From contig CAIVRE010000005.1 of assembly GCA_903908245.1 (NCBI GenBank), forward strand, positions 1-43,234: a stretch of DNA of 43,234 nt, read 5' to 3'. Origin of the DNA: Candidatus Omnitrophota bacterium. Lineage in GTDB: Bacteria > Omnitrophota > Gorgyraeia > Zapsychrales > Fredricksoniimonadaceae. The translations under genes and the position numbers were made by a program. Positions within the stretch are counted from its first letter, which is position 1. Each line of letters begins with the position of its first letter. Positions 1 through 43,234 of the stretch are shown in pieces. The notes below the pieces were generated by a model, which was given only the letters and a program-made list of their open reading frames with translations, had not been told where the DNA came from and ran no database searches.

Positions 1-1
1 C

Positions 2-3000
2 AAAGAGCGCTATATTAATGCCCATCCTCCTCAGGATCGTCAATATATCGCTGTCCTGTATAGCATGATCATGCTGAGCCCCGGCTTCTTTCGCGCATTC
101 GCGGTCCATTCCTTGAATAATCGTTTCTGGCGGCAGCGCGGCGTGGGAGCGCCGGGGATGATGAGGGCCGGAGGGATCTTCATCGCTTTCGTTGACGCTC
201 TTTTCGAGAATTTTGACAAACGCAACCGGCTGACGCCTCTGGGTGTTTGCAAGTTGTCTTTTGCCGCGGGCCTGATGGTCTGGACCATGACGATCGGCGA
301 GGGGTGGGGTTGGAAGGCCGCGGCTTTCGGGGCGGTGAGCATTCTTGCGGTTTTTCTCAGGAATGTGATCCCGGACATGCTCGCGGCCCACGGGCGGTCG
401 CTGAAGAAATGGAAATGGCCGTCGATCCGGCGTATGAAACTGGCCAACGACTTCTTTTGTAATGCGACGCTGGCGTTGTTCCTTGTCGCCGCCAAGAATT
501 ACATCATGGACCCGGCTTTTGCCAGGATCTTTCCCGCCGGCGGGTTGTTCATGGCGCTGCATGTCGCGTGGGACATTGTGTTGATCGCTGTTCTCGATAC
601 CGTCATGACCGGGTGGGCGCGCGCAGCCCGCCGTTTCCCGCGCTTCGCGGTCGACCGGATATTTGTTGTTAACCTGATGGTGATCGGATCGGTGTATGCG
701 ATCTTCGGCACGGTCTGCGGCCTGGGATGGCTGGCACTGCTGGTCTCCTCTTCGGCGCAGGCGCGGGTTTTTTCCTCCTTCGGGTGGGCAGGGCTTCTGG
801 GTTCTCTGGCAGCGGCCGCTTATATCCAGAGGAAGATCGTTGTGGCGCGCCGGTATTCGCGTGTTGCCGGCACACCGGAGATCCCCGGTATTTATCAAAA
901 GACCGCATTTCTCCTTTGGTCCGTTAGCGGGGTCTTTGCCTTTGCATGGTTGGCCAGCGCCTTTCCCGTGCCTGTCATGGGTTTCTTTGCCGCCCTTGGA
1001 TGGACGGGAAGTTTTGTTGCTTCCGCTGTGGCGCTCTTTTTCATTAACAAGATCGTTGGCGCGCTTATGTACGGGCGCGCGGACTGGGAGGTAATGAAAA
1101 AGATCTGGAGGAACCCGGAGGCGACGGCTGTTCCGCGTTATCTCAAGAAACGCATCCGGTCCGCCGAGCAGCGGCTGGAAGGGCTGGTCAGCGCAAGGCC
1201 TCTTGTCCTTTTGCCAGGCCTCAGCAAGGCCCTGGGGAAACCTTTTTATGTGAAGTGGGGCGCCGACAGGGAGGGAGGGTCCCATCGGATCCGCGGTGTG
1301 CTGCTGATCCTGACGGATATTCTTAATAAATATATTTCAGATCTGTCCGTCCGCAGGATCTCCCGGAATCGTGTTCATGTTCCGCGGGGGCTTGAGGTTG
1401 TTACCGCTTCCGACGGGAGCTATGGGATCGCGGTTATTGACGCGTTACGCCGCCTGGCAGCGGTTTATCCGGAGCGTTATCCTGCTTTTGCGGATGAGAT
1501 CAAAAGGATCCGCGCGGTTATTTTTCTGCCTTCGGATGTCCCCGATTATGTGCGGGCGCGGTACGCAGGATCATCCGGGGCGGATTGCGAGTTTCGGGCC
1601 GTTGAAGGCGGCCTGGCACAGGCGATGGAGGCGGCGAAAGGGTATGTCCACGATCACGCTGACCAGGCGGTATTCCTGCCGCATTGTGACGGAACGGTCC
1701 TGGATGGCAACGCCCTGGTCGGCAGGGAGATCTTCCGGGAGCTTCGGCAAAAAGGCCAGCTCGACGATGGCCGTAAGGTCTCGCTGCTCTTTCCGGTCGG
1801 CCTTGGAGATTACGCGCAGGTGCCCGCAGGGTTCAAGATGGGCCCCGGCGCGCCCGGCCAATTGATGGCTGTCGCAGTCCAGCCGGCGGACGCTTCGGCG
1901 TTCATCCGCTGGCTTATTACCAACAGGCCGCAGAACAATCACGGGCTTCAGCCGCTTGCGACCCTCAAGGGCCAGGCTGTCGTGGCGGATGGATTCAAGG
2001 ATCACCCCGATCCGCTCGCGGTCAGAATGGCGGAGCGGGTCCTGGATGCGGCCGTCATTGTGGACCCGGAAAAAACATTTCAGGCTGCGGCTGTGCTGGA
2101 CAAGGAAATGGCCGGTATCTGCAAGGCCGGCGTTGACGGGACCGGGGCCACGACCTTGCTGGCGGCGTTCCACGACCTTGATGATTTTGTCCCGGAGTTC
2201 CGGCAGTCGGACGCGGTCGTGCTTCTGGTCCCGGAAGAGAATCTTGATCCGGAAGTAAGAAGCTATCTTGACAGGGTCGACACCAGCCTGCTTTTGAAGG
2301 ACGCCGGGGTTGTGCAACGGGATTTCCGGAAGGAACAGCTGCGTGCAGCCCGGCGTGAGCGCGAAATACGGCAATATGTTTTTCATGTTGCCGCGAAGAT
2401 CCGGGAATTTCAGCGTGAGGGGTACGGGTTCAAGGAAGAGGTCCTTCGGGATCCGGCAGGCCAGGAGGGATTTTATTGGCTCATATTGAAAGACGGCCGA
2501 TCGACCGGCGGTTATATCCGGGCGCAGGTGAGTGACGGCAATGTCAGGCTGCACGAATTATATCCGCATCTCCCTGCGCATAACGGGTATGGCCAGGCCC
2601 TGGTTTCCCTGTTCCTGCTGACCGGTAACCGCTGGGCAGGAGCGGATTATTCCGCCGAGACGGCGAGCCTCTCGGCCTGTCAGATGCATCGGCGGATGAG
2701 CATCTTTTCGCTGAAGTTCCGTTCAGCCTGGGCCAGTCATTGGCTTATTACCGGCAGGATCCCTGTGCTGTCGGGCTGGTCGTTGCAGCGGCTGGCGGCG
2801 GTGATGTCCTTGGCTTTCGGGAACAGCCGGCCGGGGGAAGACCAGCATCGCGCGAAGCCGGACAACGGCCTTCCGGTTGACAGAGTCGAGCGCGAGCGTG
2901 CGATCCTTCGGCAGGTCGCGGGGAATGTGCTGTTAACGCACGCTGAGGGTGCGTACCTGATCATGGCCCTCCAGGAAGCGCAGGCATTGGCCAAAGACGA

Positions 3001-6000
3001 GAACGTTGCCGCCAAGCTTGTTGCCATGCAGGATATGGAGACCCGTGCCGGGCCGACAGTGGACGCTATGCCTGATCTTTGGGGCATTGTCCGTGAGCGT
3101 ATCCTTGATCTGAACCGTGCGCTTCTTGATCCTTCCCGACGTACCGAATTGCTCCTCACCCTGGTCCATGAAGCTTCTGTCATGGCGTATCCGGCAAATA
3201 CCGACGATCAGAATGAGGCGCTGGCCAGAAGGTTCGTGTTTGACGCGCGGCCGGTGCAGGCCGGGTTATTGCATGATCATTATATCCGGGCCGATATGGC
3301 CGTATGCCGGGAGGTTAATCCCGGGCATGAGCCGTTGACCGCTGTTTATCTCGCGGGCGGGGCGGATGTGTCGAATTATCTTCTTTCCCTGGATGCGGCC
3401 AAAGGATATTTCCTTGCCAGGTATGGCTGGTGGTGGAAGATCGGCCGGAAGATCCTGGAGGAATGTTTTTATGGAGATACGGCCGCATTTCTTGCGGAAC
3501 ACCTGGCACCGGATTACCACAGTGACAAATATTTGAACGGATATTCGAACACGATCCGGGTCACGGCGCGCCGGCAGATCGTGGCGGCCTTTGCCGCCGA
3601 GCTTATGGCGGCCGGGGTTGATATGCGTTCTGTCCGCGTTGTGCAGGAAGGCCGGTATCCGGGTGTTACGTTCCGGTGGCAGTATCACGGCCGGGCCGAG
3701 AAAGAGTATACGATCATTCTTGTTGATACGAATATCCCCCGGTGGAAACGGTACCGGTCGATCTTCAAGGCGAATAAGGTGGACGTTGTTTACCAGCGTG
3801 CTGCCGTCGGGCTGCCTTTCGAGTACAGGAAAAAGAACAATTACATGGCCGGGATCGGCAGTTGCGTCGGGTCCGGCACGGTTTTTGTGACGGATGATTC
3901 CGCTTTTCAGTGGGAAGAGGAATCCGTGGTGGACCAGGGGGAGCATTTTCCGCTGAAGATGGAGGTCGTTGCTGTCGCTGAGGCCCGTGAACTGGTGCAG
4001 CCGATATTTGAACTGAGGGGATTTTCCCGGTTGCCTTCCGCCAGGTACGGCTGGGATGTGACCGTCCGCCGGTCGCCGCTGGTGGCTTTACGGGCGAAGT
4101 TGCGTGAGCTGGAGATCCGCCGTTCGGCGTATTTCCCTCCCGGCCTTCCCGGGCAGTCCGAAGCCCAGCGCGTATACCGGCTGGAGTATTACGATCGCTA
4201 TATCGCAGCGGTGTCGGAGCGGATCTGTGATCTGACCGGTGAAAGGGATCTGGTCCGGATCAGCGATGACATGAATGAGGGCGATCCGTCCTGGGCCCGC
4301 CCGGGTATTTCCTTGCAGAGGGCGCGTGCGCGGTTCCAGGCATTGGCCAACGGCGGTTTCCAGGGATCCCGCCGTGGAAAAAGCAATCCTTGGGCGAAGC
4401 GCGCGGTCCGGTGGTTTATCGCCGCGTATCCGGCGCACAAACAGCAGGTCCGGTCGATGTTCCGGCAGATGGTGCTGTACAGCGGGCCCGATGATGAAGA
4501 ACTTCTGTATGCCGGGAATAATGAGGATCCTGTCCGCCCGGTTATTTTTATCGCCACGAATGACCCCCTTGATCTTGAGCAAAAGCTGGTCCATGAACTT
4601 GCCGCGCTGATCTTTCAGGATCATATTCGTGCTTTGGCCGTAACAAGAAGCTGGTCGTTGGATCGGCGCAAGGCGCTGGGTTCCCGTTCGCAAGAACGCA
4701 GCCTGACAGATACGAACGTTATTCTCGCCGGAGAGCGTTTTGGCGGCCGCGCGTTCATCCGTGCATCGGAGGCCGGGGATTGCCTGGCGGTGATCAGGGG
4801 TTTCCGCGGGCATGATTTTAATTTTGACCGTTTCCGTTTCAAGATCGAAACCCTTCTTGTGCATGAGGGGCCGAACGCGGAAGTGGTCCGCGCGTCCGCG
4901 GCCAGGATGCTGATCGAACTGCGGCAAGCGGTCTTTAACAGGCGCCCTTCATCCGCGTTCGGCATTTCCGGCGATGTGTCGGGGATGTTCGACACGGTCA
5001 TTAAACACAACAGTCCCCTGGCACCATTGAGCGCCGTGCATCTTCTGGGGGCCAATGTTATTCTTCCCGGCGAGAAAGAATTCGACATGGTCCTGGAGAA
5101 AGCCGGCAAGCCCTGGACCGTTCAGGAGAACAAGTTCACTTTAAGTTTGGGGAAGTTCTATCAGCAGGTTATTGGCATTGATGATAACAAGAAAGCTCAT
5201 TTGGAGATCCTGGTCAACAAGGAGTTGTATCAGGGCGTTCGTAATATCGTTTATTTCGGCGAGCATGATAACGGGTATGTTTTGCGGGCAGTAGCGGCTT
5301 TTCTGGCGCGTCGTCCGGATATCCGTCCGGCTATTGATATTTATTTTAACCGGGGAGTGGCCGTCAAATTCTCCCTGGAGCAGGTGCGGGAGTTCCTGAG
5401 CGACAGGAAAGTGCTGGAGATGGCGTCAAAAGAGCCTCATAGCCGGGTATCGCCGTATCTTTCGATCGCTCATTCCAAGGCGGGCGAATTGATCCGAAAA
5501 AAGATCGAGCAGATCAAGGGGGACAAGTTTGACGTGATCATTGCGGTCAGTAATCCGCGGGGATCCGATCTTAAGGCCTTGCGCGTGTTCCGTGCTGGTC
5601 CGGCGGTCCGTCGGGCCGGGAACATCCGCCGTGCCGGTTTGGGGATCATTTCGGCCTTTGGCGGCCTCCTGGCGGCGTCGAATGCCGCGGCGGCGGAAGT
5701 GAACGGTCCTTTGCCGTTGGCTTCCGTGTCTGATCCGGGTGGATCTTGCACCGTGGCCGGGGTGATCCTTGTGGCTACAGTGCTCCTTATTACGGTCATC
5801 GGGCTTTGGCTTGTAAAGGGCCGGGCTCCCTGGAATGGTCAGGAAAAAAGTGACGGCGCCATGCCTGCGGGGGCACAGGACCGCCAGGCCCAGAAGCATT
5901 GGCGGCAGGCCTGGAAGCAGCGTGTTACGGATATCGCTCCGACCACGAACTGGAGCGTGGCGTTCAACGACCCTTCAAGGCCGGCGATCGATCCCTGTGC

Positions 6001-7510
6001 TTCGCACCTGAGCGGGTTGATCACAAGCTCTTTATTGGCGGCGGTCAGGGCGGCGCGCGGGTTTTACAGGAATGGCCCTGTGCCTGCCCTGGAAATAGGA
6101 GGCCTGCCCTTATTTTATGCCGTGAAGTTAAGGGAGGAGTTCTCTGCCGAGGAGGTTCCTCTTGCGGTCATTGATGTCGGCGATTTGCCTCCGGTCGCGT
6201 TAAAGAGCGCTCAGCAAAAGGGCATCCGCTTTTTTTCCACACCTGTTCAGGCTATTGATCCGCAGGTGTTCCTGCCTCAAGTGAAGTTCGTGTACGGCAT
6301 TTTTGTCCTGGAGTATATACAGGACAGGCCGGCGATGTTTGAAAGGCTTAAAGAGGTCACAGCCGAAGAGACCCGGTTCTTTTTTATCCTGCATCATATC
6401 GATTCTCCGTTCGTCCAGGATACGGAGTACCAGAAAGCCTTCATTCAGACGAATATTATCAGGTTGAAGCTTGCGATCAGGGGTGTTAACGGGCAGTTTC
6501 TTCGTCTGGATGATGCCGCGGCTTTGGAGAAAGAGCTCCGGGTTCTTGAAGTTCATCAGGCGCGCGTACAGAATATGCGGCCGTCACATGACAATGTTTT
6601 TGCTTCGCCGGCCGCGGTGCGGGAGTTCTTCGCGGGCGCGGGGTTCGAGGTCATTTCCCTGGAAGCCGTTCATTATGATGGCGTGCCGTATGCCTGGGCC
6701 GTGCAGTTCGCAAAGGGGGGCCGCGCTGCAAGTCCGGAGCCTGCACTTGATCCTGTTGATCCCGGCATGGCCGAGGACATTCTCCTGGAGCATTTTTTTG
6801 TTGACGGGCGGCTGAATATCGATGTTTTCGGAAGATTGCTGACGGATACGGCCAGGTCCATTGCCCGCTGGTCCGGGATCACGGATTCGCCGGACGATAT
6901 CCGGATCGTTTTTTGCGGCAGCATGCGTTATCTGGCGGATGAGCGGTCCTGGGTCCCGCTCGATCAGGTGGCCGACATCGATGTGCTGGATATTCATCCC
7001 CGGGGGATGACGGCCATTGCTTTTCGGGAGGTTTTCCATGAGGCTGTCGACAGGTTGTGGGAAAGGAGCATTGCGTCGGAGGATGGATTGAAGGTATTCC
7101 TTGAAAGTGTTATCGACCGGATGAACCAGCCGGATGAATATTTCATGTTCCCTGGAGAGTTGAATGTGCAGGAAAGGCTGGATAACTTGCGCCGGTATGC
7201 TTTAAAGCGGGAAAACTGGCAAAAGGGGACCGAACACGGGATCCTGATGATGAGGGTCAAGGCGAGGCTCCAGATCCTTTATTATCTCGCGTCCGGCAAG
7301 CTTCGTGAGCGTTATGTGGTTTATCGTGATGAGTATCTGGCCGCGTCGGCGGATACGGCAAGGCTTGCCCGGTTACTGGCAAGGATGTCCGGGGATGCCG
7401 GGGCCAAACGGCTTGTCGGCCGATTGCGCGATCCAAAGAACGATCCGGAACTGTTGTCCAGGATCAACAGGAACATTTCCTGGCTGGCATTAGAAGATCC
7501 GCAGGAGTAA
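2..7510 (+). CDS. Giant multidomain membrane protein, 5' end outside the window
   Basis: The frame is open from base 2, and the ATG at 65 has no ribosome binding site, so the gene very probably starts upstream. At least 2,500 residues are visible. Counting from the ATG at 65, residues about 60-340 hold roughly eight hydrophobic segments. A mostly soluble stretch follows, with a possible GNAT-like segment near 800-910 (weak), two VHE-type motifs near 1033 and 1505, and a glycine-rich AGGADVS segment near 1095 that resembles degenerate SAM-methyltransferase folds. Two hydrophobic segments lie near 1855-1920. A class I methyltransferase-like region covers about 1960-2220 (EIGG near 2008, then a VYGIFVLEYI strand), followed by a helical tail. 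I cannot assign a function. Very large proteins of this build are something I associate with Omnitrophota. Existence as a gene is near certain; the domain reading is tentative. Confidence 0.9.
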   Translation, partial: KERYINAHPPQDRQYIAVLYSMIMLSPGFFRAFAVHSLNNRFWRQRGVGAPGMMRAGGIFIAFVDALFENFDKRNRLTPLGVCKLSFAAGLMVWTMTIGEGWGWKAAAFGAVSILAVFLRNVIPDMLAAHGRSLKKWKWPSIRRMKLANDFFCNATLALFLVAAKNYIMDPAFARIFPAGGLFMALHVAWDIVLIAVLDTVMTGWARAARRFPRFAVDRIFVVNLMVIGSVYAIFGTVCGLGWLALLVSSSAQARVFSSFGWAGLLGSLAAAAYIQRKIVVARRYSRVAGTPEIPGIYQKTAFLLWSVSGVFAFAWLASAFPVPVMGFFAALGWTGSFVASAVALFFINKIVGALMYGRADWEVMKKIWRNPEATAVPRYLKKRIRSAEQRLEGLVSARPLVLLPGLSKALGKPFYVKWGADREGGSHRIRGVLLILTDILNKYISDLSVRRISRNRVHVPRGLEVVTASDGSYGIAVIDALRRLAAVYPERYPAFADEIKRIRAVIFLPSDVPDYVRARYAGSSGADCEFRAVEGGLAQAMEAAKGYVHDHADQAVFLPHCDGTVLDGNALVGREIFRELRQKGQLDDGRKVSLLFPVGLGDYAQVPAGFKMGPGAPGQLMAVAVQPADASAFIRWLITNRPQNNHGLQPLATLKGQAVVADGFKDHPDPLAVRMAERVLDAAVIVDPEKTFQAAAVLDKEMAGICKAGVDGTGATTLLAAFHDLDDFVPEFRQSDAVVLLVPEENLDPEVRSYLDRVDTSLLLKDAGVVQRDFRKEQLRAARREREIRQYVFHVAAKIREFQREGYGFKEEVLRDPAGQEGFYWLILKDGRSTGGYIRAQVSDGNVRLHELYPHLPAHNGYGQALVSLFLLTGNRWAGADYSAETASLSACQMHRRMSIFSLKFRSAWASHWLITGRIPVLSGWSLQRLAAVMSLAFGNSRPGEDQHRAKPDNGLPVDRVERERAILRQVAGNVLLTHAEGAYLIMALQEAQALAKDENVAAKLVAMQDMETRAGPTVDAMPDLWGIVRERILDLNRALLDPSRRTELLLTLVHEASVMAYPANTDDQNEALARRFVFDARPVQAGLLHDHYIRADMAVCREVNPGHEPLTAVYLAGGADVSNYLLSLDAAKGYFLARYGWWWKIGRKILEECFYGDTAAFLAEHLAPDYHSDKYLNGYSNTIRVTARRQIVAAFAAELMAAGVDMRSVRVVQEGRYPGVTFRWQYHGRAEKEYTIILVDTNIPRWKRYRSIFKANKVDVVYQRAAVGLPFEYRKKNNYMAGIGSCVGSGTVFVTDDSAFQWEEESVVDQGEHFPLKMEVVAVAEARELVQPIFELRGFSRLPSARYGWDVTVRRSPLVALRAKLRELEIRRSAYFPPGLPGQSEAQRVYRLEYYDRYIAAVSERICDLTGERDLVRISDDMNEGDPSWARPGISLQRARARFQALANGGFQGSRRGKSNPWAKRAVRWFIAAYPAHKQQVRSMFRQMVLYSGPDDEELLYAGNNEDPVRPVIFIATNDPLDLEQKLVHELAALIFQDHIRALAVTRSWSLDRRKALGSRSQERSLTDTNVILAGERFGGRAFIRASEAGDCLAVIRGFRGHDFNFDRFRFKIETLLVHEGPNAEVVRASAARMLIELRQAVFNRRPSSAFGISGDVSGMFDTVIKHNSPLAPLSAVHLLGANVILPGEKEFDMVLEKAGKPWTVQENKFTLSLGKFYQQVIGIDDNKKAHLEILVNKELYQGVRNIVYFGEHDNGYVLRAVAAFLARRPDIRPAIDIYFNRGVAVKFSLEQVREFLSDRKVLEMASKEPHSRVSPYLSIAHSKAGELIRKKIEQIKGDKFDVIIAVSNPRGSDLKALRVFRAGPAVRRAGNIRRAGLGIISAFGGLLAASNAAAAEVNGPLPLASVSDPGGSCTVAGVILVATVLLITVIGLWLVKGRAPWNGQEKSDGAMPAGAQDRQAQKHWRQAWKQRVTDIAPTTNWSVAFNDPSRPAIDPCASHLSGLITSSLLAAVRAARGFYRNGPVPALEIGGLPLFYAVKLREEFSAEEVPLAVIDVGDLPPVALKSAQQKGIRFFSTPVQAIDPQVFLPQVKFVYGIFVLEYIQDRPAMFERLKEVTAEETRFFFILHHIDSPFVQDTEYQKAFIQTNIIRLKLAIRGVNGQFLRLDDAAALEKELRVLEVHQARVQNMRPSHDNVFASPAAVREFFAGAGFEVISLEAVHYDGVPYAWAVQFAKGGRAASPEPALDPVDPGMAEDILLEHFFVDGRLNIDVFGRLLTDTARSIARWSGITDSPDDIRIVFCGSMRYLADERSWVPLDQVADIDVLDIHPRGMTAIAFREVFHEAVDRLWERSIASEDGLKVFLESVIDRMNQPDEYFMFPGELNVQERLDNLRRYALKRENWQKGTEHGILMMRVKARLQILYYLASGKLRERYVVYRDEYLAASADTARLARLLARMSGDAGAKRLVGRLRDPKNDPELLSRINRNISWLALEDPQE

Positions 7511-7532
7511 TATTAACAGAAAGGAGTTGTAT

Positions 7533-7904
7533 ATGAATGACCGTAGGCAGGTTCAACGTTGGCAGATCAGGAAAGAGGTCAAGCTGGCCTTTGAAGGCGT
7601 TGAAGGCGTCAGCACATGTTGTGTGGAGGATATTAATTTGAAGGGCATGTGCTTGTCGCTGGAGCAACGATTGCCGCAGGACCGAGATATTAAAATAGCG
7701 CTGGTAATGGATGACGGCCTTGATATTAATATTGAGGTCAGGATCCCCTGGGTGAGGGAGCAGAACGGGCGTTATATCCACGGGATGTCTTTTACCCGGA
7801 TCAGGGACAATGACCGGGAGAACATTTATCAATATGTTAACAGCAGGTTCCCTGATCTGTTCCGGCAAAGCTGGAGCGCTCCTGCATGGGTTTCGATGAA
7901 TTAA
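7533..7904 (+). CDS. PilZ-domain protein (first of three)
   Basis: This 123-residue protein is a stand-alone PilZ domain, a family that binds cyclic di-GMP. The first signature is R9-W-Q-I-R13 (RxxxR). The second, normally D-x-S-x-x-G, reads D-I-N-L-K-G, with Asn in place of Ser, so nucleotide binding may be altered. An AAGGAG at 7521-7526 lies six bases before the ATG at 7533, which decides the start over an in-frame TTG at 7527. Its stop codon overlaps the stop of the convergent cvpA-like gene within one TTAA at 7901-7904. Two further PilZ genes lie about 1.2 kb downstream. The partner process is not visible; surface motility or envelope control is a guess. Confidence 0.85.
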   Translation: MNDRRQVQRWQIRKEVKLAFEGVEGVSTCCVEDINLKGMCLSLEQRLPQDRDIKIALVMDDGLDINIEVRIPWVREQNGRYIHGMSFTRIRDNDRENIYQYVNSRFPDLFRQSWSAPAWVSMN

Positions 7905-8668
7905 GGGGCGGCGGGGGCGGCGTTCTTGTTGCCGGCCTCGAGTTCATGCGCGTTGATCTTCTGCTGGATCTTCGGGTACAGGCGCATGGCCTTCAGGACG
8001 AATGCGGGGTCGGATTTCAGTTCGTTGATAGCAGGGTTGGACATGATCTTACCGATGTTTTGTGACTGGATCGCGCTCATGGCTTCAGGGTCATTGAGCA
8101 GTTTTTGAATATGCGGATCATTCATCAATTCCAGCATGTCTTTATCGGAGGACAGGTCCGCTTTATCGTTCTCGTCCACTTTACAGACATCGTTCAGGCA
8201 GGGGGCCGGCGTTGGAGCCGCGGATAGTATCCCTTTGCTGATCAGGGTCGGGCGGATGATCGCAAGCGCTTTGGAGTGCTGGACATCTTTTTCCCAATTC
8301 CCCAATTCAAATCTTTTAAAAGGGAACACGGCCATGAACGCAACGGTTATGGCTATCAGGATGCTTCCGCTAATAAGCCCGACAGCCTGTCCTCCCAGGC
8401 GGCTCATCAGTGAAATTTCGGGTATTGGGTCCGCATTCACCCAACGCTTGATCCCCAGGTTGATCAGCCAGGAAATGATGAACGGCCCGGTAATGCTGAT
8501 CAGGCACGCGGCGTTGAAGTTGTGCGTGTTGAAATACCATGACCAACTTAAAGCAAGCGAGAGGACCAGGGCAACAGGTTTGACCAGCGAGCGCAGGAAG
8601 CCTTTATAAGCGCCGTTCACGGCCAGGACCAACAGAAAAACGAGGGAAATAGTATCGGTCATGGTCAT
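7901..8668 (-). CDS. CvpA-family membrane protein with a charged C-terminal tail
   Basis: The 255-residue protein begins with four hydrophobic segments (about residues 5-25, 28-45, 53-72 and 92-114) arranged like the CvpA family (colicin V production protein), including the early GAYKGFLRS loop. The CvpA-like part ends near residue 125. The remaining 130 residues are polar, with alternating short helices rich in Asp, Lys and the phrase N-D-P, and end in an Ala/Pro tail; this tail is not part of the usual family core. The start codon lies one base after the stop of the small membrane protein upstream, so the two are probably translationally coupled. CvpA-type proteins are linked to envelope homeostasis; the role here is inferred only from family membership. 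Confidence 0.75.
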   Translation of the reverse strand: MTMTDTISLVFLLVLAVNGAYKGFLRSLVKPVALVLSLALSWSWYFNTHNFNAACLISITGPFIISWLINLGIKRWVNADPIPEISLMSRLGGQAVGLISGSILIAITVAFMAVFPFKRFELGNWEKDVQHSKALAIIRPTLISKGILSAAPTPAPCLNDVCKVDENDKADLSSDKDMLELMNDPHIQKLLNDPEAMSAIQSQNIGKIMSNPAINELKSDPAFVLKAMRLYPKIQQKINAHELEAGNKNAAPAAP

Positions 8669-8669
8669 T

Positions 8670-8861
8670 TTAGCTGGCGACTCCCCGGATATGCAGGTAA
8701 TACACTATAATAAGGAAGATGAAGGTGGCAAATGGGACCCCGAGTGCCAGAAGCACCGGCCATGGGTAGAATTCGATCCGGAAATGGCGCTTGCCCAGCA
8801 GGACTTTACGCTGTTTATATTCCTCGATCGTCAGTTTTTCGTTCTTTTCTTTCTGAGCCAT
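8670..8861 (-). CDS. Small single-pass membrane protein
   Basis: This 63-residue protein has a charged N-terminal half rich in Lys and Glu and one hydrophobic segment at about residues 34-57, so a single transmembrane helix with a cytoplasmic N-terminus is likely. I do not recognise a family. It is the first gene of a two-gene minus-strand unit with the CvpA-like gene, one base apart. A perfect TATAAT on the minus strand at 8885-8880 sits about 18 bases before the ATG, which supports this being a real transcribed gene with a short leader. Confidence 0.65.
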   Translation of the reverse strand: MAQKEKNEKLTIEEYKQRKVLLGKRHFRIEFYPWPVLLALGVPFATFIFLIIVYYLHIRGVAS

Positions 8862-8879
8862 AAGTACCCGTTAATGTTA

Positions 8880-8885
8880 ATTATA
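8880..8885 (-). promoter_or_regulatory. -10 box for the minus-strand cvpA-like unit
   Basis: A perfect TATAAT reads on the minus strand, with the start codon at 8861 about 18 bases downstream. No good -35 match is found at 16-18 bases, so the assignment rests on the -10 box and position only. Confidence 0.45.
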
Positions 8886-8934
8886 CATGCTAAACACGAA
8901 GAAAGCGAAATTTCACATTTTTTTTCCTGTCAGG

Positions 8935-8962
8935 TTGATTTCAGCTGTTTTCGTGGTATACT
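8935..8962 (+). promoter_or_regulatory. Candidate promoter ahead of the PilZ pair
   Basis: TTGATT at 8935-8940 and TATACT at 8957-8962 are separated by 16 bases. They would drive the two PilZ genes at 9135 and 9497 through a leader of about 165 bases. The rest of the 8862-9134 gap holds no clear gene; a possible nine-codon reading frame at 9040-9069 is too short to support. Confidence 0.45.
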
Positions 8963-9134
8963 TTAATTGTCCCCGAAAGCGTTTCCTTGATATAAGTTTC
9001 TGATATTAAACGGGTTTTTTACCACAAGGAACGGGTAAAATGGAGGATTTTGGAAGAATTTCAGGTTAAGATATCGTTAAAATTATTTAGAAAGTTCTTG
9101 AAGCCGTATTGGCAAGAGCGTAGGATGTGAATGT

Positions 9135-9485
9135 ATGAATGACTTGGCCAATAAAAGAAAGACGCCGCGTTTTGATTGTTATGTCCCTGTTGATGGCAAG
9201 CAGGGGTCGACCTTTTCCAGTACTAAAACAGTGGATATCAGCCGTGACGGGATCGGTTTTATTTCCAATCATCCTGTGCCTCTCAATGAAAGGATCGCCA
9301 TTGAACTTGCGCTGAAGCCCGATACCGAGCCTGTGCTGGTGATCGGCCAGGTCAAATGGGTGCGCAAGGTTTCCGATTCCGACCAGTACCGGATTGGGCT
9401 GACGTTCTCGGATATTATTGACGGCTCGAAAGATTTTCTGGATGATTCCTTGTCCCATCGTTTTCCGAAGCGAGAGAAAACTTAA
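9135..9485 (+). CDS. PilZ-domain protein (second of three)
   Basis: The 116-residue protein is a single PilZ domain with both cyclic di-GMP signatures intact: R8-K-T-P-R12 (RxxxR) and D34-I-S-R-D-G39 (DxSxxG). It is therefore a better candidate nucleotide binder than the PilZ protein at 7533. A GTAGGA lies about nine bases before the ATG. The gene is followed after 11 bases by a third PilZ gene, so the two are probably co-transcribed. There is no output domain, so it probably acts by binding a partner protein. Confidence 0.85.
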   Translation: MNDLANKRKTPRFDCYVPVDGKQGSTFSSTKTVDISRDGIGFISNHPVPLNERIAIELALKPDTEPVLVIGQVKWVRKVSDSDQYRIGLTFSDIIDGSKDFLDDSLSHRFPKREKT

Positions 9486-9496
9486 AGGCGGCTTTT

Positions 9497-9835
9497 ATGG
9501 AGACATTCGAACGACGCCTATTTGACCGTTTTGAAGCCAGGTTCCCCGCGCGATTTCGTGACACTTCCATTGATTACGGCACGGATGTCTTTCTGAAGGA
9601 TGTTTCCGGGACCGGGGTGCATATTACCACCCGCCAGCGGATGTTCATTGACGACATTATTTCTCTGGAAGTGAAAATGCCCGACGGGCTTGACCCTGTC
9701 CTGCTCAACGGGCGCGTGCGCTGGGTGCATCAGGTGATGGGTGATGTCTGGGAAGTGGGTGTTGAGTTCCACAAGGTTGATTTCATGCGCATGCACCGTC
9801 TGGTGCGTTACGCACTCGCCAGCAAGAATAATTAG
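9497..9835 (+). CDS. PilZ-domain protein (third of three)
   Basis: The 112-residue protein is a single PilZ domain with R7-L-F-D-R11 and D35-V-S-G-T-G40, so both nucleotide-binding signatures are present. An AAAGGCGG precedes the ATG. It diverges clearly from its neighbour at 9135, so the pair is not a recent duplication. It is the last gene before the carbohydrate locus, which has its own promoter. Confidence 0.85.
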   Translation: METFERRLFDRFEARFPARFRDTSIDYGTDVFLKDVSGTGVHITTRQRMFIDDIISLEVKMPDGLDPVLLNGRVRWVHQVMGDVWEVGVEFHKVDFMRMHRLVRYALASKNN

Positions 9836-9852
9836 GCCTTGTTAAAAAGTTC

Positions 9853-9881
9853 TTGTTCCCGCACTTTCCTCACGATAGAAT
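9853..9881 (+). promoter_or_regulatory. Candidate promoter of the GH94-type phosphorylase gene
   Basis: TTGTTC at 9853-9858 and TAGAAT at 9876-9881 are separated by 17 bases. The predicted transcript would begin near 9888, about 24 bases before the ATG at 9912. The leader is T-rich with no ribosome binding site. Confidence 0.45.
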
Positions 9882-9911
9882 ACCGCCTTATTATTAACTT
9901 TTTTATTTTTT

Positions 9912-12611
9912 ATGGCCGCAGACAATCCTTTTTATTCGTTCCTTCCTGACGGGATCACATTCCGTTCTTCGCTGGCCATGGGTTCGCGCCTCATTTATGC
10001 CCCGCTGTGCGGTATCGACGGCGCGGGGATCAAGTCATCGATCACCCCATTCATGGGCGGAGACATCAAGGTCGACAAGCTGTCGTATGTCAACAAGCCT
10101 GCGTCGCGGGAGGACCTGCGCTCTCCGTCGAGAAATTTGTTCATCGCGGTCGAGAGTCATGGTTTCTTTTCGTTCGCGGAAGATCCGCTGGGGGGCGATC
10201 ATGTCGAGTCCGGCCAGCTGTGGCACAAGGTTGTCCGCCGTATCCCGCGGTTCGGCCTTGAGGCCGAAGCCCTGAGCTTTGTCCCTGTTTCCGGCGAGAA
10301 GCTGGAGCTTACGCAGTTTACGGTACGCAATGTTTCAGGGGTTCCGGTCACCCTGACCGCAACAACGGCTTTTAACCTGTTCGGCCGCGCGTTGGCCAAC
10401 AAGCACGACCATGAGCATGTGACGGCCCTGCTTCATCGCGTTAGTCAGCTGCCCGAGGGCGTCCTGGTCGATCCTACCATGGCTTTTAACGAGGAGGGGC
10501 ATAAGGCTGCTCATTGTGTTTATTATGTGTTCGGCTGCACCGGCGATGGCCGCCTGGCGGCGGGATCGTTCCCGACCTTTGAGCATTTCTTTGGCGAGGG
10601 CGGCACGTTCGAACGCCCTTTGGCCATGCAGAGCGGCGTCGCGCCGCGCCTGTTCACCGAGGCCGAGCGCAACGGGCAGGAGGCGGTTGGCGCATTGCGG
10701 TTCGCGTCAGACACGCTTGGGCCCGGGGAAGCGTGCTCCTATATTGTTGCTGTTGGCGTGGGCCCGGACAGGGTAACGGGATTGGCCGAGTTTGCCCGGT
10801 TCACTTCGTCCGGGAAAGTCGGGGCTGCGCTAAAAAGCAATATTCATTTCTGGACAGCCAAGACATCGTCGCTGCTGTTCAGGCATTCCGATCCGGCTTT
10901 TACGTCCTGGATGCGCTGGGTGGCGCTTCAGCCTGTCTTGCGCCGTATTTACGGCTGTTCGTTCCTGCCGGACCATGATTACGGCAAGGGCGGCAAGGGC
11001 TGGAGGGATATCTGGCAGGATCTCCTGTCTCTTATCCTTATTGAGCCGGCGGAAGTGCGCGCCGCGCTCATCAACAATTTCGGCGGAGTGCGTATCGACG
11101 GGTCGAATGCCACCATTATCGGGCAGAAACCGGGGGAATTCATTGCCGATCGCAATGCCATCACCCGCGTATGGATGGATCACGGCGTGTGGCCTTTTAC
11201 GACAACGCAACTTTATATCGACCAGTCCGGCGATACCGCGTTCCTGTTCGAGCCGGCGCCTTATTTTTGCGACCCGCAGCAGTCGCGTTCGTTCGGGAAA
11301 GACGCGCACTGGACTTCGTCGTACGGCAATCAGCTTAAAGATAAAAAAGGCAATGTTTATCATGGGACCGTGCTGGAACATATCCTGGTCCAGCATCTGG
11401 TCCAGTTCTTCAATGTGGGTGATCATAATATCGCGCGGCTGGAGAGCGCCGACTGGAATGACGGGCTTGATATGGCCTTCAAGCATGGCGAGAGCGTGGC
11501 GTTCATGTCTTTTTATGCCGGGAACCTTTTGAAGATCGCCGATCTTCTGGAATCGGTTTGTCCGGCAGGCAATATCCGGACTGTCCGGCTGGCGGCGGAA
11601 CTGAAGTTGCTGCTGGATACTTTGTCTGTTCCCGTCGATTACAATGATGCCACGGCCAAGCGCACCAGGCTCTTTGACGGGTATTTCAAGGCGGTCCAAC
11701 CGGAGGTCAGCGGGGAGACGGTTGAGTTCCCTGTCACGGGGGTTGTCGCGGACCTGCGCAAGAAAGGCCGCTGGGCGTTCGAACATATCCGTGCGCGGGA
11801 GAAGGTTGTTATCGGTGAGGACCGCTGGTTCAACGGGTATTATGATAATGACGGGGTTCGTGTCGAGGGGGCCGTGGACGGCCGCGTGCGGATGACCCTG
11901 ACAGGGCAGGTATTCCCGCTGATGAGTGGGCTGGCGTCGAAGGATGAGGCCAAAGCCGTGGTGAAAGCGGTCGATCATTATTTAAAGGACAACGATCTCG
12001 GCGGGTATCGCCTTAACACCGACTTCGGGTTACGGATATATTTATCGATGGGCCGGGCGTTCGGCTTTGCGTTCGGCACCAAAGAGAACGGGGCGGTGTT
12101 CAGCCATATGGTCGTGATGTACGCTTACGCTCTTTATACGCAAGGATTGGCGCGCGAGGGGTACGATGTTTTGCGTTCGCTTTATACCATGAGCCGGGAC
12201 CCCGGCGCGCGTATCTACCCCGGGGTCCCGGAGTATTTTGACGCGTCAGGCCGCGGTATGTATCATTTTCTTACCGGTTCGGCGAGCTGGTATGTCCTTA
12301 CGCTTTTGACCCAGGCCTGCGGTATTCGTGGCGACAAAGGGGCCCTTGTATTGGCGCCGCAGCTGGTGGCGGAGGAGTTTGACGCCAGGGGTGAGGTGAG
12401 TGTCAGTTCCCAGTTCGCCGGAAAAACCGTTACCGTTGTTTATCGTAATCCTTCCAGGCTTGATGCCGGGGCATACCGTATCAAGGCGGTTTTGCTTAAT
12501 GGCGTCGATGTCCCCGATGCGGTCAATTGTGACGGAACAGCCCGGCTGGCCCGTGCGTTGTTCTCCCGGATCACCGGTATTGCCGAACTCCATGTCCTTC
12601 TGGCTTCGTAG
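9912..12611 (+). CDS. GH94-type glycoside phosphorylase
   Basis: This 899-residue protein looks like a GH94 inverting phosphorylase, an enzyme class that splits beta-glucosides with phosphate to give alpha-glucose 1-phosphate. An N-terminal beta-sandwich (about 1-310) leads into an (alpha/alpha)6 barrel with the family motif GGKGWRDIWQD near residue 358, the catalytic-acid motif D514-W-N-D-G, a RIYPG segment and an FLTGSASW segment near the end. There is no signal peptide, so it acts in the cytoplasm. The pattern reminds me most of 1,2-beta-oligoglucan phosphorylase (Listeria Lin1839 type), but cellobiose- or laminaribiose-type activity cannot be excluded from the sequence. The ABC sugar importer genes follow directly. 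No Shine-Dalgarno sequence is seen. A 12-bp inverted repeat (12194-12205 with 12220-12231) lies inside the coding sequence. Confidence 0.9.
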   Translation: MAADNPFYSFLPDGITFRSSLAMGSRLIYAPLCGIDGAGIKSSITPFMGGDIKVDKLSYVNKPASREDLRSPSRNLFIAVESHGFFSFAEDPLGGDHVESGQLWHKVVRRIPRFGLEAEALSFVPVSGEKLELTQFTVRNVSGVPVTLTATTAFNLFGRALANKHDHEHVTALLHRVSQLPEGVLVDPTMAFNEEGHKAAHCVYYVFGCTGDGRLAAGSFPTFEHFFGEGGTFERPLAMQSGVAPRLFTEAERNGQEAVGALRFASDTLGPGEACSYIVAVGVGPDRVTGLAEFARFTSSGKVGAALKSNIHFWTAKTSSLLFRHSDPAFTSWMRWVALQPVLRRIYGCSFLPDHDYGKGGKGWRDIWQDLLSLILIEPAEVRAALINNFGGVRIDGSNATIIGQKPGEFIADRNAITRVWMDHGVWPFTTTQLYIDQSGDTAFLFEPAPYFCDPQQSRSFGKDAHWTSSYGNQLKDKKGNVYHGTVLEHILVQHLVQFFNVGDHNIARLESADWNDGLDMAFKHGESVAFMSFYAGNLLKIADLLESVCPAGNIRTVRLAAELKLLLDTLSVPVDYNDATAKRTRLFDGYFKAVQPEVSGETVEFPVTGVVADLRKKGRWAFEHIRAREKVVIGEDRWFNGYYDNDGVRVEGAVDGRVRMTLTGQVFPLMSGLASKDEAKAVVKAVDHYLKDNDLGGYRLNTDFGLRIYLSMGRAFGFAFGTKENGAVFSHMVVMYAYALYTQGLAREGYDVLRSLYTMSRDPGARIYPGVPEYFDASGRGMYHFLTGSASWYVLTLLTQACGIRGDKGALVLAPQLVAEEFDARGEVSVSSQFAGKTVTVVYRNPSRLDAGAYRIKAVLLNGVDVPDAVNCDGTARLARALFSRITGIAELHVLLAS

Positions 12612-12686
12612 TTGGGATCAACAGAACACGACGTGCGGCCTGTTCCCTGTGGAGAGGCCCTCGCCGGTGCTTTCCGGATATAATTT

Positions 12687-12715
12687 TTGACAAACAAAAT
12701 ACTCGGTGTTAAAGT
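12687..12715 (+). promoter_or_regulatory. Promoter of the sugar importer operon
   Basis: A perfect TTGACA at 12687-12692 is followed after 17 bases by TAAAGT at 12710-12715. Transcription would begin near 12722, right at a 19-base palindrome. Confidence 0.65.
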
Positions 12716-12722
12716 ATTCTTT

Positions 12723-12741
12723 CTTATTAATTATTAATAAG
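12723..12741. promoter_or_regulatory. 19-base palindrome at the predicted transcription start (candidate operator)
   Basis: CTTATTAATTATTAATAAG is a perfect inverted repeat of nine bases per arm around one central base. It begins seven bases after the -10 box, a usual place for a repressor site. It is AT-rich and lacks the central CG typical of LacI-family operators, so the LacI-type gene at 21465 is not an obvious binder. Confidence 0.4.
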
Positions 12742-12764
12742 ATTTATATTAATTCCTGGCCATG

Positions 12765-12795
12765 CACGGGATATATTGAATTTTCCCGTGTTTTT
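12765..12795 (+). terminator. Terminator-like hairpin in the leader of the binding-protein gene
   Basis: CACGGGA (12765-12771) pairs with TCCCGTG (12784-12790) across a 12-base loop, followed by TTTTT and shortly by another T run. It lies after the promoter at 12687 and before the GGAAG ribosome site at 12803. It could end read-through from the phosphorylase gene or act as an attenuator for the importer operon. Confidence 0.45.
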
Positions 12796-12812
12796 AGTTT
12801 TTGGAAGATCCT

Positions 12813-14117
12813 ATGTGCCCCGATCGCATCAAAATATCCCTGTTGATCATTTGCGGTATCTTTTGCTCCGGGGTCTTGGGCTGTTCCCAGCCTAAAAAGC
12901 CTTCCGGCCAGATCGAGGTCTGGCACTGGATGACCGACCGCCAGGACGCTTTCGAAGCCCTTGCCAGGAAGTACGAAGCCGAGACCGGCATCAAGGTCAA
13001 GTTCGACCTTTTCGCTCCCTCCGACGCTTACACCCAGAAGATCATTGCTGCCGCCCAGGCGGATGTTTTGCCGGATGTTTATGGCATCCTCGAGGAGAAG
13101 AAGCCAGTCCTTGCTTCTTTTATCAAGGCGGGTTTTGTAGCGGACCTTACCGAAGAGTTCCGGGCGGATAACGGCGCGTGGGAAACCGGGCTCTTTGCAA
13201 AAGCCGTTGATGTGAACCGTTTTGTGGCCGGGAATATCAACGGGATCAGGCCCGGCATTTACGGCGTGCCCCTGGATATCGGCAGTGAACAGATGCTTTA
13301 TAACAGGGCCCTGCTCAAGAAAGCAGGGATCACTAAAGTACCGGTGACATTCGCCGAGTGGCTTGCGGCGGTTGATGCCCTGCGGCGTGTCGGCATTGCC
13401 CCGTTCGTTTCGGGGTTCGGCGAGTTGTGGATGATCGATTGTTTCACGTCGAATTACGCGTTCAATATCATGGGTGAGCAAAAAGTGTTCGCCACTTTCC
13501 GCGGGGATGTCAAATATACCGATCCCGACTGGATCAGGGTCCTTGAAGTCGTCAGGATATTGCGCGACAAGGGGGCATTCATTGACGGCATTGTGACCAA
13601 AGGGAACAAGGTCGCCGAGCAGGATTTTGCGCTCGAGCGCGCGGCGTTCGCTTTCAACGGCGCATGGTCGGTCAATGTGTACCGGTCGATGAATCCGGGG
13701 CTTGATTATGGCGTGGCGCCTTTGCCGGCGTTGAATCCCTTGTCCCCGATGGTCTCCTGGGGCGGGGCGGAGTCGTCGTTTGTCATCAATAATGCATCCG
13801 TGAATAAAGGCAAGGCTGTCGCATTCGTGAAATGGCTGACCGCCAGGGAACAGCAGGTATTCCTGTTCATGAAGGTGAACAGCCTTCCGGTCAACCGTGA
13901 CGCAATGGCGGATATCCCGAAGAACCTGGCGGATTTTGCCAAAGCCATGGAGAGCAGCACCCATCCGAAGATCTGGCCTGTCAGCGAGGATCCGGTGGTC
14001 AGTGAGGCGTTCCTCAAGGGCATTCAGTCGATCATCATTGGTGAAAGTACGCCGTCGGCGGTGGCCGCGGAGGTCCAGAAGATCAAAGATCGCCAGATGC
14101 AAAAGGCCAAACATTAA
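12813..14117 (+). CDS. ABC transporter sugar-binding lipoprotein (family 1)
   Basis: This 434-residue extracellular solute-binding protein has a lipoprotein signal (hydrophobic run ending G-V-L-G-C, lipid Cys near residue 24), a QIEVWHW first strand, a Y-G-V-P-L-D-I-G central segment and an F-A-F-N-G-A-W segment typical of MalE/family-1 binding proteins. GGAAG at 12803-12807 sits five bases before the ATG at 12813, favouring it over the TTG at 12801. In this diderm setting it would be tethered in the periplasm and hand oligosaccharide to the two permeases that follow. Ligand is inferred only from the adjacent GH94-type phosphorylase. Confidence 0.88.
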   Translation: MCPDRIKISLLIICGIFCSGVLGCSQPKKPSGQIEVWHWMTDRQDAFEALARKYEAETGIKVKFDLFAPSDAYTQKIIAAAQADVLPDVYGILEEKKPVLASFIKAGFVADLTEEFRADNGAWETGLFAKAVDVNRFVAGNINGIRPGIYGVPLDIGSEQMLYNRALLKKAGITKVPVTFAEWLAAVDALRRVGIAPFVSGFGELWMIDCFTSNYAFNIMGEQKVFATFRGDVKYTDPDWIRVLEVVRILRDKGAFIDGIVTKGNKVAEQDFALERAAFAFNGAWSVNVYRSMNPGLDYGVAPLPALNPLSPMVSWGGAESSFVINNASVNKGKAVAFVKWLTAREQQVFLFMKVNSLPVNRDAMADIPKNLADFAKAMESSTHPKIWPVSEDPVVSEAFLKGIQSIIIGESTPSAVAAEVQKIKDRQMQKAKH

Positions 14118-14149
14118 TTGATCAGCAATAACCCGGTGGTATTTCTTTC

Positions 14150-15067
14150 GTGGATACTCGAGCGTTGGCGATAAAATTAAAACCCCTGGATGCGTTCAAG
14201 AATTTCCTCTTTGTTCTGCCTGCTGTTCTGATCTTCCTGATCTTTTATATTTACCCGTTCTTTGAGCTCTTTCGTTTGTCGCTGTATCAGTGGCAGGGCA
14301 TCGGGCCGCAGATATTCGTGGGTTTGCAGAATTTCCAGGAGCTTGCCGGCGACAAGGTCTGGTGGGATTCCGTGGGGCATGCCGGATATATTACGTTGAT
14401 CGCGCTTACGTTCCAGAACGTGCTGGCTTTCGCCCTGGCCCTGGCCTGTGACCGCGAGATCCGCATGAAGCGGTTTTACCGGGTCGTTTTTTTCATTCCG
14501 CCGGTGCTTTCCGAAGTGGTGGTGGGCCTTCTCTGGAACTGGATATTGAATTCCGGTACGCAGAACGGCCAGCAGATCGGCTTGCTGAATCATTTCCTCG
14601 TTCAGAGCGGCCTGCCGCAGCTGGTCCACGGCTGGCTTTCGGACCCGAAGACCGCGCTTTCGTGCATTGCCATTGTCCATTCCTGGAAAGGGTTCGGCTG
14701 GGGGTTCATTATGCTTCTGGCCGGACTGCAGACGATCGACCGCCAGCTTTATGAAGCGGCAAAGGTGGACGGGGCGGGGGGGTGGAGCGCGTTCTGGAAC
14801 GTGACCATTCCGATGATGATGCCGGTGATCATGGTCGTGGTCATCCTGACGGTCCTTGGGTCCATGCAGGTGTTCGTGCTGATCCTCTCCCTGGTCAACC
14901 AGGGGCTGGTTTATCATACGGAAGTCCCGGTCACCCGTATCCTGAGTTCGATGCACGAGACCCATCAGTTCGGTTATGCGTGCGCCCAGGCGGTGATCCT
15001 CGGTGCGATCCTGGTCGCGGTCGCGTTCTTTCTGAAAAAAATGTCCAGTTATATGAAACAGGTATAA
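14150..15067 (+). CDS. ABC sugar transporter permease, MalF/UgpA type
   Basis: The 305-residue inner-membrane protein has six hydrophobic segments and the permease EAA loop (YEAAKVDGAG near residue 204), where the ATPase docks. The start is GTG at 14150; no ATG is available and the ribosome site is weak. It lies 32 bases after the binding-protein gene and two bases before the second permease. No ATP-binding subunit is encoded nearby, so the pair probably uses a shared MsmK/UgpC-type ATPase from elsewhere in the genome, a known habit of this transporter class. Confidence 0.9.
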   Translation: MDTRALAIKLKPLDAFKNFLFVLPAVLIFLIFYIYPFFELFRLSLYQWQGIGPQIFVGLQNFQELAGDKVWWDSVGHAGYITLIALTFQNVLAFALALACDREIRMKRFYRVVFFIPPVLSEVVVGLLWNWILNSGTQNGQQIGLLNHFLVQSGLPQLVHGWLSDPKTALSCIAIVHSWKGFGWGFIMLLAGLQTIDRQLYEAAKVDGAGGWSAFWNVTIPMMMPVIMVVVILTVLGSMQVFVLILSLVNQGLVYHTEVPVTRILSSMHETHQFGYACAQAVILGAILVAVAFFLKKMSSYMKQV

Positions 15068-15069
15068 GA

Positions 15070-15921
15070 ATGAAATTATTCCGCAACCGTTATATCGCCG
15101 AGCTCGCGGCCAAGAATGCCGTGGTCCACGTCTTTCTGATGATCGTGACGGTGTCTTGCTTGTTCCCGATCTTCTGGATGGTCCGCTCGTCCCTGATGAC
15201 GAATGCCACTATTTTTACCGATCAGTCATTGTTCCCCAAAGAGGTCCATTGGCAGAATTACCTGGAGGCCTGGACCAAGGGGAATTTCGCGGTTTATTGC
15301 CTGAACAGCATTATTTATACTGTTTCCGTCGTGTTCGGGATCGTGGTGGTGGCCTCCATGGCGGCGTTCGCTTTTTCCCGTTTGCATTTCTGGGGAAGGG
15401 ATGTGATCTTTTATATGTTCGTGGCCGCGATGATGATCCCTCTTCCGGGCAGTTTCGTTCCGCTGTTCGTGATGATGAACAAGATGCATCTGATCAATAC
15501 GCGCTTGGGCTATATCCTGTGCATGATCAATGTCGGGTTGTCCCTGAGCATTCTGCTCCTGAAGACTTTTTTTGACAAGATGCCGTCCGATCTCGAGGAT
15601 GCCGCACGCATTGACGGGTGCAATCGCCTGCAGATCTGGTGGCATGTGGCGCTCCCGCTGGCCCGTCCGGCGCTGGCGGTCGTTGTGATCTATAATTCGC
15701 TGAATGTCTGGAACGAGTATATCCTGGCGTCGCTTCTTTTGAATGACAAGGACCTGATGCCTTTGCAGAAAGGCCTCATGGTCTTTAACGGGGCTTACCT
15801 GACGGATTATCCTGTGCTGATGGCCGGGCTCACCATGACGGCGCTGCCGATCATTGTTGTCTACCTGATGATGCAGAAACATATTGTTAAAGGGCTCTCT
15901 TCCGGAGCGATCGTTGGATAA
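15070..15921 (+). CDS. ABC sugar transporter permease, MalG/UgpE type
   Basis: The 283-residue inner-membrane permease begins at the ATG at 15070, two bases after the previous stop; the open frame continues upstream but only as overlap with the first permease. It has a first membrane helix near residues 17-38, five more hydrophobic segments, and the EAA loop D-A-A-R-I-D-G-C near residue 177. It forms the heterodimeric channel with the product of 14150-15067. The following exported hydrolase gene starts about 20 bases downstream, so the whole block is likely one transcript. Confidence 0.9.
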   Translation: MKLFRNRYIAELAAKNAVVHVFLMIVTVSCLFPIFWMVRSSLMTNATIFTDQSLFPKEVHWQNYLEAWTKGNFAVYCLNSIIYTVSVVFGIVVVASMAAFAFSRLHFWGRDVIFYMFVAAMMIPLPGSFVPLFVMMNKMHLINTRLGYILCMINVGLSLSILLLKTFFDKMPSDLEDAARIDGCNRLQIWWHVALPLARPALAVVVIYNSLNVWNEYILASLLLNDKDLMPLQKGLMVFNGAYLTDYPVLMAGLTMTALPIIVVYLMMQKHIVKGLSSGAIVG

Positions 15922-15940
15922 AAAAACATTACTGATCGGC

Positions 15941-18259
15941 ATGACTTGTATGCGAAAAAACCGTCTTGATCTCACGAGTGCAATCCTGGCCATCCTTTTT
16001 GTTTGCGGGAGCTCCTTCTCCCCGCTGCTCTTGCCGGCGTTCGCCGTAACAGGGCAGGACCCTTATTCGAAAAGCCTGGAAGAATTATTGAACATGTCCT
16101 GGGCGGCGTCCAGTCACGGGGATTATGCGGAGCTGGAGAAGGTTGTTGCGGCGGTCCTCTCCCGGCATGAGCAGGAGGCCATGGCCCAGAGCACAGGCCT
16201 GGCGTCGTTCCCGCTGAGGGACAAGGTGGACCAGGTCAAGACCATGAATAATGTGGCCACGGTCCTTTTCGTCAGGGCGGAGGCGTTGATGCATCAGGGC
16301 CGTAATGATGATTCGATCGCGGCGTTCGAACAGTTGATCAGGGACTATCCTTATGCCCAGTCCTGGGATGCCAGCCGCGGTTCATACTGGTCTATCGCCG
16401 AAAAGAGCAAGGAAAGCATCAATACGATGAAGGGCGTCGAGAGCGGAGAGACCCGTCAGGAAGCTCCGGCGACAAAGCCGTCCCTGGCCATGCCAGGGAA
16501 AGATCCGGTGATCGACTATGCCAAGTACGGTGTTTTCTCCGGGATCGGCACCAAAGATTACAAGTATACTCCGACGAATCCGAATGTCCTGGCGGTGGCG
16601 GTCGGAGAGGGGATCTATCCGAACACCGGCAACAGTATCCGGGATCCTCATTATAAGGAAGCCTTTCAGGCCGGCCGCCTGAACGGAACGCATTGGGATT
16701 TTGTGAATACCCGGGACCTTGAGGCCGCGTATTTCAAGTGGTCTACCGCGGCGGAAGCTCCGGGGGTGAAACTTTATTATACGGCCCTGATCTTTGAGAA
16801 AGCGGGGATGCTGCTGGAGGCGATCAAGGCGTATCATGCACTGATCGTTCAGTTCCCGCGTGCCGTCGGGATGACATATTGGCAAACACCCTGGTATCCC
16901 GCACAGGCCGCGGTAGGCAAGATCAAGAACATCCTTCGGCAGAACCCGTCGCTTGGCCTGGAGTATATCGGAGGGAAGATCCAGGTCATTAATGGCGATG
17001 ACAATGACATGACGAACGATGTTTTTATTATCTGGCCGGGAGAGATCCGTAAAGTGGTCGGCAGCGGGGCGGCTGCCAAGCGAAAACTGGGGAAGGTGGT
17101 CCGTTCCCTGGGCGGCAAGAAGGCGAGCCTCAGCCAGTACGAGAGCGGGGACTGGCGTATGTTCGTTAACGGGAAGCCGTTCATGATCAAGGCGATCACC
17201 TATATGCCCACCAAGGTCGGTCAGAGCCCGGATAAAGGGACGATCGAGCCCTGGATGATGCAGGATGGAGATCACAACGGAAAACCCGACAGCCCCTATG
17301 ATTCCTGGGTGGATAAAAATCGCAATAATGTCCGGGATGCCGATGAGCCGGTGGTGGGTGATTTTCAGTTAATGAAGGAAATGGGCGTTAACGCGATCCG
17401 TCTTTATAATATGCCGAATACCATTGATAAAAAAGTCCTGCGCGATCTGTATGACCGTTACGGGATCATGGTGATCATGGAGGATTTTCTGGGGAAATAC
17501 GCCATTGGCTCGGGAGCGGATTGGGCGACCGGGACGGATTATGAGAATCCTGTCCATTTGAAGAATATGATGGCCGAAGTGGAGCGCATGGTCAACGAGT
17601 ACAAGGACGAGCCATATATTTTGTTTTGGCTCCTTGGCAACGAGAACAATTACGGTGTTGCATCCAATGGCGACAAGAAGCCGGAGGCGTATTACAAGTT
17701 CGTTAATACGGTTGCCAAGCGTGTTAAAGAGCTGGATCCGGACCGTCCGGTCGCTATTTGTAATGGAGATATCCTTTTCCTTGAAAAGTTCGCGAAGAAC
17801 GCGCCGGATGTTGATATTTTCGGCGCCAATGTTTATCGCGGGGATTATGGTTTCGCTTCTTTTTGGGACGAGGTCCGCCGCGTGGTCAACAAGCCGGCGT
17901 TTATTACCGAGTATGGCGCGCCGGCGTATTCCAAGCAGGTGAGCCTGGACGAGGCGGAGGAGCAGCAGGCGGCGTATCATCGCGGGGCCTGGCTGGATAT
18001 TATGGCCAATTCGACGGGATTTGCCGAGGGCGATGGCAACGCGCTGGGCGGGATCGCGTTTGAATGGATGGATGAATGGTGGAAGAATTACGAGCCTTCC
18101 AGGCATGACACCAAAGCGGATGTTGTCGGGCCTTTTGCCGGGGGTTATTATTTTGAAGAGTGGTTCGGGATCATTGGCCAGGGGGACGGGAAAAGCAGCC
18201 CGTTCCTTCGTCAGCCCAGGAAAGCGTATTATTTATATAAAAGTTTGTGGAATAAATAA
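15941..18259 (+). CDS. Exported clan-A glycoside hydrolase with N-terminal repeat modules
   Basis: The 772-residue protein has a signal peptide ending near A35 (L-P-A-F-A). Residues about 45-162 and about 262-335 are helical repeat modules related to those of the protein at 18410. Residues about 390-772 form a TIM-barrel hydrolase domain of the GH2/GH5/GH72 type: the acid/base motif is L-G-N-E568-N-N and the nucleophile motif is I-T-E657-Y-G-A-P, 89 residues apart as expected for clan A. A D-x-D-rich loop (DGDHNGKPDS) near residue 445 may bind calcium. It presumably trims or transglycosylates a glucan outside the inner membrane to feed the importer. ATG at 15950 is an alternative start; neither has a strong ribosome site. 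The exact GH family is not assigned. Confidence 0.82.
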   Translation: MTCMRKNRLDLTSAILAILFVCGSSFSPLLLPAFAVTGQDPYSKSLEELLNMSWAASSHGDYAELEKVVAAVLSRHEQEAMAQSTGLASFPLRDKVDQVKTMNNVATVLFVRAEALMHQGRNDDSIAAFEQLIRDYPYAQSWDASRGSYWSIAEKSKESINTMKGVESGETRQEAPATKPSLAMPGKDPVIDYAKYGVFSGIGTKDYKYTPTNPNVLAVAVGEGIYPNTGNSIRDPHYKEAFQAGRLNGTHWDFVNTRDLEAAYFKWSTAAEAPGVKLYYTALIFEKAGMLLEAIKAYHALIVQFPRAVGMTYWQTPWYPAQAAVGKIKNILRQNPSLGLEYIGGKIQVINGDDNDMTNDVFIIWPGEIRKVVGSGAAAKRKLGKVVRSLGGKKASLSQYESGDWRMFVNGKPFMIKAITYMPTKVGQSPDKGTIEPWMMQDGDHNGKPDSPYDSWVDKNRNNVRDADEPVVGDFQLMKEMGVNAIRLYNMPNTIDKKVLRDLYDRYGIMVIMEDFLGKYAIGSGADWATGTDYENPVHLKNMMAEVERMVNEYKDEPYILFWLLGNENNYGVASNGDKKPEAYYKFVNTVAKRVKELDPDRPVAICNGDILFLEKFAKNAPDVDIFGANVYRGDYGFASFWDEVRRVVNKPAFITEYGAPAYSKQVSLDEAEEQQAAYHRGAWLDIMANSTGFAEGDGNALGGIAFEWMDEWWKNYEPSRHDTKADVVGPFAGGYYFEEWFGIIGQGDGKSSPFLRQPRKAYYLYKSLWNK

Positions 18260-18287
18260 TCTCCGGAAGGGTGGCGGAAAGTAAAAA

Positions 18288-18317
18288 TTGGCAAAACATC
18301 AAAAGATGTGGCATACT
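18288..18317 (+). promoter_or_regulatory. Promoter with an inverted repeat in its spacer
   Basis: TTGGCA at 18288-18293 and CATACT at 18312-18317 are 18 bases apart. The spacer holds ACATC (18296-18300) and GATGT (18305-18309), a five-base inverted repeat around AAAA, in a position where a repressor would block RNA polymerase. It would allow the repeat protein, lipoprotein and later genes to be expressed apart from the importer. Confidence 0.5.
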
Positions 18318-18409
18318 GTTCTATACAAAAAGTCGGGGGGTATGTCCTTCGTTTTGGGTTTTGGTCATGTGGTCACTTGTTGAAATAATCTAAAAACCAG
18401 GAGGGTGTA

Positions 18410-19336
18410 ATGAAAAAGTGGGTTCTACTATCAGTCATGTTTTGTTTTACGGCAGCAGGCGTTGCCCAGGCGCAGGCACAGGCTCCGGCAGGAGCTGCGG
18501 CGGCGGCAGTATCCGCTCCGGTGGCGGTTGCAAAGGCATCTCCGTATAATTTCGGCGATTTTCGTTCAACGACTTTGACGACCAAGGCGTGGAAAGCTCT
18601 TGAGGACAAGAATCTCGAAGGAGTCCTGGTTTATACCAATAAGTGCATTGAGCTTTATGCAGAGAAGGCTCGTGTGATGCAGTCCGAGCTGAAGGAGTAT
18701 CCGTCCGGTGATGACCAGAAGATCTTTGGTTTCTGGGCTTTAAATGATGTGGCAACAAGCATTTTTATCCAGGGGGAAGCATACCGTAAGGCCGACAATA
18801 TAGAAGAGGCCAAGAAGGCGTTCAATCGCGTGATCAGTGAGTTTGGTTTTGGCCAGGCATATGATCCGGCCAACAAGGCTTTCTGGAAGCCGGCGGATGC
18901 GGCAAAAGAAAAGCTGGATATGATCTCAAAAGGGCTGGACCTGGATTTTGGGGATATGAAATCCAGTTTCATTACGTCAAAGGCATGGGCGGCTCTTGCC
19001 AAGAAGGACCTTAAGAGTGTCCAGGCGTATGTGAACAAGAATCTCGATCTTTATGGTGCCCGCGCAAGAGAAATGCAGGCGTCCCTGAAAGAGTTCCCCT
19101 GGGAATCCCAGGAGAAGATCTATTCTTTCTGGGCTCTAAATGATGTTGGCACATCGCTTTTTGTTCTTGGGCAGGCGTATCGCAATGCCGACATGAAGAC
19201 GGAAGCTATCGCTGTTTTTAAACAGCTGGTCAAGGACTACGGGTTTTCCCAGTGCTGGGATCCCCAGGGCTGGTTCTGGAAGCCTGCGGAAGCGGCAGAA
19301 CAGCAGATCATTGAACTTGAAGCGGCAAAAAAATGA
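18410..19336 (+). CDS. Exported protein with two copies of a helical repeat module
   Basis: The 308-residue protein has a signal peptide ending near residue 22 (A-Q-A) and an Ala/Pro-rich linker. Two modules of about 115 residues (58-172 and 189-303) follow; each runs through K-A-W-x-A-L, L-Y, M-Q-x-x-L-K-E, F-W-A-L-N-D-V-x-T-S, an A-Y-R-x-A-D TPR-like turn, F-G/Y-G-F, and ends in W-K-P-A-x-A-A. Related modules occur at the N-terminus of the upstream hydrolase. An AGGAGG at 18400 gives strong translation, suggesting an abundant protein. Its stop overlaps the next start (ATGA), so it is coupled to the lipoprotein. I do not know this family; a scaffold or glycan-binding role in the periplasm is inference. 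Confidence 0.85.
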   Translation: MKKWVLLSVMFCFTAAGVAQAQAQAPAGAAAAAVSAPVAVAKASPYNFGDFRSTTLTTKAWKALEDKNLEGVLVYTNKCIELYAEKARVMQSELKEYPSGDDQKIFGFWALNDVATSIFIQGEAYRKADNIEEAKKAFNRVISEFGFGQAYDPANKAFWKPADAAKEKLDMISKGLDLDFGDMKSSFITSKAWAALAKKDLKSVQAYVNKNLDLYGARAREMQASLKEFPWESQEKIYSFWALNDVGTSLFVLGQAYRNADMKTEAIAVFKQLVKDYGFSQCWDPQGWFWKPAEAAEQQIIELEAAKK

Positions 19337-20013
19337 ACGTTGTTAAGTTTTCAGGCCTTTGTTTACTTCTGACGGCTGTCTGGGCGTGTTCCAGCCAGCC
19401 GTCAGGAGATGTTGTTTCCAAGGGTATCCAGAAGGAATTCGGTTCGGTCAACGAAGTCCCTGTTACGGATCCAAAGTCCTTTCAGCAGCCGTTCACGCCG
19501 TTTATTATTTATCAGGATAAGGCCTCCAGGAATCGTTTCACTCCATCCGGATATATGCCGACCGGCGAGTGCATTGCGCTTGATGACGGATGGCAGTATG
19601 ACCCCAGGGAAGGCAAGACATCGATCCGCGTGGTGTATGACGTTTCATGCTCCAAGCAGGGCCGTAAATGGGCCGGTGTTTACTGGCAGAATCCGGCTGA
19701 TAACTGGGGTGACCGCAAGGGCGGTTACAATCTTTCCGGCGCGACCCGGGTGACATTCTGGGCAAAAGGCGAGCTCGGAGGCGAGCGTATTGAAGAGTTC
19801 CGTGTGGGGGGGATCGGCGCGAACAGCCTGTACCCGGATTCCGACTCCGCTTCGATCGGGCCGGTTATCCTGACCAACCAGTGGAAGCAGTATTCGATCG
19901 ACCTTCGCGGGAAAGACCTTTCGTATATCAGCGGTGGTTTTGCCTGGGTGGCCAACGTTGACTCCAATCCGCATCACTGCACGTTCTATCTTGATGACAT
20001 GCATTTTGAATAA
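19333..20013 (+). CDS. Lipoprotein with a probable carbohydrate-binding beta-sandwich
   Basis: The 226-residue protein has a short lipoprotein signal (hydrophobic run ending A-V-W-A-C19; Trp at -2 is unusual). The rest is beta-rich with many aromatic residues and ends in the Y-L-D-D-M-H-F-E strand that commonly closes galactose-binding-like or CBM-type jelly rolls, often with calcium at the paired Asp. A run of W-A-G-V-Y-W and F-W-A-K-G supports a glycan-binding surface. The start overlaps the stop of the repeat protein by four bases. Together with the exported hydrolase, it looks like part of a surface or periplasmic glycan-handling set. Confidence 0.75.
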   Translation: MNVVKFSGLCLLLTAVWACSSQPSGDVVSKGIQKEFGSVNEVPVTDPKSFQQPFTPFIIYQDKASRNRFTPSGYMPTGECIALDDGWQYDPREGKTSIRVVYDVSCSKQGRKWAGVYWQNPADNWGDRKGGYNLSGATRVTFWAKGELGGERIEEFRVGGIGANSLYPDSDSASIGPVILTNQWKQYSIDLRGKDLSYISGGFAWVANVDSNPHHCTFYLDDMHFE

Positions 20014-20044
20014 TTTCCTCCCCTAAAGATATTTTGTTTTTTCA

Positions 20045-20073
20045 TTGAGTCCGTGTCTTTCCTTTGTTATATT
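20045..20073 (+). promoter_or_regulatory. Promoter of the coiled-coil/LacI unit
   Basis: TTGAGT at 20045-20050 and TATATT at 20068-20073 are separated by 17 bases. The leader to the ATG at 20110 would be about 29 bases and includes a GGAG ribosome site seven bases before the start. Confidence 0.6.
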
Positions 20074-20109
20074 CTAAATGTTTCCTATATAAACAAATGG
20101 AGAGACCGC

Positions 20110-21462
20110 ATGTCACAGATCATAAAGCAGAGTATTGTTATACTCATAATCCTGTTGGTTCTTAGCGTCGGGGTGGCTGTTATGACGCTGCTTCAGAAAA
20201 TGGGGCTTGAGAAACAGAACCAATATCTGCAGGGACAGGTCAGTGACTTCGAAACCAAGTCGCGCGGTCTTGACCAGCAAGTCAAAAAATTGACGGAGGA
20301 ATCCCAGGGGCTGCGCAAGGACATTGAACAGAAGGTCCGCGATATCGACGCTGCCAACAAGAAATTTGAGGACGCCCGCCGCACCAGCGACAAGGCTTCC
20401 GACGATCTTTCCCGCGCCCAGCGCGACCGTGCCGATCTTGATTCGCGCATGGCGACTCTCCGTCGCGAACGCGATGACCTGATGGACAAGCTCAAGAATC
20501 GTCCCGTTGAAGAAAAAGTTGTCGAGAAGGAAAAGATCGTTTATCGCGACCGCGTGGTCGATGCCAGCGGGAATCCGGTTGATCCGAATGCGCCGCCCGT
20601 TGTTCCGGCCGCTACCGCGACTGCTGCCGTTCCGGCTGCAGTTGTGCCGCAGACCAATGTGGTCATTGAGAATACGGCCAACGAGGAATATTGGGCCGGC
20701 ATTATGCGCCAGAAGGCTTCGCTGGAGATCGAACTGGCGGATGTGAAAAAGAAACTTTCGGAAAAAGATATCAAGGCGGAAGAGATGAAGAAGGTGACAT
20801 CCGACCTTGAGATCGAGATCGGCCGCCTGAAGAATGAGCGTGAAGAGATCATCCGCAAGATCAAATACGGCGATGACCTGGCCGACAGCCTGTCCATCGA
20901 ACTGGCCCGTGCGCGCAACGAGAGCAAGATCACCGCTGACCGTGCGGACAGGGTGAGTGCCGAGAACCAGGGCCTGCGCAGTGATATCAAGCAGCTTTCA
21001 TCGACCAAGGTGGCGCTGGAGAAGAGCATCGCCCGCCTGACCGACGACAAGTCCGGGGTGGAGAAAAAACTTCTTGAGACCGAGAATATCATTCAGGGGC
21101 GGATCGACGAGATCTGGAAGATCAAGAAGGATGTTGATACGCGCTTTGACATGACAAGGAACAATTCCGGCGAGGTGGAGCTTGCGCCGATCGTGGTCAA
21201 TGCGGCATCCGCTCCGGTAAAGACGGCTTCGGCCAATGCGCCGCGCCGGGCCGGTAATGTGGTGAGCGTGAACGAGGAAAACAATTTTGTGGTCATCGAC
21301 CTTGGTGAGGCGGATAATATCCATAATGGCGATATGTTCAAGATCTATCGCGGCAAGGACCAGATCGGGACTGTTGCGGTGATCCAGGTGCGCAAGGATA
21401 TTTCGGCGGCCGATATCAAGCAAAAAACCGCGGCCTTCAGGGCCGGCGACCAGGTCCGTTGA
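20110..21462 (+). CDS. Membrane-anchored coiled-coil protein with a C-terminal beta-barrel domain
   Basis: The 450-residue protein starts at the ATG at 20110 (GGAG seven bases upstream). One membrane helix at about residues 7-30 is followed by two long heptad-rich coiled coils (about 35-145 and 200-345). They are split by a Pro/Ala linker containing a V-V-x-K-E-K-I-V-Y-R-D-R segment. A small C-terminal domain (about 385-450) reads V-V-S-V-N-E-E-N-N-F-V-V-I-D-L-G and then G-D-M-F-K-I-Y-R-G, resembling the small beta-barrel domains that end many Omnitrophota and planctomycete envelope proteins. It probably spans part of the periplasm as an elongated structural protein. A direct role in sugar uptake is not shown; the link is co-location with the LacI-type gene, whose start overlaps its stop. 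Confidence 0.8.
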   Translation: MSQIIKQSIVILIILLVLSVGVAVMTLLQKMGLEKQNQYLQGQVSDFETKSRGLDQQVKKLTEESQGLRKDIEQKVRDIDAANKKFEDARRTSDKASDDLSRAQRDRADLDSRMATLRRERDDLMDKLKNRPVEEKVVEKEKIVYRDRVVDASGNPVDPNAPPVVPAATATAAVPAAVVPQTNVVIENTANEEYWAGIMRQKASLEIELADVKKKLSEKDIKAEEMKKVTSDLEIEIGRLKNEREEIIRKIKYGDDLADSLSIELARARNESKITADRADRVSAENQGLRSDIKQLSSTKVALEKSIARLTDDKSGVEKKLLETENIIQGRIDEIWKIKKDVDTRFDMTRNNSGEVELAPIVVNAASAPVKTASANAPRRAGNVVSVNEENNFVVIDLGEADNIHNGDMFKIYRGKDQIGTVAVIQVRKDISAADIKQKTAAFRAGDQVR

Positions 21463-21464
21463 AC

Positions 21465-22469
21465 GTGGGAAATAAACGCGTTAACATCAAGGATGTCGCG
21501 AAGCTTGCCAAAGTTTCGATAACGACTGTCTCGCGTGTCATCAACAAATTCCCTTCTGTCAACAAGCGCAATATCCAGCGTGTTGAAGCTGCCGTTGCCG
21601 AGCTGAAATATCGTCCGAATGTGAGTGCCCAGCGCCTGGCCAGCGGTGCCAATAACGCGGTGGGGCTTGTGATGCCGGGTTATCCCGGCATTTTTCATTC
21701 TTTTTTCGCCATCGAGATCATCCGCGGTGTCGGCCAGGCCTGTGAAGCGCTCAAGCTCGACATGGTGTTCCATATTTCCGACGGTGTTAATCCGTTGAAT
21801 GCCAGTTATATGGGGGGGATCATTTTTGCGGATATCATCGAGAACCGCAAGCAGCTTGATGACGCGCTCGACCGCCATATTCCTTGTCTGGTCATTAATA
21901 ATGTCGTGCAGGATGTGGATGTCAGTTATATCGCCGTGAACAATCTCAAGGGCGGGGATATTGCGGCCAAGTATCTGACCGGCCTTGGGCATAAGCGTAT
22001 CGCCACCATTACCGGGAATGTCAAGACGCAGTCGGGGTTTGACCGTTTTGACGGGTTCATGAAGGGCATGTATGATGCCGGGGTAGAGATCCCCAAGGAA
22101 TATGTGTACCGGGGCGATTATTCACGCCGCAGCGCCCGGCAGGCGGCCGAATTCTTTTTTTCGATGAAAGAGCGTCCCACGGCCATTTTCGCGCAAAGTG
22201 ATGACATGGCGCTGGAGGTTATGGCGGTTGCTTTTGAGATGGGCATTCGCATCCCCGAGGATGTTTCCATTATCGGGTTTGACGACAGCCCCCAGGCGTT
22301 ATACGGGCCTGTCGGGCTTACGACTGTGCGCCAGCCGGTCTTTGAAATGGCCGAGAAGTCGGTACGGATCCTTAATGAAATGATCAATGGCAAGCCGGAG
22401 CTCCGTTTTCGTACGGCGATGGACCCTGACCTTGTTATCCGCGATTCCTGCGCCGCTCCTTCTGCGTAA
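21465..22469 (+). CDS. LacI/GalR-family transcription regulator
   Basis: The 334-residue protein has a classic LacI N-terminal helix-turn-helix (D-V-A-K-L-A-K-V-S-I-T-T-V-S-R-V-I-N) and hinge (A-Q-R-L-A-S-G), followed by the periplasmic-binding-like sensor domain ending in G-F-D-D-S-P and T-V-R-Q-P. Two starts are possible: GTG at 21465, or TTG at 21459, which overlaps the previous stop; an AGG at 21452-21454 fits either. It probably controls the carbohydrate locus in response to an imported or processed sugar. None of the promoters in the locus carries an obvious LacI-type operator; the one sequence of that type in the window is at 27251-27262. Confidence 0.9.
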   Translation: MGNKRVNIKDVAKLAKVSITTVSRVINKFPSVNKRNIQRVEAAVAELKYRPNVSAQRLASGANNAVGLVMPGYPGIFHSFFAIEIIRGVGQACEALKLDMVFHISDGVNPLNASYMGGIIFADIIENRKQLDDALDRHIPCLVINNVVQDVDVSYIAVNNLKGGDIAAKYLTGLGHKRIATITGNVKTQSGFDRFDGFMKGMYDAGVEIPKEYVYRGDYSRRSARQAAEFFFSMKERPTAIFAQSDDMALEVMAVAFEMGIRIPEDVSIIGFDDSPQALYGPVGLTTVRQPVFEMAEKSVRILNEMINGKPELRFRTAMDPDLVIRDSCAAPSA

Positions 22470-22537
22470 CTTCACGAGTAACGATCCTTGCCTCATGGAT
22501 AGCCCTCGAGGCATTTGTCATTGTTGATGTTATCTCA

Positions 22538-22567
22538 TTGACGAATTGCTTGCCCTTGCGCTACACT
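22538..22567 (+). promoter_or_regulatory. mnmG promoter
   Basis: TTGACG at 22538-22543 and TACACT at 22562-22567 are 18 bases apart. The expected transcription start (about 22574-22577) falls on or just before the ATG at 22577, so the message may be leaderless. Confidence 0.5.
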
Positions 22568-22576
22568 TACCCTCTT

Positions 22577-24442
22577 ATGAAGCCTTATTGCGTTATTGTT
22601 ATTGGTGCCGGCCACGCCGGTGTAGAAGCGGCTTTGGCACCGGCGCGCATGGGCGTGTCCACGCTCATGATCAATTATTCGTTTGATACGATCGGGCAGA
22701 TGAGCTGTAATCCGGCCATTGGCGGGGTGGGCAAGGGGCAGTTGGTGAAAGAAGTGGATGTGCTGGGCGGCGAAATGGGCCTGGCGGCGGATCGCACGGG
22801 GGTCCAATTCCGGCGGCTGAATTCCTCCAAAGGGGTGGCGGTCCGTTCATCGCGCTGCCAGTCGGACCGGGCGCGTTACCGCGAGTATATGCAAGGTGTG
22901 GTGCGCGGGCAGGCGGGGCTGGATTTCTATGCGGGCGAAGCCGTCGAGGTGCTGTTGCGCGGCGGCAAAGTGTGCGGCGTACGCACGGCGGATGGGACAA
23001 CGTTCGAAGCACCGTGTGTGGTCATAACCGCGGGGACATTCCTCAATGGCCGCCTTCATTGCGGGCCGCGGATCACGCCAGGCGGCCGGATCGACGAGAA
23101 GCCGTCGCTGGAGCTGGCGCGGAACCTGCAGTCCATTGGTTTTGTGCTGCGGAATTTCAAGACGGGAACTCCGCCCCGGCTTGACGGCAGGACCATTGAT
23201 CATTCCAGGATGCGCCGGCAGGATTCGGATGAGCCTCCGGTGCCGTTCTCGTTTCGTACGCCGTTCATCCCTTCCGGCCAGGCCATGCTGCCGTGCTGGA
23301 TCACGCATACCAACAGCCGCACGCACCAGATCATCCGTGATAATTTCCATTTGTCCCCTATGTATTCCGGCCAGATCGATGCCACGGGCGTGCGTTATTG
23401 CCCTTCCATTGAAGACAAGCTGAAGAAATTCGGTGACAAGGACATGCATCATGTTTTTCTTGAGCCCGACGGTTTGGATACGCCTGTGGTCTATCCGAAC
23501 GGTATTTCGACCGGTTTACCCGAGAAGGTGCAGGAAGAGTTTGTTCGCAGCATCGAGGGGCTGGAGAAGGTGGAGTTCATTAAATACGGGTATTCCATTG
23601 AGCACGCGGTCATTTACGCCGAGGAATTGAAGGGAAGCCTTGAGTCCAGGCGTATCGGGGGGTTGTTCTTTGCCGGGCAGTTGAACGGGACGACCGGCTA
23701 TGAAGAAGCCGCGGCGCAGGGGATCGTGGCGGGCATTAATGCGGCGTTGGCTGTGCGGGGGGAGGCTCCGTTCATTCTCGGGCGGGATGAGGCGTACACA
23801 GGGGTCCTGATCGATGATCTTATCACCAAGGGTACGAATGAGCCTTACCGGATGTTCACATCGCGTGTGGAGTACCGCTTGCTGGTGCGTGAGGATAATA
23901 CGGACCTGCGTTTGGCGCATCACGCGCATCGCCTGGGACTGATGAATGCGCAGGGCCTGGCGATGGTCGAGAAAAAGGCTGAAGATATTCGCCGGGGCAA
24001 AGAAGTGCTGGAGGGGTTTGCCGTGCGCCCGCAGGAGGTCAATGCGATCCTGGAGCGGTTGGGAACAACAATTTTGACGCAGAACAGCGATCTGGCCAAG
24101 ATCCTGCGGCGGCCGGAAGTGGCTTTCAAGGATATTGCCGCTTTTGATCCGTTCCTGTCTGGCCTTGGGGCGTCTGTTGCAGAGGAAATAGAATACGAGC
24201 TCAAGTATGAAGGTTTTATGGACCGTCAGCGCAAGGAGGTCGAGAAATTCCGCCATCTTGAGAACATCAGGGTTCCCGACGGTTTTTCGTATGAGGGTGT
24301 GCACGGCCTTTCATTCGAGGTCAGGCAGAAGCTGAACCATTTCAAGCCGGCCACCCTTGGTCAGGCCAACCGCATTTCCGGCATGACCCCCGCCGCCATC
24401 TCTCTTCTGATGATCGCCTTGCGCAAGCATTTCGCAGCGTGA
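22577..24442 (+). CDS. mnmG: tRNA uridine-5-carboxymethylaminomethyl modification enzyme MnmG (GidA)
   Basis: The 621-residue flavoprotein works with MnmE to place a (carboxymethyl)aminomethyl group on the wobble uridine of certain tRNAs. The FAD-binding motif V-I-G-A-G-H-A-G-V-E is at residues 6-15, followed by the family blocks N-P-A-I-G-G-V-G-K-G, T-P-G-G-R-I-D-E-K-P-S, R-Y-C-P-S-I-E-D-K, and the tRNA-binding C-terminal helical domain. Length is normal for the family. I take the ATG at 22577; the open frame reaches a TTG at 22538, but that TTG is part of the -35 box. No ribosome site is present. The convergent thi cluster ends 126 bases downstream. Confidence 0.95.
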   Translation: MKPYCVIVIGAGHAGVEAALAPARMGVSTLMINYSFDTIGQMSCNPAIGGVGKGQLVKEVDVLGGEMGLAADRTGVQFRRLNSSKGVAVRSSRCQSDRARYREYMQGVVRGQAGLDFYAGEAVEVLLRGGKVCGVRTADGTTFEAPCVVITAGTFLNGRLHCGPRITPGGRIDEKPSLELARNLQSIGFVLRNFKTGTPPRLDGRTIDHSRMRRQDSDEPPVPFSFRTPFIPSGQAMLPCWITHTNSRTHQIIRDNFHLSPMYSGQIDATGVRYCPSIEDKLKKFGDKDMHHVFLEPDGLDTPVVYPNGISTGLPEKVQEEFVRSIEGLEKVEFIKYGYSIEHAVIYAEELKGSLESRRIGGLFFAGQLNGTTGYEEAAAQGIVAGINAALAVRGEAPFILGRDEAYTGVLIDDLITKGTNEPYRMFTSRVEYRLLVREDNTDLRLAHHAHRLGLMNAQGLAMVEKKAEDIRRGKEVLEGFAVRPQEVNAILERLGTTILTQNSDLAKILRRPEVAFKDIAAFDPFLSGLGASVAEEIEYELKYEGFMDRQRKEVEKFRHLENIRVPDGFSYEGVHGLSFEVRQKLNHFKPATLGQANRISGMTPAAISLLMIALRKHFAA

Positions 24443-24497
24443 TTTCTGCCTATCGAGGTTTGCTTTGTTTCAGGGGCTGTTCTTTTTTGGGCGGTGT

Positions 24498-24518
24498 GTC
24501 GAATCCAATCAATTCGAC
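24498..24518. repeat. Inverted repeat between the convergent mnmG and thiF ends
   Basis: GTCGAAT (24498-24504) and ATTCGAC (24512-24518) form a perfect seven-base stem with a seven-base loop. No T run follows on either strand, so it is not a standard terminator; it may still mark a shared transcript end. Confidence 0.4.
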
Positions 24519-24568
24519 CGGCCTCGTTCGTCGTCTTCGGAATATCGACAGTCCTTATTAGAACAGCT

Positions 24569-25171
24569 TTAGAGCGTAAGTGAGAGTATGATCTCGGCCA
24601 TTTTAGCCGCGCACTGGATCACGCGGGGGGCCAGGGCGGGATGGCCGTCGTGGATGGAGGTGATGCCGTCGCCTACGAGGAAAATATTCCCCACTTTCCG
24701 GACGGCTACGGAAGACGTTGTTGTGTTTAAGCCGGACATGCCGTTGCCGCTCACCACAAAAGGTGCGCGCGTTGCGTAGTATTCCACGAAGGTTGTTTTG
24801 ATGTCCGCTTTATCAAAAGCTTCCACGATGATGTCTGCATTTTCAAACAAGCCGTTCGCGTTATTTGCCGTCCATTCGCGGTGATGAATGTTGACCTCGG
24901 CGTCGGGATTGATCGTGAGCATCCTGGCCTTGAGGCATTCCACTTTGGGTTTACCGACATCGGCAAGCGTGTAATCCTGGCGGTTAAGATTCGAGGGGTC
25001 GACGATATCTTTGTCGAGGATCTCAAAGTATTTGAATCCTGTGCGAACGAGCGCGGCACAGATATTGGACCCGAGCCCTCCCGCGCCGCCGATGGCGATC
25101 CTTTTGCCCTGGATGAGCGCCAGCTGGTCCGGCTTTAAATATCGCAGGAGTGCGGTTTCAAAAATGTTCAT
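24569..25171 (-). CDS. thiF: Sulfur carrier protein ThiS adenylyltransferase, short family-2 ThiF
   Basis: The 200-residue protein is an E1-like enzyme that adenylates the C-terminal glycine of ThiS for sulfur loading in thiazole synthesis. The ATP site is I-G-G-A-G-G-L-G-S (27-35), with the acidic strand L-D-K-D and the N-L-N-R-Q motif (62-66). It is shorter than E. coli ThiF and lacks its zinc Cys pairs, matching the short (family 2) ThiF of anaerobes. The ATG at 25171 overlaps the thiH stop (ATGA) and has AAGGAT upstream; an in-frame start 21 bases earlier lies within thiH and is less likely. It is the last gene of a thiS-thiG-thiH-thiF operon. Confidence 0.9.
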   Translation of the reverse strand: MNIFETALLRYLKPDQLALIQGKRIAIGGAGGLGSNICAALVRTGFKYFEILDKDIVDPSNLNRQDYTLADVGKPKVECLKARMLTINPDAEVNIHHREWTANNANGLFENADIIVEAFDKADIKTTFVEYYATRAPFVVSGNGMSGLNTTTSSVAVRKVGNIFLVGDGITSIHDGHPALAPRVIQCAAKMAEIILSLTL

Positions 25172-26184
25172 GTATTTTCGATCCTTCGCCAATCCGTGAA
25201 GACCGGATCGAACCCGTGTTCTTTTAAATAACGGATCGTTTCCGCGGCACTGCGGTCGTCTGCGATATCGAACTGGGGTGCGCCGGTGTTATCGGGATCC
25301 TTGTATCCGCCTACCGTCGTCCTTGATCCGACAGATATTTTGGTGACAGACAGCTCCAGGGCCTTGTTCCTGAAGGCGGCTGATTCGCGCGTGGAGAGGT
25401 TGATCCCTACCCGCGGGAACAGGATGCGGGTGAGGCAGAGTATCTTTACAAAGGTGATGTCGTCAACGGGTGTTCCCGCGAAGGATTTTGCTTTGATGGT
25501 GCGCAGGCGCGGGAAGGAGAGGCTGTATTCTACTCCCGGGAATTCGGTTTCCAGTTCACGCAGGTGGCTGTAAAGCGCGCAGAGGTCGGACGCCAGTGGG
25601 CCGAGGCCCAGCAGGATCCCGAGGGATATCTGGCGCATGCCGGCGCGGGTCAGGCGTGTCGGCGCTCCCCAGCGGAAGTCGTAGTCTTTTTTCTGTCCAC
25701 CCAGGTGGACTTCCGCGTAGCGCGTGCGCTCGTAGGTCTCCTGGTAGACCGTGACCCCGTCAGCTCCGGAAAGGTAGAGGGCATGGTAATCTTCTTCCGG
25801 CATCGGATAGACTTCGAGCGCGATCCCCTGGAAGTATTGCTTCGCCAGGGTGACCGCTTCTTTCAGATATTCAAGAGGGGTTGCTTGGGGTGATTCACCT
25901 GTCAGGAGAAGGATGTTCTGCACGCCTGTCCGGGAGATCGCTTTAAGTTCAGCATCGATCTGTTCTGCCGAGAGTTTGATCCGGGTTATTTTGTGATGGC
26001 TGTGGAAACCGCAATAGACGCAATGGCTCGCGCAGTGATTGGAAAGATAAAGCGGTGTGTAAAGGCCGATCGCCCTTCCGAAATATTGCCGGGTCAGGTG
26101 CGCGGCTTCCCGGGCCAGGGCTTCCAGTCGTTCCGGGCTATTGTCGTCAAGCAGGGCCTGGATATTTTCACGTGAGGCGTTCAT
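25168..26184 (-). CDS. thiH: 2-iminoacetate synthase ThiH
   Basis: The 338-residue radical SAM enzyme splits tyrosine to give dehydroglycine (2-iminoacetate) for the thiazole ring. The [4Fe-4S] motif C51-A-S-H-C55-V-Y-C58 is present, with the L-L-T-G-E segment typical of ThiH and HydG. Having ThiH rather than the oxygen-dependent ThiO fits an anaerobe. It overlaps thiG upstream and thiF downstream by four bases each, which indicates tight coupling. Length is slightly under the E. coli protein but complete in its motifs. Confidence 0.93.
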   Translation of the reverse strand: MNASRENIQALLDDNSPERLEALAREAAHLTRQYFGRAIGLYTPLYLSNHCASHCVYCGFHSHHKITRIKLSAEQIDAELKAISRTGVQNILLLTGESPQATPLEYLKEAVTLAKQYFQGIALEVYPMPEEDYHALYLSGADGVTVYQETYERTRYAEVHLGGQKKDYDFRWGAPTRLTRAGMRQISLGILLGLGPLASDLCALYSHLRELETEFPGVEYSLSFPRLRTIKAKSFAGTPVDDITFVKILCLTRILFPRVGINLSTRESAAFRNKALELSVTKISVGSRTTVGGYKDPDNTGAPQFDIADDRSAAETIRYLKEHGFDPVFTDWRRIENT

Positions 26185-26975
26185 TCAAAGAGGAATCCGG
26201 TTAATGGCGAGGAGGCTTCACCCTGCGGGCGCTTTGCCGGAAGGCCGCTTAAATAAGCCGCCCGTCCGGCTTCAACGGCCTGGGCGAACGCTTTGGCCAT
26301 CATGGGGGGATTGTCCGCGATGGCGACCGCGGTATTCACCAGGACCGCGGCTGCACCTATTTCCATGGCTTCACAGGCGTGTGACGGCGCGCCGATGCCT
26401 GCATCCACAATCATCGGGACCCTGATCTCGTTGATCAGCACTTGAATGAATTCTCTGGTCCGCAGGCCCATATTGGAGCCGATGAAAGAACCCAGAGGCA
26501 TTATGGCCGTGGCGCCTGCTTCGACCAGTCGTCGGGCAACATAAAGATCAGGAGAGATATAGGGCAGAACAATAAAGCCTTCCGCGGTTAACGCTTTGGT
26601 GGCCTTGATGGTCTCTTCATTGTCGGGCAGCAGGTATTTGGAATCATTGATGACTTCGACCTTGATCCAGTCCCCCTGGCCGGAGGCGCGGGCCAGTCGG
26701 GCGATACGGATCGCTTCATCGGCTGTCCGCGCGCCGGAGGTATTCGTCAGCAGGGTGACGCCGTCCGGGATATATTCGAGGATGTTCTCATCATGCCGTT
26801 CAAGGTCGATACGGCGCAGGGCGACCGTTACGATCCGGGCGTTGGAGCTAAGGATACTGGCCTTGAGTTCACCTTTGTTCCTGAACTTCCCGGTGCCAAG
26901 GAGAAAACGGCTGGAGAATATTTTTCCGCCCAGTTCAAAGGAGTCTTGTGCTGTTTGATGCGCGATTGGGGGCAT
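26181..26975 (-). CDS. thiG: Thiazole synthase ThiG
   Basis: The 264-residue TIM-barrel enzyme joins deoxyxylulose 5-phosphate, 2-iminoacetate and ThiS thiocarboxylate to make the thiazole phosphate of thiamine. The Schiff-base lysine is K105 in W-I-K-V-E-V-I. The phosphate-binding G-S-x-I-G-S-N-x-G-L and D-A-G-I-G-x-P-S-H-A blocks are intact. It begins a few bases after the thiS stop, and its stop overlaps the thiH start. Confidence 0.95.
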
Positions 26976-26978
26976 GTT

Positions 26979-27179
26979 TTATCCGCCGCCGACAAAAGAA
27001 ACCAGTTCAACCTTGCTGCCGGCCTTAAGGATGGTCCTGCTCCAGGCGTCGCGGGTGATAATGGCCCCGTCAAGTTCGGCCACTACACGGGTTGGCTCTT
27101 TGGTGTATTGTTCCGCCAGCGCCTGGAGGGAGGCATTGCCCGGGATGTTTTTTGTCTGGCCGTTAAGGGTGATCTCCAT
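26979..27179 (-). CDS. thiS: Sulfur carrier protein ThiS
   Basis: The 66-residue ubiquitin-like protein carries sulfur as a C-terminal thiocarboxylate in thiazole synthesis. It opens with the usual M-E-I-T-L-N-G strand and ends in F-V-G-G-G, giving the required terminal Gly-Gly. ATG at 27191 would add four residues; neither start has a strong ribosome site. It is the first gene of the minus-strand thi operon. I saw no thiamine pyrophosphate riboswitch in the leader: its conserved CUGAGA and ACCUGAUC blocks are absent between 27180 and 27328. Confidence 0.92.
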   Translation of the reverse strand: MEITLNGQTKNIPGNASLQALAEQYTKEPTRVVAELDGAIITRDAWSRTILKAGSKVELVSFVGGG

Positions 27180-27250
27180 ATGTCCAGACATATTAGACCA
27201 GAGGCCTGGAAAATGCAAGTCCCGACACCACCGGCGAATAGACCATACAA

Positions 27251-27262
27251 GAAAGCGCTTTC
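27251..27262. promoter_or_regulatory. LacI/CcpA-type palindrome between divergent genes
   Basis: GAAAGCGCTTTC is a perfect 12-base palindrome with the central CG usual for LacI-family operators and close to the cre consensus. It lies between thiS (minus strand) and the exported-protein gene at 27329 and could act on either. A weak inverted repeat, CCTGA/TCAGG, follows at 27262-27273. Confidence 0.35.
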
Positions 27263-27328
27263 CTGAAATCAGGGCCGGAGGGTTTAAAAAAGTCTATTCA
27301 TAGGTAATACTTATATAGGTGGATTTAT

Positions 27329-30040
27329 ATGAGTATAAAACTGTTTGGAAAAATAGGGCCATTCCGTCGTATTGTCGCGGCGCTGGTTTTGACAGCGTTC
27401 GTCCTGACATCTGTGCCTGTTCAGGCTCAGGTCCAGCCCTGGATGCCGGGGCCCGGGAGCCTGGTGCCTTTAAGCAGCGCATTACCGGTAGCGGTGTTGC
27501 AGGGCGTGAAGGTCTATCTGGATAAACCTTTTCAGCTCGATTTTATTCTGGGGCAAACGGAGCATGCCGGGAAGGATATGGGCCGGGAGTCGCAGGAATT
27601 GGTTAAATATTTCCTGGCCGGATTGACCATCCCCGAGAAGGACCTCTGGGTCAACCTTTCGCCTTATGAACAGGACAGGATCATTCCCGACGGGTTCGGG
27701 CAGACCGGAACGGGACGGGTTTTGCTGGAGCAGGATTATCTGCTCAAACAGTTGACCGCGAGCCTGCTTCATCCGGACAGTGCGACGGGCAGGCAGTTCT
27801 GGTCCAGGGTTTATCAGAAAGCCCACGAGCGTTTTGGCACGACGGAGATCCCCGTTGAGACATTCCATAAGGTGTGGATCGTACCGGACAAGGCGGATGT
27901 GTATGAAAAAAAGAATTCGGATCCCGGCGAGGCGGTGGCGTACATTCTGGATGCCCGCCTGAAGGTCATGCTGGAAGCTGACTATTTAGCGACAGCCAAC
28001 AACGCAAGCCGATTGCCAACCTATCAACCATTGAATGTGAAAGCAACCCGGGTCGCCGCCCTTATGCCTGACACTACAGGAGACCTTTCTACTGCGGTCA
28101 TGCGCGAGGTCATTATTCCGGTGCTGGAGAAAGAGGTGAATGAAGGGGCGAATTTTGCCCCGCTGCGCCAGGTTTATCATGCCCTGATCCTTGCGGCATG
28201 GTACAAACAGAAGGTCCGCGACAGCGTGCTCAGCCGTGTGTACGTGGACCGGAGTAAAGTGGTCGGGGTCAATATTGACGAGACAGGGATGGCCGACCGG
28301 GTCTGGAAGCAGTATGTGGCGGCTTTCCGTAAAGGGGCGGTCGACCTTGTCCGTGAAGAAAAGGATGTTTTTTCTGATGATGTCCTTCCCCGGAGATATT
28401 TTTCGGGCGGGGTTGATGCGAGCGAATTGAGCAAGGCGCTTAATATTGTTGATCATGCCGTGATCCCCGATGATGCGTCGGGTGTTGTCGTTGCGCTGGG
28501 GCTTGATCCTGTGGAAAGCCAGTTGCCGCAGAACGATCCTTATCTGCGCGGGTTGTGGGAATATTTTCCGGAGCGGGTCAAGGCGCACCTTGCCGGGACG
28601 AATATCCTTGAGCTCGGGGTGGCCCTTGAGACGCTGTCCGGGCTTCTGGCCTTGAAGAAGGCGGGGGCAAAGGTGACAGGAGCCGGGTTCTTTTATGAAA
28701 CGGGGCAGGAAGACACGCCGGAAGCGCGGGCGAGCGTTACGCAGCGTATCAAGGCGTTGCAGGACGCGGGTGCCTTTACGGGGGAAGAGTTGCAGCAAAA
28801 AGCTTATCAGGACCTTGAGTTGCCGGAGAATGCGTACGATGTTATTTACGCCCGGTTTTCGTTGTACGAGAATGACAAGGCATTGTACAGGAATATCTTT
28901 AAGGCTTTAAAACCCGGCGGGCGGCTGATCATGGCGCGAAGCCTGTTCGAGCCCGGGTTGACAGGGGCCATGGGGGAAAGCATCGGGTTCATTGCCGAAG
29001 AACATGAGGATCTGATGGCCCTGCGTTTTGCCGGAGGGCAGGAGATCAGGGCCGAGGCCAGGGTCGTGGTATTGACAAAGCCTGATGCCGCCCAGAACTT
29101 GAGGGGGGATGGGCAGCCGCGGATCAGTGCCGGGGACCGCGTTCCAGAGTATTTGCCCCGCTGGAAAAGAACACAGATCAGGGTATATCAGCATGTTTTT
29201 GCATTGGCTTTCAAGTTGGGGAGAGAGGTGTTGGCAGAAAAGTGGGCGGTAAAGTGGGCACGGGTCAGCGGTGAGGGCGATGCTTTTCTTGATTTTTACA
29301 GGTATTTTTCCGGGAAGGTCCGATCCCAGGGCCTCCCGGATCTTCCCGTTGTGTTGTATCCGGGCATTGGCACGGATGTCCTGTCGCCGTTCATTTTATT
29401 GAATGCCGACAAGGTTATCGGGGTTGACCCGGCTATCGCGGGAACGGCTATCAACGATCTTCTGATCAGGATCTATGCCCTGGGAGGGAGAAAGGCTGTT
29501 GTAACGGACAAATTAAAGCAGGGCGGGCCGCTGGAGATAAAATTTCTTTTTGAGGGCAGGGAGAGGCTGTCCGTTCTTTACCAGGGCAGGATCGAAGGTT
29601 TTAACACGTCCGATATCGGAGGGTATAATATTGTGTTCACGCGGAATCTTTCTGCCAGGGTCGGTGACGGCCCGTTGCGGCCGTTCGTTGACAATTTGCC
29701 TCCGGGTGGCGTGGCATTCCTGCCCGCTGATCCCAGGCCGGGTGCTTTTAACGGTATGAAGCAGATCGCCGACCTGACACATCCGGTACATTTTCTTTGG
29801 AATATGGGCGTCGTCCTGAAGCGTGATGCCGTGGCCGCTCCCGACAAGACGGGTGGTATTGACCTTACGGCCGGGCGGATGGATGTGAGGGTGCAAGGGC
29901 AGGGAGGTGATATCCGTTTTAATATCGATCCGGCCCGGTTGGCTGAGCTGGAAAAGTCGGCCGGATTTTCGCCACGCGTTGTCAGCATCGATCTTTCGGG
30001 CAGTGTTTCCGCTTTTCTGGGGCTGAAGGCGTCCCGTTAA
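27329..30040 (+). CDS. Large exported protein with methyltransferase-like regions
   Basis: The 903-residue protein has a clear signal peptide (basic start, hydrophobic core, cleavage after V-Q-A near residue 34) and an AGGTGG ribosome site six bases before the ATG. Residues about 45-230 form a block I associate with many exported Omnitrophota proteins (L-V-K-Y-F-L-A, N-L-S-P-Y-E-Q-D-R-I-I-P, F-G-T-T-E-I-P-V, K-V-W-I-V-P-D-K-A). Residues about 420-590 look like a class I methyltransferase fold (N-I-L-E-L-G, then Y-D-V-I-Y-A-R-F and L-K-P-G-G-R-L-I-M). A second glycine-rich segment lies near 680 (Y-P-G-I-G-T-D-V), followed by a strand ending I-G-V-D-P. The C-terminus, F-S-P-R-V-V-S-I-D-L through F-L-G-L, also looks like a family tail. 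Function is unknown. Confidence 0.85.
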   Translation: MSIKLFGKIGPFRRIVAALVLTAFVLTSVPVQAQVQPWMPGPGSLVPLSSALPVAVLQGVKVYLDKPFQLDFILGQTEHAGKDMGRESQELVKYFLAGLTIPEKDLWVNLSPYEQDRIIPDGFGQTGTGRVLLEQDYLLKQLTASLLHPDSATGRQFWSRVYQKAHERFGTTEIPVETFHKVWIVPDKADVYEKKNSDPGEAVAYILDARLKVMLEADYLATANNASRLPTYQPLNVKATRVAALMPDTTGDLSTAVMREVIIPVLEKEVNEGANFAPLRQVYHALILAAWYKQKVRDSVLSRVYVDRSKVVGVNIDETGMADRVWKQYVAAFRKGAVDLVREEKDVFSDDVLPRRYFSGGVDASELSKALNIVDHAVIPDDASGVVVALGLDPVESQLPQNDPYLRGLWEYFPERVKAHLAGTNILELGVALETLSGLLALKKAGAKVTGAGFFYETGQEDTPEARASVTQRIKALQDAGAFTGEELQQKAYQDLELPENAYDVIYARFSLYENDKALYRNIFKALKPGGRLIMARSLFEPGLTGAMGESIGFIAEEHEDLMALRFAGGQEIRAEARVVVLTKPDAAQNLRGDGQPRISAGDRVPEYLPRWKRTQIRVYQHVFALAFKLGREVLAEKWAVKWARVSGEGDAFLDFYRYFSGKVRSQGLPDLPVVLYPGIGTDVLSPFILLNADKVIGVDPAIAGTAINDLLIRIYALGGRKAVVTDKLKQGGPLEIKFLFEGRERLSVLYQGRIEGFNTSDIGGYNIVFTRNLSARVGDGPLRPFVDNLPPGGVAFLPADPRPGAFNGMKQIADLTHPVHFLWNMGVVLKRDAVAAPDKTGGIDLTAGRMDVRVQGQGGDIRFNIDPARLAELEKSAGFSPRVVSIDLSGSVSAFLGLKASR

Positions 30041-30090
30041 AATATTCAAGCCGTTTTCTTTTGTTAATATCTATGTTAATATAACCCTTC

Positions 30091-30285
30091 ATGAGCGAGA
30101 CCAGTTGCCCGCGATGCAGGAATCCTATTGACGATGAAGATGCGCTGTTGTGCCATTTTTGCGGCGTTTCGCTGAACCGCACGAGCGCAAGCCTGTTGGG
30201 GAAGATCCGCGGCGCGGGTGGAAAATGGGTATGGATAGTTATCGTGGCCATTGTGGCCGCGGCGATGCTGGCAAGTATGTTTTAG
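30091..30285 (+). CDS. Small zinc-ribbon membrane protein
   Basis: The 64-residue protein has a zinc-ribbon head (C6-P-R-C9 and C21-H-F-C24) and one C-terminal membrane helix (about residues 45-64), so the ribbon faces the cytoplasm. It lies 11 bases before leuS and is probably co-transcribed. The function is unknown; small ribbon-plus-helix proteins are common in bacteria and may tether to or sense partner proteins. Confidence 0.75.
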
Positions 30286-30296
30286 AGGATAAAGGG

Positions 30297-32783
30297 ATGC
30301 CGTATACAACTAACGATATCAGGCGGGTCGAGGACAAGTGGCAGAAATATTGGGCCGGGAAGAAGATATTCAGGGCGCAGGAAACGCCCGGCAGGGAAAA
30401 GTACTATGTCCTGGAAATGTTCCCTTATCCGTCGGGGAAGATCCATATGGGGCATGTGCGCAATTACACGATCGCGGATGTCATTGCCCGTTACAAGATG
30501 ATGCGCGGGTTCAATGTGCTGCATCCGATGGGGTATGATGCGTTCGGCCAGCCGGCCGAGAACGCGGCGATCAAGCGCGGGGTGTCTCCGTCGGATTGGA
30601 CATACAAATGCATCGAGGATATGCATGCCGGGCTTGCGAAGATGGGGTTTTCCTACGATTGGGACCGCGAGCTGGCAACGTGCGATGTTTCTTATTATAA
30701 ATGGAACCAGTGGCTTTTTATCAAGATGTTCGAGAAAGGGCTCGCCTACAAGAAGGGGTCGCCGGTCAACTGGTGCCCGTCGTGCAACACGACCCTGGCG
30801 AATGAGGAGGTCATTAACGGCGCGTGCTGGCGTTGCAAGAACGAGGTGGTCCAGAAGGACCTCGACCAGTGGTATCTGAAGATCACGCACTATTCCGAGG
30901 CCCTTCTTGAGGACCTCAAGACGCTGAACAACTGGCCGTCGCGCGTTATCGCGATGCAGGAGAACTGGATCGGCAAGAGTTACGGCGCGGATATTTATTT
31001 CAGGGTCAAGGGCCGTGATGATGTGATCACGGTCTTCACGACCAGGCCGGATACCATTTTCGGCGCGACCTACGTGACGCTGGCGCCGGAGCATCCTTTG
31101 GTGAGAAAGCTTTCGCAGGGGACGGCGCAGGAAGCGAAGGTCGCGGCATTTGTTGAGAAGGCGGCGAATACGTCGAAGTCTTTACGGATGTCGGGCGATC
31201 AGCGCAAGGACGGCGTATTTACAGGCGCGTATGCGGTCAATCCTGTGAACGGCCGGGATGTCCCGGTCTGGATCGGGGATTATGTCCTGATGGAGTATGG
31301 CACGGGCGCCATTATGGCTGTTCCGACGCATGATCAGCGTGACTTTGAGTTCGCGCGGGAGCATAAGCTTCCCATGATCGTTGTCATTGATGATCCGGCA
31401 CGGCCTGGGCTCGCGCCCGATCAAATGACCAGGGCTTATGAAGATGCCGGGACGCTGGTCAATTCCTCCCTGTTCGACGGCATTCCTAATGAAGAAGCCA
31501 AGAAAAAGATCGCGCTGTGGATGGAAGAAAAGAAGACGGGCAAGGTGTCTGTCCATTGGCGCTTGCGCGACTGGCTTATTTCCCGTCAGCGCTATTGGGG
31601 CGCGCCGATCCCGATGATCTATTGCAAGTTGTGCGGCATTGTCCCGGTCCCGGAGGACCAGCTCCCCGTCGAGCTTCCAAAGGATGCGCCGATCACCGGC
31701 GAGGGCGGCAGTCCGCTGGCGAAAGTGAAAGAATTTGTCGAGTGCAAGTGCCCGAAATGTGGCAAGGATGCCCGTCGGGAGACAGATACGATGGCGACTT
31801 TCTTTGATTCGTCCTGGTATTTCCTGCGGTATTGCGATGCCCATAATGATAAGGCTGTCTTTGACAAGGCCAAGGCGGCGTACTGGATGCCGGTCGACCA
31901 GTATATCGGCGGCATTGAGCACGCTATTTTACATTTGCTTTATTCGCGGTTCTTTACCAAGTTCATCAGGGACCTCGGCCTTGCGGCGGTGGATGAGCCG
32001 TTTGACCGGCTGTTGACGCAGGGGATGGTCCTTAAAGACGGCGAAGTCATGTCCAAGTCCAAAGGGAATGTGGTCGATCCGGACGAGGTCATTTCAAAGT
32101 TCGGGGCAGATACCCTGCGGATGTTCATCCTGTTCGCCGCGCCGCCCGAGGATCAGCTGGAGTGGAATCCGGCAGGGCTCGAGGGGAACTGGCGGTTCAT
32201 TAACCGCGTGTGGAGCGCTGTCGAGGACAGGTATGATCCAAAGGTTACCGGGAACGCCACGGGTTCTCTGGCAGACGCGGATGATAAGAAGCTTGAACTG
32301 GAGCGTAATGCCGCGATCAAGAAAGTGACCGAGAGCATGGAGGGCGGGTTCAAGTTCAATACGGCTATTTCGGCGGTGATGGTCCTGATGAATGCCATTG
32401 ATAAATACAATGTAACGACCTCCATCCCCGGGATGAAGGCGGTTTATTTGAACAAGGCCATTGAAACGGTTGTCCTTTTGCTTGCGCCGTTCACGCCGCA
32501 TGTCGCCGAGGAAATGTGGCAAATGGCCGGCAAGACGGATATGTCCGTGGCATATGTCGGTTGGCCATCGTTCGATGAGAAAGCCCTGGTGACCGACACG
32601 GTGAGGATCGCCGTCCAGGTCAACGGCAAGGTCCGCGGCGAGTTTGAAGTCCCGCGCGATGCGGAGGAACCTGTCCTTCGCCCGATCGTCCTGGCGGATG
32701 AGGGCGTCCTGCGCCATATCGCCGGGAAAGAGATCAAAAAGTTCATTGTCATTAAAAACAAGCTGGTGAGTATTGTTGTTTAA
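30297..32783 (+). CDS. leuS: Leucyl-tRNA synthetase
   Basis: The 828-residue class I synthetase charges tRNA-Leu. The HIGH motif is H50-M-G-H53, the KMSKS motif is V-M-S-K-S at 584-588, the editing domain shows T-T-R-P-D-T-I-F-G and [12 protein letters not shown], and a zinc-type W-C-P-S-C block is at about 161-165. The ATG at 30297 follows GAGGA by seven bases; the frame is open upstream only across the zinc-ribbon gene. Near residue 711 the coding sequence contains a copy of a palindromic element (32418-32444), adding roughly T-S-I-P-G-M-K-A-V just before the conserved [13 protein letters not shown] block. The reading frame is preserved, so the enzyme is presumably functional. Confidence 0.96.
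32418..32444. repeat. Palindromic element copy inside leuS
   Basis: ACCTCC followed by ATCCCCGGGATGAAGG and, after one differing base, GGTT matches the intergenic element at 38671-38700, apart from a three-base deletion and one substitution. It is in frame and encodes S-I-P-G-M-K-A. Confidence 0.65.
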
Positions 32784-32798
32784 ACGCGAAGGGGCTTT

Positions 32799-33887
32799 AT
32801 GAAGAGCGGCCAGGGTCCATTGTCGTTCGATTCTCTTTTGACGACGGCGCGGGCACAGAACGCTTCGGATATCCATCTGACGTCCGGAGCACCGGTGATG
32901 CTTCGCCGTTTCTGCCGGTTGCAGCCGGCGGGCCCGATGGTGTTGTCCCATGAGCAGCTCGATACGATCCTGCAGCAAGGCGTTCCGGGGGCGTATCTGG
33001 CTGCGCAGGAGTCCGGTGATGCCGAATTCGTGCATGAGATCGCCGGGTCCGGGCGGTATCGTGTGACGATCATGCGCCATCGCGACGGGTGGTGCGTGAC
33101 CGCCCGCATTATTGACAAGGATATCCGTACCATGGAAGAGGCCGGGCTGCCTTCGGCCAGTGCGGGCCTTACGAAGTGGGCGCAGGGCCTGGTGATCATT
33201 ACCGGGCCTGCGGGATGCGGCAAGACGAGCACGCTCGCGTCCTTGATCGAGATGATCAACCAGACCAGGGAAGATCACATTATCACGATCGAGAAGCCGA
33301 TCGAGCTCGTTTTCACGCCAAAGAAATGCCAGGTCACCCAGCGGGAGGTCGGGCCGCACACGCTTTCAACGCATGACGCGCTGCGCGCCGCGCTGCGCGA
33401 GGACCCGGACATCCTGGTGGTCAACGAGCTGCGCGACCTGGATACTTTTCGGCTCGCGATCACGGCATCCGAGACCGGCCACCTGGTTTTTGCCACCATG
33501 AACGCGAACGATTCCGCCCAGGCGGTGACGTCCTTGATCGGGTCTTTCCCTTCCGATGAGCAGTCGCTGATCCGGGGGATGATCGCGGAGTCGCTGCGCG
33601 GCGTGATCTGCCAGACGCTGATCCCCCGGCTGGATGGCAGCGGGGCGGTGCCTGCGTTCGAGGTGATGCTGATGAATGTGGCGGCATCCAATATGATCAA
33701 GACCAGCCGCACACGCCAATTGGGCAATGTTATTACGATGGGAAGGAACGAAGGAATGGTCCTGCTGGAGAATTCCGTGAAAGATCTCCTTCAGAAGAAG
33801 GTCATTTCCCCGGAGGATGCGAAATTGTATGGCCCGCCGATGTCGCTTTACAACCAGGGGGCTTCCATGACAGGGACGGGGGGTTGA
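32799..33887 (+). CDS. PilT/PilU-like ATPase with altered His box
   Basis: The 362-residue protein is a type IV pilus retraction-type (PilT/PilU) hexameric ATPase. Walker A is G136-P-A-G-C-G-K-T, the Walker B region is L-V-V-N-E210-L-R-D (usual form V-G-E-M-R-D), and an Asp-rich N-terminal segment is present. The His box, normally T-L-H-T-N-S-A, reads T-M-N235-A-N-D-S: the histidine is replaced by asparagine. The C-terminal tail is short. It lies 15 bases after leuS and one base before a canonical PilT gene. The pair resembles pilT/pilU, where PilU depends on PilT; this copy may be the dependent partner. AAGGGG precedes the ATG. Confidence 0.85.
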   Translation: MKSGQGPLSFDSLLTTARAQNASDIHLTSGAPVMLRRFCRLQPAGPMVLSHEQLDTILQQGVPGAYLAAQESGDAEFVHEIAGSGRYRVTIMRHRDGWCVTARIIDKDIRTMEEAGLPSASAGLTKWAQGLVIITGPAGCGKTSTLASLIEMINQTREDHIITIEKPIELVFTPKKCQVTQREVGPHTLSTHDALRAALREDPDILVVNELRDLDTFRLAITASETGHLVFATMNANDSAQAVTSLIGSFPSDEQSLIRGMIAESLRGVICQTLIPRLDGSGAVPAFEVMLMNVAASNMIKTSRTRQLGNVITMGRNEGMVLLENSVKDLLQKKVISPEDAKLYGPPMSLYNQGASMTGTGG

Positions 33888-33888
33888 T

Positions 33889-34956
33889 ATGGCCAGGATC
33901 GATGATCTGTTCAAGAGGCTGATCGCGGCTTCCGGTTCGGACCTCCATCTGGAGGAAGGGCAGTCGCCGAAGTACCGGGTCGTAGGGAATGTCCGGGGGA
34001 TAGACGCTTACGAGGCCCTGTCGAGGTCGGCGATGCACGAGTTGCTGGGGGAGATCTGTCCGCCTGAATTGTGGAAGAAGTACAATGCAAGCGGGGATGT
34101 GGATTTCTGTTATGGCCTTGCGGACGGCACGAGGTTCCGTGCGAATTATTACAAGCATTACGCGGGTATGGGTGCGGTGTTCCGCCTGGTCCCTTCCCGG
34201 ATCATTCCGCTCGACGAGATCGGCGTGCCCGAAGCGGTCAAGGGTTTTGCGCAGATGAAGTCCGGGCTGATCCTTGTGACCGGCCCGACCGGCAGCGGGA
34301 AATCCACGACGCTGGCGGCGATCCTTGATTTTGTCAATCGTACCGAGACCCGCAAGATCGTGACCATCGAGGAGCCGGTGGAGTTCATCCACAAGAATTT
34401 GAAAAGCATCATTATCCATCGCGAGGTGGGGGCGGATACGGCGTCTTTTTCTTCGGGCCTCCGCGGCGCGATGAAAAGCGACGCGGATGTTGTCCTGGTC
34501 GGAGAGATGCGCGACCAGGAGACGATCATGCTGGCGCTCACCGCGGCCCAGATGGGCCTTCTGGTCTACGGGACGCTGCACACAAATTCGGCCATCAAGA
34601 CCATCGACCGCGTGATCGATGTTTTCCCTGTGCAGCAGAAGAACCAGGCGAGGATGGTGCTGTCCAATACGCTCAAGGGTATTTTGTCGCAGCAGCTGGT
34701 CAAAAGCGCGGACGGCAAGCGCCGCCTGGCGGCTTGCGAGCTGATGATGTCCTCGTCCGGCATCAGTTCCATGATCTCCGACGGAGACAGCAGCAAGATC
34801 ACGTCCGAGATCCAGGCCAGCCGCGCCCGCGGGTCCATCCTGATGGATGATTGCCTGGTGCAGATGGTGCGGGATGGCAAGGTGAAGAAAGAGGACGCGT
34901 TCATGAAGGCGCTCGACAAGAATACGTTCCGGACGCAGGTCAGCGGCTTCCGGTAA
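33889..34956 (+). CDS. pilT: Twitching motility ATPase PilT
   Basis: The 355-residue ATPase powers retraction of type IV pili from the cytoplasmic side. Walker A is G132-P-T-G-S-G-K-S, Walker B is V-V-L-V-G-E206-M-R-D, and the His box T-L-H231-T-N-S-A is intact. The C-terminal region reads L-V-K-S-A-D-G-K-R-R-L-A-A-C-E, as in PilT, although the usual T-G-H-L before the His box is M-G-L-L here. It starts one base after the stop of the other PilT-like gene, so the two are co-translated. No pilin or assembly genes are in the window. Confidence 0.9.
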   Translation: MARIDDLFKRLIAASGSDLHLEEGQSPKYRVVGNVRGIDAYEALSRSAMHELLGEICPPELWKKYNASGDVDFCYGLADGTRFRANYYKHYAGMGAVFRLVPSRIIPLDEIGVPEAVKGFAQMKSGLILVTGPTGSGKSTTLAAILDFVNRTETRKIVTIEEPVEFIHKNLKSIIIHREVGADTASFSSGLRGAMKSDADVVLVGEMRDQETIMLALTAAQMGLLVYGTLHTNSAIKTIDRVIDVFPVQQKNQARMVLSNTLKGILSQQLVKSADGKRRLAACELMMSSSGISSMISDGDSSKITSEIQASRARGSILMDDCLVQMVRDGKVKKEDAFMKALDKNTFRTQVSGFR

Positions 34957-34972
34957 TGGAAGGGTCCATGAC

Positions 34973-35680
34973 ATGACTTTGCGGGACATTGCCCAACTGA
35001 TTGACCATTCCCTCCTTCATCCGACGATGACAGATGATGATATCCTCCATGGCTGCGCTGTGGCGGCCAAATACGAGGTCAAGACGGTCTGTGTTAAACC
35101 GTATTCTATTCCCCTGGTCAGGCAGTCTTTATTGAAAAGCCGAGTCCTGATCTGTTCTGTCGTCGGGTTCCCTCACGGGAACAGCATCACGGCGGTCAAG
35201 GTGCGCGAGACCATTGAGGCCATGAGCGCCGGCGCGCAGGAGATCGATATGGTGGTCAATATCGGTAAAGTTCTCGGCGGCCAGTATGACTATGTCAAGG
35301 AAGAGATTCGCGCGATCGGCCGCGCGTGCCATCGGACAGGCGGGGTTTTGAAGGTTATCTTTGAGAATGATTTCCTGCAAGATGGGCATATTATTGAATT
35401 GTGCAAGGTTTGCAATGATACAGAGGTGGATTTTGTCAAGACGTCCACCGGCTATGGTTTTGTCAAGCAGTCGGACGGGAAATACGATTATCATGGCGCC
35501 ACCGAACATCACGTGAAGCTTATGCGTGCCCAGTGCACTCAACGCATCCAGATCAAGGCCGCCGGTGGCATCCGTACGCTGGATGATCTTTTGAAATTCA
35601 AGGAGCTTGGCTGTGCGCGCGTGGGTGCGACCGCAACGGAGTCGATCATGGACGAGGCGAAGAGGCGGGGGTATCAATGA
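34973..35680 (+). CDS. deoC: Deoxyribose-phosphate aldolase
   Basis: The 235-residue TIM-barrel aldolase converts 2-deoxyribose 5-phosphate to acetaldehyde and glyceraldehyde 3-phosphate in deoxynucleoside breakdown. The Schiff-base lysine K156 (F-V-K-T-S-T-G), the second lysine K195 (I-K-A-A-G-G-I-R) and D92 (E-I-D-M-V-V-N-I-G) are present. The strand usually written K-V-I-L-E-T reads K-V-I-F-E-N. GGAAGGG lies eight bases before the ATG. The stop overlaps the start of the serpin gene. Confidence 0.95.
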   Translation: MTLRDIAQLIDHSLLHPTMTDDDILHGCAVAAKYEVKTVCVKPYSIPLVRQSLLKSRVLICSVVGFPHGNSITAVKVRETIEAMSAGAQEIDMVVNIGKVLGGQYDYVKEEIRAIGRACHRTGGVLKVIFENDFLQDGHIIELCKVCNDTEVDFVKTSTGYGFVKQSDGKYDYHGATEHHVKLMRAQCTQRIQIKAAGGIRTLDDLLKFKELGCARVGATATESIMDEAKRRGYQ

Positions 35681-36870
35681 AAGGGGCTGGTATGCTTAGA
35701 AGGTATTTGATGGTCTTGTTTGTCGCGGTATCCATGGCGGGGTTCCTTTCTTCGGCCAGGGCTGCAGACGGAGCCGGGGCTTTCGGGTTTGATCTTTATG
35801 CCCGGCATGCCGCGGATCCGGGCAATGTGTTCTTCTCTCCGTTCAGCATTACAACAGCGCTGGAGATGACTTACGAAGGCGCGCGTGATATCACCGCGGA
35901 GGAGATGCGCTCGGTCTTGCATCTGGACGCGGACGATTCTTCCCGGCGGGATATGCTGAAGTCTGTGATCTCCCGGATGAAAAGCGCGGACAAACCGTAT
36001 GAGCTCAGTACGGCCAATGCGATCTGGGTTCAAAAGGATTATCAGATCCTTGACGACTATCTGGTGTTGATCCGTGATGTCTATGACGGTGAGGCTCGTA
36101 ATGTGGATTTCTCCTCTGACAGCCAGGGGGCCCGCATGACGATCAACAGCTGGGTCGAGGAGCGTACGCGTCAGCGGATCAGGGACTTTATACCGCAGTC
36201 CGGGATCAGTTCCAGGACCCGGATGGTTTTGACCAATGCTGTTTATTTCAAGGGGAAATGGGAGGTGCCGTTCGACAAGCCGCAGACACGGCCGGATGAT
36301 TTCCGCTTGGCTTCCGGTGAAAAGGTCAAGGCCCTGATGATGCGCGCGCTCCGGCCGGCTCTTTTTATGGAAGACGCGGAGGTGAAGATGGTCGAGCTTC
36401 CTTATCGGGGAGGGGACCTTGTGATGCGCGTGATCCTGCCGAAGGCTGATATCGGGATCAATGCCGCGAAGCTCGCGGGATGGGTCGCACAGCTTCGGAC
36501 ATGGCCTTTGGTCGACCTGGCCTTGCCGAAATTCACTTTTGAGGCGTTTTATTCCATGAACGATGATCTGGTCGCGCTGGGGATGGCGGATGCCTTCAGC
36601 GAGGAACGTGCTGATTTCTCGGGGATGACCGGAAAAAAGGACCTGTATATCGGAAATGTGTTCCATAAGGCATGGATCGAGGTCACGGAAGAAGGGACCG
36701 AGGCTGCGGCCGCGACGGCGGTCCAGATGATCGCCAAAGGGTTCGACCGTCCTGTTGTGATGCCTCCCAGGATCTTTCACGCGGACCATCCGTTCATTTT
36801 TGTCATTCAGGAAAAGATCTCGGGGAGGATCCTGTTCATGGGCCGGGTCGCTGATCCAACGAAAGGTTGA
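35677..36870 (+). CDS. Exported serpin-family protease inhibitor
   Basis: The 397-residue protein has a signal peptide (cleavage after S-A-R-A) and a full serpin fold: F-F-S-P-F-S-I near the start, T-N-A-V-Y-F-K-G-K-W in the middle, and the hinge E-E-G-T-E-A-A-A-A-T-A, whose small residues suit loop insertion, so it is probably inhibitory. Counting 15 residues from the hinge glycine puts P1 at a lysine (M-I-A-K-G); the loop is long, and the nearby arginine (F-D-R-P) is an alternative. Either predicts a trypsin-like target. Closing segment: H-A-D-H-P-F-I-F-V-I. ATG at 35692 is an alternative start with AAGGGG upstream; the one given overlaps the deoC stop. Confidence 0.93.
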   Translation: MKGAGMLRRYLMVLFVAVSMAGFLSSARAADGAGAFGFDLYARHAADPGNVFFSPFSITTALEMTYEGARDITAEEMRSVLHLDADDSSRRDMLKSVISRMKSADKPYELSTANAIWVQKDYQILDDYLVLIRDVYDGEARNVDFSSDSQGARMTINSWVEERTRQRIRDFIPQSGISSRTRMVLTNAVYFKGKWEVPFDKPQTRPDDFRLASGEKVKALMMRALRPALFMEDAEVKMVELPYRGGDLVMRVILPKADIGINAAKLAGWVAQLRTWPLVDLALPKFTFEAFYSMNDDLVALGMADAFSEERADFSGMTGKKDLYIGNVFHKAWIEVTEEGTEAAAATAVQMIAKGFDRPVVMPPRIFHADHPFIFVIQEKISGRILFMGRVADPTKG

Positions 36871-36875
36871 GGGCA

Positions 36876-38117
36876 ATGAAGTTCATTGCCGACCTGCATA
36901 TTCATTCCCGCTATTCACGGGCGACATCGCCTGATCTGACCCCGGAGAACCTGTGGCGCTGGGGGCAGTATAAAGGCATTGCGGTCATTGGCACGGGAGA
37001 TTGCGTCCATCCTGGATGGCTCGACGAGATCGAGCAGAAGCTTGAGCCGGCCGAGGAAGGGCTCTTTCGCCTTAAGCCAGGGCTTGTTGCTTCGATCCGG
37101 GAGGATATTCCGCAAGCTTGCCGTCGTGAGGTCCGGTTCGCCCTTTCCACGGAAATATCCTGTATTTATAAAAAGAACGGGAAGGTCCGCAAGGTCCATC
37201 ATGTTGTGATCTTGTCGTCGATGAATGCGGCGCGCGCTTTTCAGGAACGGCTGGGGGCTGTTGGAAATATAAAGTCCGACGGCCGGCCGATCCTGGGGAT
37301 GGATTCAAAGGATCTACTCTCTATCGCGCTTGACTGCGATCCGCGAACGCTTTTTATCCCCGCGCATATCTGGACCCCCTGGTTCTCGGTTCTGGGGTCG
37401 AAAAGCGGCTTTGATTCCATCGAAGAATGCTTTGAGGACCTGACTCCGTATATTTACGCTGTTGAAACAGGGTTGTCTTCCGATCCCCTGATGAACTGGC
37501 GGCTGAAAAGCCTTGATAATTTTATTCTGGTTTCGAACTCGGATGCTCATTCGGCCTCCAAACTCGGGCGTGAGGCCAATATCTTTGATTGTGATCTCTC
37601 TTATTCCGGGATATTCAGGGCGCTTTCGGACAGGAAAGATAAAGGTTTTAAGGGGACGATCGAGTTCTTTCCTGAGGAAGGGAAGTACCATTATGACGGG
37701 CATGCCGCGTGCAAGGTGCGGCTGCATCCTTTGGAAACCGTTAAAAACAGGGGATCATGCCCGTCGTGCGGCAGGCCGGTGACGGTGGGGGTGATGGCCC
37801 GCGTTGAGGAGCTGGGCTGCAGGCCGGAGGGGGAGAAGCCTCCGCAGGCGAGGCCGTATCAGAACATGATCCCGCTCGAGGAGGTTATTGCCGCCGTACT
37901 GGGTGTCGGCCGGAAAAGTAAAAAGGTGGAAGCGGCTTATTTTGATATGATCAGCAAGCTGGGCCCCGAGCTGGGGATCCTGATGGATGTGCCGTTGAAA
38001 GATATTGCGGCAGCGGGGGGCGATGGATTGGGAGAGGCCGTGCGCCGCGTGCGCGCCGGCGAAGTGAAAGTCCTGCCAGGATATGATGGAGAATATGGCG
38101 TTATCGACATTCTTTGA
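36876..38117 (+). CDS. Endonuclease Q-like PHP-domain DNA repair nuclease
   Basis: The 413-residue protein has a PHP metal-dependent phosphoesterase domain beginning A-D-L-H8-I-H10-S-R-Y-S-R-A-T-S, then I-G-T-G-D, P-A-H-I-W-T-P-W and N-S-D-A-H-S. A cysteine cluster (C-K-V and C-P-S-C-G, about residues 278-300) and a helical C-terminal region follow. This layout matches EndoQ (COG1379), which nicks DNA 5' of deaminated bases such as uracil and hypoxanthine; it is best known from Thermococcales and a few bacteria. The ATG at 36876, with AAAGG upstream, is preferred to the TTG at 36867. The assignment rests on recognised motifs and would be settled by a profile search. Confidence 0.82.
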   Translation: MKFIADLHIHSRYSRATSPDLTPENLWRWGQYKGIAVIGTGDCVHPGWLDEIEQKLEPAEEGLFRLKPGLVASIREDIPQACRREVRFALSTEISCIYKKNGKVRKVHHVVILSSMNAARAFQERLGAVGNIKSDGRPILGMDSKDLLSIALDCDPRTLFIPAHIWTPWFSVLGSKSGFDSIEECFEDLTPYIYAVETGLSSDPLMNWRLKSLDNFILVSNSDAHSASKLGREANIFDCDLSYSGIFRALSDRKDKGFKGTIEFFPEEGKYHYDGHAACKVRLHPLETVKNRGSCPSCGRPVTVGVMARVEELGCRPEGEKPPQARPYQNMIPLEEVIAAVLGVGRKSKKVEAAYFDMISKLGPELGILMDVPLKDIAAAGGDGLGEAVRRVRAGEVKVLPGYDGEYGVIDIL

Positions 38118-38670
38118 TTCCGGCCTTTTTACCTGGGGCATCCTTCCGGCGCTGATCTTTTTCGCGCGGATCTGCGACATGTCGTTGGACACGATGCGCA
38201 TTATCACGATCGGCCAGGGCCGTAAAGGCCTGGCGGCCTGCCTGGGTTTCTTTGAAGTGTCGATCTGGCTTTTGGTCGCCCGGCAGGTCATTGTGGGCCT
38301 GCCGAACCCCCTGTGTTTTTTCGCTTATGCCGGCGGGTTCGCGACCGGGAATTATGTGGGGATGTGGATCGAGGAAAAGTTCTCGTCCGGCGCGCAGATC
38401 ATCCGTATTATCGTTGACCACGATGGAAGGGCTATTGTGGCCGCCCTGAAGCGTGAGGGTTTCGGGTTCACCTCTCTCCTCGGGCAGGGAGCCCAGGGGC
38501 CGGTGGATATGATCTTTACCATCGTCGCCCGTCATCAGGTGAAATGTGTGATCGCGCTGATCGAATCCGTTGATCCGAAAGCGTTCTATACCATCGAAGA
38601 TATCCGCTATGTGAGTGAAGGGGTTTTTCCTCCCAAACGCCGCCGTTTTTTCGGTTTTTTCCAGGCCTGA
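38083..38670 (+). CDS. UPF0316 membrane protein (DUF5698/DUF2179)
   Basis: The 195-residue protein has three hydrophobic segments in its first 95 residues (I-L-P-A-L-I-F-F-A-R-I-C-D-M-S-L-D-T-M-R-I is characteristic) and a cytoplasmic DUF2179-type domain (about 105-185), as in the UPF0316 family (YebE type). The function of the family is not known. The gene overlaps the end of the EndoQ-like gene by 35 bases; ATGs at 38086 and 38095 are alternative starts with closer ribosome sites. A strong hairpin starts at its stop codon. Confidence 0.85.
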   Translation: MMENMALSTFFDSGLFTWGILPALIFFARICDMSLDTMRIITIGQGRKGLAACLGFFEVSIWLLVARQVIVGLPNPLCFFAYAGGFATGNYVGMWIEEKFSSGAQIIRIIVDHDGRAIVAALKREGFGFTSLLGQGAQGPVDMIFTIVARHQVKCVIALIESVDPKAFYTIEDIRYVSEGVFPPKRRRFFGFFQA

Positions 38671-38700
38671 ACCTCCTTCATCCCCGGGATGAAGGAGGTT
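38670..38700. repeat. Perfect 15-bp palindromic element between genes
   Basis: Arms 38670-38684 and 38686-38700 are exact reverse complements around one central base. No T run follows on the plus strand, so it is not a canonical terminator, although its place after a stop codon and before a promoter suggests a transcript end or a mobile palindrome. Related copies lie in leuS and uvrC. One arm carries an AAGGAGG and the other its complement. Confidence 0.8.
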
Positions 38701-38704
38701 GCAA

Positions 38705-38734
38705 TTGACAAACCCCTCTCGACTGTGTTAGATT
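38705..38734 (+). promoter_or_regulatory. Promoter of the bamD-like/lptE-like unit
   Basis: A perfect TTGACA at 38705-38710, then 18 bases, then TAGATT at 38729-38734. The leader to the ATG at 38772 contains an AAAAGGAA ribosome site. Confidence 0.55.
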
Positions 38735-38771
38735 GGCTCTTATTATTTATTAATAAAAGGAATAGATATCT

Positions 38772-39743
38772 ATGCGTTTACGACTACCTGTCCTGTCTGG
38801 TTGTTTTCTGGCCGTGGCGCTTCTTTTTTGGGCTGTTCCGGCCCGGGCCTTCTGGCTCTGGACTCCGGAGTCCGGCAAGTGGGTCAATCCGAAATATGAG
38901 GTGAAGCCTTCCCCCAAAGAACAGCTGGATTACGCCCAGGGCTTTTTTGATGCCAGGCAGTATCCTGAAGCTCTTCGTGAATATAAGAAACTTTTGAGAT
39001 ATTATGATAAGTCCCGTGAGGCAGCACAGGCGCAGTTCTATATTGGCCGTGTTTGGGAAGAAATGAAGAAGTATTTTCAAGCCGTTGATGCCTATCAGAA
39101 AGTTATCGACCGGTATCCTTTCAGTGATCTTGGGCCAAAAGTCGTTGAGCGCCAGTATGTTATTGCCGACATGTTCATGGAGGGGAAGGCGAAGGACTCC
39201 CGGTTCGCCACATCTCTTTTGGGGAACGAATATAATGTGGTGGATATTTTCCGCAAGGTTATCAAGAACGACCCTTATGGCGTGAATGCTCCGGCATCGC
39301 AGTTTAAGATCGGGCTTTTTTATCTCGGGCGTAATGAGTATCAGCAGGCGCGCGATGAGTTTGAAAAGACACTTAACGATTATCCGGATACCAAATGGGC
39401 GGAATCCGCGCGTTATCAGATCGCGGTGGCGGATTCCAAGCGCAGTGTGCCTGCCCAGTATGACCAGAAGGTCACCAATGTGGCGGTGGCAGGCTTCGAG
39501 GATTTCGTAAAGAACAATCCCGAGTCCGACCTGTCGGCGGATGCCAAGAAAGAGATCGACCGCTTGCGCCTCAAGGAAGCCGAGAATGCTTTTGTGGTGG
39601 CGAAATATTATCAGAAGAACAAACAGCCCAAGTCCGCGCTGATCTATTACCAGGGTGTTGTCGATAAATATGGCGACACATTATGGGCGCGGAAAGCCCA
39701 AACCGAGATCGATACGATCCAAACCGGGGTTGGTAAGAAATGA
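38772..39743 (+). CDS. BamD-like TPR protein of outer-membrane assembly
   Basis: The 323-residue exported protein has a hydrophobic leader and a cleavage site after V-P-A-R-A. It is followed by five or so TPR-type repeats (Y-A-Q-G-F-F-D-A-R-Q-Y, then A-Q-F-Y-I-G-R-V-W-E-E, then F-K-I-G-L-F-Y-L-G-R-N-E-Y) like BamD/YfiO, the scaffold of the BAM complex. The usual lipid-attachment cysteine is not in place: a Cys at residue 11 (L-S-G-C) lies before the hydrophobic core, so it is doubtful as a lipobox. Its stop overlaps the lptE-like start. YbgF/CpoB-type or other TPR roles remain possible. Confidence 0.75.
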   Translation: MRLRLPVLSGCFLAVALLFWAVPARAFWLWTPESGKWVNPKYEVKPSPKEQLDYAQGFFDARQYPEALREYKKLLRYYDKSREAAQAQFYIGRVWEEMKKYFQAVDAYQKVIDRYPFSDLGPKVVERQYVIADMFMEGKAKDSRFATSLLGNEYNVVDIFRKVIKNDPYGVNAPASQFKIGLFYLGRNEYQQARDEFEKTLNDYPDTKWAESARYQIAVADSKRSVPAQYDQKVTNVAVAGFEDFVKNNPESDLSADAKKEIDRLRLKEAENAFVVAKYYQKNKQPKSALIYYQGVVDKYGDTLWARKAQTEIDTIQTGVGKK

Positions 39744-40267
39744 AAAAGATATTCGGGTTCCTTTGCCTGGCCATGATGGCGGCCGCGGGTTGCGGATATA
39801 CGACCAGTTCGCTTTTACCGAGCCATTTAAAGACGGTCTTCGTGAAACCGGTTGAGAACAAGATCGATTACATGAACCAGGACGAGCGCAAATTGTATGT
39901 CCCGGGCATGGAGACGCGCGTGCGTACGGCGTTGATCGACCGTTTCCTGTTCGACGGGAACCTGCGCGTGTCGGATGAGGATACGGCCGACCTGGTCATT
40001 GAGTCCAAGCTGCTGGGGTTCGACCGCGAAGAGCTTCGTTTGACCGAGAATCAGGATGTCAAGGAATACCGCCTGCGCGTAACGGTGTCGCTCAAGGTGG
40101 TTGATAAGACCGAGAACGACAAGACGTTGTGGGAAGAGCCTTCCTTTGCTGGCGAATCCACCTATTATGTTACGGGGCCTCTGGCCAAGTCGGAGAGCAC
40201 GGCTATTGAAGAAGCCTTTAAAGATCTCGCCCAGCGCGTGGTCGCCCGAACTGTCGAGAACTGGTAG
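39740..40267 (+). CDS. LptE-like lipoprotein (LPS assembly)
   Basis: The 175-residue protein has a lipoprotein signal ending A-A-A-G-C18-G-Y-T, the typical LptE start, and an LptE-type body: V-K-P-V-E-N near 36, two helices with R-x-R-T-A-L-I-D-R-F, and a beta-rich second half. LptE plugs LptD in the outer membrane for lipopolysaccharide export, so the cell likely has an LPS-like outer leaflet. The start overlaps the BamD-like stop (ATGA). The holA-like gene follows, the same order (lptE-holA) as in proteobacteria. Confidence 0.85.
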   Translation: MKKIFGFLCLAMMAAAGCGYTTSSLLPSHLKTVFVKPVENKIDYMNQDERKLYVPGMETRVRTALIDRFLFDGNLRVSDEDTADLVIESKLLGFDREELRLTENQDVKEYRLRVTVSLKVVDKTENDKTLWEEPSFAGESTYYVTGPLAKSESTAIEEAFKDLAQRVVARTVENW

Positions 40268-40274
40268 CGGAACC

Positions 40275-40290
40275 GTCATTCCGGGATGAC
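40275..40290. repeat. Short palindrome spanning the holA start
   Basis: GTCATTCC and GGGATGAC form an eight-base inverted repeat with one G-T pair. It fills most of the 18-base gap between the lptE-like and holA-like genes and includes the holA ATG at 40286. Its core resembles the larger palindromic elements of this window but is shorter by one base. Confidence 0.4.
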
Positions 40291-40966
40291 ATATCTTATG
40301 GATCACCTTCTTTATGGTCCTGACCTTAAGTTAAGGGCGAGATCCCTCGCAGATATCAAGAAAGCGGTCCTTCCATCGCCCGATGCCGCGCGCCTGGATC
40401 TTGAAAGTCTTGACGCCAATAAACTTACTCCCGAAAAACTCAAGATCGCCCTTTTTGCGTTGCCTGGAATGGCCGCGCAACGGTTGGTCCATGTTTATAA
40501 TGCGGAGAAACTTCCCAAAGAGACGCTGGAGTGGTTGCTGGTATTCTTAAAGAGCGAGCACGGGCAGGTAGTGCTTGTCCTTGAGGCCGACGGGTGGGAC
40601 GATAGCACCAAATTGCGCGGGGAGGTTACGAAGTTCCTTAAAAAAACCGGCGTGGATGCGCCTGTGCCTGTGACCGTCTTCGATATGATGAATGCGGTGT
40701 CTGCGGGCAACAGTGCCGGCGCTTTGCGGGGATTAAAGAAATTATTTGTTAATGATGAAGCTCCGGAACGCCTCCTGGGCGGTATGGTATGGACATGGTC
40801 CAACAAGGTGAAGGGGCGGGTTTCGGCGGAAGTTTATAAAAAAGGCCTCCTGGTCTTACAGGAGGCCGATATTGCTTTGAAACGCAGCCGTTTCCCCGAC
40901 AGGGAGTACGCGCTGGAGGTGTCGGTCGTTAAGCTTTCTTCGCTTGTGAAGCCGCCAAAAGTTTAG
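40286..40966 (+). CDS. holA: DNA polymerase III delta-subunit-like protein (HolA)
   Basis: The 226-residue protein starts like the delta subunit of the clamp loader (L-L-Y-G-P-D-L-K-L-R-A-R, then L-D-A-N-K-L-T-P-E-K-L and A-L-P-G-M-A-A-Q-R-L-V) and has the AAA+-like fold pattern. It is much shorter than the usual 320-340 residues, so the C-terminal collar domain is reduced. Position after lptE and convergent to rpsT is a common bacterial arrangement and supports the call. ATG at 40298 (M-D-H-L-L-Y-G) is an alternative start. Its last 38 bases overlap the convergent rpsT gene, and an rpsT terminator lies antisense within codons for K-K-G-L-L-V-L-Q-E-A. Confidence 0.75.
   Translation: MTYLMDHLLYGPDLKLRARSLADIKKAVLPSPDAARLDLESLDANKLTPEKLKIALFALPGMAAQRLVHVYNAEKLPKETLEWLLVFLKSEHGQVVLVLEADGWDDSTKLRGEVTKFLKKTGVDAPVPVTVFDMMNAVSAGNSAGALRGLKKLFVNDEAPERLLGGMVWTWSNKVKGRVSAEVYKKGLLVLQEADIALKRSRFPDREYALEVSVVKLSSLVKPPKV
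40838..40867 (-). terminator. Intrinsic terminator of rpsT, inside holA
   Basis: On the minus strand, GGCCTCCTG (40867-40859) pairs with CAGGAGGCC (40852-40844) across a six-base loop and is followed by six T (40843-40838). This is a textbook Rho-independent terminator, 62 bases past the rpsT stop. Confidence 0.85.
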
Positions 40967-41201
40967 CGAACTTTGATTTGCGGTGAGAAGCGGTGTTCTT
41001 GTCCATGATCTTGCGCTTGGCGGCTTTGTCGATCTTTTTGTAGAGGACATCAAGGGACTTTTTCGCTTCAGCCGGGTTGGCCGCGAGCGCATCAGTGAAC
41101 AGCCGGGCTGTTTTTCTGAGGTCGGTCTTGATGTCGAGATTATGCATGTGGCGTGCATGGCTCTTTTTCATGTCTTGAACGGATGTCTTGCGTTGAGGCA
41201 T
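40929..41201 (-). CDS. rpsT: 30S ribosomal protein S20
   Basis: The 90-residue basic, helical protein matches S20 of the small ribosomal subunit: M-P-Q-R-K-T-S start, a K-K-S-H-A-R-H-M-H-N helix replacing the usual R-R-x-R-N, D-K-A-A-K-R in the third helix, and the N-T-A-S-H-R-K-S-K-F-A-K end. An AAGGAAA ribosome site precedes the ATG. It is a single-gene transcript with its own promoter and terminator and ends inside holA on the opposite strand. Confidence 0.93.
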   Translation of the reverse strand: MPQRKTSVQDMKKSHARHMHNLDIKTDLRKTARLFTDALAANPAEAKKSLDVLYKKIDKAAKRKIMDKNTASHRKSKFAKLLAASQAKKA

Positions 41202-41261
41202 TGATGTTTCCTTGCGTTTGTGTTTGTTAAAGGTTGTTTCAGGTGTTTAAAAATTCTGGAT

Positions 41262-41290
41262 AATATAGCAAAGCGCCTTCTTTATGTCAA
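41262..41290 (-). promoter_or_regulatory. Strong rpsT promoter overlapping the murJ start
   Basis: Reading on the minus strand, TTGACA (41290-41285) is followed after 17 bases by TATATT (41267-41262). The -35 box lies within the first codons of murJ. This is the best-scoring promoter in the window by eye. Confidence 0.8.
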
Positions 41291-42843
41291 TTGATATAAT
41301 CCCGCCATCCCGTCCCCGTGGTCTGCTGCGCGCGACTTCCATAATGTCGGGGGGGACTCTTCTCAGCCGTGTCCTGGGGTTTATCCGCGATATGCTGTTC
41401 GCTCGTTTCTTTGGGACAGCGGCCGGTGCGGATGCGTTCGTGGTGGCATTCCGGCTTCCCAATATGTTCCGTGACCTCATAGGCGAGGGAGCGGCCAATT
41501 CTTCGTTCATTCCGGTCATGATGGAATATAAGGAAAAACGCCCCGCGGAGCTCAAGGGGTTCATGGATGCGGTTGTTGCCTGGGGTGTTGTTATTCTGAC
41601 GGGGATAACTGTTGCAGGGATCGTGCTGGCGCCGCTGGTGGTGCGCCTTATCGCGCCGGGGTTCGTGCACGAGCCTGGCAAGATGATGTTGACGGTCACA
41701 TTGACCCAGATCATGTTCCCGTATCTGATCTTTATCGGTCTGACCGCGTTCTTTTCCGCGATCCAGTTCACTTACGGCTCATTCGCGATGCCTGCGCTTG
41801 GGCCGTGCCTGCTCAATGTGGTGCTTATTATTTCGACCTTGGCGTCCGTGTTCTGGATGAAGCAGCCGCTTTATGGCCTCGCCGCGGGCGTATTGGCGGG
41901 CGGGGCTTTGCAGTTATGGTTCCAGTGGGTCCCGCTGAAGAAACACGGGGTGGTTTTCGGGCGGCCGGCGTCCATGAACAATGATGGAGCGCGGCAGGTG
42001 GGACGGCTTATTTTGCCACGGCTGTTCGGTTCGGCGGTGTATCAGCTGAATATCTTTGTCGACACGATCTGTGCGTCTCTGGTGAGTGTCGTCGGGCCGG
42101 GGGGTATTTCCGCGATCTATTACGCGATGCGGATCGAACAGCTTCCGATGGGTGTTTTTGGCGTGGCGCTGGCGTCAGCGGTCCTGCCGCGCCTTTCACA
42201 GGAAGCCCTTTCCAGGGATAAGGCGCAATTTAAAACAACGCTGGTATTTGCGTTGAAGAACATTTTCTTTGTCATGCTGCCGATGACGATCACACTGGCA
42301 TTGCTGGCCGAGCCCCTGGTCCGGGTTATTTTTCAGCGTGGCGCTTTTGACGCGTATTCAACGGCGGTCACGTCGTCCGCCCTGATCTGTTTCGGCCTTG
42401 GGCTCATGGGTTACGGCGGGGTGAAGATACTGGTATCGGCTTTTCATTCCATGCAGGACACGCGTACACCGGTGATGGTGGCGCTGGTGTCGCTTGCGGT
42501 CAACGCTCTTTTAAATGTGATATTGATGTTCCCTCTCAAGATCGCGGGCATTGCGCTGGCGAGCGCGGTGTCGTCGGTTGTCAGTATTACATTGCTGATA
42601 CGGCTCCTTTCAGCAAGGGTCGGAGGCCTCGACGGGGATTTTGCCGTGTTTTTCTTGAAGTTACTGGCTGCGGGGGTTGCCCAGGCGGCAGCCGTGGGGG
42701 GGGCGTGGCAGGTCTTATCCGGCATCCCTGAATTGTGGCGTTTGTGTATCGTTATTCCTGCCGGAGGGCTTTCTTATATCGCCGCGGCGTATCTGTTGCG
42801 GCTTGAACAGGCGCGTGCGCTTAATAAGTTGTTCCAACGATAA
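41284..42843 (+). CDS. murJ: Lipid II flippase MurJ (MviN)
   Basis: The 519-residue inner-membrane protein moves lipid II to the periplasmic side for peptidoglycan synthesis. It has about 14 hydrophobic segments of the MOP superfamily and the MurJ hallmarks G-F-I-R-D-M-L-F-A-R-F-F-G, A-D-A-F-V-V-A-F-R-L-P-N-M-F-R and G-E-G-A-A-N-S-S-F-I-P-V near the N-terminus. There is no strong ribosome site; a possible GATAAT -10 box at 41259-41264 would give a leader of about 13 bases and would collide with the divergent rpsT promoter. uvrC follows after three bases. Confidence 0.95.
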   Translation: MSIDIIPPSRPRGLLRATSIMSGGTLLSRVLGFIRDMLFARFFGTAAGADAFVVAFRLPNMFRDLIGEGAANSSFIPVMMEYKEKRPAELKGFMDAVVAWGVVILTGITVAGIVLAPLVVRLIAPGFVHEPGKMMLTVTLTQIMFPYLIFIGLTAFFSAIQFTYGSFAMPALGPCLLNVVLIISTLASVFWMKQPLYGLAAGVLAGGALQLWFQWVPLKKHGVVFGRPASMNNDGARQVGRLILPRLFGSAVYQLNIFVDTICASLVSVVGPGGISAIYYAMRIEQLPMGVFGVALASAVLPRLSQEALSRDKAQFKTTLVFALKNIFFVMLPMTITLALLAEPLVRVIFQRGAFDAYSTAVTSSALICFGLGLMGYGGVKILVSAFHSMQDTRTPVMVALVSLAVNALLNVILMFPLKIAGIALASAVSSVVSITLLIRLLSARVGGLDGDFAVFFLKLLAAGVAQAAAVGGAWQVLSGIPELWRLCIVIPAGGLSYIAAAYLLRLEQARALNKLFQR

Positions 42844-42846
42844 GAT

Positions 42847-43234
42847 ATGGCTGTCTTTAGCGCCCTCCAATTAAAAATAAGATCTTTGCCCCTTTCCAGC
42901 GGCGTTTATCTGATGAAAGATGCCTCGGGCGCGGTCATTTATGTCGGCAAGGCGGTGAGCCTCCGCCGGAGGGTTCAGTCGTACTTTCGCGGCAAGGCGC
43001 AAAGCCTCAAGACCGGCCTTCTGGTCGGGAATATTTCCGATATTGACCATATCAAGACGCAAAGCGAGGCCGAAGCGCTGATCCTTGAGGCATCGCTTGT
43101 AAAGAAACTCCAGCCGAAATATAACATCGATCTTAAGGATGATAAATCCTATCCGTATATCCATATTTCTGATGCCAGGTTCCCTGTTGTTGCTATTATG
43201 CGTCGAACCGCCATCACCCCGGGGGTGAAGGACC
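42847..43234 (+). CDS. uvrC: UvrABC system protein C, N-terminal part (runs off the window)
   Basis: The first 129 codons of the UvrC nuclease of nucleotide excision repair are visible. The GIY-YIG domain shows S-G-V-Y-L-M-K-D, V-I-Y-V-G-K-A and L-R-R-R-V-Q-S-Y-F (about 18-50), then E-A-E-A-L-I-L-E-A-S-L and P-K-Y-N-I-D-L-K-D-D-K-S-Y-P-Y-I. At the right edge, where other UvrC proteins run into Y-F-G-P-Y, the frame enters A-I-T-P-G-V-K-D, encoded by a palindromic element at 43211 onward. The gene begins three bases after murJ and is probably co-transcribed. Downstream sequence is not available. Confidence 0.92.
   Translation, partial: MAVFSALQLKIRSLPLSSGVYLMKDASGAVIYVGKAVSLRRRVQSYFRGKAQSLKTGLLVGNISDIDHIKTQSEAEALILEASLVKKLQPKYNIDLKDDKSYPYIHISDARFPVVAIMRRTAITPGVKD
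43211..43234. repeat. Palindromic element copy at the window edge, inside uvrC
   Basis: CCATCACCCC pairs with GGGGTGAAGG (one mismatch) around one base. Aligned to the 38670 element over 22 bases, 18 agree, and one T-A pair of the stem is replaced by C-G, a compensating change. The window ends within or just after it. Confidence 0.5.

Follow-up and report, generated by a model that had tools for sequence, protein, structure and literature searches.

Two adjacent genes in the window (the whole 43,234-nucleotide stretch of Candidatus Omnitrophota DNA analyzed here), one encoding a glycoside hydrolase (HYD) and the other a likely exported protein (MOD), share a protein module of ~125 to 130 residues. 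Sequence and AF2 models show that this module consists of a TPR scaffold, a long second helix, a closing tryptophan-rich β-hairpin, and a closing helix. The module occurs in at least six phyla (Omnitrophota, Auribacterota, Planctomycetota, Verrucomicrobiota, Chloroflexota, and Pseudomonadota), where it stands by itself, forms tandem arrays of 2 to 8 copies, or is joined to endo-β-1,3-glucanase-type enzymes from several families, and it is very probably linked to β-1,3-glucan as a substrate. We lean toward the view that it is a TPR-scaffold accessory module that assists in breaking down β-1,3-glucan of the laminarin type and a putative glucan binder in cis and in trans. Somewhat more tentatively, it may represent a previously undescribed family of modules that bind β-1,3-glucan, present in at least six phyla and common to unrelated laminarinase systems as fused and as free exported proteins, which would make it a helical counterpart of the CBMs.

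The module and its copies in the window

The copies and their signature hairpins were located as follows.

16079..16432, + strand: copy H1 (HYD residues 66-183), profile score 69 bits, i-E 7.8e-20
16763..16933, + strand: half-module H2 (HYD residues 294-350), a helix pair, hairpin, and helix, 13.8 bits, i-E 1.1e-2 (window sequence alone)
18410..19336, + strand: MOD, 308 aa, two modules preceded by a likely signal peptide (judged by eye)
18545..18931, + strand: copy A (MOD residues 46-174), 195 bits
18854..18892, + strand: signature hairpin of copy A, in which Q-x-W-D-P-x-G-W-F-W-K-P is degenerate; the model places its strands at 150-152 and 157-159
18941..19324, + strand: copy B (MOD residues 178-305), 201 bits
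19250..19288, + strand: signature hairpin of copy B, Q-C-W-D-P-Q-G-W-F-W-K-P

The preliminary description had placed two copies in MOD and one clear and one weaker copy in the N terminus of the hydrolase, and both the profile and shuffled-sequence comparisons recovered them there, although its estimate of ~115 residues for the module was too short. A profile of the module found A, B, and H1 strongly, as members of one family. That these three are unrelated TPR segments can be dismissed because the same profile matches only 13 of 197 genomes in the planctomycete order of Aporhodopirellula (several to >100 first-pass candidates per genome, of which at most 22 were scored). Pairwise scores against 1000 shuffles agreed (A/B, z = 56; B/H1, z = 23; A/H1, z = 16; 0/1000 shuffles as high), and in AF2 models (mean pLDDT of 88.7 for MOD) the helix order of H1 is that of the MOD modules. 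Scores for H2 were lower (B/H2, z = 4.9, 0/1000 as high; A/H2, z = 4.1, 5/1000; H1/H2, z = 3.1, 11/1000). By hhalign, H2 reached 95-96% against the A and B profiles and 32% against H1, while the best of 50 column-shuffled H2 decoys reached 11.5% against B, and H2 was detected at i-E < 1e-3 in 19 of 30 full-length orthologous hydrolases. Thus, judged by sequence, H2 is convincing as a relative of the module only at the family level, and only as its C-terminal half (the last TPR helix pair, hairpin, and helix).

It had also been proposed that the copies arose by duplication and fusion. In a module tree (96 rows, 128 columns), the A and B rows form one clade (99/93), which supports duplication inside MOD, and fusion in the hydrolase likewise stands. 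The tree does not, however, derive H1 from its neighbor: H1 groups with its orthologues from other orders in a separate clade (100/98) that excludes A and B. Recent copying from MOD to HYD or from HYD to MOD is rejected by this tree, which has a midpoint root only and many unresolved forks, and on its topology H1 is an old separate lineage.

TPR_6 (PF13174) matches above its cutoff of 26.3 in both MOD (43.5 bits) and HYD (34.7 bits), identifying TPR repeats. These matches are limited to the helix pairs; the conserved tryptophan hairpin and closing helix lie outside them. TPR chains predominate among the fold matches listed for the module, the best single-module match being the YbgF/CpoB TPR 2xev (VIA-align Z = 11.8, RMSD = 1.8, 94 residues aligned), which we consider a middling match. 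On MOD, H1, and the single module of locus L110, only generic TPR models pass the Pfam cutoffs and all NCBIfam matches fall below theirs (YbgF, 3.6e-4, far below cutoff), so that neither curated collection yielded a model spanning helices and hairpin above cutoff. No earlier description of the module was found in the literature searched. Across 191 modules from eight contexts (matches of <40 bits or <90 profile positions and identical rows left out), the hairpin keeps W-D-..-G-W-F/Y/W-W, with the last Trp at 100% and the Asp at 98%, and helix 3 opens with an Asn-Asp pair kept at 98/94%.

Genes surrounding the module

The genes and domains around the module copies are listed below.

9912..12611, + strand: GH94, laminaribiose-phosphorylase-like (PDB 6ggy, E 1.1e-255; Pfam GH94)
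12801..14117, + strand: SBP, sugar-binding protein of an ABC transporter (Pfam SBP_bac_1, 1.2e-29)
14150..15067, + strand: ABC permease 1 (Pfam BPD_transp_1, 9e-17)
15064..15921, + strand: ABC permease 2 (Pfam BPD_transp_1, 3.5e-19; start chosen by eye)
15884..18259, + strand: HYD, ORF of 791 aa with signal peptide, H1, linker region with H2, and clan GH-A TIM barrel
17114..18256, + strand: GH158-like catalytic (βα)8 barrel of HYD, clan GH-A (profile against PDB, Foldseek)
17642-17644, + strand: putative acid/base E587, invariant with five GH158 sequences
17909-17911, + strand: putative nucleophile E676, invariant with five GH158 sequences
19333..20013, + strand: CBML, lipoprotein-like, 226 aa, repeatedly found with the module, without a Pfam family
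20053..21462, + strand: COIL, coiled-coil protein of the conserved operon
21459..22469, + strand: LacI-family regulator (Pfam LacI, 1.6e-16; Peripla_BP_3, 1.8e-32)

HYD likely starts at an ATG near 15941 and carries a signal peptide (both judged by eye). Its barrel is closest, by profile and by Foldseek, to the GH158 endo-β-1,3-glucanases (BuGH158, 6pal; GH158(Pro), 9oro): GH158 laminarinases ranked first against the PDB (1.7e-15; GH2, 2e-10), and the top six Foldseek chains were all GH158. Both catalytic glutamates are conserved, the G-N-E motif and the second Glu being invariant in 9/9 aligned sequences (four HYD-type, five GH158). HYD is nonetheless remote from these enzymes (16-17% in Foldseek), carries H1 and H2 at its N terminus, and, in its model, has no separate strand-rich domain after the barrel; past residue 727 there are one strand (775-778) and one helix (780-790), and the VIA alignment to 9p26 ends at residue 313 of about 404 of that chain. 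Because the model has no C-terminal Ig-like domain of the kind seen in BuGH158, we call HYD GH158-like only.

The GH94 protein scored 854 bits against laminaribiose phosphorylase 6ggy versus 63 for the next match and, by this comparison, is far nearer laminaribiose phosphorylase than other GH94 activities; a role in cyclic β-1,2-glucan metabolism was set aside given this lead of about 790 bits. Since the GH94 protein is laminaribiose-phosphorylase-like and the HYD barrel is nearest GH158 laminarinases, the gene content suggests a β-1,3-glucan operon. CBML lies at most 700 bp downstream of MOD in 33 of 39 named Omnitrophota loci, and its homologues accompany the module in L116, L172, L104, L123, and L124. 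Its identity as a known CBM was rejected, as two short CBML proteins scanned had no Pfam match; the fused homologue of L124 matched CBM_4_9 at 0.014, below cutoff. A word-start text search of an Omnitrophota paper (PMC10066038) found no glucan, glycoside hydrolase, tetratricopeptide, TPR, ABC transporter, or phosphorylase.

Linkage of the module to β-1,3-glucan enzymes

Most of the loci sampled outside Auribacterota place the module in a cluster with β-1,3-glucan enzymes. Outside Omnitrophota and Auribacterota, a β-1,3-glucan enzyme (GH158, GH17, GH128, GH149, or a HYD homologue) is fused to the module or encoded within 1.7 kb of it in 31 of 38 module loci. The matches include GH158 as a neighbor (2.9e-96), GH17 both fused (L118/L120) and, elsewhere, as a neighbor, a fused GH128-type enzyme (L134/L135; 8e-45), and a neighboring GH149 phosphorylase (4e-254). 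The examined stretches of the remaining seven loci (L102, L121, L122, L133, L170, L171, and L173) had no such enzyme, and the genomes of L121 and L122 had no GH158 match. Within Omnitrophota, L069 (at a contig end), L070, L076, L077, L096, L097, and L117 were also without one. The four Auribacterota loci (stretches of 5-19 kb) likewise had none, which weighs slightly against the substrate link and the glucan-binding reading, although two Auribacterota genomes contain 24 and 44 module matches, numbers beyond the needs of a single glucan locus.

Eight Planctomycetota/Verrucomicrobiota genomes (3.9-9.5 Mb) each yield a single module match and a single strong GH158 (E < 1e-130), and the two are adjacent in 8/8. 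Among the 197 Aporhodopirellula-order genomes, strong modules occur in 11 and GH158 in 27, and the 8 with both have them adjacent in every case (8/8). This coincidence is significant (Fisher P = 5.7e-6; P = 1.6e-4 without the two genomes that prompted the test). GH158 does not depend on the module, since 19 of the 27 GH158 genomes have no strong one. Matches at E 1e-4 to 1e-3 were dropped as generic TPR (2 genomes in the 197-genome search; 2, 1, and 7 in three others); the count of 228/384 keeps matches in this range.

Possible roles of the module

The association of the module with different β-1,3-glucanase families, as neighbors or by fusion, argues more for a common substrate than for a common enzyme partner. 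The module would bind β-1,3-glucan chains via the Asn-Asp pair and the aromatic residues conserved in the hairpin, although these aromatics could instead be structural. Like a CBM, the module is a noncatalytic domain fused to glycoside hydrolases, as H1 in HYD and in the GH17 and GH128-type fusions, and these fused copies may keep the enzyme in contact with its substrate. Free-standing proteins like MOD would trap or retain glucan, or oligosaccharides derived from it, close to enzyme and transporter. In such a pathway HYD would cut the glucan, the ABC system would take up oligosaccharides, the GH94 phosphorylase would split laminaribiose, and the LacI-family regulator would exert control.

TPRs usually bind proteins, and the modules might instead serve as a protein scaffold, binding each other (H1 with A or B) or the enzyme and co-assembling HYD and MOD. 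The fold itself, the presence of the module in both adjacent gene products (MOD directly follows HYD in 32 of 39 named Omnitrophota two-module loci), and tandem arrays of up to 8 copies would all suit such a role. In the eight Planctomycetota/Verrucomicrobiota genomes, however, GH158 is a separate gene and the single module match leaves no second module for pairing, while three sampled Omnitrophota genomes of other orders (L123-L125) have the fused hydrolase with H1 and neither a second module match nor MOD. We favor glucan binding over an enzyme-docking scaffold, which we consider unlikely, because the partner enzymes differ in family, yet both the substrate and the W-D-x-x-G-W-F-W motif of the hairpin stay the same.

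Still less probable is a part in export or envelope assembly, with the module acting as a TPR chaperone akin to YbgF/CpoB or BamD to fold or position either the β-glucanase or the lipoprotein CBML. The 2xev fold match and the weak NCBIfam match to YbgF are in keeping with this, as is CBML beside the module in Auribacterota locus L104, which is without a glucanase; yet fusion within mature enzymes (H1, GH17, and GH128) better suits a permanent accessory domain, and the non-TPR hairpin is among the best-conserved parts. We give very little credence to generic TPR repeats that are alike by convergence and near glucanases by chance, a reading already refuted for A, B, and H1. The weakness of H2 in the window sequence and the TPR_6 matches to helix pairs speak in its favor, but the profile spans helices and hairpin over ~125 residues with E values down to 1e-55, is rarely matched in the planctomycete order, and shows linkage far above chance.

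Turning to the favored role in glucan binding, SusD has TPR helices, and it is not among the fold matches listed for the module, a listing that excludes nothing. A study of Bacteroidota β-1,3-glucan loci describes SusD-like and SGBP-B surface glycan-binding proteins (PMC7157763), which resemble MOD as noncatalytic exported partners of GH158; the module protein is far smaller, and module loci have ABC or MFS_2 transporters where scanned. The C-terminal domain of VvGH17, for which another paper reports laminarin binding and a predicted β-sandwich (PMC9026390), is similarly a small accessory domain that contains Trp and is attached to a GH17 β-1,3-glucanase. The module is mostly α-helical, with glucan binding a putative property, and the predicted β-sandwich of the VvGH17 domain led us to set aside their identity.

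A small module with a clear sequence signature that tracks laminarinases of several families may help to recognize β-1,3-glucan loci in uncultured phyla. To our knowledge, little is known about laminarin capture by bacteria outside Bacteroidota. Laminarin is described as a major marine storage glucan (PMC7104365). The module is a candidate new binding-module family, and its association with laminarinases suggests which substrate a conserved Omnitrophota operon acts on.

Module copies in the hydrolase and its exported neighbor

The module-bearing glycoside hydrolase (HYD) and the next exported protein (MOD) lie at the following forward-strand positions:

15884-18259, HYD, 791-amino-acid open reading frame
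18410-19336, MOD, 308 amino acids

MOD contains two copies of the module (A and B), and a third (H1) lies close to the N terminus of HYD. Pairwise scores, compared with 1000 shuffles, gave z values of 56 (A/B), 23 (B/H1), and 16 (A/H1), which no shuffle reached; the candidate fourth copy in HYD (H2) gave 4.9 against B, 4.1 against A, and 3.1 against H1. A 130-position module profile, built with H1 and H2 left out, gave 195 bits for A, 201 for B, and 69 for H1, but just 13.8 for H2 in the window sequence. Profile-profile comparison matched H2 to A and B at 95 to 96% probability and to H1 at 32%, and the best of 50 column-shuffled H2 decoys reached 11.5% against B. Among the named loci, H1 was present in all 30 full-length HYD orthologues (three further orthologues are truncated at contig ends), and H2 was detected at i-E < 1e-3 in 19 of the 30, starting at profile position 45 to 70. 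The preliminary description counted four copies in the two genes; because of these shuffle, profile, and profile-profile scores, A, B, and H1 are real full copies and H2, the least certain, a half-copy. H2 belongs with the hydrolase core: an own-genome paralogue that aligns to HYD only from about residue 195 aligns through the H2 region. The matches of two own-genome hydrolase paralogues omit H1: that at G000:C31:16262-18112 covers the H2 region and barrel, and that at G000:C14:101418-102563 the barrel alone.

In the AF2 model of MOD (mean pLDDT 88.7, pTM 0.68), each module consists of four main helices, then a short β-hairpin, and finally a closing helix; in that of HYD (82.2 and 0.78), H1 repeats this order of elements and H2 corresponds to its final part. 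Foldseek comparison of MOD with the PDB returned nothing at E ≤ 0.001, the best chains being TPRs, and VIA-align gave Z 11.8 (rmsd 1.8, 94 aligned) for the YbgF TPR (2xev). The module as modeled is a TPR scaffold with a non-TPR hairpin. Among Pfam and NCBIfam models, only those for TPRs exceed their cut-offs on it. No description of it was found in the literature searched, which is weak evidence of novelty because few subscription papers were covered.

At E ≤ 0.001 the profile matched 228 of 384 sampled genomes of the window's phylum. Named loci come from Omnitrophota, Auribacterota, Planctomycetota, Verrucomicrobiota, Chloroflexota, and SAR92/SAR86, with L064 titled Elusimicrobia and L072 "bacterium" only. 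Open reading frames carry one to eight copies, and two Auribacterota genomes (G411 and G412) have 24 and 44 matches. In a midpoint-rooted tree (96 rows, 128 columns, many forks open), A and B form one clade (99/93), with a few A and B rows interleaved, and H1 and its orthologues another (100/98). Three genomes from other orders of the window's class (L123-L125) have fused H1 as their sole module match; in L128, H1 and MOD occur together. The proposed duplication and fusion is thus retained in part: MOD arose by module duplication, and H1 is an old, separate lineage. Elsewhere in Omnitrophota, two proteins of 839 to 841 amino acids (L117:2-2521 and L117:7942-10467) have a C-terminal module, and the one scanned against Pfam had no other match; a 3233-amino-acid open frame from a MAG (L119:1-9699) combines module matches with a GH72-like glucanosyltransferase domain.

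The hydrolase barrel and its operon

As a single sequence, the HYD barrel matched a GH2 glucuronidase (1.1e-8) slightly before GH158 (1.3e-7); the HYD family profile placed GH158 first (1.7e-15, 3.8e-14) and GH2 at 2e-10. The six best Foldseek chains were all GH158, and VIA-align Z scores of 25 to 27 were tied among GH2 (highest), GH157, GH158, and GH5. Neither the acid/base G-N-E nor the second Glu varies between HYD and GH158. BuGH158 has an Ig-like domain after its barrel (PMC7157763). Since the AF2 model of HYD leaves no room there for such a domain despite the conserved Glu residues, we file HYD as GH158-like. In relatives, matches to the HYD barrel (residues ~568-767) also occur inside much larger open reading frames of 21,496 (G037:C16), 17,411 (G007:C15), 13,934 (G045:C12), and 4,839 (G004:C73) amino acids.

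The GH94 product (9912-12611) matched laminaribiose phosphorylase 6ggy at 1.1e-255 (854 bits; runner-up, 63 bits). Because of the GH94 and HYD matches, together with a sugar-binding protein (SBP), two permeases, and LacI, the operon reads as one for β-1,3-glucan use, and we are highly confident that operons of this type are linked to that substrate. The order GH94-SBP-permeases-HYD-MOD-CBML-COIL-LacI-MnmG, where COIL is a coiled-coil protein, recurs entirely or partially in named Candidatus Omnitrophota contigs. Of the 39 two-module loci (L062-L099 and L107), 32 have HYD as the same-strand gene immediately preceding MOD, no more than 400 bp away; it lies 5.9 kb away in L080 and was not found in the stretches searched of L069, L070, L076, L077, L096, and L097. 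CBML (19333-20013) is a lipoprotein-like protein of 226 amino acids without a Pfam family; it accompanies the module across phyla (L116, L172, L123, L124, L104), and in L116 it is part of a fusion with a GH17-like domain. The 2481-amino-acid open reading frame at 65-7510 has a PLP-enzyme domain (residues 377-723) as its sole Pfam match at E ≤ 0.01 and only weak, sub-cut-off NCBIfam matches.

Neighbors of the module in other phyla

The glycoside hydrolase adjoining the single-module gene in Aporhodopirellula is a GH158 (9oro, 2.9e-96). In each of eight Planctomycetota/Verrucomicrobiota genomes, the single module match is adjacent to the only strong GH158 (E < 1e-130). We then searched 197 genomes of Aporhodopirellula's order for both. 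The module matched in 13, of which 11 were kept after two at ~1e-4 were dropped; GH158 (E ≤ 1e-30) occurred in 27, with the module in 8 and adjacent to it in all 8. Co-occurrence gave a Fisher p of 5.7e-6, or 1.6e-4 without the genomes that prompted the idea (G398 and G400), both ignoring kinship. In two of the three module-only genomes, a GH128-type domain (Glyco_hydro_cc, 2.4e-44 and 8.1e-45) is fused to the module, and one of the two also matches the GH128 entry 6uaq (2.4e-24); the third (L133) has a divergent module and no β-1,3-glucan enzyme gene in the 14 kb examined.

Sampling the class around one Verrucomicrobia genome gave module matches in 20 of 237 genomes (12 at E < 1e-36). GH158 lay in the same stretch in nine of ten new strong loci, and GH149 in the tenth (L165); a divergent pair in G1100 (L170, L171) had neither in the loci examined. 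Chloroflexota have two GH17-SH3-module fusions (L118, with a PDB match at 4e-17, and L120; Pfam GH17 slightly below cut-off in both) and a module-hydrolase-CBML cluster (L172). Gammaproteobacterial L174 has GH149 and two GH17 genes (Pfam 8.4e-12 for one), and in Phycisphaerae L116 the module and CBML accompany a GH17-like gene (Pfam 1.3e-4, below cut-off; PDB 1.3e-5). No β-1,3-glucan enzyme was found in the loci examined of L173 (Chloroflexota), L121 and L122 (Gammaproteobacteria), or L102 (Phycisphaerae). The gene directly upstream of each GH17-SH3-module gene encodes a TIR-domain protein whose C terminus matches the module weakly (L118:1428-2729, L120:6343-7602).

Across the 38 module loci outside Omnitrophota and Auribacterota, a β-1,3-glucan enzyme was fused to the module or within 1666 bp in 31 (median, 224 bp) and absent from the stretch examined in 7; among loci sampled after the idea arose, the count was 20 of 24. 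Several share common ancestry, so the 31 are not independent events, but neighbor order varies (GH158 divergent with LacI between, or module and GH158 codirectional), and each kind of fusion, with GH17 or with GH128, is an architecture of its own. A ~1130-amino-acid neighbor occurs in 8 of the 38; the one examined (L131) is a GH149 β-1,3-oligosaccharide phosphorylase (6hq6, 4.4e-254), adjoined by an MFS_2 sugar transporter.

The module also occurs away from glucanase genes, chiefly where it is expanded: none of four Auribacterota loci, nor Omnitrophota L069, L070, L076, L077, L096, L097, and L117, matched GH158, GH17, GH128, GH149, GH94, or HYD queries in the stretches searched. Auribacterota L104, in which one 1112-amino-acid protein (7063-10401) holds eight modules, has four CBML and two LacI homologues as its only matches among queried neighbors.

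A putative glucan-binding site

Within clan GH-A, endo-β-1,3-glucanases have been recognized in GH17, GH128, GH148, and GH158 (PMC7157763), and the module is fused to or beside three of these four families. What its partners have in common is a substrate more than an enzyme surface. The best-conserved positions in 191 modules from eight contexts include W61, A87, N112-D113, A134, W151-D152, G156, W157, F158, and W159 (copy A numbering); W159 is present in all 191, and many of these positions fall in the hairpin. We read them as a putative glucan-binding site, and the chance that the module itself binds glucan seems to us about even. Fused copies would then serve as CBM-like anchors and free copies as capture proteins.
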